Shown piece by piece: positions 1 through 64,000 of a stretch of 64,000 nt of DNA. The stretch is from the NCBI GenBank assembly GCA_019055375.1, contig JAHQIW010000121.1, positions 1-64,000 of the forward strand, written 5' to 3'. Below the pieces are notes generated by a model that saw only the letters and a program-made list of their open reading frames with translations, did not search any database and had not been told where the DNA came from. A program made the position numbers and the translations under genes. This DNA is from Parelaphostrongylus tenuis (lineage: Eukaryota > Nematoda > Chromadorea > Rhabditida > Metastrongylidae). Numbering within the stretch: position 1 is the first letter of the stretch; the number at the start of each line of letters is the position of its first letter.

Positions 1-1160
1 TATGTGAGTAATGGCATCCAAATTCATTCTGGTCTATCTGATTTATACAGCTTTAAGTAGTAAGGCTTTTTTTTCTAACTTTCACTTTAGCACCAGGATC
101 AAACGTGGACAGTTTAAAATATTTATTCAACTTTTCTTATTCTATACATGTGTGTGTACATATAATATGTAGCAATGATGCATACAGAAGTACTATAATG
201 AGCGAAGCATAAATCATGCAGACGTGAAGAGATCATTTTCTATGGGCGATAAATAGGCAAAATGATGTGATTCATTCGAGGTAAGAATGAGAAAAAGATA
301 TTCGGCAGTACAAAAACTTGTCGTTTTTATCTCGTGTCGTCAAAATACACCTGGAATGGCAGAGCCTTTTCGTGAAAGAGAACGTAGCGAACCAGTATCG
401 AACGAGTAACTGACGCTGAGATAGGTCCTCGAACATCTAAATGTGTCAGTTTAGACCAAAATAGAGCGACTGTTCGGTCGCTTCTGTCATATGTTGCTTG
501 CAGCTGCCTGCTAACTGCGCACTGCTTCAAGTTCGAATATTCGTCAACACTTGCCTTGATTTACGACGCTCTCGTTCCTGTCGCAGTAGCATTTCGTGGG
601 GACTTTCTATCTCCGATAAAGAGTTTTGCGAATCACCAACGTCTTGGTCGTCGTCCTAAATAAGAGCATAAACTTGTCACGATACTTGAAATCCTATGCC
701 AGTTCTATTATCAACTAGTCGCAAGGTGGTAATGTCTCTCTGCTTCAATTCATAAAGGCCAAAAACTGCCTGCTGTGGTAACGACTTAAGTGAAGCTCTG
801 TCTAGGCTGACCTCGGCACTCAAGGGAACAAAAGCAGCTGACCAGCAAACTTCTTGCCTCAGTTCAAGTACACCGGGTGCTCTCGCCTACGCAGTTGGGC
901 GGTGGGTTGACCGGTGAGAGCCATCAAATTCGAGTTCGGTTAGGCGTCGTTCAAAAAGAACAAAACATACGAAATCAAGCGAGAGAGGAACGAATGGAAA
1001 CTATGGGGGATCGCAATACTAGCACTACTAGTGAAGATGAGCCATTGCACTATCCTATTAAATAAGATGTTGAGTTATTTATATAAGCAGCTTTAGTGTT
1101 ATTTCTTCATCCTCATTTGCAATCGAAGAGTAAATCTTTTAAGCACTGCAATCAATGTAT
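1..1160. other. No feature identified
   Basis: I see no convincing exon, repeat with a second copy in the window, or RNA gene here. The GPCR gene on the minus strand must continue below 1539 for its C-terminal tail, so its last exon may lie in this stretch or off the left edge. Confidence 0.3.
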
Positions 1161-1166
1161 CATACC

Positions 1167-1428
1167 TTTTCTTTCGAGTGTTTTCTTGAGACTACGCTCA
1201 AATTTCATTTTGCTGATAATCATTTTTGAGCCATGCATGTGGTCTATTATAGGGTTGAGTCGTCGCCTTCTCTTTCTAGGGGTTGGATTCCCTCGAAAGG
1301 ACTGGCTAAAGACGGAAGGTACTGCCCGCCTGGCGGGACTATCAAGGCTGGAACACGTGTATGGGGCTCTACAAATTGCCTCATAACCGACCACATGCAT
1401 GGCTCAAAAATGATTATCAAACACAACG
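1167..1428. mobile_element. Degenerate relative of the hammerhead inverted-repeat element
   Basis: The left end (about 1170-1215) matches the terminal sequence of the elements at 33263 and 53221 (shared motif TTTCGAGTG, then GAGAC(T)ACGCTC). An inner inverted repeat of about 35 bp pairs 1217-1253 with 1391-1427, both containing the GCATGTGGTC / GACCACATGC motif. On the plus strand, 1318-1380 aligns with the hammerhead of the intact copies, but its core is mutated. The outer right terminal repeat is missing. It looks like an old, inactive copy. Confidence 0.6.
1318..1380 (+). ncRNA. Degenerate hammerhead ribozyme copy
   Basis: Aligned with the intact ribozyme at 37353-37415, this keeps the GGAACACGTGTAT segment around the cleavage site, but the catalytic CTGATGA box has become CTGGCGG (two invariant purines changed) and the GAAA box has become GGAA. 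It should be inactive. It is listed because it shows the ribozyme is an ancestral part of the element. Confidence 0.45.
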
Positions 1429-1538
1429 TAAGTAATTCGGTGATAGTCACACTAAGTGTACTTTCCAACAATCACTAGGAGTTTAAAGCCGTAATCAGCT
1501 ACTAGGTTCTTTTTTTCAGATTCTCTGCATAAACATAC

Positions 1539-1645
1539 CTTGATAATAACATAATATGCTGTTAGCAATGCAGAGGAGTTAGCGGCAATAGTTGTAATCG
1601 AAATCAGTGGTTGAAGGTGACCGATTACTAAGGCGAGAATCATGA
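1539..1645 (-). CDS. GPCR exon, TM7
   Basis: A 107-nt exon with acceptor ATTATTTTAG and donor AAG|GTATGT. It starts with 2 nt completing a codon left by the TM6 exon (phase 1) and ends in phase 0. It encodes 35 residues, mostly hydrophobic ([20 protein letters not shown], then [11 protein letters not shown]), fitting TM7 without a canonical NPxxY, as in the sex-peptide receptor group. Confidence 0.7.
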
Positions 1646-4600
1646 CTAAAATAATTTCCGCGTTCCTTTGTGATAACTTTGATTACAATATTCTAACCAA
1701 ATTAAAAAATACGCAATCATATCTATGTTGCACAATCTCAATCTCATTCAATCAAAGGTTGCAAGAAACTACTGTATTCTACATAGAAAAGATATGAAAT
1801 TTTTCTTTGTTAGGAATAAATTTCTGACCATAACTCACGAGCACTGTTGTTTTGAAAGTGATTAATTGTGAGGCTTAGAGTTGTAATGAAAGCAGTTGGT
1901 ACTTGTACGACAAGAAAGGCGATAGTCACTGTCGTAACAAGAATACGAGTTTGATCTCTTGGCGTGCGACCGAACCGATTACTGTAAAGTCTTATGAATA
2001 CACATCAAACATTTTGCAGATACTGCCTATTGGTATAAAGAAGAACTACGACATACTGCTTTGTCATCGTTCCCATGTCGATTTCTGGTTCTCTTATGAA
2101 CCGACGTGTAGAAGTGCAAGCAAGCAACCCGGGATTATAAACTGTACAACGAAGTCCAGTAAAGGTAAAAAGACCTATAAATTTGATTGGAAATGAGGAC
2201 AAATCGGGAGTATTGCTGCCAATGTTAACGAACTCTCTAAACTCAAAGCTTTAGGTCGGACTTTTTGGCGAGTGACTACCACATAACTTTCTTGTAAAGG
2301 CTAAAGGCAGTAACCTGCGGGGGCCTTGAAAGGGAAGAAAGGGCTTAGATTGTCAGTGGTGATTCAACCCAAAGTATGTATACCAGCGAGCCTCTAATCA
2401 CTGCACCCCACAAGCCACTGGTTTGATTTGAAAATGATAAATAATGAATAATGAAACTTACTTTCCAAAAGGTTCGCGTCAAAATACTCATAAGCGCACC
2501 GTCCCGTATCATACAACGTGTTGCCCATTGTGGCGTCGGCTCGGTGTCTGGACCGATAGTTAAAATGTTACACTCTTTCAGTGCTCCACTTATTAGATGG
2601 AAACATTGAGCTGTACTCTCTTAGAGGACAGAATCTGACCGTTGCGCTCAATTATAATGTTGAAGGTACTTGAACTTTCAATCAAGCTTTCAATTCCAAA
2701 AGAGTTTTGAAAGCATATATGGAATGGTTAATTAGAGTTCATTGCTTTATGTTCATATGCTGGAGGTTTGAACAATGAGGAGGTTTTAAGATTTATCCAT
2801 TCTCAATGTTTCCTCTAAAATTTGGGGTGATCGTCAGAGACGTACCCATACAAAATTGATACACTGTAGTATCATGTTCAAAGAATCGCAGAAATCCGAT
2901 AGCGACGCACACGATGATGATTAACCATATGGCCCTTGAGAAACGTTCAACGGTGCGAAGCTTCAGTGTGCTTCGATGATACTGTGTCAAGAATCTGAAC
3001 GATATGAAAATCTGACGTGGTAATAGCTTATTGTAGCCTATTGATAAACTATTCTGGAACATAATAACCGAATTGTGTGAAATCTTGCCCTATGATAGAC
3101 CTTTCCTAATGGACAGTTACCTTGCAGCTGCCAGTAGTACGCTGAACAATGTCATCATAGTGTCAATAGTGTGAGGAATTGCTTCCATTGTTGTTCGGAA
3201 AACATGGCACATAACGACGGACTGATTGAGAGATCTGTAAGTAAGGTAAAGAATAATTTTTTTAGAAACCTCAAAACGGTAAGAACAACCAAGACATCCT
3301 CGTAAACTACTCTATCTGCTTCTAAAATTTTCGAATACTTCTTTTCAGATGACGACGTGAATGTGAGTAGAGTCACGTGATCTATGAACATCAACCGAAT
3401 AGTTTCTTCGTGTGCAGAAGGCAAGTATTCCTGTCACAGTGTGGCACGCGGTAATTTATTTCGCATTTTGATACTTTTGTATACTAAAGAAATTATCACC
3501 ACTATAGTCGCCATTCGTTTTAATATATACGAGCGCATGTGACGCAGTGATTAGAGGTACTCTGCGCCTCACACGAGGTCACTGGTTCGATCTGGCGCTC
3601 ATGGCTCACCGAGCCATCCATCCACCGGGTTGGTAAAATGGTACTAGACTGGTATCAGACTTGTCTGGGAAGATAAGCAGCACTGACTCGATACAGCGGG
3701 AGGCCAGCACGAGTCATTGCAAAGGCCATATATGCATTGATTCACCTCAAAACGAAGTCAAGGATTGAAGACGAATGCATGGCGCATCCCTTATGGATTG
3801 ATCAACGCTGAGCTTTATCCTTTCTCCTTTTTTTAATCGCCATTAAGTTTAGTGCGTGCAGCCGTTTGCCGAGCAACGAGTGGAAGCCTTCCTCCCAGAA
3901 GGAAAAAGGCTGGCAGTCATAAAAGCTGGTGACGTCACTTTGAGCTGGATGTAGTTTTAAATTTTTCCCCTCGCAGATGGTGCTTCAGAAACGAAAAGAT
4001 GACGATCCGATAGGGTAGTAACAGGGTACGGTGGGTGTAGTACAGTGGCAGTGGCCGGTCAATGCCTGAGGTGTCCATCGAGGCACTACTTTGCGGTAGT
4101 GCATTTCATTTGGATGGCGAGCGATGGTGCTACGGTTGTATTCAAGTGTCTACCCCGGCTACTAGAACATTCACGCATCACAGCCTTTTGGCAATACCAC
4201 GTTTTTAAATAGAAAAAACCGATTGAAACAATAGTACGAAAGAAATTATGGAACAACGTAACACTCAGTTGTGAAAATGGATGGATTTCCCTTTAGAGTT
4301 TCATTTAGGTCTTGCCTTAGTCACCCTCTGTATGTCAATATAAATTCATTTCTGTGTTCAGAATCTAAGCTGAGAAAAAGACTTCTTCAAAAAGGTGAAC
4401 ATTTCGATGTTGTAGTTTCACAAATATTGCTGTCACTTTTTCTGCGATACAACGTATAGTTCTGTTAGCAACAAACCGTTATGACAAAAAATTGTAGTAA
4501 AAAAGGAGCCGTGATATCGCAGTGATTAGCAAACGTTCTTCGAAAGGGTGAGACGCTGGTTCAAGTCTTCCACGATTCATTGTCTTGTATAACACTATTG

Positions 4601-7600
4601 AATATATACGTAGTTATAACATATCAACGCTAAAAAACGGTTGAATGAAGATTTTTTTTTTCAATTACATGCATTCAGCAACTGTAAACTTGAATGGGTT
4701 CATGCTTCTATGTACTGACATCGCCAGACCACTGACGGACGCTCGGTTCTTACAGAATAGATTGTCTGTTAGTGCAGAGTCAGCACGCGCCTCCAAAAAA
4801 GGTGAGGAGACGGTTCAGCTCCGGCCCGAGATTCGACGTCTTACATATCACTCAAATTTATGTAATATGTAGTTATAACATCATATCACAACTAAAAAGA
4901 GCTGTCAAACAGAAGTTCTTGCCGATTATGAATAAAAGTGAACAATTAGAACAGCAGTCGTTTACTCTTGGTTCAGAATATCAATGTTGCAATATGAAAG
5001 TCAAAAATGCCCCGTAATAGGGTCTGTTGGTATGATCCCAGCCTTGTTTTCATCTTCTTATCTTCCTCTTTGGATTTCTTAAGTTGGCAATGGACCTTTC
5101 CGTGAGATATAAACACCAACTTTTAACGTCCAAATGCTTCAAGAAGTCAATGTATAGGCCAAATATGCCTTCAATCACCTCAACAACGTTGAGGGAGTCA
5201 ACTGGTAGCAAAGTTGGTGCTTCGAACGTCTTATTCGTTGGAAAAAAATTCTCAAAACTTTAAACATTCATGCCTTGTTCCTTCTCCAAGAATATAGTAC
5301 CAGAAAGTGAACGGTAGAGGTGACAGTACACTAATCCAACCACAAAACGCCAGTAACCAAATCATTTGGTGAAGCGGATTAGGCTGAAATAGACTGCATT
5401 TAGTTGCTGTTCGTAAGAGGCCCTATATATTGATTTCACTTGGTTGGAACGAATCTAATGGGCATTGCAGACAGAAATTTTTGAAACTTTAAAACAGGCA
5501 CACACTAGATAAATGTCACTCAATGGGTTGACAATTTGATAATCTCTGAGAGTAAACTGGATTTGAAGGAATATAAGAAAATCAAACTGCTTGATGTGAA
5601 TAATCACGCTTATGAGTTGGTAAGGTGGAGGAATGAAATTAGCTCAGAGACTCAACTTTCATGAAAACTCTGCAGTTTCACATAGAAAAAAATTCTCTTT
5701 TCTACTATCACAATTAGCGCAGAATGAGTTGATTGATCGTATCGTTCTGTAACAGAATTATCAGACATGAATAGCCAAACTGTTTTCAAGGGATTTATGT
5801 ATCTAACAGTTCAGTTTTCCAAAAGTCAAATGCGACCTCTCGTCCCTCCAATTGTCGAGTGACTCGAGCGGTCACCTGTAGAACTTTCACTCTTCCTTAG
5901 GGCATACAAGAGTAGCACAGTGAGCCCTCATTAATGTAGAGATTCGGTGAGCATCATATCCTTCTTTTGAATTTTTCGTGAAAAATCGGGCCAACAGGTC
6001 AATGATTTTTTGTGGTACATGCGACATCTCAAAGAACTCAGTCAGTGACGCTTCTCGTCCATTTGTTATCGTTAGCGTAATATGGCGAGTAAGACGACGT
6101 TTCTAATTTTGGATGTTGACATAGGTTGGAGCTGCGGCTTTCTTCATTTGCGTGATATGGGATACTCCTAGCACAGACCTATTGACTGAACTAATTCCGT
6201 TGAGCGTGAACGGCGCATTCAAGGTCACTTCGTTCTTCATGAACATCGATTTCATGAGATTCAATCAGCAGTCAATCTTTTACAAACGTTGTCAAAATCG
6301 GTAAACATTCAGTGAAGATAGCGTACTCGTCGTCCATCAATTTCCACTTTTACGTTGTCCCAATTGTTTGCATGACGTTTCGGGGGGTGGCAGTGAATAA
6401 TTCGGAAAGATGACATCGTCTTGTCAAACGTCTCTTCTTACGTCGATAATAATATCGTTATAGAATGGCGCTATTTTAGTTGTGAAATCTTTATACAGCT
6501 CACGAGGATCCTTATCTATTGAGTAGAAATCCTGGCTATCTGGAGCTCCTATGACTGCTTTAGTTTAGACTGAACCAAAGGGCTTCTTCAAATTGATGAA
6601 AGTGCGACGGAGAGTCTCTTGTACTCTCGCAAGACTTTGTAGATGTGGCCCATGGTACTAAATTCTTTGGAAACCTTGCCTGTTCGCATGGCTCTCCTTC
6701 GCCCTGTATTCTGTCAATCCTGTATATGATTACTCGAGTGAAAATCTGCAGATAACGTATAGCAAGCAGACTGAGCGATTGTTATCGATGTCGTGAAGAT
6801 CGCACCTTGAACAATAACACGGTCTTGATGGTTTCTTGTGGACTAGAAACCTTGCATTCTGACCGTAACGTTGGCTAGAAGTTATTCAGGTGTTCACGTT
6901 TAAGCTTATCTAGAGCAGGTGTCATTTGATTCTTCATCGACAAAATAGAATATAAGATTTCGAATAGATGAACCGGTGGAATGACATGCTTTTTCTTCAT
7001 GGCGGCAGTTTCAATTATTAAACTGTAATTATATATAAATATGCATATACATGTATATGTATATGTGTTTAATATACATAAGAGGGCATGTGGCGCAGTG
7101 CTTAGAGGTGCTCTGCGTCGCACACGAGGTCTTTGGTTCGACCTCGCGCTCATGGCTCACCAAGCTATTCATCCTACCGGCGTCGGTAAATTGCTACCAG
7201 GCTGGTCTCAGACGTCTGGCAGGACAAGCAGCACTGACTCGGTGCAGCGGGGGCTAGCGTGAGTCATTGTAAAGATCAGATATGCATGCAATCACCCCAA
7301 ATAAAATTAGAAAATGGAGACGAATGCATGGCGCATCCCTCAGGGCTTGATCAAGGCAGAGAGCCTTATCTTTTATCCTTTTGAATACACATAAATACAT
7401 ATGCGCATATATGTATATGCGTATATATATGTATATATCATATAGAGAAGCTGGAATGATGGCCAGTTTTTAAGATTGTTAAAGGAATGGACTCGATTAC
7501 CATTCTACGGCACTCAAGAAGTAGACGAACTCCTAAGAACAAGATGTGAAATGCTCGAAGGCCTTTGGGACAATGGATGCAAGGGAAAGTATCGAATACA

Positions 7601-8548
7601 TAGAGAATCGGAATCCGCACAGTATAATGTAATTGGATTTCATGTGGAAAAAATTGAAGATCTCTGTGTATGCATTTATAGACAAGACTATGGATGTAAA
7701 ATGAGAGACAGTATACGTACATATCTGCGATCACCTTCGCGCTTCTCGCGTTTTCGCATCCCCACCATCACAGCACATAGAGGTGCGATCAAAGAAATCA
7801 CCAGTATCGGATATGTGAAGCCGTAGACGACTACATGCGACCAACCGTTGTTCAGTCGACCGAACATGAAGCCAACGTTCAACGATATCTACAAATAGGC
7901 ACAATAATTTTAGATATAAACGTACAGACTGTTAATCTTAAATTCGGTTGTTCTTTCTTCATTCGTTATCAACATTATTTGCTTGATCTCTTTTTTTTTA
8001 ACCATTCTTTGGCATACTGTAGCGTTCTTGATTGTCGTATCAGAAAAGTTTTGTGGCATTGGTGACGAGTCTATCTCAAAAAGCAGCGATTTTCTTTCCG
8101 TTAATGGAGGCATGCCATATCCTTGTGGTGAAAATTAGGCAGTACAAGCGTTTCAGTCCAGTGATTATAGAAGAAATATCATTCGACTAGCATTCAGTAT
8201 GTATTCAAGAGAAATTGCAAAATGCTCTGAATTTGCAGCTGGCCACCTGCATACTGGGGTACCCATTAATTGCGAAGGCTAATCATCTGTACAAGTTAAT
8301 TTTCGCAAGAACTTTGATCGGATCGTTGTATACCAATGTAGTAAATTAGCAAGAATTTGCATAGGCGATGTTCAAGAATTTTTAGGAGAAAAGGTGTCCC
8401 ATAGGCTGGAAAATCCTCATTTATATCTTTGTTAATACTGAACGTTATCACTGCTAGACGATAATGTCCAATATTAACCATAACTTACTTCACATTTTTT
8501 CGTCGGAAAGTCGAAGAAAAATCCGTCTCCACAACAGCACTTCGCTGC
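1539..8548 (-). CDS. Sex-peptide/myoinhibitory-peptide receptor-like GPCR (multi-exon, 3' incomplete)
   Basis: A rhodopsin-class neuropeptide receptor, expected in the plasma membrane. Exons on the minus strand in transcript order are 8548-8489 (tentative ectodomain), 7888-7721 (TM1), 3221-3121 (TM3), 2994-2846 (TM4), 2547-2462 (ECL2), 2174-2057 (TM5/ICL3), 1981-1839 (TM6) and 1645-1539 (TM7). Intron phases agree at every join except across TM5. Family evidence is the TM3 stretch [10 protein letters not shown]...LLAAAR, the TM4 end FLRFFEHDT (compare PRFFD in insect sex-peptide receptor), the [13 protein letters not shown]3 end, and TM6 with an [12 protein letters not shown] pattern. The TM2 exon, expected between 7720 and 3222, was not found, and the C-terminus lies below 1539. 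The TM5 exon has a length that breaks the frame by one base, so this is either a pseudogene or a sequence error. Introns contain two SINEs and an RTE fragment. Assignment rests on motif memory, not a search. Confidence 0.68.
1839..1981 (-). CDS. GPCR exon, ICL3 end and TM6
   Basis: A 143-nt exon with acceptor AAGACTTTACAG and donor C|GTGAGT. It runs 1 + 47 codons + 1 nt, so it takes phase 2 in and gives phase 1 out, matching the TM7 exon. [14 protein letters not shown] is followed by the helix [16 protein letters not shown], a good match to the end of ICL3 and TM6 of sex-peptide-type receptors. Confidence 0.72.
2057..2174 (-). CDS. GPCR exon, TM5 and ICL3, with apparent frameshift
   Basis: The acceptor is AATTTATAG and the donor GCA|GTATGT. 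The first part reads in phase 0 as a TM5-like helix ([16 protein letters not shown]), the second part reads [17 protein letters not shown] in a different frame that enters the TM6 exon correctly. The exon is 118 nt, whereas joining phase 0 to phase 2 needs 3n+2. One missing base near 2098-2110 would explain it. Either a real pseudogenising deletion or an assembly error. Confidence 0.55.
2462..2547 (-). CDS. GPCR exon, extracellular loop 2
   Basis: An 86-nt exon with acceptor ATCGGTCCAG and a strong donor AAA|GTAAGT. Two nt complete the codon from the TM4 exon, then 28 codons containing TEPTPQW and RCMIRDG, leaving phase 0, which matches the TM5 exon. The position corresponds to the loop between TM4 and TM5. 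Another frame is also open, so the frame choice rests on phase agreement. Confidence 0.55.
2846..2994 (-). CDS. GPCR exon, TM4
   Basis: A 149-nt exon with acceptor CATATCGTTCAG and donor ATGG|GTACGT. Its first base completes the arginine codon after LLAAA in the TM3 exon, giving the DRY-region-like AAAR. It encodes [20 protein letters not shown], then a hydrophobic helix ending FLRFFEHDT. This TM4-to-ECL2 junction is the most diagnostic piece of the receptor. Confidence 0.78.
3121..3221 (-). CDS. GPCR exon, TM3
   Basis: A 101-nt exon with acceptor CTCTCAATCAG and donor CAAG|GTAACT; 33 codons plus 2 nt. It encodes [20 protein letters not shown], then [13 protein letters not shown]. The conserved TM3 cysteine and the transition into the arginine encoded across the intron are as expected for class A receptors. 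Confidence 0.78.
3531..3836 (+). mobile_element. tRNA-derived SINE, family A, copy 1
   Basis: About 300 bp. The head looks like a tRNA with internal promoter: an A-box-like GCAGTGATTAGAGGT and a B-box-like GGTTCGATCT, followed by a body shared with 7081-7382 (+), 8563-8845 (-) and 46251-46500 (-), including the motif GCGCATCCC and a T-rich end. It sits in an intron of the GPCR gene on the opposite strand. Confidence 0.75.
4505..4580 (+). repeat. tRNA-like SINE head
   Basis: A short tRNA-like segment with an A-box-like ATCGCAGTGATTAGC and a B-box-like GGTTCAAGTCTTC. It does not fold as a normal tRNA (the acceptor ends do not pair), so it is more likely a SINE remnant. Confidence 0.35.
5830..6980 (-). 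mobile_element. RTE-clade LINE fragment (decayed)
   Basis: Read on the minus strand this is the 3' half of an RTE non-LTR retrotransposon, the same family as the copy at 36170-37290: the terminal motif (L)ESLDDQR region near 5840-5880, the conserved segment around 6200-6330 (asparagine/threonine-rich SVNGAFK), and the reverse-transcriptase start near 6450-6660. Stops and frameshifts are scattered throughout, so it is inactive. It lies in a GPCR intron. Confidence 0.75.
7081..7382 (+). mobile_element. tRNA-derived SINE, family A, copy 2
   Basis: This copy aligns along its whole length with the one at 3531-3836: A-box-like GCAGTGCTTAGAGGT, B-box-like GGTTCGACCT, then GAATGCATGGCGCATCCCT and a T-rich tail. 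It is flanked on both sides by AT-rich repeats (7030-7075 and 7386-7440). Confidence 0.78.
7386..7440. repeat. AT/GC-alternating microsatellite
   Basis: Imperfect repeats of ATATGTATATGC type follow the SINE tail directly. Similar repeats precede the SINE at 7030-7076. Confidence 0.7.
7721..7888 (-). CDS. GPCR exon, TM1
   Basis: A 168-nt exon, phase 0 to phase 0, with acceptor CCTATTTGTAG and donor TAT|GTACGT. It encodes 56 residues: [20 protein letters not shown], then [12 protein letters not shown] and a basic stretch [11 protein letters not shown] that fits intracellular loop 1. The usual TM1 asparagine is replaced by a small residue. A plus-strand ORF over the same bases (7476-7826) is its antisense shadow. 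Confidence 0.65.
8489..8548 (-). CDS. Possible GPCR N-terminal ectodomain exon, cysteine-rich
   Basis: A 60-nt exon with excellent splice sites (acceptor TGCTTTGCAG, donor GAA|GTAAGT), phase 0 to 0. It encodes [20 protein letters not shown]. The phase fits the TM1 exon 600 nt downstream, which is why it is attached to the receptor, but a cysteine-rich peptide is not typical for this receptor type and it could belong to another gene. Confidence 0.5.
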
Positions 8549-8562
8549 CTGCAAAGCAACAA

Positions 8563-8845
8563 TAAAAGATAATAAAGAAGATTTTGGCATTGATCAATCC
8601 CTGAGGGATACGCCGTGTATTCGTCTTTAATTTTTAGCTTTAATTGAGGTGGCTAGATTTTTATTTTGCCTTCAAAATGATTCGCGATGACCTACCGATG
8701 CATCGAGCCAGTGTTGGTTGTCCTCCCATGCGGCAAGCCTAGTATTAATTTACTGACCTCAAAGAGATGGAAGACTTGATGAGCATGAGCGCTGTGTTGG
8801 ACTATTGACCTTGTATGCGACGCGGAGTATTCTAACCATTCCACC
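8563..8845 (-). mobile_element. tRNA-derived SINE, family A, copy 3
   Basis: Minus-strand copy of the family at 3531-3836, starting (3' end) at the AT-rich tail near 8563 and running through the GATCAATCCCTGAGGGAT motif to a degraded tRNA-like head near 8790-8845. Confidence 0.7.
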
Positions 8846-8849
8846 TCAA

Positions 8850-9440
8850 ATGCTCCTTGAGCAAAGGATACGAGAGTTATATGAATAAAGATATTTCGCT
8901 TCTCATTCCCTAATCTTCCCCGAATATTTTCTACTGATTTATCTTCTTAGATCGTTATCAGTAAAAGTATCGATTAGTTGCAAGGTAGCAAACCTTTGGT
9001 TCTATACTAGTGAGCCCACGACCTAAAAAAGCAAGTAAAAGATTGCTTAACCACTTCTGTCTTGGGATTTCATAAAGGAAAGGGGTTCCTGTAGGGTTAG
9101 AATTTGGTATCTTAACAAGGGAGAGGTGTTAGATCTTTAGTTCTCAAGCGAACTCAATGAAGAACTCAACCCCGTTTACAGGTTGTAATAGTGACAGCGA
9201 GGAGATTAAACGAACATTAGGTGTTCTATGAATCGAACGTCATAACAGAGGAGTTGAACTAAGTGTATTAATGATTTCTTTTGCAATCACTATGTTTGTA
9301 GAGGTTTCAATGCGCTAGTGATGCGGTTGAATTTTGAATGACAAATGTAGAAAGATACAGTAGCGCACTAACACAATAAGGTCAACATTAATTTTTAGTT
9401 TTTAATTTTATTTGATCCGCCTCATAATTTCTTTTTTCAT
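8850..9440. other. Intergenic, no feature identified
   Basis: Upstream flank of the GPCR gene as traced. I see no exon with convincing splice sites; the receptor's signal-peptide exon could be here or farther upstream. Confidence 0.3.
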
Positions 9441-9447
9441 AATGCAA

Positions 9448-9660
9448 ATCCCAGTACTCTAGCATTCAATTCCTTTTCGCCTTCTTCTCGAACGTCATAG
9501 AATGCCAGCTGAGCACACCTTGCAATATCGAGGATAGTGTGGCTGTGGCGTTCATAAAGTGTTCGTTGTTGACTGCCGGAGAGTGCTGAAGGCTGGAGAT
9601 CAAATCCGCACCTACGCCTCGACGAGAATCACATTCAGTCGGGCACGACCCCTACCCTTC
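9448..9660 (-). mobile_element. SINE-like repeat, family D, copy 1
   Basis: About 210 bp shared with 17484-17690 and 21530-21740, all in the same orientation. On the minus strand the 5' end resembles a tRNA (GACTGAATGTGATTCTCGTC and a B-box-like GGATTTGATCTCC); the 3' end carries the conserved GACGTTCGAGAAGAAGGCG and CAGTACTGGGAT-like terminus. Confidence 0.65.
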
Positions 9661-12600
9661 GACAAGTTTAACAGTAGGCATAATGAAAACATTTTCGTAT
9701 GAGCATTTTGCACTATCACTACTCATATTTGTAGAACACATCAAAGTCTCAATCAATTCCGGTCAATACCCGTTGCTCTTCTGTTGCGCACTGATCGGAT
9801 GGAAGTATTGAAATATTGTGAATCCTCAGATCTTCTTCGCCATCGATTGCCGTCAAGAGCATTGCATTGCGTGCAGGAAAATTATGTCAGTAGAGGCAGT
9901 CTGAAGTTGAGATTGGTTAGCATATTCATGTAGCATGCTCTATATTATATTGAAGGGAAACTAATATTTCTCTATATTCAACCGATATCTTCCAAATATT
10001 AACAGTTATGAGAAGGTGAAGCTTAGCGTTTACAATTCCTGAGAATCCAGCAATGTCTTAGAGGAGAATGGATGTTTTTCAAAGGTGAATGAAATGCAAT
10101 GAATAATGACAGAATCAATTGTCGTCACAGGATAGACGAGTGTCGACTAGGTCAAAGAAATACTGTAGATTTCAGGTATAATTTATGCAAATCTCTCATA
10201 AAGATGATGATCGAATACGGGAAGTCACAGACGTATAAGCTCAGTTTTCATTAGCATTCAATGCTCTTTATTATGTTACTGCTTCAATATTATCGTAACG
10301 TCACAAAAATTTCTGACAAAAATTGTTCCAAAAGTTATATAGAAAAAATCAATTGTAAAGTTCTATCACATGAAACAAGAAAACATAAAATATTCTTGAT
10401 AGATAAGATGTTGATCCTTTATACGATTGAACAATGATTATTGTTGATCGCTATAATAGCTCAATATTGAAATTGTTGGATAATGTGGCCTATGTTTAGG
10501 TGTCCTTTTCACACTGATTCAATAAAAGTAGTGGGAAAAAAGTTTCTGATTCGATATTACCTGGCCTGAAGCAATATCTTACATTATCTTAGGAAATCAT
10601 TTTTTTATACGTCCTTTCATTTTTCGGTAATCATAATAGCTGACAAAAGAGAAAGATTCTGTAGTAAAACACTATTGAAAAAAAAATAGATACAAAAAAT
10701 TTCACGACCACTTGCTCATTTTGATGTATTTACTCTGGTGCGCCTAGTTTTGGTAGGAGCTACAGTCCACAGTTTTCCACCTTTGGAAAATGACATGGTT
10801 TGCTCATGAAGAGGAGGTATTTTTATTGTCTTCGAAGTTCTTTCATTGAGCCTGAGGTTCTTCCGGTCTCTAAATTTTCAAAACTTTCCATCGAATGATT
10901 ATGTGTGATTTGACTATCACCATATTAGTGAACGCTAGAAGAAAACTCGATTTTTTTCCGTTTGTTAACACGGTATCAAAAAACGATCCTTTTTACAGGG
11001 CATGAAGTTTTCACAAGAGTGTTAGTAATTACTCGAAAGCATAACTGCCTGGTTAGTGCCGTATGTGGCCGCTTTTTGTAGAGACCCTTTTGTAACGCTG
11101 TAAAATTCCGTATAAAATTATGTTTAAAATCGGCCACGAAATTTTGCTATTACATTGCTGGAGGCACGAAAAGCACATGGTAGTCTATACGAAATTTTTA
11201 CTACCAGAGTCATACGTTTTATCTACAATTTCTTTCAAAACGGGAAAAAGATTCCTAATCGAATTACAAAGATTGCACTTGACACGTGACCCCTCAACGT
11301 ACTCCGATCGTTCGGTAGCGGTCCGTCGCATCGAATCTGCGACCACCAGACACCCCGGCCGCTAAACAATTCTTCGATACATACCTTAGCTTATTCTTCT
11401 CTACTCAATAGTACTTCAAGTGAAACAAGATTTTTTGTTAAAGCACAATCATGATACCCACTCAGTGTAGTCATTGTGGTCGCCCGATTAGCATCATTGG
11501 TCGAATTCTGCACTTGAATCTATCCTTGTTAGAAGATAATGGATCCTAAGACTTTCTTTAACTTACTTACTTTGTTTTTAACTAAATTTCAGGATTATTA
11601 TTGAATCAATCATACTCATAAACTATATTACAACTTGAATTTCGCGAATAGCCATTGCTCTTGTGTCATTGAAGGCGTGTAGTTGTTGAACGTTACATCC
11701 AACGACGGATGTCCAAGACGTTCGAAATGTTTGCCTCTATCAACTTATATTTAAAAAGTTTCAGTTGCGCCAACACATGACCTCAACAATATACCACAAT
11801 ATCGTGATTGAATGTTTTCATACAGTATAGAGTTTATTTTCACTACAGGGTTTTCAAATTTGAGAAGAGGTCGGAATTCGATGCGGCACTTTAGTTCAGA
11901 GTAAATCATTGATAGACATCATTATTACCCAAGCGGCAACATAGTCATTAACTGGGAAATAAGAACAATTTGGAAAGACCTATCAAGGCATATGGAATTT
12001 CAAAGTAGGAAAATCTATCTACCTAGTAGTTTATCACCAAAATGCGAATCGTCGTGGTGTCCTTTCTATTATGCATTTCTTGAGGACCGATCATTGAAAT
12101 ATTTACACAAGTTGGAGTTAAATCAGAAGGAACTGTTCAAAAATCAAAGCAACGAAAGTTTCAAGAAAATACTTCCATAGTTGTAATCTGAAAATCAAAG
12201 TATGTCATTTGAAGAGAATGATTGCAACATTGATGATGTTAATGTGCCAAGTCGACGATTATTAATTACTCATCAGATTAATTTATACGAGATTAAAGAC
12301 CAGATATCCAGGTCATTTGCATTGTTTGAGGTGCAACCTTATTATTGTTATTATTTACACGTCTCGTCATCATGCTTCACTGAGCGGTTTTTAGCATTTT
12401 CAACATCTAAATTGATTCTTTGACTTCAATTTCTCAGAAATTATCGAGAATTTTTCAAGTTTTTTTTTTTGACTGCTGGCAATCTTTCTTCTCCATAAAT
12501 GCTCTGGGATGCTGTTGGAAACGATTCCTCCAGTAATTTTGAGACCACTCACACTGAAGCGTTCCGATGCCATCGCAAGAGAGTGTTGGGGAGTGGAGAT

Positions 12601-13850
12601 TTCGGAATGTAGTTTGAGTGAAAGTGGTATAAACAAAGAAAAAGAAGAAAAATTCTGTCAAAGTTATTATTTGATAAAAGCAGCCTAAGCTGTTGCTTCC
12701 ACAAGTACTTCCACTCTGCTAAAGAGCGCATCAGATGCGAAAGGATGAGACCAAAACCTGGCGAGTGGTTAGCATTACAGTGTCAATTGATTTCCATCTT
12801 ATTGTTGCTGCTCAGAAAAGTAGTGGCTCTCTCGTTAAGTTCCTCGCAAGGCCAGTAAACTTCAAATTTTTCTACAGTAGGCAAACTGCTCTAAGATTTC
12901 TTTAGGAAAAGTTTTCACAGAACTATCTGATGAAACTCTTGTGTAACGAGATAGAATTAAATCAACCATTTCTCGACCAATAATTGCCAGTCTCCACTAT
13001 TTCTGTGGAGAATGCGAGTTTAAAGCTACTTTTACTTTAGTGACCAAGTTTTGCTTGCGCCTATGAACTTTTTTAATTATACTTCGACTTCTTGTCTACT
13101 AGCTTTTCTTTCAGTGAATGTATTGAGTTTGCGCTAACTCCATAGGACTTGAGAGGAAGCCACCAAAATAAGGCCCTAGACGATTATCCTTTGGCTTGAA
13201 AATCCCAATCTTTTTCATCACTTCTAGAAAAGCTTCTATTTGTTGAATACTGTGATTTTGAGCAGTTTCTCAAATATTTTGATAAATAACATAATTGCAT
13301 ATTGTTTTGACGGAAGCCTTACCATCACCATTTAGTCTCACATGGGAAAATTAGAAACGCGTGGGAAAAAATTGTGAACTTCGTAGGCAAACGTAGGATC
13401 AGCGATTTCATAATTTTGGATTTCTCGTTGATCACAACACTACAAACCTAAATTTGATGAGTACCACATTAATAAATAAAGCAAAATAATAAAAAAACGT
13501 GTGAGCTTAGTCAGCATTTGAGAACTTTCGACCTATCCGTATTGGAGCAGACTTGAATCGTCATCACTAGAGCGAGACATCCATTTTGAAACGGTGAAAA
13601 GTTTCCACCGTAAAATTTAAGATATTTTCACTACAGGATTGATTTCTAACACTAGTTTATGCATAACTAGTATTTGAGAGAAATTACTGAACTAATTCTC
13701 AGTGTGAAAGACCGTGCTGAAGTGACGAACAATTATTGCATACGGCACTTCAGCACATAGAAATCGTAACATTTACGGTGAGACAGGATAATTTGCGAGA
13801 AGTTTAGTGATGAAACAAAAGCTGAGGAGAAATATAACCAAAATTTTTCC
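9660..13850. other. Intergenic, AT-rich, little recognisable
   Basis: No exon could be supported by both splice sites and frame. An ORF of 81 residues at 11120-11365 (+) and two short ones at 11992-12423 (+) have no recognisable motif. A poly-A/poly-T tract lies at 12459-12472. Confidence 0.3.
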
Positions 13851-13854
13851 TTAG

Positions 13855-14105
13855 CCTGTTTCACCTGTCTTCCCGTTGATCGTCTAATGACTCGAGCGAG
13901 AACCAGTAGCACTTCCCTTTTTCCAATCGCGTGCAGAAGTAGCCCAATGGATCCTCGCTTTAAGGATTGCTGAACATCATATCTTTTCTCTTAGCTTTTG
14001 GTGAAAAATCGGACAATTAGGTTGATGGTCTTCCTGTAGAGCGCTTGATTTCCCAGGAAACCCAGTCGGTAACGGCTATCGTCGATCGGTTGTCGTTAAA
14101 GAGCA
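13855..14105 (-). mobile_element. RTE LINE 3' fragment
   Basis: A 3'-terminal piece of the RTE family, minus strand. It repeats the same terminal segment (GACTCGAGCG and GTGAAAAATCGG motifs) seen immediately to its right at 14205-14400, so two RTE 3' ends lie head to tail here. Confidence 0.75.
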
Positions 14106-14109
14106 TCAC

Positions 14110-15310
14110 GTGTCCATCTCACCTTATTTGGGATATCCTGGCGTGTAGAACGACGGCTTTAACCTTCGATCGTTGGCGTAGGTATTACCTGCATTACCTG
14201 TCGTCCCGTTGATCGTCGAGTGACTCAAGCGGGCACCAACACCACTTCCATTTTTCCCTATCGCGTGCAGGAATAGCTCAGTGGGTCCATCCTGCTCTAT
14301 GGATTCGTTGAGCATCATACCTTTCTTCTAATCTTTTCGTAAAAAAATCGAACCATCGGATCGGTGGTCTTCCTGTAGAGCGCTTGATATCCCGAGGAAT
14401 CCAGTCGGCGTTGGTAAGAATCTTGAATCCTCTGTCTCATTTGCCAGATACGGGATACTTTCAGTATTGAACTTTCGGCTGCACGGCGAATAATACTTAA
14501 TGGTCTTTCACCGGCTTACGTAGTGACCAGGTTTTTAGAGTATACGTTGAGGCAGGGTTCAACCGTTAAGTCGAAGAGGTGGGCACAGGTCAAGTTCTCT
14601 CAGTTTCTTATATTAAGCTGGCAATCATGATTTTTCTTGCTGACACAGCGAACTTTAGTTCGACGCTTCACCTTTATCATAACGTGAAGTGGCTCTGATA
14701 ATGGCAATACTGCCGAAGCGCGCGCAAGCCCATCGAAATGAAAAGTAATATGTCAACCTTGGAAAGGCTTGATAAATTTTAGCAGGTCATATGTTTCTTT
14801 GTTTTCTTCGCCATATTCTCGATTCTTTTTAGCGCTTCTCTATCCGCTCGCTTCCTTCTGCTCAACTTTGGACGTTGCTCATACTGCCTTTCCAACATAG
14901 GTGAATGTAATCGGAGCACACGGGGATATTCATTCCATTGAGTGTAAATGAGGCATTAGAACAACCATCCTTGTAAACATCGTTTTCGTTAGATTTAGTC
15001 GGAAACCAATCGTTCCACAGGGGTTGCCGAATTCGGTCAACATTCGTTTTGCCTGGCTCATGCTTCTTGTTTGAGAACAATGTCATCATAGAACCAAAGA
15101 TAGTGTGATTGTGAACTGTCAGTTTCACTCCCATGAAGTCCTAATCGAGTATTCGCATGACGTTTTGGAGGATGGCATTATGGCATTAAATGATTTTGGC
15201 GAGATAGTATACCCTTGTTAAACCCTTCTTACTACATTGATCGTAGTATAGTCGTTGAATAATGATATTTTGATAGCGAAAACTTTATATAGCTCACGAA
15301 GAGTACCTGA
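14110..15310 (-). mobile_element. RTE LINE fragment, longer copy
   Basis: Minus-strand RTE copy covering the C-terminal domain and part of reverse transcriptase. Recognisable pieces are the SLNGMNIP-like segment at about 14925-14960 and the region encoding the N-terminal side of the RT palm to 15300. Frames are broken in many places. It is followed on the left by a second RTE 3' end (13855-14105). Confidence 0.72.
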
Positions 15311-15529
15311 TTTCATAGAAATAATTGGATCAAATGATGGAAGCACATTGTTACAACTATCCATATATTATTTGTTAGCACATTTAAAACGCAACTAAGA
15401 ACTTTTTTAAAAAATTGAGTATCAATAAAATAAGAAAACAAAGGGAAGAAGGGATAAAAAGGGTGAAAAACTTTGTGCTGATCACTTTCAAGTACCAATC
15501 ATTGGTAGAAGTAGTATAACAAAGAAGTA

Positions 15530-15562
15530 ATATATATTATATATATATATATATATATATGC
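15530..15562. repeat. TA microsatellite
   Basis: About 15 units of alternating TA between unrelated AT-rich sequence. Confidence 0.9.
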
Positions 15563-15644
15563 TTACATATATAAATCTTTATTTAAGCGCTTTTTGCGGT
15601 GTTTCGATGCTACAAATCTACCCAGTGATGCAGAGCGATTTGCA

Positions 15645-15730
15645 GAACTTTCGCGTCAGGCTGGACTTGAACCCACATCTCACTTCAGCCGGGAGCGCGT
15701 GCTCTAGCCCATTGTAGGGCATAGGTTAGC
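15645..15730 (-). repeat. tRNA-derived SINE, family B, minus-strand copy
   Basis: Reverse complement of a tRNA-like head (B-box complement near 15665, A-box complement near 15700). It forms an inverted pair with the plus-strand copy at 15755-15905. Confidence 0.7.
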
Positions 15731-15754
15731 GTAGAAAAAGCGGTGGGTAAAATG

Positions 15755-15905
15755 AGCGCCAGTAGTGCAACGGGTTAGAACACGCGCTCTCGGATAGAGT
15801 GAGATGTGGGTTCGAGTCCCATCTGACGCAAAGGTTTTGCCATCACTCTGCATCACTGAGTATATTTGTAACATCGTAACACCGTAAAAACCGCTGAAAT
15901 AAAGG
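15755..15905 (+). mobile_element. tRNA-derived SINE, family B
   Basis: The tRNA-like head contains AGTGCAACGGGTTAGAACAC, the family-typical CGCTCTCGGATAG anticod­on-arm region, and a B box GGTTCGAGTCCC, followed by a short body. Related copies lie at 60389-60475, 60516-60625, 60800-60920 and 63365-63440. The inverted partner at 15645-15730 would allow a hairpin transcript. Confidence 0.72.
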
Positions 15906-15920
15906 TTTTTATTTGATCAT

Positions 15921-16190
15921 TCAATGACCAATATCTCCTCTCAACGCGACTGGGTCCAATGTCGATGCCGACGCAAAAGGCATTTCCTGACTTTTTTGCG
16001 AGTTCAATGATAATCGAGTTGGAAGTGGAAATCCGGAAACGTTTAAAGGTATACTTATTTCTTGGACGGCCTCCTTAATGCGCCCCAGCAGCAAAAATAA
16101 AAACTCTTCACCTTCAAGCATTTTTCCGCTAAGCAAAACTTTTCTGTTAAACTTGTAGTAGCTGTTCGTGCTTGCCTCGACGATTCGCAT
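15921..16190 (-). CDS. Unrecognised minus-strand ORF, 89 residues
   Basis: An open frame from an ATG at 16190 to a stop at 15921, directly beyond the SINE. It encodes YYKFNRKVLLSGKMLEGEEF and later SGFPLPTRLSLNSQKSQ and LDPVALRGDIGH. No family recognised; no clear intron signals. It could be a single exon, a repeat-derived ORF or chance. Confidence 0.25.
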   Translation of the reverse strand: MRIVEASTNSYYKFNRKVLLSGKMLEGEEFLFLLLGRIKEAVQEISIPLNVSGFPLPTRLSLNSQKSQEMPFASASTLDPVALRGDIGH

Positions 16191-16229
16191 AGTAACTTTG
16201 TTTTTAGAAAGAAAATCTTATTGAACTGT

Positions 16230-16360
16230 AGCAGTTGGAAGAAGATTACGTTTCGCAGTTGATCGGTGTGTTGCGAAATGGTGACTTGGAGGCCAATCTT
16301 GCGAAATCTCATCTTGGAGCGCGAAACCCAATCTTCTTTTAACTGTTACATCGCTCTAAG
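16230..16360. repeat. Solo unit of the 48-kb palindromic repeat
   Basis: The segment GCGAAACCCAATCTTCTTTT followed by a TGTTACATCGCTCTAAG stretch closely matches units at 48764, 49106 and, inverted, 48388 and 48712. Confidence 0.6.
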
Positions 16361-17260
16361 CGAAAATCAACTATGTATTTGAAATCGCCGGGATTTGCTC
16401 CATCAAATTACTGTAGTTTTTTTTTAATGAAAAAGACTTTATTCGGTGAGAGTTTCTTAGTGTGGAACAAAATTTTATTTCGATTGTGACAGCGCAATAA
16501 ACAAGCTATTTGGAAAAGTAAAAATACTGATTATTTACACTTCAAATAAAAGTAAAAATACGTTTTTACCAAAGGGTTCGAACAGGGTGGAGACAGCTGG
16601 AAAAAGCTAAGGGATACTTATGTATTCCAAAGAATTTGTTCCATTGTTTTTGTTTGATTTGATTGTAGGTTGCTGTTTGTTGATGAATGCATTGGCAAAC
16701 TGTTTTAATGCCAGCATTACGTAAAACATGGTTTAAAAGAATGCATTCTATAAGAAGAGCTGATAAGGCATTTTCTCAAGAATGTACTTTTTACAATGGA
16801 CAGTAAAAATTTTTAGTAACTGAGCGTCCATTTCACAAAAACTACTCTGTGAAAGTCTCTCTAATATTAATTCACAAATTTTCGTAACAATGAGGTTTGC
16901 GTAATATAAAGTTCTAGTATATACGTATCAAAAATTCGCTGCAAATTGAAAGGACGGGCTGTCCTTTTTTATTAGTGAAAACGTGCCATGTAAATTTTTT
17001 CATACAACAAGCATATTATCGCATTGAAAATTTTTCAAGCTACTGACTGACTACAAAAACGTCAATAACATAAAGGAAGATGTGTGATAACAGATGGAAA
17101 TACATTCTTTGTCGCAGGAGTGTGGTTTTTCCTTTGGAAAAGGCAAGATTTTGGGAAGCACTATTATAAATCTTGCTGAGATTATTCATACAAAAGTCTC
17201 AGCAGTGATTTTTGCCGTTTTTCAATTATAATGTTCATCTTAGAACTCAATTAACCCAAA
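16360..17260. other. Intergenic, no feature identified
   Basis: AT-rich sequence without supported exons or a second copy elsewhere in the window. Confidence 0.3.
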
Positions 17261-17346
17261 TTTCTATTGGAACACGCACCAATCTTCGTATCTGTCCGAA
17301 CGTCGCGCTTAGCTGAGGGCCATAGTGACCCTCATCCCGCAAAGGC

Positions 17347-17440
17347 ATATATATATATATATATTTGTATGTATATATACGTTTATATATTTATATATAT
17401 GCATATATATGTATATATATTTATATATACATATATGCTT
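17347..17440. repeat. TA-rich microsatellite
   Basis: Alternating TA with interspersed TATG and TTTA units. It abuts the family D SINE copy on its left side. Confidence 0.9.
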
Positions 17441-17483
17441 TTTAACTTTGTTAGCCGTCTTTACAGTTTTTTGCTGCGTGGTT

Positions 17484-17690
17484 CCCAGTACTTCTAACAT
17501 TCAATCATTTTTCGTCTCTTTCTTGAACGTCGTAGAACACTGGTTGTGCACGTCTCCTTGCTATATCGAGAATGGCCTGACTGTGACGTTCCATAGGCTG
17601 TTTTCGCTGCTGACTGGCGGAGAGTGTTGGAGGTGGGTGCGCCCCACGTTCGCAGCGACGAGCATCACAACCACTCAGTCACGGCTCAAA
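17484..17690 (-). mobile_element. SINE-like repeat, family D, copy 2
   Basis: Aligns with 21530-21740 and 9448-9660. On the minus strand, a tRNA-like head (GACTGAGTGGTTGTGATGCT) is followed by a body ending in GACGTTCAAGAAAGAGACG and GAAGTACTGGGAA. TA microsatellites flank it on both sides. Confidence 0.7.
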
Positions 17691-17701
17691 GAAAGATTTT
17701 A

Positions 17702-17748
17702 CATATATATATATATATATATATATTTATTTATTTATTTATATATAT
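17702..17748. repeat. TA/TTTA microsatellite
   Basis: TA units grading into TTTA units, immediately right of the SINE copy. Confidence 0.9.
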
Positions 17749-17861
17749 TATGGCTATCAGAGTAGGTAGATTCAATATAATATGTCCTTGCCCGGCCGAT
17801 CTCATTGAAGGTCGATTGCTACAGCCACAAAGGAATTTAAGAAAAAGTAGTAACAAGGTGG

Positions 17862-17975
17862 CATAGGCGGTGTAGTGGTGGCACGCACCCCCGATATAAG
17901 TGAAACTCAAGTTCACCTTCTGTCTGAGGCCGAGTTTTTGCCTACCACCTAATTCTCCTAAATTTTTATCTGGAT
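17862..17975 (+). mobile_element. tRNA-derived SINE, family B-like
   Basis: Head GGCGGTGTAGTGGTGGCACG resembles an A box; the tail GAGGCCGAGTTTTTGCC, then CACCTAATTCTCCTA matches the body of the copies at 60600 and 60890. Confidence 0.65.
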
Positions 17976-17979
17976 CAAC

Positions 17980-19110
17980 ATAATATGCGAAGATATCTCA
18001 AGGATCCAGTGAAATACGTTTGAACTGAAGAAGATCAAGAAAGGAATGGAGGAAAATTGCAAGTTATCTAAGTGTGTGGTTGATTACCGTCAACTGTTAA
18101 CATTACTTGTGAAGCTGTGTAGGAGGCAGTGTGGTCATATAAGTCAGTCCATATAAGATTTTCTTTTCGTATCCTTCCAAAAATGTTCCTTGGTAAAATG
18201 AAAATTTGCGGGCAAGGTTTATTTGAGTGAACTATTTTTTATTAGGGGAAAAATTATAATCTTGAAATAGGTGGCTATTTGAGCTGCTACAAACTAAGAG
18301 GCCACGCAGAGTCTTCTAAGTCTCAGAAGTTCAATAACAGCCACAGAGCTTTCTAGACCACTTATTTCAAAGTACCTCTTCATGGCCGTTCTTTTCTCGT
18401 TGAATACAATGGGCAGTATAGTAGAGGAATGCCTTATTTAGGCTTGAAAGATTGTTTAAGGCGTAACTTTTTTCTTGCTAATATGAATGATCACAGAATC
18501 TTCATTGGAGGTGTCCTCATAGCAAAGACGAGGATTGCATAGTTTCAGAAACAGCATACCTCATTTCGTATGAGACATGCGGTGGTGATTAGATTAGTGA
18601 GAAGGATGGGTAACTTCGTGTCCGCATAGAAGAAAAACTAAGCTTAAAGCTTAGAATCTAGCAAAGTACTCAGGTACACAGATGGTACAGAAAGAAAAAA
18701 GTCATGATCCTGCTGACGGAGTTGAAACTTAAACGCGCAAATGTTTTGAAGCTTTTCGAAAAAAAAACTTCAAAACTCAAAATGCAAATAGTAAGAGAGA
18801 ATGTCTCACTATCACATTTCATATAGCGTTCTATCTTTGATTAGCCCTCGGATCAGAATGAGTTTCTATGACCACCTTATAGGAACAGCATGCGGATTAT
18901 CTCGCTTTTTTTACAAAATGAAAGGTGATTCTTTTCTGGATTAACAAAGACCTTTAATATATTAGATTTTACTGAAACTATAGATTTATCGAAGGAAAAG
19001 GTTCCACAACAATAAATTTGAATTCTAATAAAAGCGTAGTCGGTGAGAGTAAGCCGTCAAACACCAGAAATACGTGCTAAATTTCTCTCGTCATCAAGGT
19101 GAATTCGTAA
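17980..19110. other. Intergenic, no feature identified
   Basis: Nothing with both splice sites and an open frame. It is the downstream flank of the minus-strand gene at 19.3-21.5 kb. Confidence 0.3.
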
Positions 19111-19271
19111 AATAGTATGAGCACAGATTTTCTTAAGTTTACTCAGAGTTTTGTGAATGTTGGGAAAAAAATCGAGGAAGGAATAATCTTTCCTATAGAT
19201 GCACGTACGTCATACGGTAACGAGGGGTGTTTCAAGGATAGATCGATACGAAAATGCAATGACTCATTCAC

Positions 19272-19479
19272 CTTCCAAATTTCCTCATCGACTTCATTAT
19301 TTGATAAATGTTCAAAACAACTCTTTGCTTTAATTTCTACTAACTTATTAGCTACTGTTACTCGAATGTCGGTTTGAGACATATGATGGCTTGGATCACA
19401 AAGACAACGATTACCTATAAGAATGTCAGAGGAGCATATTACTGGTATGATACTGGGTTGCAATGGCTCGTACCGTCTG
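19272..19479 (-). CDS. Unknown gene, third linked exon
   Basis: A 208-nt exon with acceptor TTTTTTACAG, one nt completing a codon plus 69 codons, and donor AAG|GTGAAT in phase 0. Four cysteines are encoded, including ICSSDILIGNRCLCDPS. Confidence 0.68.
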
Positions 19480-20023
19480 CTGTAAAAAATTCATTCTTGT
19501 GATTTATTTTTCTTTACTTACGCTCTAAATAGCTCATAATAGCTACAATATGTAGCTGCTATGTTACCTAACGTCGGGCGAATAAAGCTAAGCCAAATCT
19601 TCTCGTTTCTACTGAACTCCACTGCTGGTCAATGAGTTTATTCTCTCTAAAGAGACATGAATGGTACCACATTTCTACATGGTTTCACTTTCAATACCAT
19701 TTATTTTAATGTTCATGGAGAGACAGCATCAGCGTTTAGGTGGTTCAATTTGGAGAGCTCAGTATATTTAGAGTAGCTATGTTAGTCCCTCTTGGATTGC
19801 TCAACATTCTGCTGTTAACATTTCTCCTCTCGCTGTTCCTGGAGAAGAAAGTGCAGAGGGATAATTTTTCAGTCCAGGGAAATCGGATATAAGTGGTGAC
19901 AGTTGAGCAGACACCCACACATCAAAAGTATAGCTAATCAAATATGGCATCAGACCTTCTTCTATGTATTTTCTTTACTTATACTTACGACGGATCGACA
20001 TACATGATGTTGGACACGACCGC
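19272..20023 (-). CDS. Unknown minus-strand gene, three phase-linked exons
   Basis: Exons 20023-19989, 19611-19522 and 19479-19272 join with matching phases (0 in; 2 to 1; 2 to 1; 0 out). The last intron is only 42 nt, typical of nematodes. The joined product reads AVVSNIMYVDPS, RNEKIWLSFIRPTLGN, IAATYCSYYELFRA, RRYEPLQPSIIPVI, a CLCDPSHHMS segment and then a helical DEEIWK end. No family could be named with confidence; the CDPSxxxS segment followed by a helix faintly recalls the start of TPM/MOLO1-type domains, unverified. The exon may instead read through its donor to a stop at 19143. Two more exons at 21466-21356 may be its 5' part. Confidence 0.65.
19522..19611 (-). CDS. Unknown gene, second linked exon
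   Basis: A 90-nt exon with acceptor GGAGTTCAG and donor GC|GTAAGT; 1 + 29 codons + 2 nt. It encodes RNEKIWLSFIRPTLGNIAAT and continues YCSYYELFR. Confidence 0.7.
19989..20023 (-). CDS. Unknown gene, first linked exon
   Basis: A 35-nt exon between acceptor CTTTTGTGCAG and donor TC|GTAAGT, encoding AVVSNIMYVDP plus 2 nt. Both splice sites are close to nematode consensus. Confidence 0.65.
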
Positions 20024-20424
20024 CTGCACAAAAGTTCAGTTCACGCATGAATACAAATCTATCACCTTATCCCATTCAAACTGGGGTTGTTCGTCTGGCT
20101 ATTGATGTATTTGAGAGTGTCTTAAGTAAGAGACTACTTGAAAAACCGTGATGTTTGTAAGCATGAACGGAATAGGATAAAAAGAGAAGTAGAACGATTA
20201 TGGGAATAAGCCTTACAGTCAGCACTCTTTCGCTTTTCCATAGATCAAAACGGTCATTAGGCAAGTGGTTGGCGATTTCATATTGTTTTTCAAAAGATTT
20301 TCACTTTGCGTCCATGAAAAGGAAACTAAAATGGTTTGAAAAACCAACTTGCGTTTAACCGCGACGTCAGCAATCAATAATAACTTATTTTATGATTGAG
20401 CTGATACACGAGAATGATTGATGA

Positions 20425-20540
20425 GTTTTATTTGGGTAACGTTTCGACGTCTTCGTCTTTTTCGCAACCGACAAGTCGAATCGACTGTTCACAGTCGTTT
20501 GTCCTCGTTGTGGGTTTTCCTCTTCGTCATCTTCTTCTGA
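20425..20540. repeat. Dispersed repeat with GTCGAAACGTT motif
   Basis: Shares the segment CACAGTCNTTTNTCCTCGTTGTGGG with 29860-29895 and a GAAACGTT-type motif (minus strand) with 30226-30250. Identity unknown; possibly the end of a retroelement. Confidence 0.45.
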
Positions 20541-21355
20541 GTACCGCTCGAATGAAGAACCTTGCTAATAAGATCCTTGTATACAGGATAGATCGTGAGC
20601 TTATTACCCGTTACTAATGATTTTTCACTCTTGTCTTCTCAGGAGAATCTATCTTGCAGCGGTCGGTATTAATATCAGCTTGTACAATTATAGTAATATT
20701 TTGAAAACTAACTTGTTATAACCTTAGCATTATCAATCATGAATAGCTTTTTCATAATATCGGCGAAAAGAGGTTCCTCATTCATGGGCTGCATCAAAAA
20801 AAAGATCGACTCAAACGAGAGTGACGACAAACAATCTTAGACAATCTTCTAGAATCATCGGCTCCGTGGAAGACCAAGATGTTGAAACTTTAGTCAAATT
20901 CATCGTATCTACTAACCTCGTGCATTAGCTGAATTATAAAGATAGTCATTGGAAATTACAAAGTTCCATTTAGTTGAAAGCAAAATGATACAAAGTGAAG
21001 TTTAAACGACTGAGATGCCTTTATGAGAAGCAACGCTGAATCGACACAGTTTTTAATGAAGCAAATACGATTTGGATGCATTTAGTGAGAGCGACTTATA
21101 TTAATCCACGTGATAAATCTAATATGAAGAACATTCCCTTATCTTCACCGAAAAATGTATAGTGCCAAAAGGTTCCTCAGCAAAATGTAGAATAGGAACT
21201 ACACCAAAAATGTGTACGATTCATGACCAGTTTTCGAAAAATTTGACCAGTGAGATTCATTGAGGCCTATATAAAACCTGTAGATGTTTTGACGAAGATG
21301 AAACTAAAGGATCTGCTCCGTAGTGACAAGTAAGCAGGTATTAACGGAATCATAC

Positions 21356-21381
21356 CGAGATTTTTCAAAAATATTACTGCA
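21356..21381 (-). CDS. Small exon upstream of the unknown gene
   Basis: A 26-nt exon with acceptor GTGCTTTTTCAG and donor CG|GTATGA, separated by a 39-nt intron from the next exon upstream. It encodes CSNIFEKS plus 2 nt. Confidence 0.5.
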
Positions 21382-21420
21382 CTGAAAAAGCACATAGACA
21401 AAAGAATGAAATAAGCTTAC

Positions 21421-21466
21421 GTAGAACTGGAAGAGAAGGTGTTCAGGAAGAAAGAAAGAGAAAACT
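21421..21466 (-). CDS. Exon upstream of the unknown gene
   Basis: A 46-nt exon with acceptor CTTTTTCATAG and donor TAC|GTAAGC, encoding VFSFFLPEHLLFQFY in the frame that continues into 21381-21356. Attachment to the exons at 20023-19272 is inferred from strand and order; no exon bridging the phases was confirmed. Confidence 0.5.
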
Positions 21467-21529
21467 CTATGAAAAAGCGATTTTGGGACTATATTATCCG
21501 TCCTCACAGGGGTTTCTCACTTATGCGGA

Positions 21530-21740
21530 TCCCAGTACTTCTAGCTTTCAATCGTTTTTCGTCTTCTTCTTGAACGTCGTAGAATACTAGTTGGACGCAT
21601 CTCCTTGCGATTTCGGGAATAGCTCGGTTGTGAAGTTCCATAGGGAGATCGTTGTTGATTGCCGAGTGTTAAACGTGGTAAGCGGCACCTCGCGCGTCGT
21701 TACGAGCATCGCAGCCACTCGGCTACTGCGCCTCAGAAAA
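21530..21740 (-). mobile_element. SINE-like repeat, family D, copy 3
   Basis: Best-preserved copy of the family at 9448 and 17484. The minus-strand head contains the tRNA-like GCCGAGTGGCTGCGATGCTC, resembling the A-box region of a serine- or leucine-type tRNA; the body ends with GACGTTCAAGAAGAAGACG and AGTACTGGGATCC. Confidence 0.7.
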
Positions 21741-22144
21741 AGTTGATAGATATAGAAAATCAATAGTCCACATTGAAATCTGAGAATAGGCTATGTGGAA
21801 CAGCAGCGCAAATTCAACTAGAATATAGCTAGATACAGATTCATCGTGCTCTCATTTTACTTTATAGAAGAACGATAGGCTCTTATGAGATAGGAAGTTG
21901 CAAATCTGGAATGGGTTGATGGTTTTTGAACAGATTTGAACAAATATTACATGTGCAGCAATAGAACGGCGGGATTATTGGTTTGAATCGATCAAAATCG
22001 GCTTCAGAATGGTTTTGAGGACATTCTGCTTCGAAATGATAAAAGAATAAAAATAATTGAACTTTTCAAAGTTGTTTGATATACTGCATTATTGGAGTGT
22101 AATAATTTACGAAGTCAATACTTTTGTCTTCACAGAGTAGTCTG

Positions 22145-22260
22145 ATGCACGAAAGAATGAAAGTCTCGATTAGCCGATGATAGCGAATAGAGCCGCAAAT
22201 CGTATCCACCTATGATATTTTCAAAAATCAAAAGCAAACCACCGCTGAAAGCGGTGAACA
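22145..22260 (-). CDS. Possible minus-strand exon
   Basis: Acceptors CACCGCTTTCAG (near 22248) and ATATCATAG (near 22213) precede open frames. One reads IIGGYDLRLYSLSSANRD, the other VDTICGSIRYHRLIETFILS. Frame and donor are unresolved, so this is only a candidate upstream exon of the 19-21 kb gene. Confidence 0.25.
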
Positions 22261-22399
22261 AGAAGAATTCTAATTGACAATACAAGAAGAAATAGTTTTG
22301 CTTAAGAAGAAAATAGTTTTGTAGGCTTAGCTTCAAAAAGGTATTAAGTCGTGGGCGCTGCCACATTCTCGCAAGTCCTTAAGTCTTCAAGAAAAAAAG

Positions 22400-24370
22400 A
22401 GAAAAAAATCGAGCTTTTAATAAACGAGGAAGTTCCCATGTAGGGCAAGTGGACCTGAAATGAACGGTACTGTCGTATAAACATAGAAGGAGCTGGATTA
22501 TTTCCTTTGAATAAAAAAAACCAGTTAATTGTTCTAAAGTCTGTGTTGAAATCGAAACTTTTAGGTTGTTTGAAAATGAGATGGCAGATTAGTAATGCAT
22601 AATGCTTCGTCGAAATTTGAGCTAATCTGCAAAGCTGCCAAAAAGCGCTAATTTGCTCTGCCCATTAAACGGAAGCTGAATCTGAGCTGAGGAAACGAGG
22701 AGAAACTACTATGAAAGAGATAGAACTATGAGCAGTAGCGAAAATTACTTGAGCTCGTTGATGATTTCTACAACTACACGGAATCAATCAGCCTTTACCC
22801 TAACTTGATGTACAATTGTTGGGTGAGAATGAGTCATGATAAACGCCTGCTATGCTTGCAGTCACCTCCACGATGCTCAGTGGATTCGAATACATATCTC
22901 TTTTCTAAATATTTGATCAATACCGAATAACATGGCTTAGCAGAGAGGCAAGCCAAGTTTTTACAAATTTAGTAATCTCATTTTCATTTGATCACTTCCG
23001 TCTTTCAAATCGCTCACAAAGGGTGTCTAATCGAATAAAGGCCAAAATTCATGCTTTTTTGGAAGCGCCATTGTCGTAATACACAAGAACATTCACAAGA
23101 TGAGTGATTGCACTCTTAGCGATCCAATTCGGGGCTTCAACTAGAATCATGTAATAAGTTTTCAGTCATCAATGAGGCAAGGCAAAAAGACTGGATTCAA
23201 AATCTTATATAAACACACAAACCAACTACATTTTGAGATACATGTATAAAATGTTGAGACTTCACATTAAGTGCAGGCGATCGTCTGCGACTAATAATCT
23301 AAGTCTTTGCTATCTATTTGACTAGAAATAATGCTCGTACGGGCTAAATTATTCAAGGAACTAAAAATGCGGAAATTATTTCACGAATTCGACCAGTTTT
23401 TATGCCTGAATTTGACGCCATCTAGTAGATCCGAATACAAAGCGCGAGCTGAATTCGATTTTAAGAATGAGTGGTGAAGTGTGCAATGCTGGATTTGAAG
23501 TGCTTTCTTCTGTTCTACGTTATCTTCACTTCAACGGCGTTCACGGATGTGTCGACCACGAACTGAAAAAGGCACAACAATCCTCACCCTTTCTCCTTCC
23601 TCACTTCGTTTTTTCAAAATTACGAAGTAAGACCCACTTGGATCAAAATTTTTCTGTCCCATTAGTGTTTGTTCTTAATCCGCTTGGTTGGGGTGACATC
23701 AGAGAACGAAATGACAAGAACGCGCTGGTTCGATTCCCCTCCAACATTCTAATGCAATCAGTCATCTGAACGCCTAAGATCATGTTAGCGCAGCTACTTA
23801 CAAAAAAAAAAACAAAGGGAATCACCTCAACTAACGTTCTGTGACATTCATAAAAAAGAAGAAATCTTCAATCAGCAGCCGAAGGAACACATGAAATCTC
23901 CGACGACCTCTATGGAGGATGAATGTGATGGAGACATAGAGCGAAGAAGTGCTGAGACCAGCACATAAATTTAAATGACGGTTCGTATAAACTAGATTTA
24001 CATACTCAAAATTATTTCATTATCGCCCATCCACGAAATTCAATTCAGAACAGTATTTGTGAACCGCGAAGAATTTTCATTTTTCTAAGGCTATCAAACT
24101 TTATGCGTGACCTAAAGCGGTTTATTTGACTTTTTACAAGTAAGGTTTACTACAATATTAAATGACAGTCTTGAAATGTCTTTGAAATTCATCCGTTTCT
24201 CACAACGTTTACTCGGAATGCGCACCTCATGGCTTCATAACTATTCTATCTGCGGTATACAAGAGAACATATCGTACCGATAGCAAGCACAAACAAATGG
24301 TCATTTTTAAGGAGGGGTAACAAATGGAGATGGAGAAGAGCAATGGAGTGGACCTTTGAGAGAATGCAAG
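22400..24370. other. Mostly unassigned
   Basis: A plus-strand candidate terminal exon at about 23877-23968 (acceptor CTTCAATCAG, then QPKEHMKSPTTS and a stop at 23966) is the only piece I could pick out. A 100-residue plus ORF at 23467-23769 has no recognisable domain. Confidence 0.25.
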
Positions 24371-24436
24371 CGTAGTTTTGGGCTGCCACCACAATAATGG
24401 GTGGGTGTGCTCGTGGTTAACGTTAACCATCTCATT

Positions 24437-24536
24437 AGCAGATAGGAACGATTTCAAAACTGTGGAATGGGCCTCACAGACCTCAATATATTTGAAGCAG
24501 GCTACCAAAATGATTATGGATTTATCGAAAAAGGAG
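24437..24536 (+). CDS. Candidate plus-strand exon
   Basis: Acceptor CATCTCATTAGCAG and donor GAG|GTAACT bound an open frame reading RNDFKTVEWASQTSIYLKQA and TKMIMDLSKKE. It is the only exon of its gene that I found, so it remains tentative. Confidence 0.35.
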
Positions 24537-25154
24537 GTAACTGAAAAACTACTGGTGAAAACGGATCATTCAAGTAGATAATGCACACTTTTTTGTAGTT
24601 TGGAATCGCTTAACTGTATCTCTGTGGCTTGTTGTTTAGTGAAGAATCTTTAACCTCATCGCTACCACTTTGATTTTACTACTGAGCGATAATTTCTCGC
24701 TTCCCAGGCGCCTTTAATGTCTCACCAGAACTGCGGAAAAGTATAAATTTCTTTCAAGATTCTCAGTTTCAACACCTTCAAAAGCGACCTGATAACGTTT
24801 TTTAAGCCTCTCATGAGATCTGTTATAGCACTTATAAAGGCAGTGCTGACATAAGTTTCAGCCTTTCAGCTTCATCAGTAGTTCGTTTCAGCCAGTCTCT
24901 TGTAGACGAGTATTTTTACGTATGAAGGAGTCGACAACGAACATATAAAGGATCGGCGACAAGCAGTTGAAAAGAATGGTATTTTGATAAACGTTTTACC
25001 AGCCACGAATCGACTGTAAAACACTGTAAAACACTGTACGTTGGCTCTTATCACCTTGCGCGTGCAACATAATATGTTCGTAGTCAATTGCTTTATATGT
25101 AGGATGTAGGAGATATACTTCCCTACGAGGTATTGGCTGAAATGAAAGGCACCG

Positions 25155-25215
25155 TGCAATTGACGACGATGAAGGCCGAAACGTACGTCCAGCACTATAT
25201 GGGTGCTATAAAAGA
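25155..25215 (+). repeat. GATGAAGGCCGAAACGTACGT motif repeat
   Basis: A copy of a dispersed motif also found at 34011-34042 (-), 34086-34120 (+) and 34344-34380 (+). It looks like the end of a repeat family; see findings. Confidence 0.45.
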
Positions 25216-25259
25216 CGTCATAAAAGGGTTAAAATATCCTACCAGATTCTATATTGTTC

Positions 25260-27300
25260 TAAGCATGGCCTTAAAAAACAGTTAGAGAAGAAGCTGTATT
25301 CCAAAAATATGCAGCAAATCTGTGGACAGTATCGTCTCACCCAAATATGAACCCAAGTATTAATTTCCCCTTCCCATTATAAAACGTTCTAGTATGTTAA
25401 TGTTAACGAATTAACGCCTATGTCTTATCTAAAGTAAACACACGTTTTAGCTGCCAAATATGACTCACAAAATCTTTCTCTGGAATGCTTGTGAAATCGA
25501 TAGCTTGACCCATGAAGATGACTCTATAAACTCTATTTTTTCTTTTTAATCAAGAAGTTTGTTGCAAAGAGGGCAACTACTGGGAAAACAGCTCATCATA
25601 GGTCAATTAAAGTTATAAACCTACATTTTACGAGCTAACATACAATTTTTTAACCGCAAAATTCAGTGATCATCGATTACCAGTTTAGGAAAACACTTCG
25701 GTGCACTAAGAGGAGCAACCTAGAAGCTAAATGTGTCGATCGACGCCTGCAATTCGCATGTGCACCATACAATTTTTATAACCGCAAAAATGAGTGATCT
25801 TCTGCCCATCATTTTGCAGAGCATACCGTATACAGACGCCTCGCTTTTTCTGAGTTCCGTATAGCTTTGATACCGAATTCATACTTGATCTTCTGTGGAT
25901 CATTTCACAGGCACTTCACATAAGAAGTACGCCATGTAGTTTCAGTGGTCCACATGCAAATAAAGCCTGCTACTAGTGCCGTGCTTAAAATAGCTGTTTA
26001 CTATTATTTGATCATGTTTACTTAGAAGAATGCTTTTCACAATTCGATGTCTCCATTTTAAGTCTCACGATTGTCAAGAATGTATGAAATCCTTTTTTCT
26101 TTGCACGTAAGAGCTATAAGTTTGGAGAGAAAGTTCTGAGTTACTTGTAGAAATTTGAGATAGTGCATGAATTTCAAAAAAAACGATAATGGCTATTCTT
26201 CAAACAAAAGCGCTCGCTTTATACGACTTTCAGTCATCGGTTCACCATATTTCGGATCTCCTCGAAGTATCATTCGTTTAAGTTCGAATCAAAAAACCTC
26301 TTGACATGCTTCTTCAGCTTCATGAAACATTTCAATCGATGACCCTGGAAAATCGACGTCCATGAGAAATCGACGTCCTAAACAAGGAAGTCAAGATCTC
26401 CTGCATTGAAGCGCTAAATTTAGCGTCCAGCAGCAAATTTGCTTATTGTTTATTCCATTTCAACTGCGTTAATTTTCATTGACTGCATCTCGCTGTGACC
26501 CTTTCTCCAAAAATGACGCAATAAAACACGAACTTCGACTGTATCGTTGGACATGGCGGAGGCCTCTAAAAAAGTGAAATTACAGACAAATAATATCTAG
26601 GCTTTCAGTGAAAAAATCCCATTTAATAAACTGTAATATTTCCATGGTATGCATGAGAGTTATCTCAATCTTTTTGAAGTGCCCCAGGACTTTTTCCCCA
26701 ACCGTAGTATTTACGCATCAAAACCTTATGGTCCTGTGGAGGAAGTTGTAAAGCATAGATAGGACAAGAGGAAAGTTGAAGTACATCCGATTTGAGGAGA
26801 ATAACGATTTATTTAAGGAGAATAACGTCCTACACACTTTGAGGACAACGCGCACACGTGTAGGGCAGCAACGCGGCGGATAATCCTCTGCGTTCGTCTC
26901 ATTTCACTGTGATTTCAGCATGATAGATTGGTTCATCTCCGTGATTTGAAAAAAAAAATTTTGCGTATTTCACCCTTCGCATGTTCCTTGAATTCTATCT
27001 AAACGGCAGTAAGCCATTATTGAATAATTATCTCCTAAATACAAAGAAAAAGACTGCTCACGTTAATCATTGTTGTAGGCTGAACTTCTGATTGCGAAAA
27101 GTATACTGAAGAGATCGAAGGTGTCATAGGCCTGCTTCGAGGTAGTTATGATTAAGATAAGAGTAAACACCGACTTGAAGCACCGGAGTCGGTACTCAAG
27201 ATTTTATTGCACTTGGAAAAAGGAGAAGAATCTGCAGACGCCTTTTTTCTTCGAAAAAGCCTTAGTGCTAGAAAGCTTTTTCCTGAACTCATTGTAATCA
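25260..27300. other. Intergenic, no feature identified
   Basis: AT-rich with no supported exons. Two related short stretches occur near 25640 and 25765 (both contain CATACAATTTTT and AACCGCAAAA followed by AGTGATC), a local duplication about 125 bp apart. Confidence 0.3.
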
Positions 27301-27319
27301 ATAAATCATTTGGATTCTG

Positions 27320-27475
27320 TATCATAGTTGCTCCGTTCGTTGAGTGACTCGATCGGACACCAATAAAACTTCCTTCTTCACTATCGCGCGTAAGTGTAAC
27401 CTAGTGAGACCTATTCGCTCAGGGAATCCGTTGTAGAACACATGTCTTTTCTGAGCTTTTGCTTGCAGCTGAAAG
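27320..27475 (-). mobile_element. RTE LINE 3' fragment
   Basis: A short minus-strand RTE 3' terminus with the GAGTGACTCGATCGGACACC motif, matching 14217-14320 and 5855-5990. Confidence 0.7.
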
Positions 27476-28006
27476 CTTAGAATATGTGGAAGTAAAATAC
27501 TTAGCTGGACCAGGCTAAGCTGTCCCCTCAGTGATTTATCAGTTGATTATTTGCAACAAACATCGTTATCAAGAAAGAACAAAATGAACAGAATGGACAA
27601 ATATGGTTTCAAACAGTTGAGTGGAGATGCAAAAAAGACGTCTTTTTTTTATTGCAAACGCCATTGGATATCTGTACCTTCGGCTATCGACTAATTATCC
27701 AGGATGAAATTTTATACACTAGAACGAACCACTTCAAAAAAGAGAACCGCCTATGGGCGCCGCTTCACCATTAGTGAGTTAATACGAGTTTCTGAGTTGT
27801 TAGAGTAGGTCGGCAGCAAAGGGCTTATATTAGAAAGAAAAGTGAAAGAAAGCCGGTTGATGAAAATACTGTTCGGTTATACCGAAGAAAACTAAAGGAA
27901 ATGAATGATCATAATGTTAGAAGTAGAAGACGGAAAAGTTAGAAAAAAGTTTTAACTTCACTTGTAAACAAAATCTTGCTTGCGTCTATTCTCTCTTATA
28001 GTATTA

Positions 28007-28506
28007 GGTCGCTCCATAAGTTCTGGTAGTAGGACAATAAGCACCCATTTTAGTAACCAGAAGTAATTGAAGTGAATGATTTTGGTATCGTTCAATTGCG
28101 CATTTTCTTGCAAACATTTTACAATTTTGCTTATTACTCACGCACGAAATGGCGCGTAGGGAAAAATGCTAGTGAATGAGCGTGCGAGATCAATGGAGCA
28201 TTCTGTGGACGACCCGAGCGCGACTGACTTTTCAGAGTGTTCTTTCCGGCTTTGAACTTAGCGAATCACTTCCTTGCCGCGCTTTCTGCAACCGTATCAT
28301 CGTCTCAGCTTCATTAATCTTGTACGTCGCTTCACTGACACTTTCCCCTACGCGCCATTCGTGCATGGGTAGGGAAGCGAATTTACTCCCAAGACAGCTC
28401 CTTCTTGAAGCAAGTATGGGCAAGTTGAATACCAAAATGCTCGCAAGGAAATCTCGTTTGTAAATTTAGTGTTTATTTCCCTCGTGCCAAAACTTATGGA
28501 TCGACC
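28007..28506. mobile_element. Mariner-derived foldback element (MITE)
   Basis: Terminal inverted repeats begin GGTCGCTCCATAAGTTCTGG on the left and, reverse-complemented, GGTCGATCCATAAGTTTTGG on the right, each next to a TA. Both arms carry the coding sequence for the transposase N-terminal motif (M)HEWRVG(E) in opposite orientation (about 28145-28185 plus; 28372-28330 minus), so the element is a palindrome built from an internally deleted mariner. The same motif occurs at 35158. Confidence 0.75.
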
Positions 28507-29185
28507 TGATATTGCTCTATAAACTTTTATTATGCAAAAAGTAAGCCTTATGTGAAAATTAAAAACACGTACATAAATAGGATTCTACGAACTTTCAATC
28601 AAACCAAAATATTTCTTTTAAGCCGAGTAAATGTAGGGTGCCAATCTCTGTGGACATTGTAAAAAAGAGGCATGAATCCACTGTAATAAAGAGAATGAAG
28701 AAGAAAAGACACTAATTGTGGAGAGAATGCGCGATTGGAGGATACTAATAATTGAGGATATGAGACAATTAAGAAGTGAAAATCAAACATTGAAAGAATG
28801 TCGCCCAAGTACTTCTTTTGAACGTTATTTTTTTTATCAAAACTGCTCAAATTTTTCGAGTGAATTTCCAATAAGCTGCTTATGAGACAAAATGATTTAT
28901 ACTGGATGGCGAGTACGGTTATGCTGACGCTTTTGTCATTTGTCGCCACAACATCGTCGTAAACAGAGAATTACTTCTACTGATACAACGACTAGCTGAA
29001 ACTTATGGGTATACCGTGAGACAATGTGCGACGGAAAATCGTATTACTTAGAATGTTTTTCTCATACCATTCTATTATAGACTAAAATCCTGGGTGAGAT
29101 TTGATCAAGCTTTGAAAATCGTCACATTCGCTGGAAATGAATTTAAAGTGGTTTCAATTATTAGTGCTAGACAGAGAAATTACCA

Positions 29186-29187
29186 AG

Positions 29188-29226
<39 letters not shown>
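29186..29226. repeat. TA microsatellite
   Basis: About 17 TA units with a CATA terminus. Confidence 0.9.
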
Positions 29227-29358
29227 CGCGAAATTTCTCGAAAATCGGTATCGGAAACGATTTGGTTCTACGAAGCGAAAAGTATAATAGTAGCCTCGAT
29301 GTATGATTGCTCGGAATAATGATGAAGAAAACAAATTAATAACAAGCGAAAAAACAAG

Positions 29359-29671
29359 GTGGCTCACAACAATAATGAGCTGAACCTCATAATGAATGTA
29401 ACAAGTAACATTCGACGGGACCTCGCCCAACATCATTCAAGATTAGTCGCTAAGTTAAAAGCACTTTCCGATACGCTTATTGAAGTTTTTGAGAATTCCA
29501 AAAGCAACCATATAGATATTTATCATCATCTGAGTGGGTTGCCACCAAAATCCGCCATGCAAAATAGGCCATCCATCCGCCAATCTCATTATATAACAAT
29601 GACAGCAGTTAGACAGCTAGAAAATAGTGTTGATGGATATGCTAAATATGCAACGACGCAGAATGCGTTAA
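29359..29671 (+). CDS. Unrecognised plus-strand exon-like ORF
   Basis: About 100 residues open, with SNIRRDLAQHHSRLVAKLKA and an apparent donor AAA|GTGAGC at 29671. No acceptor or start is compelling. The predicted helix-rich peptide has no recognised family. Confidence 0.3.
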
Positions 29672-29699
29672 AGTGAGCATTCTAGGGCATTCAGATATT

Positions 29700-31300
29700 T
29701 TCATGTGACTCGAACAACTCAAATGATGTACCAGAAAGAAACAAAAAATACTTTTTCATACCAGTCATATTTCTTTGCTAATCAAGCCTGAAGTACGAGG
29801 TGGCTAATAAACCACTTTGTTCTTGATGTTTCTACGCTTTCGCCGAATGATCTGAGTCAGTGTGCCACAGTCATTTATCCTCGTTGTGGGTGTTCGCCTT
29901 CGTTCTTATCATAGGCTGGGCTTTCTTCGAAGAAATCGTCGTTTGAATGAAAGACCTCACTTGACGAGCTCCAGAAAAAGCAGGATGAAACTCGTGCTCA
30001 TTAGATATTTGTTTTGCTAATTAGTTAATCACCCTTTGATAGTGATAACACGCTTGTTTTCTCCAAGCTTCTATTATGCAAAAGTCGGTATTCTGAGGGG
30101 CTTTCACAGAACTCTCTAATTTATTTAGATATTTAGATTTATTTAGATACGGAAGCCAATCAATCATATTTTCTTTGTTGATCAAATCTATATCACGAGG
30201 TATGTTAAGAGACAATTATATTCGACAAACGTTTTGACGCGTTTCGTCTTCTTCATAGTCGAAGATCAAAGTCAATGTTTCACAGTAGTTCTTCTCATAT
30301 TAATCCACCCCGTATTTTACATTATAATAAAACCACTTTAGATTAAAAGGATTTCGGATTATATTGATCTATAATGAACACGTTTGGCTTGACGGGTTCA
30401 CTGAACTACGAGCAATTTTTCGTCGGCTCCGCATTTTCAGATTTCGTGAAACAGAAAAATAGTTTTGCATTAATAAGACTTCAGCAGTCGTAAGCATCAC
30501 AGATTTCCAAGGGAAGCTCCGTTACTCTGTGGGTGTAAACGGTATCTTTGCTAATATTTTTCATGTGTTGCCATGCCTGTGATGCAAATCCATTTCTGAC
30601 GCCATCTGGAAGCTAACTGATTGTCCACAGTCAAAATATCAGCCGAATTAAGCCTAGTCACCAACCACTTGGTATTAGCTAAATCATGAAGGAAACACTA
30701 CTTCTACCTTATCTCAATCCATTTTTCAAGTTTTTGGAAGGAACGTTATTTTCGAACCCTCCAGACTTTATTACTTGTTCGACTGCTTAGATCTCGGCAA
30801 TTTTAATGCTATACTTATTTCTAAACAGGCTTTTAAGTTGCACTGTAGCAGTGAAAACGAAACTGAGTTCCATACTTGGCGCGCATTTTCGCTCGAGCAA
30901 TATGTGTCGATGGCTATGTGGAATGGGGAATTTCTCAACATAAACGATAAACAATAAACAATAAGAGCTGGAAGTGCGAAGCACTCTAAGGTTTAGGCTC
31001 GTAGCGAGTTCAATCGACAATATAAAATGGAAGTGAAAGCTCGAGCGTATAGAACGCTAGAATAAAGGTTCTTCTACAGTTCTAGTACAAAAAATAGACA
31101 TTTCTATGGAATAGAGAGAAAATTTCCAAATATAGCGAAAATCATGCCCCCTCATGGTGCCTTTGAGATCCTCGCACGCAACGGGAATCGAGAGAAGCGA
31201 TAATACGCCCCAAAGGCTGTAGGTAATCTTCTTTTGACTATTACAGTGCACTAACATAACCTTTTCATAAACCCACCACACTTTTGAAATCACCTTTTTT
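29700..31300. other. Intergenic with small dispersed repeats
   Basis: Copies of the repeat seen at 20425-20540 occur at about 29820-29950 and 30215-30300. Nothing else is supported. Confidence 0.3.
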
Positions 31301-31465
31301 GAATAACACAGGATTCAATAATAGCTCCGGTAAATTTGCACTTTGTATATTTTAAGAGTGATATGATGTTTTTTTATCAGTTCTGATACTTATACCAATT
31401 TTTCTGCTTAATTCTGGTCTAGAATGTGTTTGACTCATTTGTCCCTATTTAGCTGAGCTAAAGTT

Positions 31466-32461
31466 ATGGATGGTAAAAATGGAAGCTATTCAGTTGCACA
31501 AGACGGGAATAAAAAAGAACCGTTATTAATAAAATTACTAGTTTCGAACTATGAAGTGTCTGTAAAGTGTATACACGTGAAACGTTCCAAAGAAACTAGT
31601 GTTGATGAGGACCGTCTTCAAAGAGGTCGTCCATCCACTTCGTCTACTACGGAGAACATTCAGAAGATCATTGGAAAATCTAACAAAATCCGGAGAGTTC
31701 GATGCGCAAAATAGCAGAGAAGCTCGAGATCAGCGAATACAGAGTCCGAAGCATTTGAAAATAAGCTGAAGCAGCGCAGCTACAAGACATTCGTGCTCAC
31801 TTCCTGGGCAAAAAGATGAAAAACGGCTTCAGGCACGGTAATTGATTCGTTTAATAGCTGGAGCTCGTCTATCAAGAATGCTCCTTACAAATAAAAAGAT
31901 ATTCACGGTCGCCACTTCACAATCGCCAAAATCAGAGTCAACTTTACAAGAAGGGTCAGCAAAAGTTTGCAACAGCAAAAATCATGAGCCACAGTCGTTT
32001 TTCGACCTCTGTTCGGCATTTACACTATCGGAAGACGCCGTTGGTCTTCATCAACACAAACGCCAAAATCAACGCCGCTAACTGTTACCAGCAAGTTTCG
32101 CGGGGCGTACATGAGCCTTGGAGTGCTCAGCACTTTGACGCCGACGGACATACGCGTCAGCAAGACTGAGTTCTTGCGCATTAGGTCCGTTAAACAATAG
32201 CCATCTAACAACAGCAGTTTTCAATTTCTGGAGCAAGGATATTTAATCGTCAAAGTTGTCGGATCTCAACCCAATAAGTTACTTTATATGGTCCATATTG
32301 GACATAAAGTCTCGGCTACTCGCTGCACTACCGTAGACGCTTTCAAGACCGCTTTGACACGTGCTTGGGACGAAATTACGGTGAAACCGGATCGCGCAAT
32401 GTTAAAAATTTTTCTCAGGAGATTTCGCAAATGTTTAGAGGCCAAAGGAGGCAAATTTTGA
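31466..32461 (+). pseudogene. Tc1/mariner (maT-like) transposase pseudogene
   Basis: Successive segments follow the family order across shifted frames: GRPSTSSTTENIQKI (31629 onward), IAEKLEISEYRVRSI with helix-turn-helix character, TNKKIFTVATSQSP, NSKNHEPQSF, TPLVFINTNAKINAA, a PWSAQHFDAD segment, and the C-terminus DAFKTALTRAWDEITVKPDR ending EAKGGNFE with a stop at 32461. Several stops and frameshifts make it inactive. Terminal inverted repeats were not identified. Confidence 0.85.
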
Positions 32462-32469
32462 GATTTTGA

Positions 32470-33255
32470 CATGAACTTATTTGATTACTGTTATATTTGT
32501 TGATTTAAAAGACGTATTTGTTCCTTCAGTCGAAAGAATTCATTTGTTTATGCAGTATTGTTTTACTGATTAGATATCTGAAGAAATTCCCAAAACTTCT
32601 CTTTAACCCAGTATATTAATCACTTTAGTCCAAGAGCAAAGCACTATTCAGCTAAAAACGCTCCGAGTGTGTTAATTTTAATTTCGCTACGACAGCGCAC
32701 TGGAAAGGAATTTCAAGAAAATAAGTGCAGTATTAGAGTAGCCAAGATTTACACTAACGAATGACTAGTAAAAGTGAGAAAAATATGAAGATCGTATCCA
32801 TCGATGATGAAGATTGTTTTCTGAACACCAAAGCGATGGAAACTGTAATTTCGCTCTCACTCTTTTATAACCTTCGACCTTAGACAAATTTCAAATTAAA
32901 GTAGCATTGCAGATGATTCTTTTTCATATTTCGATCAAAGCACAATAGACCCTTCACCAGAATATCAGATTTTCAGCTCTTCAATCAAGAAAGTTGGCGG
33001 CAGTCATCAAAACTAATATTAGGTGTTATATGTTAAGCGACAGGTAAGATGAGACCGATATGAGGAAGCACTCTAAACACTTCAAAAATTACATCAGCCT
33101 TAGTGGTTGATTGAGAATATTTAGCTTCACTAAATTCAATGCCTTACTTATCGAATTTGTGCAAACAAAAATTTTCAAACTGTGAAATTCTTCGAAATTA
33201 CGACTAGGCTCAGACACATTTCTGTAATGGGAATAGGAATAGCACAATGAGCACA
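32470..33255. other. No feature identified
   Basis: Possible 3' flank of the transposase pseudogene; I could not find its terminal repeat. Confidence 0.3.
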
Positions 33256-33262
33256 TATTATA

Positions 33263-33590
33263 CCTTTATTTCGAGTGTTTTGTTAAGACCACTCTCAAAT
33301 TTCAACAGATGCTTCCATTATTATTTGAGCCAACTTGTCATGTGGTCTGGTAAGGGCTCTTGTATAGCCCGATACACGTGTCTCGTCCTTACAGACTCGT
33401 TAGTAGGGCAGAACCCGTCGTCTCTCGATTTTTCTATAGTCAGTTCTCTCGAGAGCCCTACTCTCCCTACAGAGAGTTATCGAAGACAAAAGTTTTACAC
33501 TCTATGTCAAGTGAAATTTCCACCTCAAATAATAATGAAAGGATCTATTGAAATTCGAGCGTGGTCTTAACAAAACACTCGAAATAAAGG
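33263..33590. mobile_element. Hammerhead inverted-repeat element, complete short copy
   Basis: A 328-bp element with near-perfect terminal inverted repeats of about 65 bp: the left end starts CCTTTATTTCGAGTGTTTTG and the right end is its reverse complement, and the repeats run inward to ATTATTATTTGAG / CTCAAATAATAAT. It carries a mutated hammerhead on the minus strand (33354-33416), then a GAGAGTTATCGA segment and a CTATGTCAAGTGAAA segment that also occur in the 35.7-kb and 33.6-kb copies. Confidence 0.82.
33354..33416 (-). ncRNA. Hammerhead ribozyme copy with mutated core
   Basis: Same architecture as the intact copy at 35761-35823, but the catalytic box reads CTAACGA (the invariant G of CUGA changed) and the second box reads GAGA instead of GAAA. 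Stem II (GTC...GAC) and the palindromic CACGTG stem III remain. Cleavage is not expected. Confidence 0.7.
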
Positions 33591-33596
33591 TTTAAT

Positions 33597-33870
33597 ATGA
33601 TTAAAAATACCAGCCAAAGAGCAATCGAATGTATAACACTCTGTGTTAGGTAAAAATTTTACTTGACATGGAGTGTAAAACGTTCGTCTTCGATAATCCT
33701 CTGTAGGGAGAGTAGGGCTTCCGGGAGAACTGACTAATAATAAAACGATCGAAAGACGACAGGTTCTGCACGACTGACGAGTCTGTAAGGACGAAACACG
33801 TGCATCGGATTGTACAAGAGCCCTTACCAGACCACATGACAAGGCTCAAATAATAATAAAAGGATCTAAT
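33597..33870. mobile_element. Hammerhead element, second arm (truncated)
   Basis: Inverted relative to the left arm of the 35.7-kb element and aligning with it from the CTCAAATAATAATAAAAGGATC end inward to TAACACTCTGTGTTAGGTAA and a GAGCAATCGA-type inner segment. It follows the 33263-33590 element directly and lacks the outermost terminal repeat. Confidence 0.75.
33762..33822 (+). ncRNA. Hammerhead ribozyme copy, probably impaired
   Basis: CTGACGA at 33774-33780 (the variable seventh position is C, which is tolerated), stem II GTC/GAC, GAAA at 33793-33796. However, the base that should pair with the last A of GAAA is C rather than T (CACGTGCA at the cleavage site) and lower stem I has two mismatches. 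Activity is doubtful. Confidence 0.72.
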
Positions 33871-34010
33871 GACGCACTTATTCGTCAACAACAAATATGT
33901 TTGTATAAACATCTATCTCACCGACTATTTTAAAATCTCGCTAAAGAATTTAAGATAGTCTGTGAGAGTGTTTAAAGTTTTTTTGACGTTACTATGCCAG
34001 ATACATTAAT

Positions 34011-34380
34011 ACGTCTCGGCGCTGTCGCTAGCTTCATCAGTGCCCCACACCCATACTGACCGTAATTCATAGCTGGGATAGCACCACTAATAAAGCGGGT
34101 GACACAGCCAAGACGTACGTATAGCACGGGTACCAACCTCAATGAGACTCGAAAGATTCTTGCAGACTATACTGAATGTGCAAAGAGGGGTTTAAAAGCA
34201 ATTGATAAGATGGACTCCTGCATATTCACCACCAGCCGTATCCATCTACTGAAAAAATGTTGATATTACATCATCACGTGCTTTCACCATAAGTGATACC
34301 TCCATATCCCTACTCTGAAGTAGGGTTCACTGTGAAAAAGTGGCACTGGTGAAGCGAGCGACACCGCCGAAACGTACGTA
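34011..34380. repeat. Cluster of CTGATGAAG...GAAACGTACGT motif repeats
   Basis: Three copies: 34011-34042 (minus; CTGATGA ... GAGACGTAT), 34086-34120 (plus; AGACGTACGTATAGCACGGG) and 34344-34380 (plus; CTGGTGA ... GAAACGTACGT). The first two form an inverted pair. A fourth copy is at 25155. Family identity unknown. Confidence 0.5.
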
Positions 34381-35136
34381 AGGCTCTGACGTACAACTTC
34401 AAAAAGGCTCTAAACAGTTGCACAGCAAAACTCCGTTTGAAAACCATTCACAAACTCCAACAAGGCAAAAAATGCGTGTTCATGGGGAAACGTAATCTTG
34501 TAAGTACAAAGCTCAACAAAACGGTCTTTCTACAAATCAAATGCAGTTCCTAAGCCATTTGAGGACCGCAGTTGATCATTTGCCTAGCGTGTTTTGCAAG
34601 CGCGGTGCAATTTCTGTTATTTAACTAGGGTTTTTTCTCCATTTTGATCAAAACCTTCAAGGTTTTTTTGTGTCGTTGTGATACTTCATAATTTTCTCTG
34701 TATGCTCATATGCTTGCTTATATATATCATACTTACGAAGAAAACTCTGAGGTGAAATACAATAATCTTTTTGATCTCACCACATTATATGCAGAAAGAT
34801 GTGAAAACATTTCTGTGAAAAATGAACACTGTTTTGAAATTGTCGAGATTTGAGCTACTCAATGACTTCCAAAAAATCCAACAGAAAGCCATCCACAGAC
34901 CTCAGTCAAGCAAACAAAGTAAGTTGAGTGTAAAGTATAATCCTATTTCTGTTGCTATAATGCCACATAAAAGACATTATGATAGGTTGTGTAAGCAGTT
35001 TGTACCGTTTTGGATTTTTAATGAAATTTTTGCAGTGAAATTTTACGATTTCAGTGTCTTTAAACGTGCAAATCTTTTTGCTAACGTTTTGGTATACGAG
35101 CTTGCCCATACATGCTTCAAGATAAAGCTGTTGTGG

Positions 35137-35335
35137 GAACGAATTCGCTTACTACTTATGCACGAATGGCGCGTAGGGGAAAATGCTAGTGAAGCCAGCA
35201 TGCAAGATCGATGGAGCTTGACGATGATACGGTTGCAGAAAGGATGGCTACGAACATCGATCCTTTACCCGAAAAGTGGCAGGAAGTCATCGAGGTCGAT
35301 GGAGAATGCTTTGATTATCACTTTCGCCTTCTTTT
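35137..35335 (+). pseudogene. Mariner transposase remnant, internally deleted
   Basis: The N-terminal motif RIRLLLMHEWRVGENASEAS (from about 35140) is followed almost at once, in another frame, by the family C-terminus IDPLPEKWQEVIEVDGECFD (about 35250-35330). The catalytic middle is missing. The N-terminal motif is the same as in the foldback element at 28 kb. Confidence 0.8.
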
Positions 35336-35707
35336 TGGCACTGACTACTGCCAAAATCATACCAAAAATTCAAAAGTGTACGAAGTTTTTACATAGCCTA
35401 ATAGAAGCCAAAGACACCAATAAAATTACTGAGACTAGACTCTCCAATATTACGAAATTACTGAAAGTCTTGGTTTGGATGCACCTCTTGTCATATTTGC
35501 TACGAATAAGGCACATCTGAAACTTATACACTTGTATCTTCCGAACAAATCGATCCAATTTGAAAGTTCCGGAAATCGACGAGGAGTAGTAAGCTCTATT
35601 ATTAACCAGTCACTGGATTATAGATGGTTGGCACATTTTTTCACAAGAAATGCTTCTATGACACACATTTAACATTTTCACGATGAAGTTGTTTTTCAGC
35701 AACAGAC

Positions 35708-35719
35708 GGTAATTCCTCC
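35708..35719 (+). repeat. Left target-site duplication, 12 bp
   Basis: GGTAATTCCTCC here is repeated exactly at 37505-37516, immediately outside the two ends of the hammerhead/RTE composite. The first two bases may belong to the element end. Confidence 0.7.
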
Positions 35720-35760
35720 TTTCATCATTATTTGAGCCAACATGTCATGTGGTCTGGTAA

Positions 35761-35823
35761 GGGCTCTTGTACAGCCCGAGACACGTGTTTCGTCCTTACA
35801 GACTCATCAGCCGGGCAGAACCC
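35761..35823 (-). ncRNA. Hammerhead ribozyme, type I, intact
   Basis: Read on the minus strand: distal stem I GGGTTCT/AGAGCCC, asymmetric internal loop (G against CTGTACA), lower stem I CCCGG/TCGGG, catalytic CTGATGA (35810-35804), stem II GTC/GAC with loop TGTAAG, GAAA (35791-35788), the palindrome CACGTG as a minimal stem III, and cleavage expected after the C of GTC between 35780 and 35779. It differs from the copy at 37353 by a single T for C, which keeps pairing as a wobble. The very short stem III matches hammerheads known to act as dimers in Penelope-like elements. Confidence 0.88.
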
Positions 35824-36117
35824 GTCGTCTGTCGATCTTTTTATAGTCAGTTTTCTCGGGAGTGTTACACTTTTTATAGAGAGTTATCGACGACGTACGC
35901 TTTGCACTCTATGTCAAGTGAAACATTCACCTAACACAGAGTGTTGTGCACTCGATTGCTCATTGGCTGTACTTTTATCATATTTATACCTTTATCTATT
36001 ACCTTATCTATTATCTTTATTACCATATCTATTATCTTTATCTATCTATTAAAAAAGCCTTTGATTCAGTGGAAACAAAAGGATTTAGTACCATGGACCA
36101 CATCCACACGATCACAA

Positions 36118-37013
36118 GACTCATTGAAGTTTCGCGAGAGTACACACAACCACTCTGTCTCACTTTTATCGATCTGAAAAAAGCCTTTGATTCAGTGGAA
36201 ACAGAAGCGGTTATAGAGGCTCTGGATAACCAGGGCGTCCCTACTCGGTACATAATGATCCTTCGTGAGCTTTATAAAGATTTCACGACCAGAATATCTC
36301 CATTCTACAACAATATCACCATTGACGTAAGAAGAGGGGTTCGACAAGGCGATACAATATCGCCAAAACTATTCACTGCCACCCTACAAAACGTCATGCG
36401 AACATTAGAATGGGACGAAATGGGAGTGAAAATTGACGGTCGACAATTAAACCATCTTCGCTTTGCTGACGATATCGTTCTCGTAACACCAAACATCAGC
36501 CAAGCGGAACGAATGTTGACTGATTTCGATAACGCCTGTGGAAAGATCGGTCTTCAACTGAATCTAGCGAAAACAATGTTCATGAGGAACGGATGGGTTT
36601 CTAATGCCCCATTCACGCTCAACGGAACGACAATTTCCGAATGCTCCAGTTACATCTATCTAGGTCGTGAAATCAACATGATGAACGACCTAGCCCCAGA
36701 GTTGAGCAGGAGGAAACGAGCGGCTTGGGGAACGTTTAAGAGCATCGAAGATGTAGTGAAGAGGACAAAGAACATCCGACTCCGTGCCCACCTTTTCGAC
36801 TCGACAATTATCCCTGCCCTAACGTATGCAGCAGAAACCTGGTCGCTACGTAAGCAGGATGAAAGATCACTTGCCGTTATCGAACGCGCAGTCGAAAGGT
36901 CGATGCTAGGAGTATCTCGTATTTCGCAAATGAACAAAGGATCCGAACTTCCGACCTACGTCAACGATCGAAAATCAGAGACGCCGTTCTACACGCCAGG
37001 ATATCGAAAATAA
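36118..37013 (+). pseudogene. RTE reverse transcriptase, 5'-truncated
   Basis: RNA-dependent DNA polymerase of a non-LTR retrotransposon. Palm motifs are visible in order: LTFIDLKKAFDSV (motif A), GVRQGDTISPKLF (motif B, with the RQGD signature), LRFADDIVL (motif C, catalytic FADD), then the thumb and linker (YIYLGREI, ALTYAAETW). The open frame extends upstream to 35946 through non-homologous element sequence, so that part is not native. A frameshift near 36930-37010 separates it from the C-terminal segment. No endonuclease domain. Codon choice is more GC-rich than the surroundings. Confidence 0.85.
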
Positions 37014-37282
37014 GGTGGGCCGGACACGTGATGCGCTTCAACGACAACCGATGGACGAGAGCCGTTACCGACTGGATTCCTCGGAACGTCAAGCGCTCTA
37101 AAGGAAGACCACTGACCCGTTGGTCCGATTTCTTCACGAAAGCGATGGAAGAAAGATATGATGCTCAGCGAATTCCTAGAGCAAGGAGGACCCACTGGGC
37201 TACTCTTGCACGCGATAGGGAAAAATGGAAGAGTTGCTGGTACCCGCTCGAGTCACTCGACGATCAACGGGACGACAGGTGA
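37014..37282 (+). pseudogene. RTE C-terminal segment, shifted frame
   Basis: Continuation of the RTE polyprotein after a frameshift: RWAGHVMRFNDNRWTRAV region, IPRNVKRSKGRP, TRWSDFFTKAM, ending with HWATLARDREKWK and the terminal LESLDDQRDDR. This C-terminal block is conserved in hookworm-type RTE elements. Confidence 0.85.
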
Positions 37283-37352
37283 TACAGGTGATCTATTACC
37301 TTTATAATTAAACCTCCCGAGAGAAGTGACTATAAACAGATCGACAGAAGAC

Positions 37353-37415
37353 GGGCTCTGCCCGGCTGATGAGTCTGTAAGGACGAAACACGTGTCTCGG
37401 GCTGTACAAGAGCCC
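37353..37415 (+). ncRNA. Hammerhead ribozyme, type I, intact
   Basis: Distal stem I GGGCTCT (37353-37359) pairs with AGAGCCC (37409-37415); lower stem I CCCGG (37361-37365) pairs with TCGGG (37397-37401); CTGATGA at 37366-37372; stem II GTC (37373-37375) / GAC (37382-37384); GAAA at 37385-37388; stem III palindrome CACGTG at 37389-37394; T37395 and C37396 form the cleavage triplet with expected cut between 37396 and 37397. All conserved core positions are present. The stem I internal loop could supply the tertiary contact known to speed such ribozymes. Confidence 0.9.
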
Positions 37416-37504
37416 TTACCAGACCACATGACATGTTGGCTCAAATAACGATGAAAAGATTTATTGAAATTTGAGCGTGGTCTAAACAAAGCACTCGAGA
37501 TAAA

Positions 37505-37516
37505 GGTAATTCCTCC
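37505..37516 (+). repeat. Right target-site duplication, 12 bp
   Basis: Exact repeat of 35708-35719 (GGTAATTCCTCC). Confidence 0.7.
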
Positions 37517-37519
37517 ATT

Positions 37520-39050
37520 AATGAAGTAGAGATTGAAGATATACACTCCATGGAAAAAACATTCTCTGCCACTTTGATGATGCACATATTTTCACAAAAT
37601 TAATAGAAGCTTAGAAAAATTCTTTAGGAAATTCAAGACGAAGATTAAATTAGGCATTTCCAGTAGGCGTTGAGGCCGTAAAACGCCAGCGATATAAACA
37701 TCATTGTTGGGTTTATTTTCTGAGATCTACTTATTCAATTGTTTCTTTTCTCGAAAATATAAACTGTAGGAAAGATCAATATAAGTATTTTGTGAACCCC
37801 AATAAATTGTAATATTATCTTTCTATGACATGGAAATTTATTGGTACTTGGAGAGGATATGAGAGCCTATAAATTCTAGTATCAACTAATAAAGTTTACT
37901 ATAAGATGCATTGTCGTGATTTTAGTTTGTAAGCATCCTAATATTTCCTCATCAAATCAGATTCCACTAACGTTTGGAAAGCCATCGGCATAAATGTGAT
38001 TTAGCCTTTTTCGTCGATCAGCATTATTGCGATGCAAAATCATATTTCTACTCAATTTGAGCAGTGAAAATCTCACGCTTGGTTGCTTCCACAATGAACT
38101 TCCTTGTCACTTCTTTATGAAAATATTCAGCTATTTTAGCATAAACTTTAATACTTCGGGCGTTATAGTGAAACTAGTTAAGAAGACTATGTATTAACCG
38201 TCATTCATGCCGTTTTCTAGTATATCTCCTTATTTTACTTTTTTCTTCTTTCAGCTCTTCATTGTCTGTGGACATGACACAGTGGTCCTTCTTATTTTTA
38301 AAATTCCAGTCAAATGCAATGCAATATAATCTTAACGTTCTAAGTGGTTATATAACACATTATTGTAAAGAAAACATGTTATATCATTATCAGAGTATAA
38401 TCGTTTTGAGCGAGATCTATAAAGAAGCGGTCCAAAAAAGAGGTAGATTCATTTTAACAGTCACAACTCAACTGCCAGTCTCTGCAATGTCAGGGGATTT
38501 CATCACCTGACTTGCGGTGATTTACTACTCGGCGTCGATTCCTTCATAAAGAAATATTACCTCCACGCATCGACAGACCCAAAGGAGACTGTGCTACTGA
38601 AGGACGAAACATGCGCCTGTCTAACACTTAGACTTGACGAACATCTCAGAACATATTATATCATTATCAAAGAATTTGAAGAAGCTATGTGTTGCCTTAG
38701 TTTGTGCAGTGTTATTGTGGTAAAGACTCAGTGTATTTTGCTACTGGAATGTGTGTGGCATAGGCAGTCAATGGCCAAGTGATCTTCATGCGATGGTTGT
38801 ACTTTCTTTGCGGAGAGTTGAGCCTTGGTCTCTGACCGACTGATTATTTTGATCCGTGTCTTGTAGTGGACAAGAGCACTGAGTGCGGATCCTTTATTAC
38901 GGCTAATATCAAAAAACCTAAAAATATATACATAACTACAATAACATCATAATAATAATATGTAGCGTCATGTCGTTTCGTATAGACAAGATTATGACAA
39001 CTTGATATGGACGGCATTTCATCGTCTGACGAAAAATGAAGGAAGTGATT
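37520..39050. other. Intergenic, no feature identified
   Basis: AT-rich. Short ORFs at 38262-38510 and 38591-38782 (+) have no recognisable motifs or splice context. Confidence 0.3.
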
Positions 39051-39074
39051 ATGAAACACTATACGATCGGCGAT

Positions 39075-39545
39075 AATTGCCAGAGTATGACTAGGCGGAG
39101 GAGCCCTTTAGGGTAGTTACGTTCGCCCCGGAAGACAAGCACCGATGGTGGGATTCTGTACGTGAGTATATTGTGTTATGATAGCCGTGAGGTAATGGCT
39201 GATTAAATGGGGCCAAATCCCTTATCGTGGTGGTAGGCCGACCATAGTCTAAGTAAGTTCGCTCCGCCACAAAAGTGATATGTTCCGCTCACAATTCTCT
39301 TGAGGACAAGCTAGTGATTTGACAGTTATACGAATGGAACCTAATGATGGCATGTAGGGACACAGCAACGAGGTTGTCCGTGAAAAGAGCATTGGTGGTG
39401 ACAGCCACGATATTGAGGTGACGCGGTCAGGGTGAGGTCAACGATCGTTCGGGCGATGCCCGACAATCGGACTGAGTGTTGAGGCTGACTGCAGCCGCCC
39501 TCGACCCTTTGCTGTGGCTCAAGTTACCGCTGGACCATATGCTCT
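39075..39545. repeat. GC-rich segment, probably a transposon or SINE remnant
   Basis: Base composition rises sharply compared with both flanks and the text lacks long frames on either strand. Motifs such as GGTAGTTACGTTCGCCCC and GTTCGGGCGATGCCCGAC (a perfect small hairpin at 39447-39463) resemble retroelement untranslated regions, but I could not assign a family and there is no second copy in the window. Confidence 0.35.
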
Positions 39546-39549
39546 ATCA

Positions 39550-40300
39550 GCTCATTATCCATTCATGTTGCCTTAATGAATATATATATTTCCAGAAGAG
39601 ATAGGAAAGCTCCTATGGGTGGTTTGCTATGGTCATCGTAAAATAGGTTACTTCAGATGGAAACTCGAAATTTTAAGGAGTCTAAAATGTCGCACTCGTT
39701 GAACAAGGTGAAAAAAAACCCAAATTTTTGTAACGAATTGCATAGTTCGTGGTGGCTTGATAGACTTATCATAAATCGACAATACGGAAACGTTATAGCG
39801 AGACAAACGTTATTATAAGAAGAGACTCTCAAAATGAAGGAGAAAGAGTTCGGCTTGACCATTCTTCCATTGGTTCGTCATGCATTTTAGTTAAATATTT
39901 CCTCTATTCAATTGCTTAAAGGCGCTTATCGATACGTCAGGTCAGTATTTCATCCACCAAGACACGCTTTCTACTAATTGACCGAACCTAAAGTAGTGGC
40001 AAGTTTGAATGTCTAAAAGGACCGTGTAGAACCAGCTATCCCGTGTGTATCGCAGTTACGACGTGCCTCCAACCACTGCACTGCAAGAGTATTAATTTGA
40101 TCACTATTCTACTAAGGTATTACATTTTATATGCTGGGTAAAAGTAACGCGATTTGTGCGTTGTTGAAAATTGCCATTGATAATGGAATACGTCAAAGAA
40201 CTAGAATCATGTAAAATGTGAAATTTTGAATCGCAACTACTTTTGCATCAACCTATATGCGTTAGCTGAAGCTATTACAGCACTTCTCTTGGAGCTAGTT
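39550..40300. other. Intergenic, no feature identified
   Basis: Nothing supported. Confidence 0.3.
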
Positions 40301-40307
40301 TGATCTG

Positions 40308-40385
40308 CCATTGTAGCTCAGCGTGGAGGCGCGCCGCCACTACGCTCAACATCAAAGTTCGAATTCATGCCCGTGACGAAACCTC
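40308..40385 (+). repeat. tRNA-like SINE head
   Basis: A-box-like TGTAGCTCAGCGTGGAGGC and B-box-like AGTTCGAATTC, resembling a tRNA with the standard GTAGCTCAG start but without a matching acceptor stem, so more likely a SINE or tRNA pseudogene. Confidence 0.45.
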
Positions 40386-40730
40386 ATGCACCACTCTGAA
40401 CGATAGTGTAGAGATTAATACTGTCAGAAGACACTGAGGCACCCTACATTTTGATTCTGGGTAAGCTTATTTCGTGTGCTGTCCTGTATTTCTTCGTTAC
40501 CGTCGTTGAAATTACCATGCAGGTATTTACTAGATGGAGAATTCACAATGCAATTTTAGCACAAAGGATTGCTTCTGATACAAATTTCAAATAAACGATT
40601 AATTTATGCGGCAGTATGATATTTCTTCACTTCTTTTCTCACTGCACTTTTCACATTCTTTGAAGGGCGTTCCCTCTGTTAGTATCTGGTTTTAGGGGCC
40701 AAAATCTACCAAAACCGGAATATCATGCTG

Positions 40731-40735
<5 letters not shown>

Positions 40736-40782
<47 letters not shown>

Positions 40783-40840
40783 CGTATATTCATATACTAT
40801 ATTTATATATGTATTTAGATGATATATATGTATATATAAT
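40736..40840. repeat. TA microsatellite
   Basis: Twenty or more TA units followed by looser TATG/ATTTATA repeats. Confidence 0.9.
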
Positions 40841-40849
40841 CTAAAAAGT

Positions 40850-43425
40850 ATCAGGACGCTGTAAAATCAAGCAACATATCACTTGGAAAATATAATAAAA
40901 TTCTGTAGAGATGATCAACTTGAATGTCGAGAAAATTTTATTTCAAAACTTGCTTGGTTACAAATTCATTAGAATAGAATCTATACATTGTATTGAACTA
41001 GAATGTTCTTGCGACGTACAACTCCATTTGTCTAAAAATATTATATTAATTGCCAATGAGGAATCATTATGAACTAGTAATTTTTCGTATATCAAGTTCT
41101 TTCTAGTCTTTTTGATCGACTGCATCATTCATACCGTTTCAAGTTACCAAGCTCTGTTCATTCTTTTGGACAATACCTCATTTGTTCGCTCTTTGCTCAA
41201 CCTTTTTAAGCCTTATCGACTCATTTTCTATATTTTACCTACTCTTTCAGCCAGTTTATCTCTTTAGAGTTCAGATCTTTTTCTATTCCAAAAATAAATA
41301 AGAAAATTTTGAACCAGGAGCATATCGGGTCTGAAATTCTTCTCCATTTTTTCAGCAGCACCCATTCATAAACAATACGATCCTTGTCGCCCATAGTTTC
41401 ATGGTCGAACTTCTAAATTTTATTGCTTCACTTTGCTTTAATTGACCCGTATCACAGTTTTTCCTTGACATCATCAACAATCCTAACTGACTAGATTTCA
41501 AAAAAATTGCAACAGAGGTTTCAGTCAACATAGCTTTGAATGGGCGATCTATACTTATTCAAATATTGTGATTTTCAAATCTAATTTTCATTATTCAAGG
41601 CAATGGTTTCTATTTTTGATATATGAACCAGAAGGAAAATCGAAAGGGAGCGATAAGTGTTACACCGATAGAATCCAGATATGAACAACGCCGATAGCAG
41701 TAATGCAAAGAACTTAAAGTCACCTTGGGAAATCAGAACAAAATTAAAATTTCCTTAAATACTGACAAACAACTCCAAAAATGCAAGAAAGGTAAAGCCT
41801 TCCCATTAGATCCTGTAGAAGAAAACGAAACTCAACTGTCTGTCACTGGCGAATATCTCATTAAAAGCTGATAGATAATATCAGAAACTTGCACAAAGAA
41901 AGGCGTGTCTTATGTTGCTTTTTCTTCATATTTTCTCCAGAATTTCCCTTGCTTTCTTATCAAAAAATCTTGCGCATTGTTGCTCGTAAAGATTTAATGC
42001 TAGCATTCAAAATTTTCAAAAAATTCAAGAAACTGAAGAGATCGGTATGTCACAGACTTCTTGAAGAGAGCGCGTTCTATTTGTTATGGCGCATAAGAAA
42101 CTCCTAGTCATTATAGATTTTGGCTCGTTTGAATTTGTAAATATTAAAACTGGAAAACTAACTCTAAACTGCTGGTGTTTTGAAGGGAAATGTTTATCTC
42201 TTGGGAGAAACGGCTCATTCTAGTTCCACAATTGCTTAACTACCTGTCTTTTAGGGTAAAGGACTGGTTGCTCTACGCAGTGAGGATTTCTTTGTAATCC
42301 AATGTGTGACTGTGTATCCAACTAGCAATGACTTGCAAATCCTATCTATTATTAGTTTAGCAGTTGATCTCCACATATGTTTGGCTTAATTGAACCGAGT
42401 TGCTGTTTGAAGTGGGAAGCTTACTTATTTAGATGCGCGTGAGACATATATGACTCAAGAGATTCAGTTCGTCGCCAAAATTTTCCCCAGAATACCAACT
42501 CACTCATAAATAGTCGCTCTGCCCATAGCGCTAATCATCAAAGTGTTAAATGTTGAGCTCGATTAAGTTAGTACTTCGATGGCCACTCTTATATGTCATT
42601 GAATTTTTCGCAAATTAGAACCTTCAGTTCACTGGTAATATGTAATTGAACGTTTCATTTCGATATGCCGTATCAAGATGTGCTAGCTTCCCCTCAGTTC
42701 GTATACACTGACATTCCTTGATCGTTGAGCAATTTAGCCGTGATTCATGGCGCTGGTTCTAGTCCCAGGTTTCGCCATTTTAGTAACATCGATTTTCTTT
42801 TCTTCTCAGCTTACTAGGATGTGTTGGGGATGACCCTAGCTGTGATATGTTAATTCGACACCTAATAGCATCCCCTACGCATTAGTATTACTCCAACTCA
42901 TTTGACATTCTCATCAATCAAGCGCATGAATATTTGCTACACAGCGGCTCTTCTTGTTGTCCGATAGCAGGCTCAATAGGCGAAAATATGGCTTTCCTTC
43001 AAGCCATGTAGATACTCAATTTGAAGTCGTTTCTACTACTGCATTTCAAAGTACTTTCCATTACAAGTATGCAGAAGATGACAGAGTTGACTGTATGATA
43101 CTCTTCCAAACGGATAAGTGTTCGATCACGCAAGGTAAAATAGTGTGTTCTACAACTGCGAGCATGACGTGTCGTACTTCCTCGGTTGTTTGTTTGACTA
43201 ATTGACAAGTAAGTGACAGATGTCAGTGACAGATTCTCCAAATCGCAGCCGAACCTTATTGAAATCAGACCACTTATCTCGTCCACGGTTGCAAGGCAAA
43301 GAGATCAATGGAAAAAAATCTCACTTCATGCAAATCATTTGAGAACAGGGCAATCTAAGTGTCAAAGTATTTTGGATCCAAAAGAGGTCATTTGAACTGG
43401 TGATCAAAGAACGAAAAAGATTATT
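40850..43425. other. Intergenic, no feature identified
   Basis: Several short ORFs on both strands but none with splice support or motifs. Confidence 0.3.
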
Positions 43426-43427
43426 GC

Positions 43428-43463
43428 CGATATATATATATATATGGAAAATGATTTTAGACT

Positions 43464-43508
<45 letters not shown>

Positions 43509-43600
43509 TACATATATATAAGTAAAATAATATATATACGTATGTATGTTACAAATAAATAAAATAAAATGAATATATAAATAAATATATAAATACATAG
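43428..43600. repeat. TA microsatellite cluster
   Basis: Two TA runs (43430-43444 and 43466-43520) followed by AAATA-type repeats. Tyrosine/isoleucine-rich ORFs over this tract are artefacts. Confidence 0.9.
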
Positions 43601-44144
43601 GCATGTACATCTGTGTGTACACCAGTCTAGGTTTAGATGCAATACATGCGTACAATACTGAACTACGTCGAACTGCTTCCTTAATGCTTTCTTTTGTCAT
43701 AAAGAAAAAAGTTCGGAGAATAATGGAAAATTTCTCATCCTTAATCACTCTCATCCTACTAGAAGATTGTGGAACTACGACAGCAATTTAAGCAAAAACT
43801 GATAACACTAAATTGATTCGTTAAAACGAGCATGTTTTGCTAACTGTAATAAAACACTATCATAAGGCTGCCTAGGAAACTGTTCCATATAGAACCCACA
43901 ACAAATTGTTGGTACAAAGGTAATTTTTTCAGTTTACATAAACTTTCTTGAAATAATTCTGTGAAACATCATAACTGTTTGTATTCAACTGACTCTCACT
44001 GTGACGGCGACATTAATTTTCTCTTTGCTCTTCAGAATTCCACACGGCGGGTAGGCAATCACTCGAGGAATACAGTTACCTGAAGAATGTAGCATGCCGT
44101 AGATTTTAGAGATATGACAGTATTTTGGAGTTCTAAATCAACAG

Positions 44145-44300
44145 ATTGGGCACCGCTGGCTCGCGGCGCTAGCCCGTCCATCGCGCACGCGCCGGCTCCT
44201 CGATAAGCCAGCCCGCAGGGACCAGTGTCTCGTGCTGTCCATCAGAAAGAAGGCTTCTGGTTCGATTCCCTGACAGGGCACTTCACTGTCATTTTTTTTT
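44145..44300 (+). mobile_element. tRNA-related SINE, family C, copy 1
   Basis: A GC-rich block with GGCGCTAGCCCGTCCATCGC at its start and a B-box-like GGTTCGATTCCCTGA near the end, followed by a T-rich run. It matches 44700-44880 in opposite orientation. Confidence 0.65.
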
Positions 44301-44699
44301 GCGTTTTTCTTTTTAATGCAGTATGCTCAAATCACTGACACACTATATCACACCATATCTCATATAGCAATACAGTAACACAAGCAATCAATCTCTTTAT
44401 TTGTTCATCACTATTTAATCAACAATTTGCAACTCATAACATCATAATCAACAAATAGATGTTTCATAATTATTGTATTTGTAATGTACCATTCTGCCCT
44501 CTGAATTGTATTGTTGTTGTTATTATTCTATGCAGATATGTTAAATGTATATATATTAGGTTATAAGTTTTGTTGAAGGTTGCAGGCTGTTGAATCAATG
44601 GTGATGAATTAATGATTCATAAACTGATCGTTTGTGCTACAATGTTACTACATGAGATATGGAGTGCCAGTAATTTGAGCATGTTGTACTGAAACGAAA

Positions 44700-44880
44700 A
44701 GATAATGCCAAGAAATTACAGCGAAGCGGCGTTTTAGGGAATCGAATCTGTAACCTTCCTCCGATGGGCGGCAGTAAGAGGCACTCGTCATTGCGGACTG
44801 TTCCCCGCCGAGCAGCCGTGTGCGCGACGGGATGGGGCTACCGCCACGTGTTTGCGGTCTCCAATGTGTTAACGGCGACT
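44700..44880 (-). mobile_element. tRNA-related SINE, family C, copy 2
   Basis: Reverse-complement relative of 44145-44300, sharing the GATTCGATTCCCTAAAACG and GTCGCGCAC segments. The two lie inverted about 400 bp apart. Confidence 0.65.
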
Positions 44881-45155
44881 CTAAAACGTTCGTCCTCTCT
44901 ATCCTCCAAAGTACTATCCAGTTACAACTTAGATGCAGCAATGTTTTTGTTTATTAGGTTTCAATCGATGAAGTTATTATATAATTAAGACACCTTTAAT
45001 GGCGAACGCCAATGGATGTTGTGGTGTTGTTCATGATGGTCATTATGGTAAGTGACGTTATCGAAATCGAACCGGCGCGTTGAAAACCTAGATTTTTTTT
45101 AGTATTGATGTGTTATTATCATTATCTGTCAGAATAGATTTAGCAATATCATTAC

Positions 45156-45295
45156 CAGGCGATCTAGTGGGCAAAATATAACTTCGTGAATGTTGACAGC
45201 TGGATTAATTGTAACATTTTCGATACCGGGACCATCAGAAATTTTATAAAAATCGTCCGATTCCATAGGATTCTTTTCTTTGTACCTCTGTACTC
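45156..45295 (-). CDS. Probable exon downstream of the REEP-like gene
   Basis: A 140-nt exon with acceptor AAAACATTTAG and donor CTG|GTAATG. Two nt plus 46 codons: VQRYKEKNPMESDDFYKISD, then GPGIENVTINPAVNIHEV. It is the next minus-strand exon after 45705-46025, but the phases do not match (0 out, 1 needed), so either a small exon is missing or it belongs to another transcript. Confidence 0.5.
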
Positions 45296-45704
45296 CTAAA
45301 TGTTTTAACTTCAATGACGGAATTATTCAAGGCTGTCTCTATCTATAGAGGGAAGAGGAAGTTACTCCGCATATCAGTAGCGCTTGTAGTAGGAAGAGGG
45401 CCACTGTTTCCTGAGGCTTCACAGTAATCGCTCTAAAATGATATAATTCTTAAATTTTTCTCATAAGCACATATCAGGACATACGAGTCATGTCTTCCAC
45501 TTGTTCATGTTTATGGTCTTGAAGCAGCGAGACCACCATGGAGAAAGTAAACTTGTATTTTTTGTATACTAAAGGTGTTACAACACTGACTGTGCCGTAA
45601 AATCAGCAACAATAAGAGCGCATCATTAGAAGAGCACCTAGCTTTAAGATTTGTAGATGTAATAGAGAAAACTGTTCCAACTATAAAATATAAACATCAA
45701 TTAC

Positions 45705-46025
45705 CTTCTTCTCTTTAGGAGTGCCACTGTTGGACTCCTGTCCATCTCCAGAAGTAGCAGTTGCGGTGGGTGCGCCTTCCTCCTTTTTCTGCTCGTCTCC
45801 TGGAGCCGCTGTGGTAGCGGTGTTGGCACTGGCACTTTCCTCGTTTTTCTGATCGGCTGCTGGACCCGTTGTACTCGCAATGCTCGCGCTTTCGTCCTTT
45901 TTCTGCTCGCCACCTGGAGTCGTTGGTTTTGCGGTATGCGCAGTATCCTCTCTTTTCTGCTTGTCTCCAGGTACAGCTGAAATCGCAGCACGAGTGCTCT
46001 CCTCTTTCTTTGCTTCTTCTCTGAG
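45705..46025 (-). CDS. REEP-like gene exon 7, charged tandem-repeat tail
   Basis: A 321-nt exon, phase 0 to 0, with acceptor ATCGTTTTAG and donor AAG|GTAATT; an in-frame stop directly precedes it, so the frame depends on splicing. After LREEAKKEESTRAAISAV come four imperfect repeats of 18-19 residues, each starting PGDEQKKEE-like (PGDKQKRED, PGGEQKKDE, PAADQKNEE, APGDEQKKEE) followed by a threonine/alanine-rich half. It is predicted to be disordered and cytosolic. Confidence 0.82.
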
Positions 46026-49000
46026 CTAAAACGATATTACATTCTCAAAACTTGACTGCTCGAGTTCTTATCAAATTTCAAATGATCAGGACAGCTATCT
46101 ATTTAAGCATGTGTATATAGATTGATATCAAGTATCATGTGTCACGCATATGCATTTACTTTTCTTATTCGATCACTGCCAACTAGTGGAGCTTCCCTTT
46201 GATAGCACGTCCTAATTGAAATGATATTAGAATATCGCTCATTAAAGCGCTAAAAAAGCGCTCGGCGTTAATCAATCCCTGAGGGATGAGCCATGAATTC
46301 GTAATTAATTTTCAACTTCGCTTGAGGTGACTGTATGCATAGCTGGCCTTCACAGTGACTGGCGGTGGCCTCCTGCTGAACCGAGTCAGTGCTGCTTATC
46401 CTCCCAGACAAGTCTGAGACCAGTCAATACTAAATTACCGACTCCGGAGGAATGGATGACTTGGTGAGCCAAGAGCGCGGGATCATAGCTACGAGATTTT
46501 GTCATATGGCTTTACTGCACCTGACTGAACGAATGGTGGCGCTCGCTATATTCCGCCAGAGTATTCATCTTTCTGAACTCTCCAAAGTTTTATTGGTTTT
46601 CATGATTTTTTCACCTGATGACATGAGACTTTATTCTAATAGAATTAATCCCGTTCATTTTTAAAATAGTACTTTAGTTCTGATCGAAAGCGATAAAATC
46701 CGATAGCGGAAAGCTGCGAGTTCTAATAATGGAAAAACTGCCATAGGGGTTTTGATGAATAAAGCTTACAACGTTTCTAGACCTCTGAGGAATATTCCAT
46801 GCATTCAGTTAGCAGCATTAGAGAATCATAGGAGTGACTGGATGCATATTTAGTTTATGAAATGCTCTATCCGGTCCAACCGAGGGGTCATATAAATACT
46901 GTTATCTCGCGGATTCCTCTGGTGAAAATATGGTTGTGGTTCGTTACTCCAGTAATCTGCCTCAAACTGACGATCTACGTTTATGTTACGGTCCCTAAAA
47001 CCACTGCGTTACATTCGCCCTAGTTACGCACTGCGGAGTTATTTTTGTGGTCTAAAATCTTAGCATTCATCCACTGCTGGACAATGGGCAAGATTGTGTG
47101 GATGCTCTAAGAGATGAGACTGATCTTCTCACAATGAAGTGAAACAACGAAATAGTAGGGAGTGCTTGAAAAATCTTTAGTTGGTAGAAACTGCCTCCTA
47201 TTGAGAAAGAAAATTCTTAAAATTAACTATACAAGCTGAGTGTGTTATTTTCGCTTTAAAAAGTTGCGCAACAATGAAGACAGAGACAATTTGATTGAAG
47301 GGCACACATTTTTTCTGTAGTTCATTCAAATGTGTCGCAGCGTACATTTTTGTTAGGCATGCCGTTTTATTTATCAAATTAGGTTGATGCAAAAATATTG
47401 GTGGTTTTACGCCATGAACTTTGAAGTCGTCACAACTAAGCTCAATCACTTTGGCAGCATATTTCGGGCCTTTCATGAAACTCAAACACACCTTTGTCTT
47501 GCGAAATAGGAAGCGTTACATCCAACTGATATTTGTCAATTGCGTATTCATGTAGCGTGAGGATCACTGCCTCGGGATTCGATGAACTCTTGAAAGGCAT
47601 TTTCTACATACTGTTTATAGTGGAAGCGTTTTCGTGCAAAAAGTTCTCGGGCTTGAAGAAGCGGTACTCGGTGGAAACGAGTTCTGGCGGATATGGGATG
47701 AAGCAGAACTTTGTAGCCCAATTCCTTCAACTTTTTGAAGCGCTCGCTGTGCAGCGTGCGCCTGGCTGTCGGCTGGCGTTAATTAAACCACAGTACTTCA
47801 ACACAAATCTTTCTATCTTTTCAGTTTGCCTTCAAATGGCAAACGACCGTGGAATGGCCAACGCTGAACTCTTTTGCAACATATTGAGTAGTCTAAAAGG
47901 ATTATGACCGCTTTCAAATGGTCGTTGTCTGGCCGACCCTTGTTCTCCTCGTCTTCAAGACTCTAACTTCCTATACTAAACTTCTCCTATCACCGCTGCA
48001 CTGTTCGTTCGTTGAGAATTTTTGGGATAAATGTGATGTTGATCTTACGAGTTTCTCTACTGCTTTAGTACCCATTTTGAACTCATAATCGGGTACTGTT
48101 CCACTATGGAGGCGCCACTTCGACTTCTTGTAAAAACGTATTTCTTGGTCTTCTTTGATGATCGAATAGTTATTGGATAGCACGAAAGAATTTGAACGAT
48201 GTATTCCGTCTTCAAAAAGGCCTTGTCCTTGCGCTGAAAGAGCAAGAACAGTATTTTGTTTCTCACTGAAAGATTTCTCGCTGCCAAAAGTTTTCCTTAG
48301 GAGATTCATTAATCAAGAAATCAAATCTAAAAAATTCCAATGATCTATTTGATTTTTATGATGGGCCTGGTAATACGCTGTAGCAGCCAAAAGAACACTG
48401 GGTTTCGCAAAAAATGGATCACTTCAGCTGTCCTCTCTCCACTTTGATCCATTGCGAAAACCGCATTTTTTGGTCGTTTCTAATGCTTGAATAATCAATC
48501 AACAGCTTAATTCAAAAAACTTGAATGCTATATTTTATTTTCAAAAAGACCTTATTATTGCGCTGAAAGAGCATAAAAAAGTTGTTTTCTTTGAAAGATT
48601 TCTCGCTGACCAGAGCCTCTCTCTTATAGTTTTGAAAAGAAAACGATAGATCAGATCTCAGGAATTCAAATAATGATTTGGTTTTTTTTTTAACAAACTT
48701 CATAGTGCCTCATTAGAACCAAAAGAAAATTGGGTTTCGCACTCGATGCTTTATGTCCAGTTTTGCAAAGCCCAATCTTCTTTTCGTTGTTAGAGCGCCA
48801 TGCGAGGTTGATATTCAAAACCAAATAAATTATTGGAATTTTTAAGGTCTGTTCTATCGATTAATTACTGAAACACCAAAGGAGTTTCTTTGATCGGGTG
48901 AAATCTTTAAATGATGTACAAAAATTAATTTTCCCTCTTTCAGCGCAACAAAAAGGCCTTTTTGGAGAAAAAACTACATCTCTAAAATTCCCATTTTGTG

Positions 49001-52000
49001 AGCTATCGAATGGCTACTTAAACATCAAGAACGACCATAAAACACGTTTTTTACAAGGCATCAAAGTGAGCTGAGCATAAAAAAAGTGATCCAGTTTTGC
49101 GAAACCCAATCTTCTTTTGGCTGTTGCAACGTGATACGTGGTCCATTTCAGAAACAAAATAAATCGTTGAAATTTTCATGATTTGATCTGTCGACTAATT
49201 ATCAAAATTTTGAAGGCAAAGCTTTGATCAGCGAGAAATCTTTCAATGAAAAACAAAGTGTTATTTTTGCTCTCTCAGCGAATAAAGAAGATTTTTTTAA
49301 AGATTATTTAAACCTTTCAAATTGTTTTGATTTGTGCTATCGAACGATTATTTGAACATTGAAAAAGACTGTAAAATGCATTTTTTGCAAAGGGTCGCCT
49401 CCATAATGGAACAGTACCCATTATCGTTACACACAATTACTTTTGCGCCAACCAAAATCTTTTCAGTACTTCAAAATAGGTAATAACATAAACAGCAAGC
49501 AGAACGCCATCAGCATCAAAACATAGAGCGAGAACTGCGCATTTAAATAATTGTATAACATAGCCACATATATCCAAAATCATATTCCATTATTATAGCG
49601 CTCATTTTCACATTGCATAAACCACCATGATTTCAATATTTTAACGCGGTGTTGTCTACTTGCAAACTACTCAGTTCTTTCCTTTTCGCTTCAAAGCGAT
49701 TTGGATCCGCATTCCTTACAGTAGGCATATATGACGCTCATTACATTTTTGTGTGTATATGTGATTAAGAGTCGGAATGAGCTGCTCTTTTACTAAAGTT
49801 CTCAAGTGTCAGTGCATTGTGTCTAGCCTAAGTAAGAGATTCATGAAAGTTCCCTATCATTACTGTGTCCATTCATCTATGAAATTTGTTTTCCATTGAA
49901 AGCGTTTTGGTTTTTTTTTTATTAAGGAGTGCTCAAAAGAATACAGCTATAGTAATACTAAATAATAACAAATTATAATTCATAGACAGACGGATCTTTT
50001 CCTATATATTGTGAGTGAACGAATGACAAAAGCAAATTTGTCTTTGAGTATACTTTTGACTTCCCGTTGAGACCTTACCATAGTCCTTCTACATTCTAAT
50101 AAGGATTCTGTTTCACACGAAGTTGTTTTTTCCAATTCTGAGAGCTAATGTTAAATTTTTTTACAATAATTCAAAGATGTCGGCATACATTTGGTTCTTC
50201 TGAAGCGGGTTCTTTTGCTGATTTTGGTGCTCCTTGAACACTTCTCTTCTTCCTCCTTAATTCCAGCAGCATGACTTTATTGCACCATTTTTTATTGATC
50301 TCCATTTTACTTATATAGGAGCTTTTTTAGTAATTTGAATAATTCATAATAACTCTAATATCTCAATATTGCCTACGGTTTCTCAGGTCTAGGGGAGTGC
50401 TTCCCACAAAGAATATCCATTTCATCCTTGTTGAATATGCGATTTTGATCATTGACCTGAGAACATTTGACGTTTTCATTATCAGCACATCACCAATCTT
50501 CACTGGAATCAAAATAGAAGAATGAAGAGTGTTACCTTTCCATAAATAGCCTCTTTGATTCTATCAACCAGTCTGGAAGGTTCCAAGAAGAGCATAAGGG
50601 CTAATAAAAGTTTGAAATTGTAATAGAGTGGAATTTTTTCTAATTCCTTATCACCAAGGGTCAAAACGCCAAAAATACTCCTGCAAGAAATATGATTAAA
50701 GATCGTTATGCAAGGTAATTCTACCTAAAGCAATCAAATAGCTATTGAGATTTGTGATATGAGAGTTACGGTCAATCAGATTTGCGTTGCTACATAAATT
50801 TTTCCGTTGTCCAATATGTACATCATCCTCAGACAGTCCGTTGACTAGTATACCAGGAACGTCATCACCACAGAAAATTCAGGCCAATTCCTAGTCACAA
50901 GCCAACAAATTCTTTCCAATCGACGAAGATTGAGGACTGTTTTGGTGATGACTTGTCGACACGCTTGCACGGATAACTGAGTCAGCAGGAAAAGTTTGTT
51001 GAGCAGCAATTGATCTCTGAATAATGATAAATGGTGGTATATTCTGTGATATCAACTGATTGAATTGCACGATTCCGGCAGCTTGTAGGGATGATGGCTG
51101 TAGAGCAACTAAAAGAATGAGTGAGAGAAGTGGCGGACACGAAGGGGTTATGAAGGGGTCATTTATGTGTTTAGGAAATCAGTTAGGCATAAATTGAATG
51201 TAGATACAGTACATGGCAATATATAATCGCTTCATAGAACTTTTTCGGCAAATCATGACGCATTCATGAGAGCTGTGACGCATTTGACGAGATTGCTTGC
51301 TTATTCTCACGATAGCGAGCTTTTTGTGTTTAGCCAATATTAAAAAGTCATAGGAGTAGGTTGAATAGAACCTTTCAAACGATAGAGGAAGAATTCATCA
51401 TAATAACCAAGTTTGAAAAGTGGATATGTCCCGCACTGACTTCCAAGCACAGCTAGGGTTAAGATTTTCGCAACACTAAATCGTTGACTCGATAGCATGC
51501 TCACCCCTATCCAAGTCATCCGTGTCCTTCGCGCGAGCAAATTGGTACTAGGCCTACCTAGGAATAGGAAAGTAGCAATATTATGGGTTGGTAGACAGTC
51601 AATGTTTAGGCTAAATATGCACTGATAAAAGGCTGTGGTTACTAAATGGAAGGAAAACATGACTTACACCTAGAGGATTATCGAAGGCGCATATCATCCA
51701 TCACTTGTCTCAATGCCTTCGTTAGGAGTTTACGATTACAGCAGATTTTTGATGCACAAATTTTTATTGAACTATGGCGCTTGTCACTCTTCACCAGTTC
51801 ATCTCATTACTCTAATGTTATTCTAGACTACGTTTTGATAAATAACGAGTGATCAGGCTACGAAACTGAAAACACCAGATTTCTATTCATTTTCGGCAAT
51901 GAAAAATTGAGTGAGGACTGAAAAACGTTTTTTTTTGTATTAAATAAGATGTTTATAGGAAATTAGGATACTGGAATGTCGCAAATAAAACTGCAGTTAA

Positions 52001-55000
52001 TTTTTCTCACACTAGTTGCCGTAAATTTTAGAATCCGACGATGATGGCATGGTAGGTTAGTAGTGGATTCTTTGGAGATAGCCGAAATAAGGTGTTCTCA
52101 CGTGAACAGCGACCGAGTGTTGGAGAAAGGTCGAGCTGACACCTAATGTTCTAATTAACTGACTCACAAACCACCCTGCCAGTTTCGTCATCATAAAGTC
52201 GTGATATATGAGTGAGCAAACGGAATCCATCAAAAACATTCATTCTCGTTACTGACTGTGAAAGACTGAAAAGCATCCGCTTTTCATGGTCGGGTGCATC
52301 ATTCGCGTACGCATTTCGATGAAACGGATAAACTATTAAAACGTAGTCATTTCTAGAAGTTAAAGTTGTCTTCGAAAACTTCGTCTCCATCCCGAAGCAG
52401 ACAATGCCCAATAGCTCTCTAATTTAGAGATAGAATGAAAAAGCAATGGATATCGGTAATTTATTCTTTTTATTGTCAACTGTTTCCGTTAGACATACAG
52501 GCAAAATTCCAGATGAATATATCTAACGGAAACTGAGATCACGGTCCCGGTGAAAATCTGGCTACCACATGCACGTTCTTTGTTCCAACTGGCAATCAGA
52601 TTGATATGCTTTCTCATATTTTGATCTCCAAACTAACTTACCAATAGATAATCATGTCTTCTTTCGGCGGTGCCTCTTTCGGATAACCAAACGTGGTGAT
52701 CAACGGCACACTCAACATGATGGAGTTACACAGCGCTCTTGCTTGATCCGTTGCGGCACATATCACTAACACTGACCCGGCGATCGCCTTTGCCAACTGA
52801 AACGATTCATTTGGTTTGTGTGATCACTGACGGTAGCAAAGGTGTGGTTTTGATAGAGTTCAACTCAAGCTCAACTTCAAGGACTTCCTGTGAAATTTTA
52901 TTTCGTTTTCATCTTCTTTTCAATTTGGGTTAATGAAGCGTATCCAATTCCGTTGGCATATGTGTTTCCTCTCATAAATGAGAGGCAAGCTTTATTTGAA
53001 AAGGTGTTTTCATTGAGACTAGGCTTGCCTTCCATTGGATTTGTGGAGTTTTAATTTTTTTGTCTCCTATTATTTTTTATTTTATAATGCTACTTCAAAA
53101 GTCTCACTTGTCCATATTCGCCTTAACCTTTCTGTTAGTTATTTTATATCTCATTACTGGTCATCTCTCCTTATCACTCTATTGATCTTCTCCGTTAAGA
53201 AACAAAACTCTCTCATATTCCTTCATTTCGAGTGTTTCCTTGAGACTACGCTCGATTTCAATGGATCTCTTCATTATTATTTGAGCCAACATGTCATGTG
53301 GTCTGGTAAAGGCTCTTGTACAGCCCGATACATGTGTTTCGACCTTACAGTCTCGTCAGTCGGGCAGAACCTCTTATTTTCATTTGCATTTCCCTTGTGT
53401 CCTCCTAATACTCACGCTTTATCTTTATTTCAGTCAAAAGACATGTCTGCCTCATCGTTTGATTTATTATTCCTTCAGCACTCACAGTCTCCCATGCGCC
53501 CTATTATTTGAATTCAGCCCTATTAGATTCTTCAGCAACCGTTTTCCAGACTAATTTCTGTCTTGCTGCATTAATTCTAACTTGCAAGATAGCCGCTATT
53601 TTTTCTGCAGCAAGAGGAACTGAGTTTCAATTAATGTTTGTGCTCTATTTTCTTACTAAATATCTCCTCATTGCAAACTTTTCTGGTCCAGTGGAAAAGC
53701 CCTTTTTCGTAATATTTACATTAAGTGAAAAACATTGATCAATTTGCAAGTAGATTCTTCCGCATCGAAGATTGTCTTTTTTTCGGAATATCGGTCCAAT
53801 CTCACACGTTTAAGGCGATTCCTCAACCACGTAATTACCTCCGATTTAATGGAATTAGTATCCGTTGCAATCCTTTGGTGAATACGGTTGAATTTAATGC
53901 ATGTTCATAGCTCAAACCTCACAGAGCGCCAATGTTGAGGTTGTTGGCGTGGCTCTTATAAAACGTCTTCACATTGTGCGTGCGTTATCTATCTTACTAT
54001 TGTGGCTGCTAATTATGTAACATGAACGGACTCATAAATGGCATAAATCCTTGTATTCGACCTAGGTAAGACAGTATTCAGTCAAATGGATAGAGTTACG
54101 TTTGTGATACCTATGATCGTTATCTCGATGCTTCACTTCTGCTCTAAAGTTCCATTGAATAGATCATTGTCTCTTGACAAGTAAACATGAATTGTCAACG
54201 GTGAAATTTATTGAATGCAATAAAGTAACATCTTGGCTGATGTTTTAGGGGCCTGAGGTGTACATGAGTCAGCGATTGGCAATTGGGTCCAGATTTGAAT
54301 AAAGTAGTCGAGTGGCGGCACAGGCTTCGTATTCTAAGCTACCGGAAGTCATTCTACACGCTATAACGCTCACACTCACTTCTACTATACTACGGATGTA
54401 GTCCATTGCACATTGCACACTAAAGGCTGACCAAAACAAATGCTTCTATTACATCTTTCAGCTATGACTGAATGGCTAGCATATTGGGAGCAGATCAAAT
54501 CCGGCGTAGCAGTGACGATAAAAATTAATAGTCGCGTTCATGTTCATACATGAGCTCGGTTGCGTTGCCGGTTTCGTCATAAATCACCAAAAATTCCCGA
54601 CAACGTTGTTTACACTAAACCGAATTCCCTCCAACATCAAATGCAGGATAAGCAGAGAGCACGAATTTTTTGTGAAAGCATCTATAGAGGATATTGTATG
54701 TGAATATAAGATTAATTCCCTTTTCTTATAGATATGTCGCATGCAGACGTCTTCTAAACTCTACTTTATTCCAGTAGTGATTTATGCCCTGTGAGAATTC
54801 CGTCTCCTCTTTGAAACGGTGTTTTTTCGCCACGCCCCTTTCAGTTGATATGGGTTCTACTAACACTTTCCTAGGTTTCCCATGGCCTGTTAGGGATCGA
54901 TCTTATACGAGGAAAGAATAAAAATATTTGAGCTAACAAGCAGGCAGAAAGGAGGATCAGTTCATAATCATCTTCCTGTTTGCTCTTCCAAGCTCTAAAA

Positions 55001-58000
55001 ACTCATTACGGCATTTGCCAACACTCTTCGTCATCAATTCGTGTTAGTCCTACTCTATAATGTCTTCTCATGTTTGTCAGAAACTTGGCACATCACCAGC
55101 ATATTTTTAACTTATCATTCTGGCACTTATCCTTTCAATTCATTAAAAGCATCAGTGTCAACCGAGGAGATCGGTTTTGGGGTTCACATGAAAGATCCCT
55201 AATAAGAGAGAGGTGGAAATTTATGTGCCATTTCTCCAAAAATCCCTTTCACTTCAATATCATTTTCACTGTCCGGATTGAAGCAAATATCAAAGCAAAA
55301 TGTAGGCGAATATGGTCGTTGCACTGATAAGACATTCATCTATACGGGTTCAATACCAATGGAAGAATGAGATTGAGATTCAAAATTTGAGCGAGCGGTT
55401 CTAAGACTTCCAGATTGATGTCCATTTCAATACATTGAACGTTTGAAACATAAAAGAGCACTTTTCCGCCGTAAGCATGAAATGCTGACTTATATGTAAA
55501 ACGTAAGAGCCGCTGAAAAGAATTGTTGTCGACCATCAATCCGGAAAGCTAATCATCATGCTAATAGGTTTCTCTAATCCAACCCTCGTAGCGAATGGAC
55601 TCTGATCTTCCAATAACGAATTTAGTCACTTTAATCATCTTTTCATTTCTTTCCACTAATCATTTTGTTTCTAATCATGCCAATAAATTGCATCCTTTAA
55701 CTGACAGGTGGATTTTTCCGTTTGATATCATTACTATATCCTCCATTCTTTTGAAATTTTCAAATACTACCTCTATTTAGCTAAATTGCGTTTATTCAAT
55801 CTGAGGCGTTTCGAAACGCTCTCTTTTTCAACCCTATAAATTTCGATTCGCCTAAAGATCTGCATATTTATCAGATTCAGCGTCAGCTAGCGAACAGCTT
55901 TTCAATTATGGTGTTGCTCAGTACGGAATATTCGTAATTCCACCGGATAACAGTAACATCCAGAGTTAAACGCTATACCCTTATGAAATAAACTGATTGC
56001 TTGTTTCTCTCATGTTATCACTTACCGTTTCTTTGTCTATTTCGGTTTTGTTTGATAAATCGCTTAATAGTCGAGCTGTCCACCATTTCTAAAAAAAATG
56101 ATTGTCATTTTATTACATAAATAGTAATTAGTAATAAATATTTACATAAAATCCTTATTCTTTATCTCATTATCAAAAAACTCATCTCCGTTTTCACCGT
56201 AGATTACTGAGAAATTTCATCAAACTAATGGTGAACCTAAGTTCTATGCATTAAAGAGTCGTAGTAGTAGAGATTTTGCAGCGTTTTCATTTTTCACCTT
56301 TCAATGTTATTTCCGTATTCAAACGCTCTGTCGGTTTCCGTTGCTGAATAGCAATTTCTGCTACAGATCGCATATTTCTCTATTAGGACACGTCTGCCTA
56401 ATAAAAATGTGTTTTTCAAAACTTTTTCGTTTAGTCCTCTTTGACTGGAAGAGACTGTCATCGCATCATTTTGACTCGCTCCGCTCGATTCACATGCCTC
56501 AACATCATCATCACCATCATCATCACGATAGCTCTTTTCCACGAAAAGATCATGTTACGGTTAGTAAGCAATTAGTCATGCATAGTTTCCCATACTTTCC
56601 ATTATTGCAGCACTTTTTGAAGACGTTGATAACATTTGAGAAGCACACAAATCGAATAATTAGCACTTCCTGACGAACGATGAGAAATGACTAATTTTTT
56701 CAAAGAATCATATACAATAATTTGCAGATAAACTGGCAAACCACACAGATTATGCTTGATTTTTACCGAATGACGTGAAAAAGTATAGACACTCCTAATA
56801 GATAAACACGAAAAGTGATGTTTGTTGTGCTCATTCTTTTATTTACGCAGTCAGCAAGTTTTCTTTCTATTTCCACATCGGTAATACAGTCTTTATGATA
56901 GAAATTTCTACTTTCTGTCACTCTATCGGCGTTAATGTAATTCTTATCCTTTCCAGAATATTTCAGAAAATTCTCTAAAACGCGTTTACAGCTATGAATT
57001 TGTCCTCAAAACAAAGATTAATTGCCGGGGTCTTCTCCTTTTGCTCGTGTTTTCAAGCGTTTCACGACCATATCATTGCTTTCGATATGCTCTCTGCCTT
57101 ACATTTCAAACTGTACAATTTTATTTCACTATGGACAATTCTGCCCAATCTATTTAGCTGCTAGATCTTTGCCAGACGTTCTTTCGTCAATCTAACTTTC
57201 GGACATGAATTTATTTTGATGGGATGGGTTCATATACAGCTGTTTTCGATCAGATATACTTGCGAAAAGCCATTCGGACAGTGGAAGCTAAGCGGTAATT
57301 GATCGCAGAAGTACACTTTTATTACGGTTTGGACAACCTATGTAAACACTATTAACACCTTAGTTAATTTTAACACCTTAGTTATTAAAAGACCAATTTT
57401 TCCCCATACACGCAATATGTGGTGACGTACATGAGAACATACATAGAAGGAAACATCGGATACGTAGAACTTAACGAGATACGAAAATTATTTGAGGGAT
57501 CGGAATAATGGAATGATAAAAGTGTAATTATCAAGTTTTGGCAACAATTCTTTGGGTATATGTCGAGCGTTCGACTTTTTGGGAGTGATTGAATGCATGT
57601 ATGACCTTTACAATAACTTACAGTGCTCTACCGATATATCAGGTCAGTACTGCTATCCTCTCAGGCAAGTGTGGTATCCATTGCGACCTCGAATGTTGGA
57701 GGGCTTAGTGATTCGGGCATGCGAGACGAGCCATCACCATTGACCACGTTTGTGTCACAGAGCACGTATAGCCACTGTACGGTCTGCTCCCCAATATGAC
57801 TATGCCATCAAGAAGTTATCACTGTGTTTGCTGTGAGGGCGCGGAACTATATATTTTGGTAAGAAAACGCTCCAGTTTCACGCTGATTGATGGGTCTGGC
57901 ACATCGAGATGGCCGCAGTAATAAAAAAATCTAGAATAAACTTTCTAGTGACAGGCGACTCAGTAAAACACTAACGAGTTCGCCAAACAATAAGTGTTGG

Positions 58001-59573
58001 CCTACTGTGGTCTCAATGAAGAGAGGACCAACAAATCTGTCTTTCCATGCCCATTTCCATCTAAAAAAAACTGCTACCCTTTCTTCTGCCGTACTTCATG
58101 TTTCTTTACCAAAAAGTTTACAAAACCTTGCATAGCATCCCTTTCTCGTCGCTGTCATTCCAAGGCATAAATGGAAAGAATAGCATATAGTATTAATACA
58201 CCGAAAACAGTTTTGTGATCAGTTGTTTATGAGTTTCCACTACGTTCCAACAGCACTCTCCCAACTCGGATTGAAATCATCAGCGACGATCCATGATCCT
58301 TCTTTCATTGTAAAAATGGGTTTAAGAGTGCACAGCCTAAGAAGCTCTAAATGAACAATGATATCAACTGCAGCAAGTCATAATCTTTCAACTCAAAATT
58401 GAGTGTGTCAACCCTAAAATAATTCATTCGAGCACCAATTAACTCTGCTTGTCTTCACCATTCACAAGGATGCCGATTATTCCGACTGATCAAAAGGCAC
58501 GAAACAAGAAGCACAAAGAACACACTTTGATGTAGCACACACTTTTTTTCACTTCTCTTTGATATGAAGCTGCCACTAATAGCCCACTGAGCTCTGGCGT
58601 CGCATGGCTTACTCTTGCCTGAGGTTTGACACGACGATGCTGAACATCATTTTGCGTAGCACTCCACAGAACTCCATATAAGGTGTTTTTCGTAGTTCAA
58701 CGTGTACACATGTAATCAAGAAAGAGAAGGCGGTAAATCATCATTGAGCTAAATATCATAGAAAGAAAAATTGAAAGCGCAGGTAGATTTATTGACTTCA
58801 TTCCATCAAGATCGCAAAGCTTTCACGTCTTTTTCTGTTCACACAATTCTTTATGCTCTTTCTGCAGCGTTTCTCAGCTATTTCCTGACAAGTGATAATA
58901 GCAAGAGCGCAGAGACATCAAAATATGTCACCCATCTGAACGCTTAGACTGTCTGGAATAATATGATCGCAGCAAGAATCCATTTCTTTCGTTTGTGATA
59001 TTAATTTTGGGCATGAATCAATAATAGGAGCTCGCAGTGTTACCAGAGCATCGCCAAAAAAGACCTTCCGATCACGGAGATGCTTTGAAAGGTCACGAAC
59101 TGAAGCTATGAGTCTCCATGAAACATACGGCCGAGTCTGACCTCCGAAGACCATGATCAAAAATGGTTCTTCATAGAATACCTGACCGGAAGGAGAAAAA
59201 CTTGATGATAATGACTGAACTATCATTTTCTGTTTGGATTATATTACGGTGGTGAAGAAAGTTATTTAAAGAGACCTCATGTAAAGAACAAAGTATGGCA
59301 TCGAGGAACATTTTCGATACCATGAGCGGCACGTACGACGTCTTCTGCCAATAATGCCAAGAGAGCCAATGAGAATCGTAATCCTTTTTCAAAATTCGAT
59401 CCGGACAATTATTTCAGACAGCTGTTCAGTGGTTAGTGATAGAACAGACTATTAGTACTCTTCAGATGTAATCTAGTCAGTAGCTTCATCTTAGCACGGC
59501 GCACTCGGATAATAAAAACTCCACCTACTTTGTTGTGAATCTTGTCACGAAGACTTTCGAGTAACTCATCCAT
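45705..59573 (-). CDS. REEP5/YOP1-family ER membrane-shaping protein, multi-exon
   Basis: Members of the REEP/TB2/DP1/HVA22 family insert hairpins in the ER membrane and stabilise high curvature. Exons in order are 59573-59529, 56088-56026, 52796-52642, 50680-50536, 50456-50377, 50309-50189 and 46025-45705; every intron phase agrees. The joined product has about 310 residues: an N-terminal helix (MDELLESLRDKIHNK, then LLSDLSNKTEIDKET, corresponding to the LLAKLEAKTG region of REEP5), a hydrophobic pair with TTFGYPKEAPPKEDMIIYW (the family's YPAY...EDDTQWLTYW region), a second hydrophobic stretch (LEKIPLYYNFKLLLALMLFL), and a long charged tail of repeats. The tail is much longer than in REEP5. 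The start at 59573 gives 15 codons before the first donor; a second candidate start exon (MEDLLFW) lies at 59635-59616. The 3' end is not established. Introns carry a mariner remnant and a palindromic array. Confidence 0.8.
46251..46500 (-). mobile_element. tRNA-derived SINE, family A, copy 4
   Basis: Minus-strand copy: TTAATCAATCCCTGAGGGAT tail motif, ACCGAGTCAGTGCTGCTTAT centre, and a truncated head near 46490. It lies in the intron upstream of exon 7 of the REEP-like gene. Confidence 0.75.
47480..47960 (-). pseudogene. Mariner transposase remnant, internally deleted
   Basis: On the minus strand a helix-turn-helix end (FSVGHSTVVCHL, about 47880-47840) is joined, after a short degenerate stretch, to the C-terminal block KELGYKVLLHPISARTRF and FARKRFHYKQYVENAFQEFI ending near 47540. 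The catalytic DDD region is absent. It sits in a REEP-like gene intron. Confidence 0.75.
48091..49421. repeat. Palindromic array of four ~330-bp repeat units
   Basis: The ends are inverted repeats of 23 bp with one mismatch (GGGTACTGTTCCACTATGGA at 48091 and its complement at 49399-49421). Inside, two units point one way (about 48213-48430 and 48545-48760) and two the other (about 48764-48960 and 49105-49300). Each carries a CTGAAAGAGCAAGAA-like stretch, an AAGATTTCTCGCTG motif and a CAAAAGAA...TGGGTTTCGC motif. A solo unit is at 16230-16360. No protein is encoded. It looks like a foldback-type element or a MITE array. Confidence 0.65.
50189..50309 (-). CDS. REEP-like gene exon 6
   Basis: A 121-nt exon: 1 nt completing a proline codon, then 40 codons (KMEINKKWCNKVMLLELRRK and KRSVQGAPKSAKEPASEEPN), donor AAT|GTATGC in phase 0. 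The acceptor (CCTATATAAG) is weak, but it is the only one giving the right phase. The sequence is basic then acidic, leading into the repeat tail. Confidence 0.72.
50377..50456 (-). CDS. REEP-like gene exon 5
   Basis: An 80-nt exon with acceptor AATGTTCTCAG and donor CC|GTAGGC; 26 codons plus 2 nt: VNDQNRIFNKDEMDILCGKH then SPRPEK. Flanking introns are 79 and 67 nt. Confidence 0.78.
50536..50680 (-). CDS. REEP-like gene exon 4, second membrane region
   Basis: A 145-nt exon with a textbook acceptor (ATTTCTTGCAG) and donor AAG|GTAACA. One nt plus 48 codons: SIFGVLTLGDKELEKIPLYY, then NFKLLLALMLFLEPSRLVDR and IKEAIYGK. This aligns with the FSDIFLSWFPFYYMLK...LLW region of REEP5, supporting the family call. 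Confidence 0.85.
50891..51108 (-). CDS. Exon-like frame between REEP exons, unknown
   Basis: Acceptor CATTCTTTTAG, then 2 nt and 71 codons to a TAG: ALQPSSLQAAGIVQFNQLIS and NIPPFIIIQRSIAAQQTF, ending with a serine/glutamine-rich stretch. It cannot be spliced into the REEP frame between exons 3 and 4, which already join perfectly. It may be an alternative terminal exon or part of another gene. Confidence 0.4.
51340..51557 (-). CDS. Exon-like frame between REEP exons, unknown
   Basis: A polypyrimidine acceptor (CTATTCCTAG) precedes an open frame to a stop at 51340 containing STNLLARRTRMTWIG and LFKLGYYDEFFLYRLKG. No family recognised. Confidence 0.3.
52175..52418 (-). CDS. Exon between REEP exons, possibly of a Ku-like gene
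   Basis: Acceptor TCTCTAAATTAG (leaving 1 nt) or an AG two bases away, an open frame of about 81 codons, and a candidate donor AGG|GTGGTT. It encodes ELLGIVCFGMETKFSKTTLT, then a stretch ending FDGFRLLTHISRLYDDETG. The start resembles the DLLAVVFYGTEKD strand of the Ku70 N-terminal domain and the spacing to the LYDD helix is similar, but the rest is not diagnostic. Confidence 0.4.
52642..52796 (-). CDS. REEP-like gene exon 3, first membrane region
   Basis: A 155-nt exon with acceptor AATCGTTTCAG and donor TG|GTAAGT. It encodes LAKAIAGSVLVICAATDQAR, ALCNSIMLSVPLITTFGYPK and EAPPKEDMIIY; the split codon makes the W that starts exon 4. The order hydrophobic-hairpin, FGYP, acidic, YW is the REEP/YOP1 hallmark. 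Confidence 0.87.
53221..53378. mobile_element. Hammerhead element, truncated copy
   Basis: Begins with the family terminal sequence (CTTCATTTCGAGTGTTTCCT) and continues through TTATTATTTGAGCCAACATG and the ribozyme, then breaks off near 53378 into unrelated sequence. It lies in the REEP-like gene intron 2, with the ribozyme on the same strand as the gene. Confidence 0.8.
53311..53371 (-). ncRNA. Hammerhead ribozyme with compensatory changes, probably intact
   Basis: Minus strand: distal stem I GGTTCT/AGAGCC; lower stem I CCCGA/TCGGG (A-T where the 37-kb copy has a G-T wobble); CTGACGA; stem II GAC...GTC, which is both strands swapped relative to GTC...GAC elsewhere, so pairing is kept; GAAA (53340-53337); stem III palindrome-like ACATGT; cleavage expected between 53329 and 53328 after an A. 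Because transcription of the host gene runs in the same direction, the ribozyme would be present in the pre-mRNA intron. Confidence 0.82.
53400..55340. other. REEP-like gene intron, mostly unassigned
   Basis: A small plus-strand exon-like segment (54655-54701, acceptor CATCAAATGCAG, donor ATT|GTATGT) is open in two frames and cannot be assigned. Confidence 0.25.
55357..55512 (-). CDS. Exon between REEP exons 2 and 3, unknown
   Basis: Acceptor AATTCTTTTCAG and donor TTG|GTATTG give a 156-nt exon, phase 0 to 0: RLLRFTYKSAFHAYGGKVLF, YVSNVQCIEMDINLEVLEPL, AQILNLNLILPL. Without the splice the frame ends at a stop at 55336. Phases would allow inclusion between REEP exons 2 and 3, but it would disrupt the family alignment, so another or alternative transcript is more likely. 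Confidence 0.45.
56026..56088 (-). CDS. REEP-like gene exon 2
   Basis: A 63-nt exon with acceptor CATTTTTTTTAG and donor ACG|GTAAGT, phase 0 to 0: KWWTARLLSDLSNKTEIDKE plus T. A second frame (MVDSSTIKRF...) is also open, but the phase-0 frame joins exons 1 and 3 and matches the N-terminal helix of REEP5. Confidence 0.78.
56496..56530. repeat. CAT trinucleotide repeat
   Basis: About nine CAT/CAC units. The histidine run in an ORF at 56341-56673 is a consequence of this repeat. Confidence 0.8.
56680..57540. other. REEP-like gene intron 1, no feature identified
   Basis: AT-rich intron sequence without supported elements. Confidence 0.3.
57585..57735 (-). repeat. Degraded family A SINE
   Basis: Weak similarity to the centre of the family at 3531: the ATGCATGTATGACCTTTACA and CAGGTCAGTACTGCTATCCT segments in the same order as in the minus-strand copies at 8563 and 46251. 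Confidence 0.45.
57740..58900. other. REEP-like gene intron 1, no feature identified
   Basis: Nothing supported. Confidence 0.3.
59044..59181 (-). CDS. Exon inside REEP intron 1, unknown
   Basis: Acceptor TCCTTCCGGTCAG and donor CTG|GTAACA bound 138 nt, phase 0 to 0: VFYEEPFLIMVFGGQTRPYV, SWRLIASVRDLSKHLRDRKV, FFGDAL. Good splice sites and composition suggest a real exon. It could be spliced into the REEP frame without a shift, but no REEP protein I know has such an insert here. Confidence 0.5.
59529..59573 (-). CDS. REEP-like gene exon 1 (start codon)
   Basis: ATG at 59573, then MDELLESLRDKIHNK and donor AAA|GTAGGT in phase 0. An amphipathic N-terminal helix is usual for this family. The start was chosen because it is the first ATG in a frame that joins exon 2; a nearby alternative first exon (59635-59616, MEDLLF, donor TG|GTAAGT) has a phase that does not fit exon 2. 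Confidence 0.65.
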
Positions 59574-59632
59574 CTCTCGATCACGGTGAAGTAATTAAGC
59601 AAAATGGGACTTACCAGAAAAGAAGATCTTCC

Positions 59633-60245
59633 ATGATTAACGTGATTGTTACTGCTTTGATTACTTATCTTACTATCAATACACAGATCAGAAATTATGT
59701 TGATGGTTTATTATTTGCAACTTCAGTAGACAACACATCGGTTGTCAGAAACCTTCAGAATCAGGAAAAGAGTCAGCGAACCTCTACAAGGTATTTATTT
59801 GTCGATCGTCGTGGACTTAGGACTGTCGCCATTGGTTTGATTTACAAAAACTGCGGCATTTGATGCATCTCGGCTTAGCTTTGGATGAAGACTGATGTTC
59901 TTTCAGATTTCTGTAAGACGCGTTTCTTAATGATATTGAAATAAAAGGCTCACGGAGGTGATCAATAGCTCAGTGATGCACTATGCATTTCGCTCCATTG
60001 GCAGCGAAGTAGCGATTGACTACATGCTTCGCCAAGTTGTATGTGATGCCCTAACAATGTTAATATTCTATTCTCACAAGGAAGCTCAATACCACTTCGT
60101 CAACGACAGATATGCCCACTGCGCGGAATTCAACGAACAATTTTATATGCAATTCAAGGCACCTCTAACTAATACGGTGCATGTGAATGCTTCTGTTACA
60201 CTCGTACCAAAACAAAGAGCAAAAAGAAACTGTAAATCGATATAG
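59633..60245 (+). CDS. Two adjacent plus-strand ORFs, unrecognised
   Basis: ORFs at 59633-59863 (76 residues) and 59958-60245 (95 residues; contains DYMLRQVVCDALTMLIFYSH) lie just upstream of the REEP-like gene, divergently. No motif or splice evidence links them. They may be exons of a divergent gene or chance. Confidence 0.25.
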
Positions 60246-60388
60246 GTGTGAGAGAGTGAAAACACTACACAGAACGCTCACTTTTCCTTCGATTGTATCT
60301 TTCTGACATCTCGAAACAGATTCTGTAAGAAGTAACCGGAGTAAGCAATATTATTCCTAAGAGAATTGAGAGGTGAGCAAGAACACGA

Positions 60389-60475
60389 CCTCAGGAGCGA
60401 ATCGAACCCTTATTTCATCCTATCCGGGGACGCGTGCTCAACCACTGCACCACCGAGGCACATTTGCGCCACCAC
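60389..60475 (-). repeat. tRNA-derived SINE, family B, minus-strand copy
   Basis: Reverse complement of the family head (B box complement near 60400, GGACGCGTGCTC, A-box complement CACTGCACCACCGAGGCACA). It is head-to-head with the next copy. Confidence 0.75.
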
Positions 60476-60515
60476 TCATAACTAACATAGAATGTTGAAG
60501 AATGAGTGATGGTGC

Positions 60516-60630
60516 AGATGTGCCTCAGTAGTGTAGTGGCAGAGCACGCGTCCTCGGATAGGATGAAACACGGGTTCGAATCCCGCCGCCATGGTTTTAC
60601 TCACCACCCAATTCTCCTAGGATATATGAA
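60516..60630 (+). mobile_element. tRNA-derived SINE, family B
   Basis: GTAGTGTAGTGGCAGAGCAC (A box), GTCCTCGGATAGG, GGTTCGAATCCC (B box), then a short body CACCCAATTCTCCTAGGATA. The pair with 60389-60475 would form a hairpin of about 80 bp. Confidence 0.78.
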
Positions 60631-60799
60631 TAATTATAACACTGCGAAGAAAACAGTAAAATTACTAGGCTTTTCGAATACTAGCTATCACAGTAGCTCT
60701 CAGCTCAACTGGCTTTATAAAGCGAATTCGCATATCCGACCAAGCCTGTTAAATGTTGGTGGCTGATAGCTAACATAGAGATGTTGAATACTGAGTGGT

Positions 60800-60925
60800 G
60801 GTGCAAATGTGTCTCGGTGGTGCAGTGGTATAGCACGCGTCCTCGGATAGGGTGAAACGCGGGTTCAATACCTGACAGAGGCCGTGTTTTTGCTAACCAC
60901 TAAATTCTCTTAAGAATATGTGAAT
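60800..60925 (+). mobile_element. tRNA-derived SINE, family B
   Basis: A second plus-strand copy, GGTGGTGCAGTGGTATAGCA and GTCCTCGGATAGGG conserved, the B box degraded to GGTTCAATACC, and the same body (ACCACTAAATTCTCTTAAGA). Confidence 0.75.
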
Positions 60926-61126
60926 AATCATGAATCACGAGAAATGCACTCAAATACTCGAAATTTCGAATATAAGCGGTATTATTCCGTGCATTATGAG
61001 CGGTCGGTGCTAGGCTTGGAAGTGTTTGAAAATGTCTCTATCGAAAGAAGTGGAATTTGTTTCGCTCATATTCAGGATATTAATAAAAACCATAGTAATA
61101 ATAATATAAGGTTTTCTTACAAGTTT

Positions 61127-61795
61127 TCGTACTAGGGCAATAAACACCAAATTTATTAACCAGGAGTAATTGAGATCGCTCAACAGCACTATTCAAAGCA
61201 TGAACCATCGGCCTGAATACATTTCTGCCATCGTTTGGTACCAATTTTGCCCATACTTGCCGTATCATGGCCTCTCAGCGAGGCCTTCATCGCAATTTGC
61301 TGCTTTACGAGTACGCATTGAGACGCAATGCACAGACTGCCTTCAAAAACAACCGTGCAAAAGCTAAAGGATTTGTGTCCAGACGAACAGCTGCAATCGG
61401 ACGCTGTAATGTCAAATTTGCCTTAATCTCACCTGCTCCGAGACAACACAAGGCTGCATGTCGCCAATTTGACGAACAGGAAGTTGACCGAACTGGAGTG
61501 GGAGTTACTGGATTATCCACCGTACAGTCCTGATTTGTCGCCGTCTATCTATCACCTCTTCCGGTCGCTGGAGTACTTCCCATGCAAGAAGAAGTTCCGA
61601 AGCATCAATTATTTGCGCTGGGAATTGGCACTTTCTTAGAATCCAAGGATGACGAGTTCTATGAGCGCGGTATTGATTTGCTGCTTAAGAGTTGACAGAA
61701 ATGTGTTTGGGATGACGGCGCATACTTTGAATAGTGCTGTTATGCAATTTAATCACTTTTGCTTGATAAATTTGGTGTTTATTACTCCAATGTTG
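61127..61795 (+). mobile_element. Mariner element, internally deleted, with terminal repeats
   Basis: Terminal inverted repeats of about 60 bp: the left contains CAATAAACACCAAATTTATT and AACAGCACTATTCAAAGCAT, the right is the reverse complement (TTTGAATAGTGCTGTTATGC and AAATTTGGTGTTTATTACTC). Between them lies a transposase with its N-terminal motif and C-terminal third fused. Confidence 0.78.
61267..61730 (+). pseudogene. Mariner transposase remnant
   Basis: The N-terminal motif LLLYEYALRRNAQTA (about 61300) precedes, after a deletion and frameshifts, LRDNTRLHVANLTNRKLTEL, the family signature YPPYSPDLSPS(I)YHLFRSL (about 61510-61570), FPCKKKFR, and DDEFYERGIDLLLK with a CVWDDGAYFE-type end (to about 61728). 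The first two catalytic aspartates are lost; not functional. Confidence 0.85.
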
Positions 61796-61864
61796 AGATT
61801 TGTGAGAACACCTAATAATAGCGTTAATTATAGTAATAATAACAGCAATAATTCTAACATTTAA

Positions 61865-62650
61865 TTGACGCCTGATTGTATTTTTCATAGCACTGTGCGC
61901 ACTACATTGTAAATGCGTGGATCGTTTTGATTCATTGCACAAAAACATCATGTTCCATGTTTGACTCGTACCTCAGTACTCTTAAGGTAAAAGTAATAAT
62001 AATAATAAACACAACAACGTTAGTCGTAGTAGCAGTGTTGATTTTAAGGTAAATTTTAATCTTTAAACGTTGATAGAACTCCACGTTTTTTTCATGAGCT
62101 GATGAGCACTTGTATTAACAATTATACGTGACACCTTTAACCACTATACTGCATGCTCCATTGAAAGTAACAATCAAAAAAAAATTTAGCTTGGTATCCA
62201 CCACTTTTGGCACTATTTATTCAGCAATAAAACTAATGGGAAGAGACTCGCCTGTTTTCCCATGTATCTTCATTTCTTGGCGATTGACCACTCTCCATCG
62301 GTAAAAAACGATAGAAATAGTGGATTTTTGCTTTGATTCAGTTACGATAGAGGTCAAAATTTGTGCATATGCACGGATCTGTACCCTGGTCGACAACGTT
62401 TAAAGCAGTGTTCTTTGTTCAGTTGTCATCAAATGTGAATAAAATCTGTTCATTTATGACTTCAAACGTACAATATCAGGTAGAATGAATGATGAAAGAA
62501 AAGAGCTTTTTCTTCAACCCGTTTAGTTCTGGTGAAATTGTGAATTCCACGAAATGCATCATAAGTTGCGACGCTACTACAATCATTGATGCATCAAGAG
62601 GAAATTATCATTTTTCATAACCATTCAGCGTCCTTTCAATATCTCAAAAG
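61865..62650. other. Intergenic, no feature identified
   Basis: A short AAT repeat occurs at 61990-62010 and a GGAAAACAGG-like stretch near 62250; nothing else is supported. Confidence 0.3.
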
Positions 62651-62667
62651 AAAGAGTGATAGTAAAA

Positions 62668-62750
62668 TAGGCGTCAGTGGTTCGTCAGTCACGTGCCCTC
62701 AGAAATGGGTGTAACGGGTTCGCGTCCCGCCTGATGTCAAGATTTTCGCA
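62668..62750 (+). repeat. tRNA-like SINE head
   Basis: GCGTCAGTGGTTCGTCAGTC and the B-box-like GGGTTCGCGTCCCGCCTGAT, ending in a GATGTCAAGATTTTCGC tail. Resembles a tRNA but with a shortened middle. Confidence 0.55.
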
Positions 62751-63184
62751 CATCGGTCAAAATCATTGGTTATATCTAATATTTGCCACTGATCCCCCTC
62801 TTTGAGGGATCCCGCCCGGTCAGGCGCAAGGGCACGTGGCGCGTCCCCACGTGGTGGATAGGGAAATAAACGCGAACTACAAGCGACCGTGTGCTTCCCA
62901 GAGACGCAGGTGGATTCAGAGGGCAGGTTCCCTGCTTCTGTAGCGCCGATTTTACAAAACTCTATTTTTACGAGTCAAATCGGTCAAAAGCCTGCATCAT
63001 GCGGCTGGGAACTATATAGGAGGCAGTTAGGAATCGTCTCCAACAAATAAGCTCCTCCTGCTCCTCCGAGAGAAACTAACAAACTAAGTTTTATGTATTA
63101 AAATGCTAAAAACAGCAACAAATATGAGCCCCATTTTCCTGACCCCGAAAGAGCCCCTGGTATGGCAGCGCCAGGTAGGACGAG

Positions 63185-64000
63185 TACGGAGAGGTTGCTA
63201 AAATCTCAAGGCCAAACTAGGCAGCCAAAATGGAAACGGACTAAAATGACGATCTGTACCTACAATGCAAGAACAGTCGAAATTCATTTTATTTGACCTC
63301 CTCTTGAGGTGGCGCGAGCTTATAATATACCCAACAATGTAGAGTGCTGTGTAAAAACATTTGCGTCAGCCTGGATTCGAACCCATTTTCCACTCTTTCC
63401 GGGAGTGTGTGCTGAGCCGTTGCACCACCAACGCATGAACACTTGTTCATGCATCCGCTGTAGAAGATCTATTGATTTGAGCAGGAAGGATAAGGTACGA
63501 ATTCATTGGCCTGAGACGAGAAGACGACATCCAATTTCACGCTGTTTAGAAGAAGAACAGTTCTTGGAACATACGTTAACAGAGGTGTCGGCCGCGTTGG
63601 CGTCCTTGTTAAATCGAATTTGACCGTGAACACCACTTTGTTTGATTAACTAAAAACCCATATCGGGATTACGGTTGAAACGATGTGGTTGAATGCCGGT
63701 TTTGATTATCTTCGTGGCTTAGGCATCAACATCAGGCTATGGACGAAGACGAAGTCGAAGCGTTCTATATGGACCTTGAAAGATTCTTCAGAGAAGGCCA
63801 TACCTTTTTCAAGCTCATTGCTGGAGATTTTAACGCAAAAATTGGACCTAGGAGAACGTCTGAAGAACGTCACACTAGGACTCACGGACCAGAATGGAAT
63901 AAATAGGGTGAAAGGCTATCAGAGTCTACCATGACGCCCTGAACCATCCATGGTAACTCAGTTCCTAGGGCCTCGCTCTCAACAATGGACGTGGGAATCT
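63185..64000 (+). pseudogene. RTE apurinic-like endonuclease region, broken
   Basis: Order of conserved blocks across shifted frames: MTICTYNARTV (63247-63280), then after the insertion a GLSETRRRHP block (63510-63540), a GVGGVGVLVN-type block (63585-63610), DEDEVEAFYMDLERFF (63735-63790), IAGDFNAKIG with the catalytic GDFNA (63820-63850), and HGNS near 63950. These are typical of the APE domain. Frameshifts and the SINE insertion make it inactive. Confidence 0.85.
63365..63440 (-). repeat. tRNA-derived SINE, family B, inserted in RTE
   Basis: Reverse complement of the family head: B-box complement GGATTCGAACCC at 63374-63385, A-box complement TTGCACCACC at 63419-63428. It shows the SINE inserted after the RTE copy. 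Confidence 0.7.

What the first reader, a model, noticed from the sequence alone, without database searches (positions are those of the whole stretch)
35708..37516. RTE reverse transcriptase fragment framed by two intact, outward-pointing hammerhead ribozymes, with a 12-bp duplication around the whole
Seen: the two ribozymes (35761-35823 minus, 37353-37415 plus) differ by one pairing-neutral base, their arms are inverted copies of about 135 bp, an RTE RT domain lies between, and GGTAATTCCTCC flanks the composite on both sides. Known: hammerheads with tiny palindromic stem III accompany Penelope-like elements and retrozymes and cleave as dimers. Inference: the composite moved as one unit by target-primed reverse transcription, so a hammerhead element and an RTE LINE may be mechanistically coupled here. 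Transcripts from either strand carry one active ribozyme at the 3' side and its antisense at the 5' side, so the ribozyme can be masked by the arm-to-arm hairpin.
Basis: partly seen in the sequence, partly recalled or inferred. Interest (0 to 1): 0.88.

Follow-up and report, generated by a model that had tools for sequence, protein, structure and literature searches.

The report
Hammerhead retroelement interrupted by an RTE
In what is probably a deer-parasite nematode genome, a short mobile element carrying two mirror-image hammerhead ribozymes was later broken into by an unrelated retrotransposon, so the striking combination is most likely one jumping gene landing inside another.

Summary
The anatomy is real. 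Two hammerhead type I cores face outward (35774-35816 minus, 37360-37402 plus) in 95%-identical inverted arms. They frame a 5'-truncated RT-bearing LINE (36051-37292), with GGTAATTCCTCC on both outer sides. The organism is probably the nematode Parelaphostrongylus tenuis (RT 98% identical).

The inference of joint movement is not supported. (1) Three other copies of the hammerhead element were found in the window; two are also inverted pairs, and none contains the LINE. (2) The LINE has its own 12-bp flanking repeat, ATCTATTACCTT. It belongs to a degenerate array carrying the hammerhead element's own 3'-terminal motif, so both ends of the LINE abut hammerhead-element sequence. (3) The 3' ends differ: CACTCGAAATAAAGGTA against tandem ACAGGTGAT. 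(4) The LINE may be younger than the divergence of the arms, a weak argument.

Best reading: a retrozyme-like, non-autonomous hammerhead element inserted as a head-to-head inverted pair, later interrupted by a truncated RTE. What remains interesting is the element itself: a hammerhead element in a strongylid nematode, recurrent inverted pairs, and an 11-nt 3' end shared with a tRNA-derived palindrome. The genome-wide search did not complete.

The parts
35708..35719 (+). left copy of outer 12-bp repeat GGTAATTCCTCC (target-site duplication, 8-12 bp)
   Evidence: control 2 of 2000
35717..35986 (-). left, inverted hammerhead unit without the 3' tail; its inner end carries the junction to the end of a preceding unit (ATAAAGGTA)
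35774..35816 (-). hammerhead type I ribozyme core, intact by sequence
   Evidence: RF00163 34.9 bits
35987..36050 (-). degenerate ~12-bp array (ATAAAGGTAATAG-like on minus strand) at the head of the left unit; TRF gives 35987-36045, 5.0 copies, 76% matches
35994..36005 (+). left copy of ATCTATTACCTT, flanking repeat of the RTE
36051..37292 (+). 5'-truncated RTE-like LINE: 31-bp repeated piece at its 5' end, RT domain, frameshift near 36930, native C-terminus and stop at 37282, 9-bp tandem tail (ACAGGTGAT)x2
37291..37302 (+). right copy of ATCTATTACCTT; an exact ATAAAGGTAATAG unit at 37293-37305 on minus strand
37309..37507 (+). right, sense hammerhead unit, 5'-truncated, with 3' tail ending CACTCGAGATAAAGGTA
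37360..37402 (+). hammerhead type I ribozyme core, intact by sequence; predicted cut after C37396
   Evidence: fold
37505..37516 (+). right copy of outer 12-bp repeat
33261..33870 (-). copy B: inverted pair of hammerhead units without RTE; contains a tail-to-head tandem junction at 33591/33592; cores broken (by reading)
53220..53371 (-). copy C: single 5'-truncated hammerhead unit, core conserved by reading, 26.8 bits in Rfam (below gathering)
1163..1419 (-). copy D: divergent inverted pair, hammerhead core lost (by reading)

Best explanation
A non-autonomous, retrozyme-like hammerhead retroelement (unit about 320 bp by reading copy B, 3' end AATAAAGGTA) inserted by target-primed reverse transcription as a head-to-head inverted pair with a target-site duplication of 8 to 12 bp. 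Later a 5'-truncated RTE LINE inserted, with its own 12-bp duplication, into the AT-rich repeat array at the centre of that pair. The inverted pair most likely arose by twin priming on a dimeric RNA: one primer at the RNA's 3' end, the second at the A-rich linker upstream of the tail. Shown: the anatomy, the RTE-free relatives, both flanking repeats. Inferred: order of events, twin priming, retrotransposition of the hammerhead unit, ribozyme activity.
For: Inverted hammerhead pairs without RTE occur at 33261-33870 and 1163-1419, and a single unit at 53220-53371. By eye in the alignment, the inverted, tail-less unit ends within about 15 bases of the same unit position in 3 of 3 pairs. RTE is flanked by ATCTATTACCTT on both sides (4 of 2000 controls reach the score), and these flanks belong to an array whose unit contains the hammerhead element's end ATAAAGGTA. 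RTE ends in (ACAGGTGAT)x2, unlike the hammerhead tail. RT differs from P0002 at 5 of 395 residues plus one frameshift, while the arms differ at 7 of 146 positions; if the arms were identical at insertion, 21 amino-acid changes would be expected in an RTE of the same age, P(5 or fewer) 2.6e-5. The two A arms share 5 bases seen in none of B_m, B_p, C, so they come from one source.
Against: No empty site was seen and no other genome copy could be examined (genome search did not complete). The array makes the RTE flanking repeat easier to find by chance than the control implies, and 45 bp of array lie between its left 12-mer and the RTE. The age argument fails if the arms already differed at insertion: of the 7 differences, 5 are private to the right arm, 1 to the left and 1 is ambiguous, and with the left arm's rate alone P is 0.43. 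Copy B's flanking repeat is weak (75 of 2000 controls), C 55 of 2000, D 1061 of 2000. B's two arms are no closer to each other (79%) than to A's left arm (81%), so a single source is not shown for B. P0121 shows another RTE 3' end near a hammerhead arm.
Confidence: 0.82

Rival explanations
1. The composite is one mobile unit: an RTE 3' fragment captured between hammerhead arms by template switching and inserted in a single event, perhaps now a family of its own.
For: One perfect 12-bp repeat encloses the whole. P0121 combines an RTE 3' end and a hammerhead arm. P0001 and P0002 (the latter with 47 clustered members) both start at the same methionine as this truncated copy.
Against: 0 of 3 other hammerhead copies has RTE and 0 of 3 other RTE places has hammerheads. 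The RTE is flanked by its own repeat lying in hammerhead-element sequence on both sides. A shared first methionine can be explained by gene prediction from the first ATG of a truncated frame. Tails differ.
Confidence: 0.1
2. Two independent hammerhead insertions in opposite orientation happen to flank an RTE, with no dimeric event.
For: Hammerhead copies are dense here (4 places in 64 kb); inverted repeats of other kinds are common in the window. B's arms are no closer to each other than to A's left arm.
Against: Both A arms share 5 bases absent from B_m, B_p and C, 3 of 4 copies are inverted pairs with about the same outer boundary, and one 12-bp repeat spans the pair.
Confidence: 0.06
3. The hammerhead pair is a foldback DNA element with terminal inverted repeats moved by a transposase.
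For: Long inverted arms with a short flanking repeat; inverted pairs recur.
Against: Asymmetric ends: one outer arm carries the 45-bp tail, the other does not. A single 5'-truncated copy exists with complete 3' tail (C), as reverse transcription gives. Outer repeats differ in sequence and length between A and B (B's being weak).
Confidence: 0.07

Closest known systems
Animal (non-LTR) retrozymes, Cervera and de la Pena 2020, PMC7229834 (passages and the Discussion seen)
   Same: Type I hammerhead; unit near 300 bp; low G+C (0.40 and 0.44 for two unit stretches); tail-to-head tandem junction; non-coding; partner LINE or PLE not established.
   Different: Mostly inverted head-to-head pairs here, not tandem arrays; 11-nt 3' end shared with a tRNA-derived repeat; nematode host ('nematod' does not occur in that paper's main text). 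Circular RNA not tested.
Penelope-like element hammerheads (minimal type I, dimer-acting; statement seen in passages of PMC7761336; the primary papers asked for are not held, recalled)
   Same: Stem III is a loop-less palindrome (ACACGTGT), so the ribozyme should act as a dimer.
   Different: No Penelope RT seen beside the composite; the RT inside it is of LINE type. The rest of the window was not scanned with profiles.
RTE-type LINEs of strongylid nematodes (clade name recalled)
   Same: RT 96-98% identical to 4 proteins named from P. tenuis and 58-86% to the other 116 of the 120 listed hits, of 1735 found; short tandem 3' tail.
   Different: Truncated, frameshifted, no endonuclease; no hammerhead of its own.

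Membership tests
Animal non-LTR retrozyme | type I hammerhead motif | tested here: met
   RF00163 above gathering score in both arms, weaker in C
Animal non-LTR retrozyme | units of about 300 bp in tandem, from dimers up | tested here: inconclusive
   Tail-to-head junctions in A and B, but no complete direct dimer found in the window; pairs are inverted
Animal non-LTR retrozyme | G+C below 45% | tested here: met
   0.403 and 0.437 for two unit stretches
Animal non-LTR retrozyme | self-cleaved and circular RNA in tissue | not testable with these tools
   no RNA data at hand
Penelope-like element | Penelope-type RT with or without GIY-YIG | tested here: inconclusive
   The RT inside A is RVT_1 with LINE relatives; only two window frames were scanned with Pfam
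RTE LINE | RT domain related to endonuclease-RT LINE proteins of strongylids | tested here: met
   (relative P0004 carries PF03372 and PF00078); the clade itself was not tested by a tree
RTE LINE | short tandemly repeated 3' end | tested here: met
   (ACAGGTGAT)x2 at 37275-37292; that this is typical of RTE is recalled
Foldback DNA transposon | symmetric terminal inverted repeats reaching the target-site duplication at both ends | tested here: not met
   only the right arm has the 45-bp tail

The most novel reading that the evidence does not exclude
Head-to-head inversion is a regular outcome of how this hammerhead element moves: dimeric hammerhead RNA is reverse-transcribed with a second priming event at a fixed A-rich linker. 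The hammerhead element and a tRNA-derived palindromic repeat share one unseen LINE partner that recognises a GAAATAAAGGT 3' end. Inverted copies would then be self-silencing by-products, since each masks its own ribozyme.
Probability: 0.25. Interest if true: 0.6.

Novelty: new member of a known kind. Interest (0 to 1): 0.33.

Why it matters
The enzyme that moves animal hammerhead elements is not established (the Discussion of PMC7229834, favours Penelope-like elements). A nematode element with a defined 3' end shared with a tRNA-derived repeat would let one look for the partner LINE by its tail. The supposed RTE-hammerhead coupling, which would have named RTE as that partner, is not supported here.

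Tried and rejected
Composite as one unit: rejected on the evidence. RTE as the mobiliser through a shared 3' end: rejected, since the RTE tails read in the window (37275-37292; near 14184 and 13866 minus) do not carry the hammerhead tail. Truncated RTE as a family of hammerhead-flanked copies because P0001 and P0002 start at the same methionine: not accepted; gene prediction can explain it, and by eye P0001 does not read into a hammerhead after its RTE end (it may be spliced; no comparison was run). More hammerhead-bearing proteins: one search gave 1 (P0121), none. The hammerhead pattern in viral contigs and genome contigs and the RTE protein in viral contigs: nothing found; these collections are not of animal genomes. 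Literature: of ten searches, five joined hammerhead or retrozyme with nematode terms. By title and start of abstract none of the papers they listed (7, 3, 3, 3 and 1, with overlap) is about a hammerhead element in nematodes; apart from passages of PMC8490949 their texts were not read, and one search listed only 3 of 2,756 papers and tells little. Rfam at E up to 5 added copy C and no further hammerhead.

Full report
The described anatomy is present. Rfam's type I hammerhead model matches at 35774-35816 on the minus strand and 37360-37402 on the plus strand, 34.9 bits each. The arms 35717-35867 and 37309-37459 are 94% complementary over 151 nt. GGTAATTCCTCC lies on both outer sides; 2 of 2000 random stretches of the window match the right flank as well. 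An RT domain (PF00078, 88.4 bits) lies between. In the predicted fold of the right ribozyme the centroid shows stem I with an internal loop and stem II; the fold is not much stabler than shuffles (z -1.13, 28 of 200 shuffles fold at least as well), so the case for the ribozyme rests on the conserved core. Stem III is the loop-less palindrome ACACGTGT, which can close fully only between two motifs. In a predicted fold of the whole plus-strand composite, 62 of 63 ribozyme bases pair with the left arm, so the masking idea holds on paper.

Source. The RT frame is 98% identical over 78% of the query to two proteins named from Parelaphostrongylus tenuis (P0001, P0002); of 1735 hits 120 were listed, and the named ones among them bear names of nematodes that I know as strongylids. 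I take the window to be P. tenuis or a very near relative. The published assembly is 491 Mb and reports 31,166 LINEs (PMC10940269, start of abstract, passages).

Relatives in the window. BLAST of the arms against the window (E up to 1e-3) finds three more places. B (33261-33870) is an inverted pair and includes a tail-to-head junction...AAATAAAGGT joined to TTTAATATGATT..., the mark of a tandem unit. D (1163-1419) is a divergent inverted pair with a lost core. C (53220-53371) is a single 5'-truncated unit whose core reads as conserved (26.8 bits, below gathering). None of the 3 contains RTE. None of the 3 other RTE places found with the composite as query (13855-15301, 5835-6668, 27337-27433) is next to a hammerhead arm. 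In the 3 inverted pairs the outer sense unit has the 3' tail, and the inverted unit lacks it and stops, by eye, within about 15 bases of the same unit position.

Order of events. The RTE has its native end (stop at 37282; ACAGGTGAT twice, 37275-37292) and abuts ATCTATTACCTT. The same 12-mer stands at 35994-36005; 4 of 2000 control stretches match as well. On the minus strand these flanks read ATAAAGGTAATAG, once exactly on the right (37293-37305) and in a degenerate array of about five units on the left. ATAAAGGTA is the 3' end of the composite's own hammerhead tail, and the tails of B read ATAAAGG too, so the RTE sits inside hammerhead-element sequence. Motifs like it with up to 3 mismatches are not rare in this AT-rich window (26 on plus, 20 on minus). 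The RTE's 5' end is rearranged: 36051-36081 repeats 36177-36207, as from a template jump. Its protein differs from P0002 at 4 of 280 and 1 of 115 residues, plus a frameshift, while the arms differ at 7 of 146 positions. If the arms were identical at insertion, an RTE of equal age should show about 21 changes (P 2.6e-5 for 5 or fewer). But 5 of the 7 differences are private to the right arm, 1 to the left and 1 is ambiguous, and with the left arm's rate alone P is 0.43. The age argument is therefore a hint only.

How the hammerhead pair may have formed. Both A arms share 5 bases absent from B_m, B_p and C, so they stem from one source. B's arms are 79% alike, no closer to each other than to A's left arm (81%), so for B this is not shown. 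The A and B pairs can be read as a dimeric RNA primed at its 3' end and again at the A-rich linker GATGAAAGGATC. In A the left flank ends TCC, which would pair with GGA there. This is twin priming by inference. The flanking repeats of B and C are weak (75 and 55 of 2000 controls) and D has none (1061 of 2000).

Partner. Exact GAAATAAAGGT occurs three times in the window against 0.12 expected in a simulation: twice at hammerhead tails (both in B) and once at the end of a palindromic tRNA-derived repeat, 15566-15915. With one mismatch allowed there are 6 against 2.28 expected, reached by 3 of 100 shuffles, and two of the 6 are not at such ends. The motif was chosen after seeing it. It suggests a common LINE partner that is not this RTE.

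Against my reading. One P. tenuis predicted protein, P0121, has a frame from an RTE 3' end (70% over 33 residues) followed by an antisense hammerhead frame (81% over 43 residues). The arrangement differs from the composite and may span an intron, but it is a second neighbourhood of the two, and it was the only hammerhead-bearing protein found in two searches. By my own estimate, hammerhead elements fill about 2-3% of this window, so a nest by chance among four RTE places is not remarkable (about one window in ten). The own-genome search, which would settle copy numbers and junctions, did not complete in 15 tries.

Verdict. A real and tidy observation, most likely a nested insertion. The hammerhead element is a new member, in a nematode, of a known kind (retrozyme-like), with an unusual share of inverted pairs.

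Noticed in passing
15566-15915: Palindrome of about 350 bp with a tRNA-like core (41.3 bits, 15756-15830) whose end reads GAAATAAAGGT, the same 11 nt as at the hammerhead tails of copy B; perhaps a tRNA-derived SINE in head-to-head form moved by the same partner.
   Followed up: partly
60355-60918: tRNA-like repeats in inverted and direct copies (60387-60459 minus at gathering score; 60528-60587 and 60811-60883 plus below it); the mir-885 match there looks like a by-product of the inverted tRNA pair.
   Followed up: partly
48085-49424, 44140-44870, 7111-8827, 61102-61820: Other inverted repeats, alignments of 129-1383 bp at 67-74% identity; inverted pairs are common in this window.
   Followed up: no
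33591-33592: Tail-to-head junction of two hammerhead units in copy B, evidence of a tandem (dimeric) template.
   Followed up: yes
36051-36081: 31-bp piece at the RTE's 5' end repeats 36177-36207 (97%), joined to the frame at GFSTMDH: sign of a template jump at the end of reverse transcription.
   Followed up: partly
34500-35707 against 28126-28446: Left flank of the composite holds another dispersed repeat (81-84% identity).
   Followed up: no
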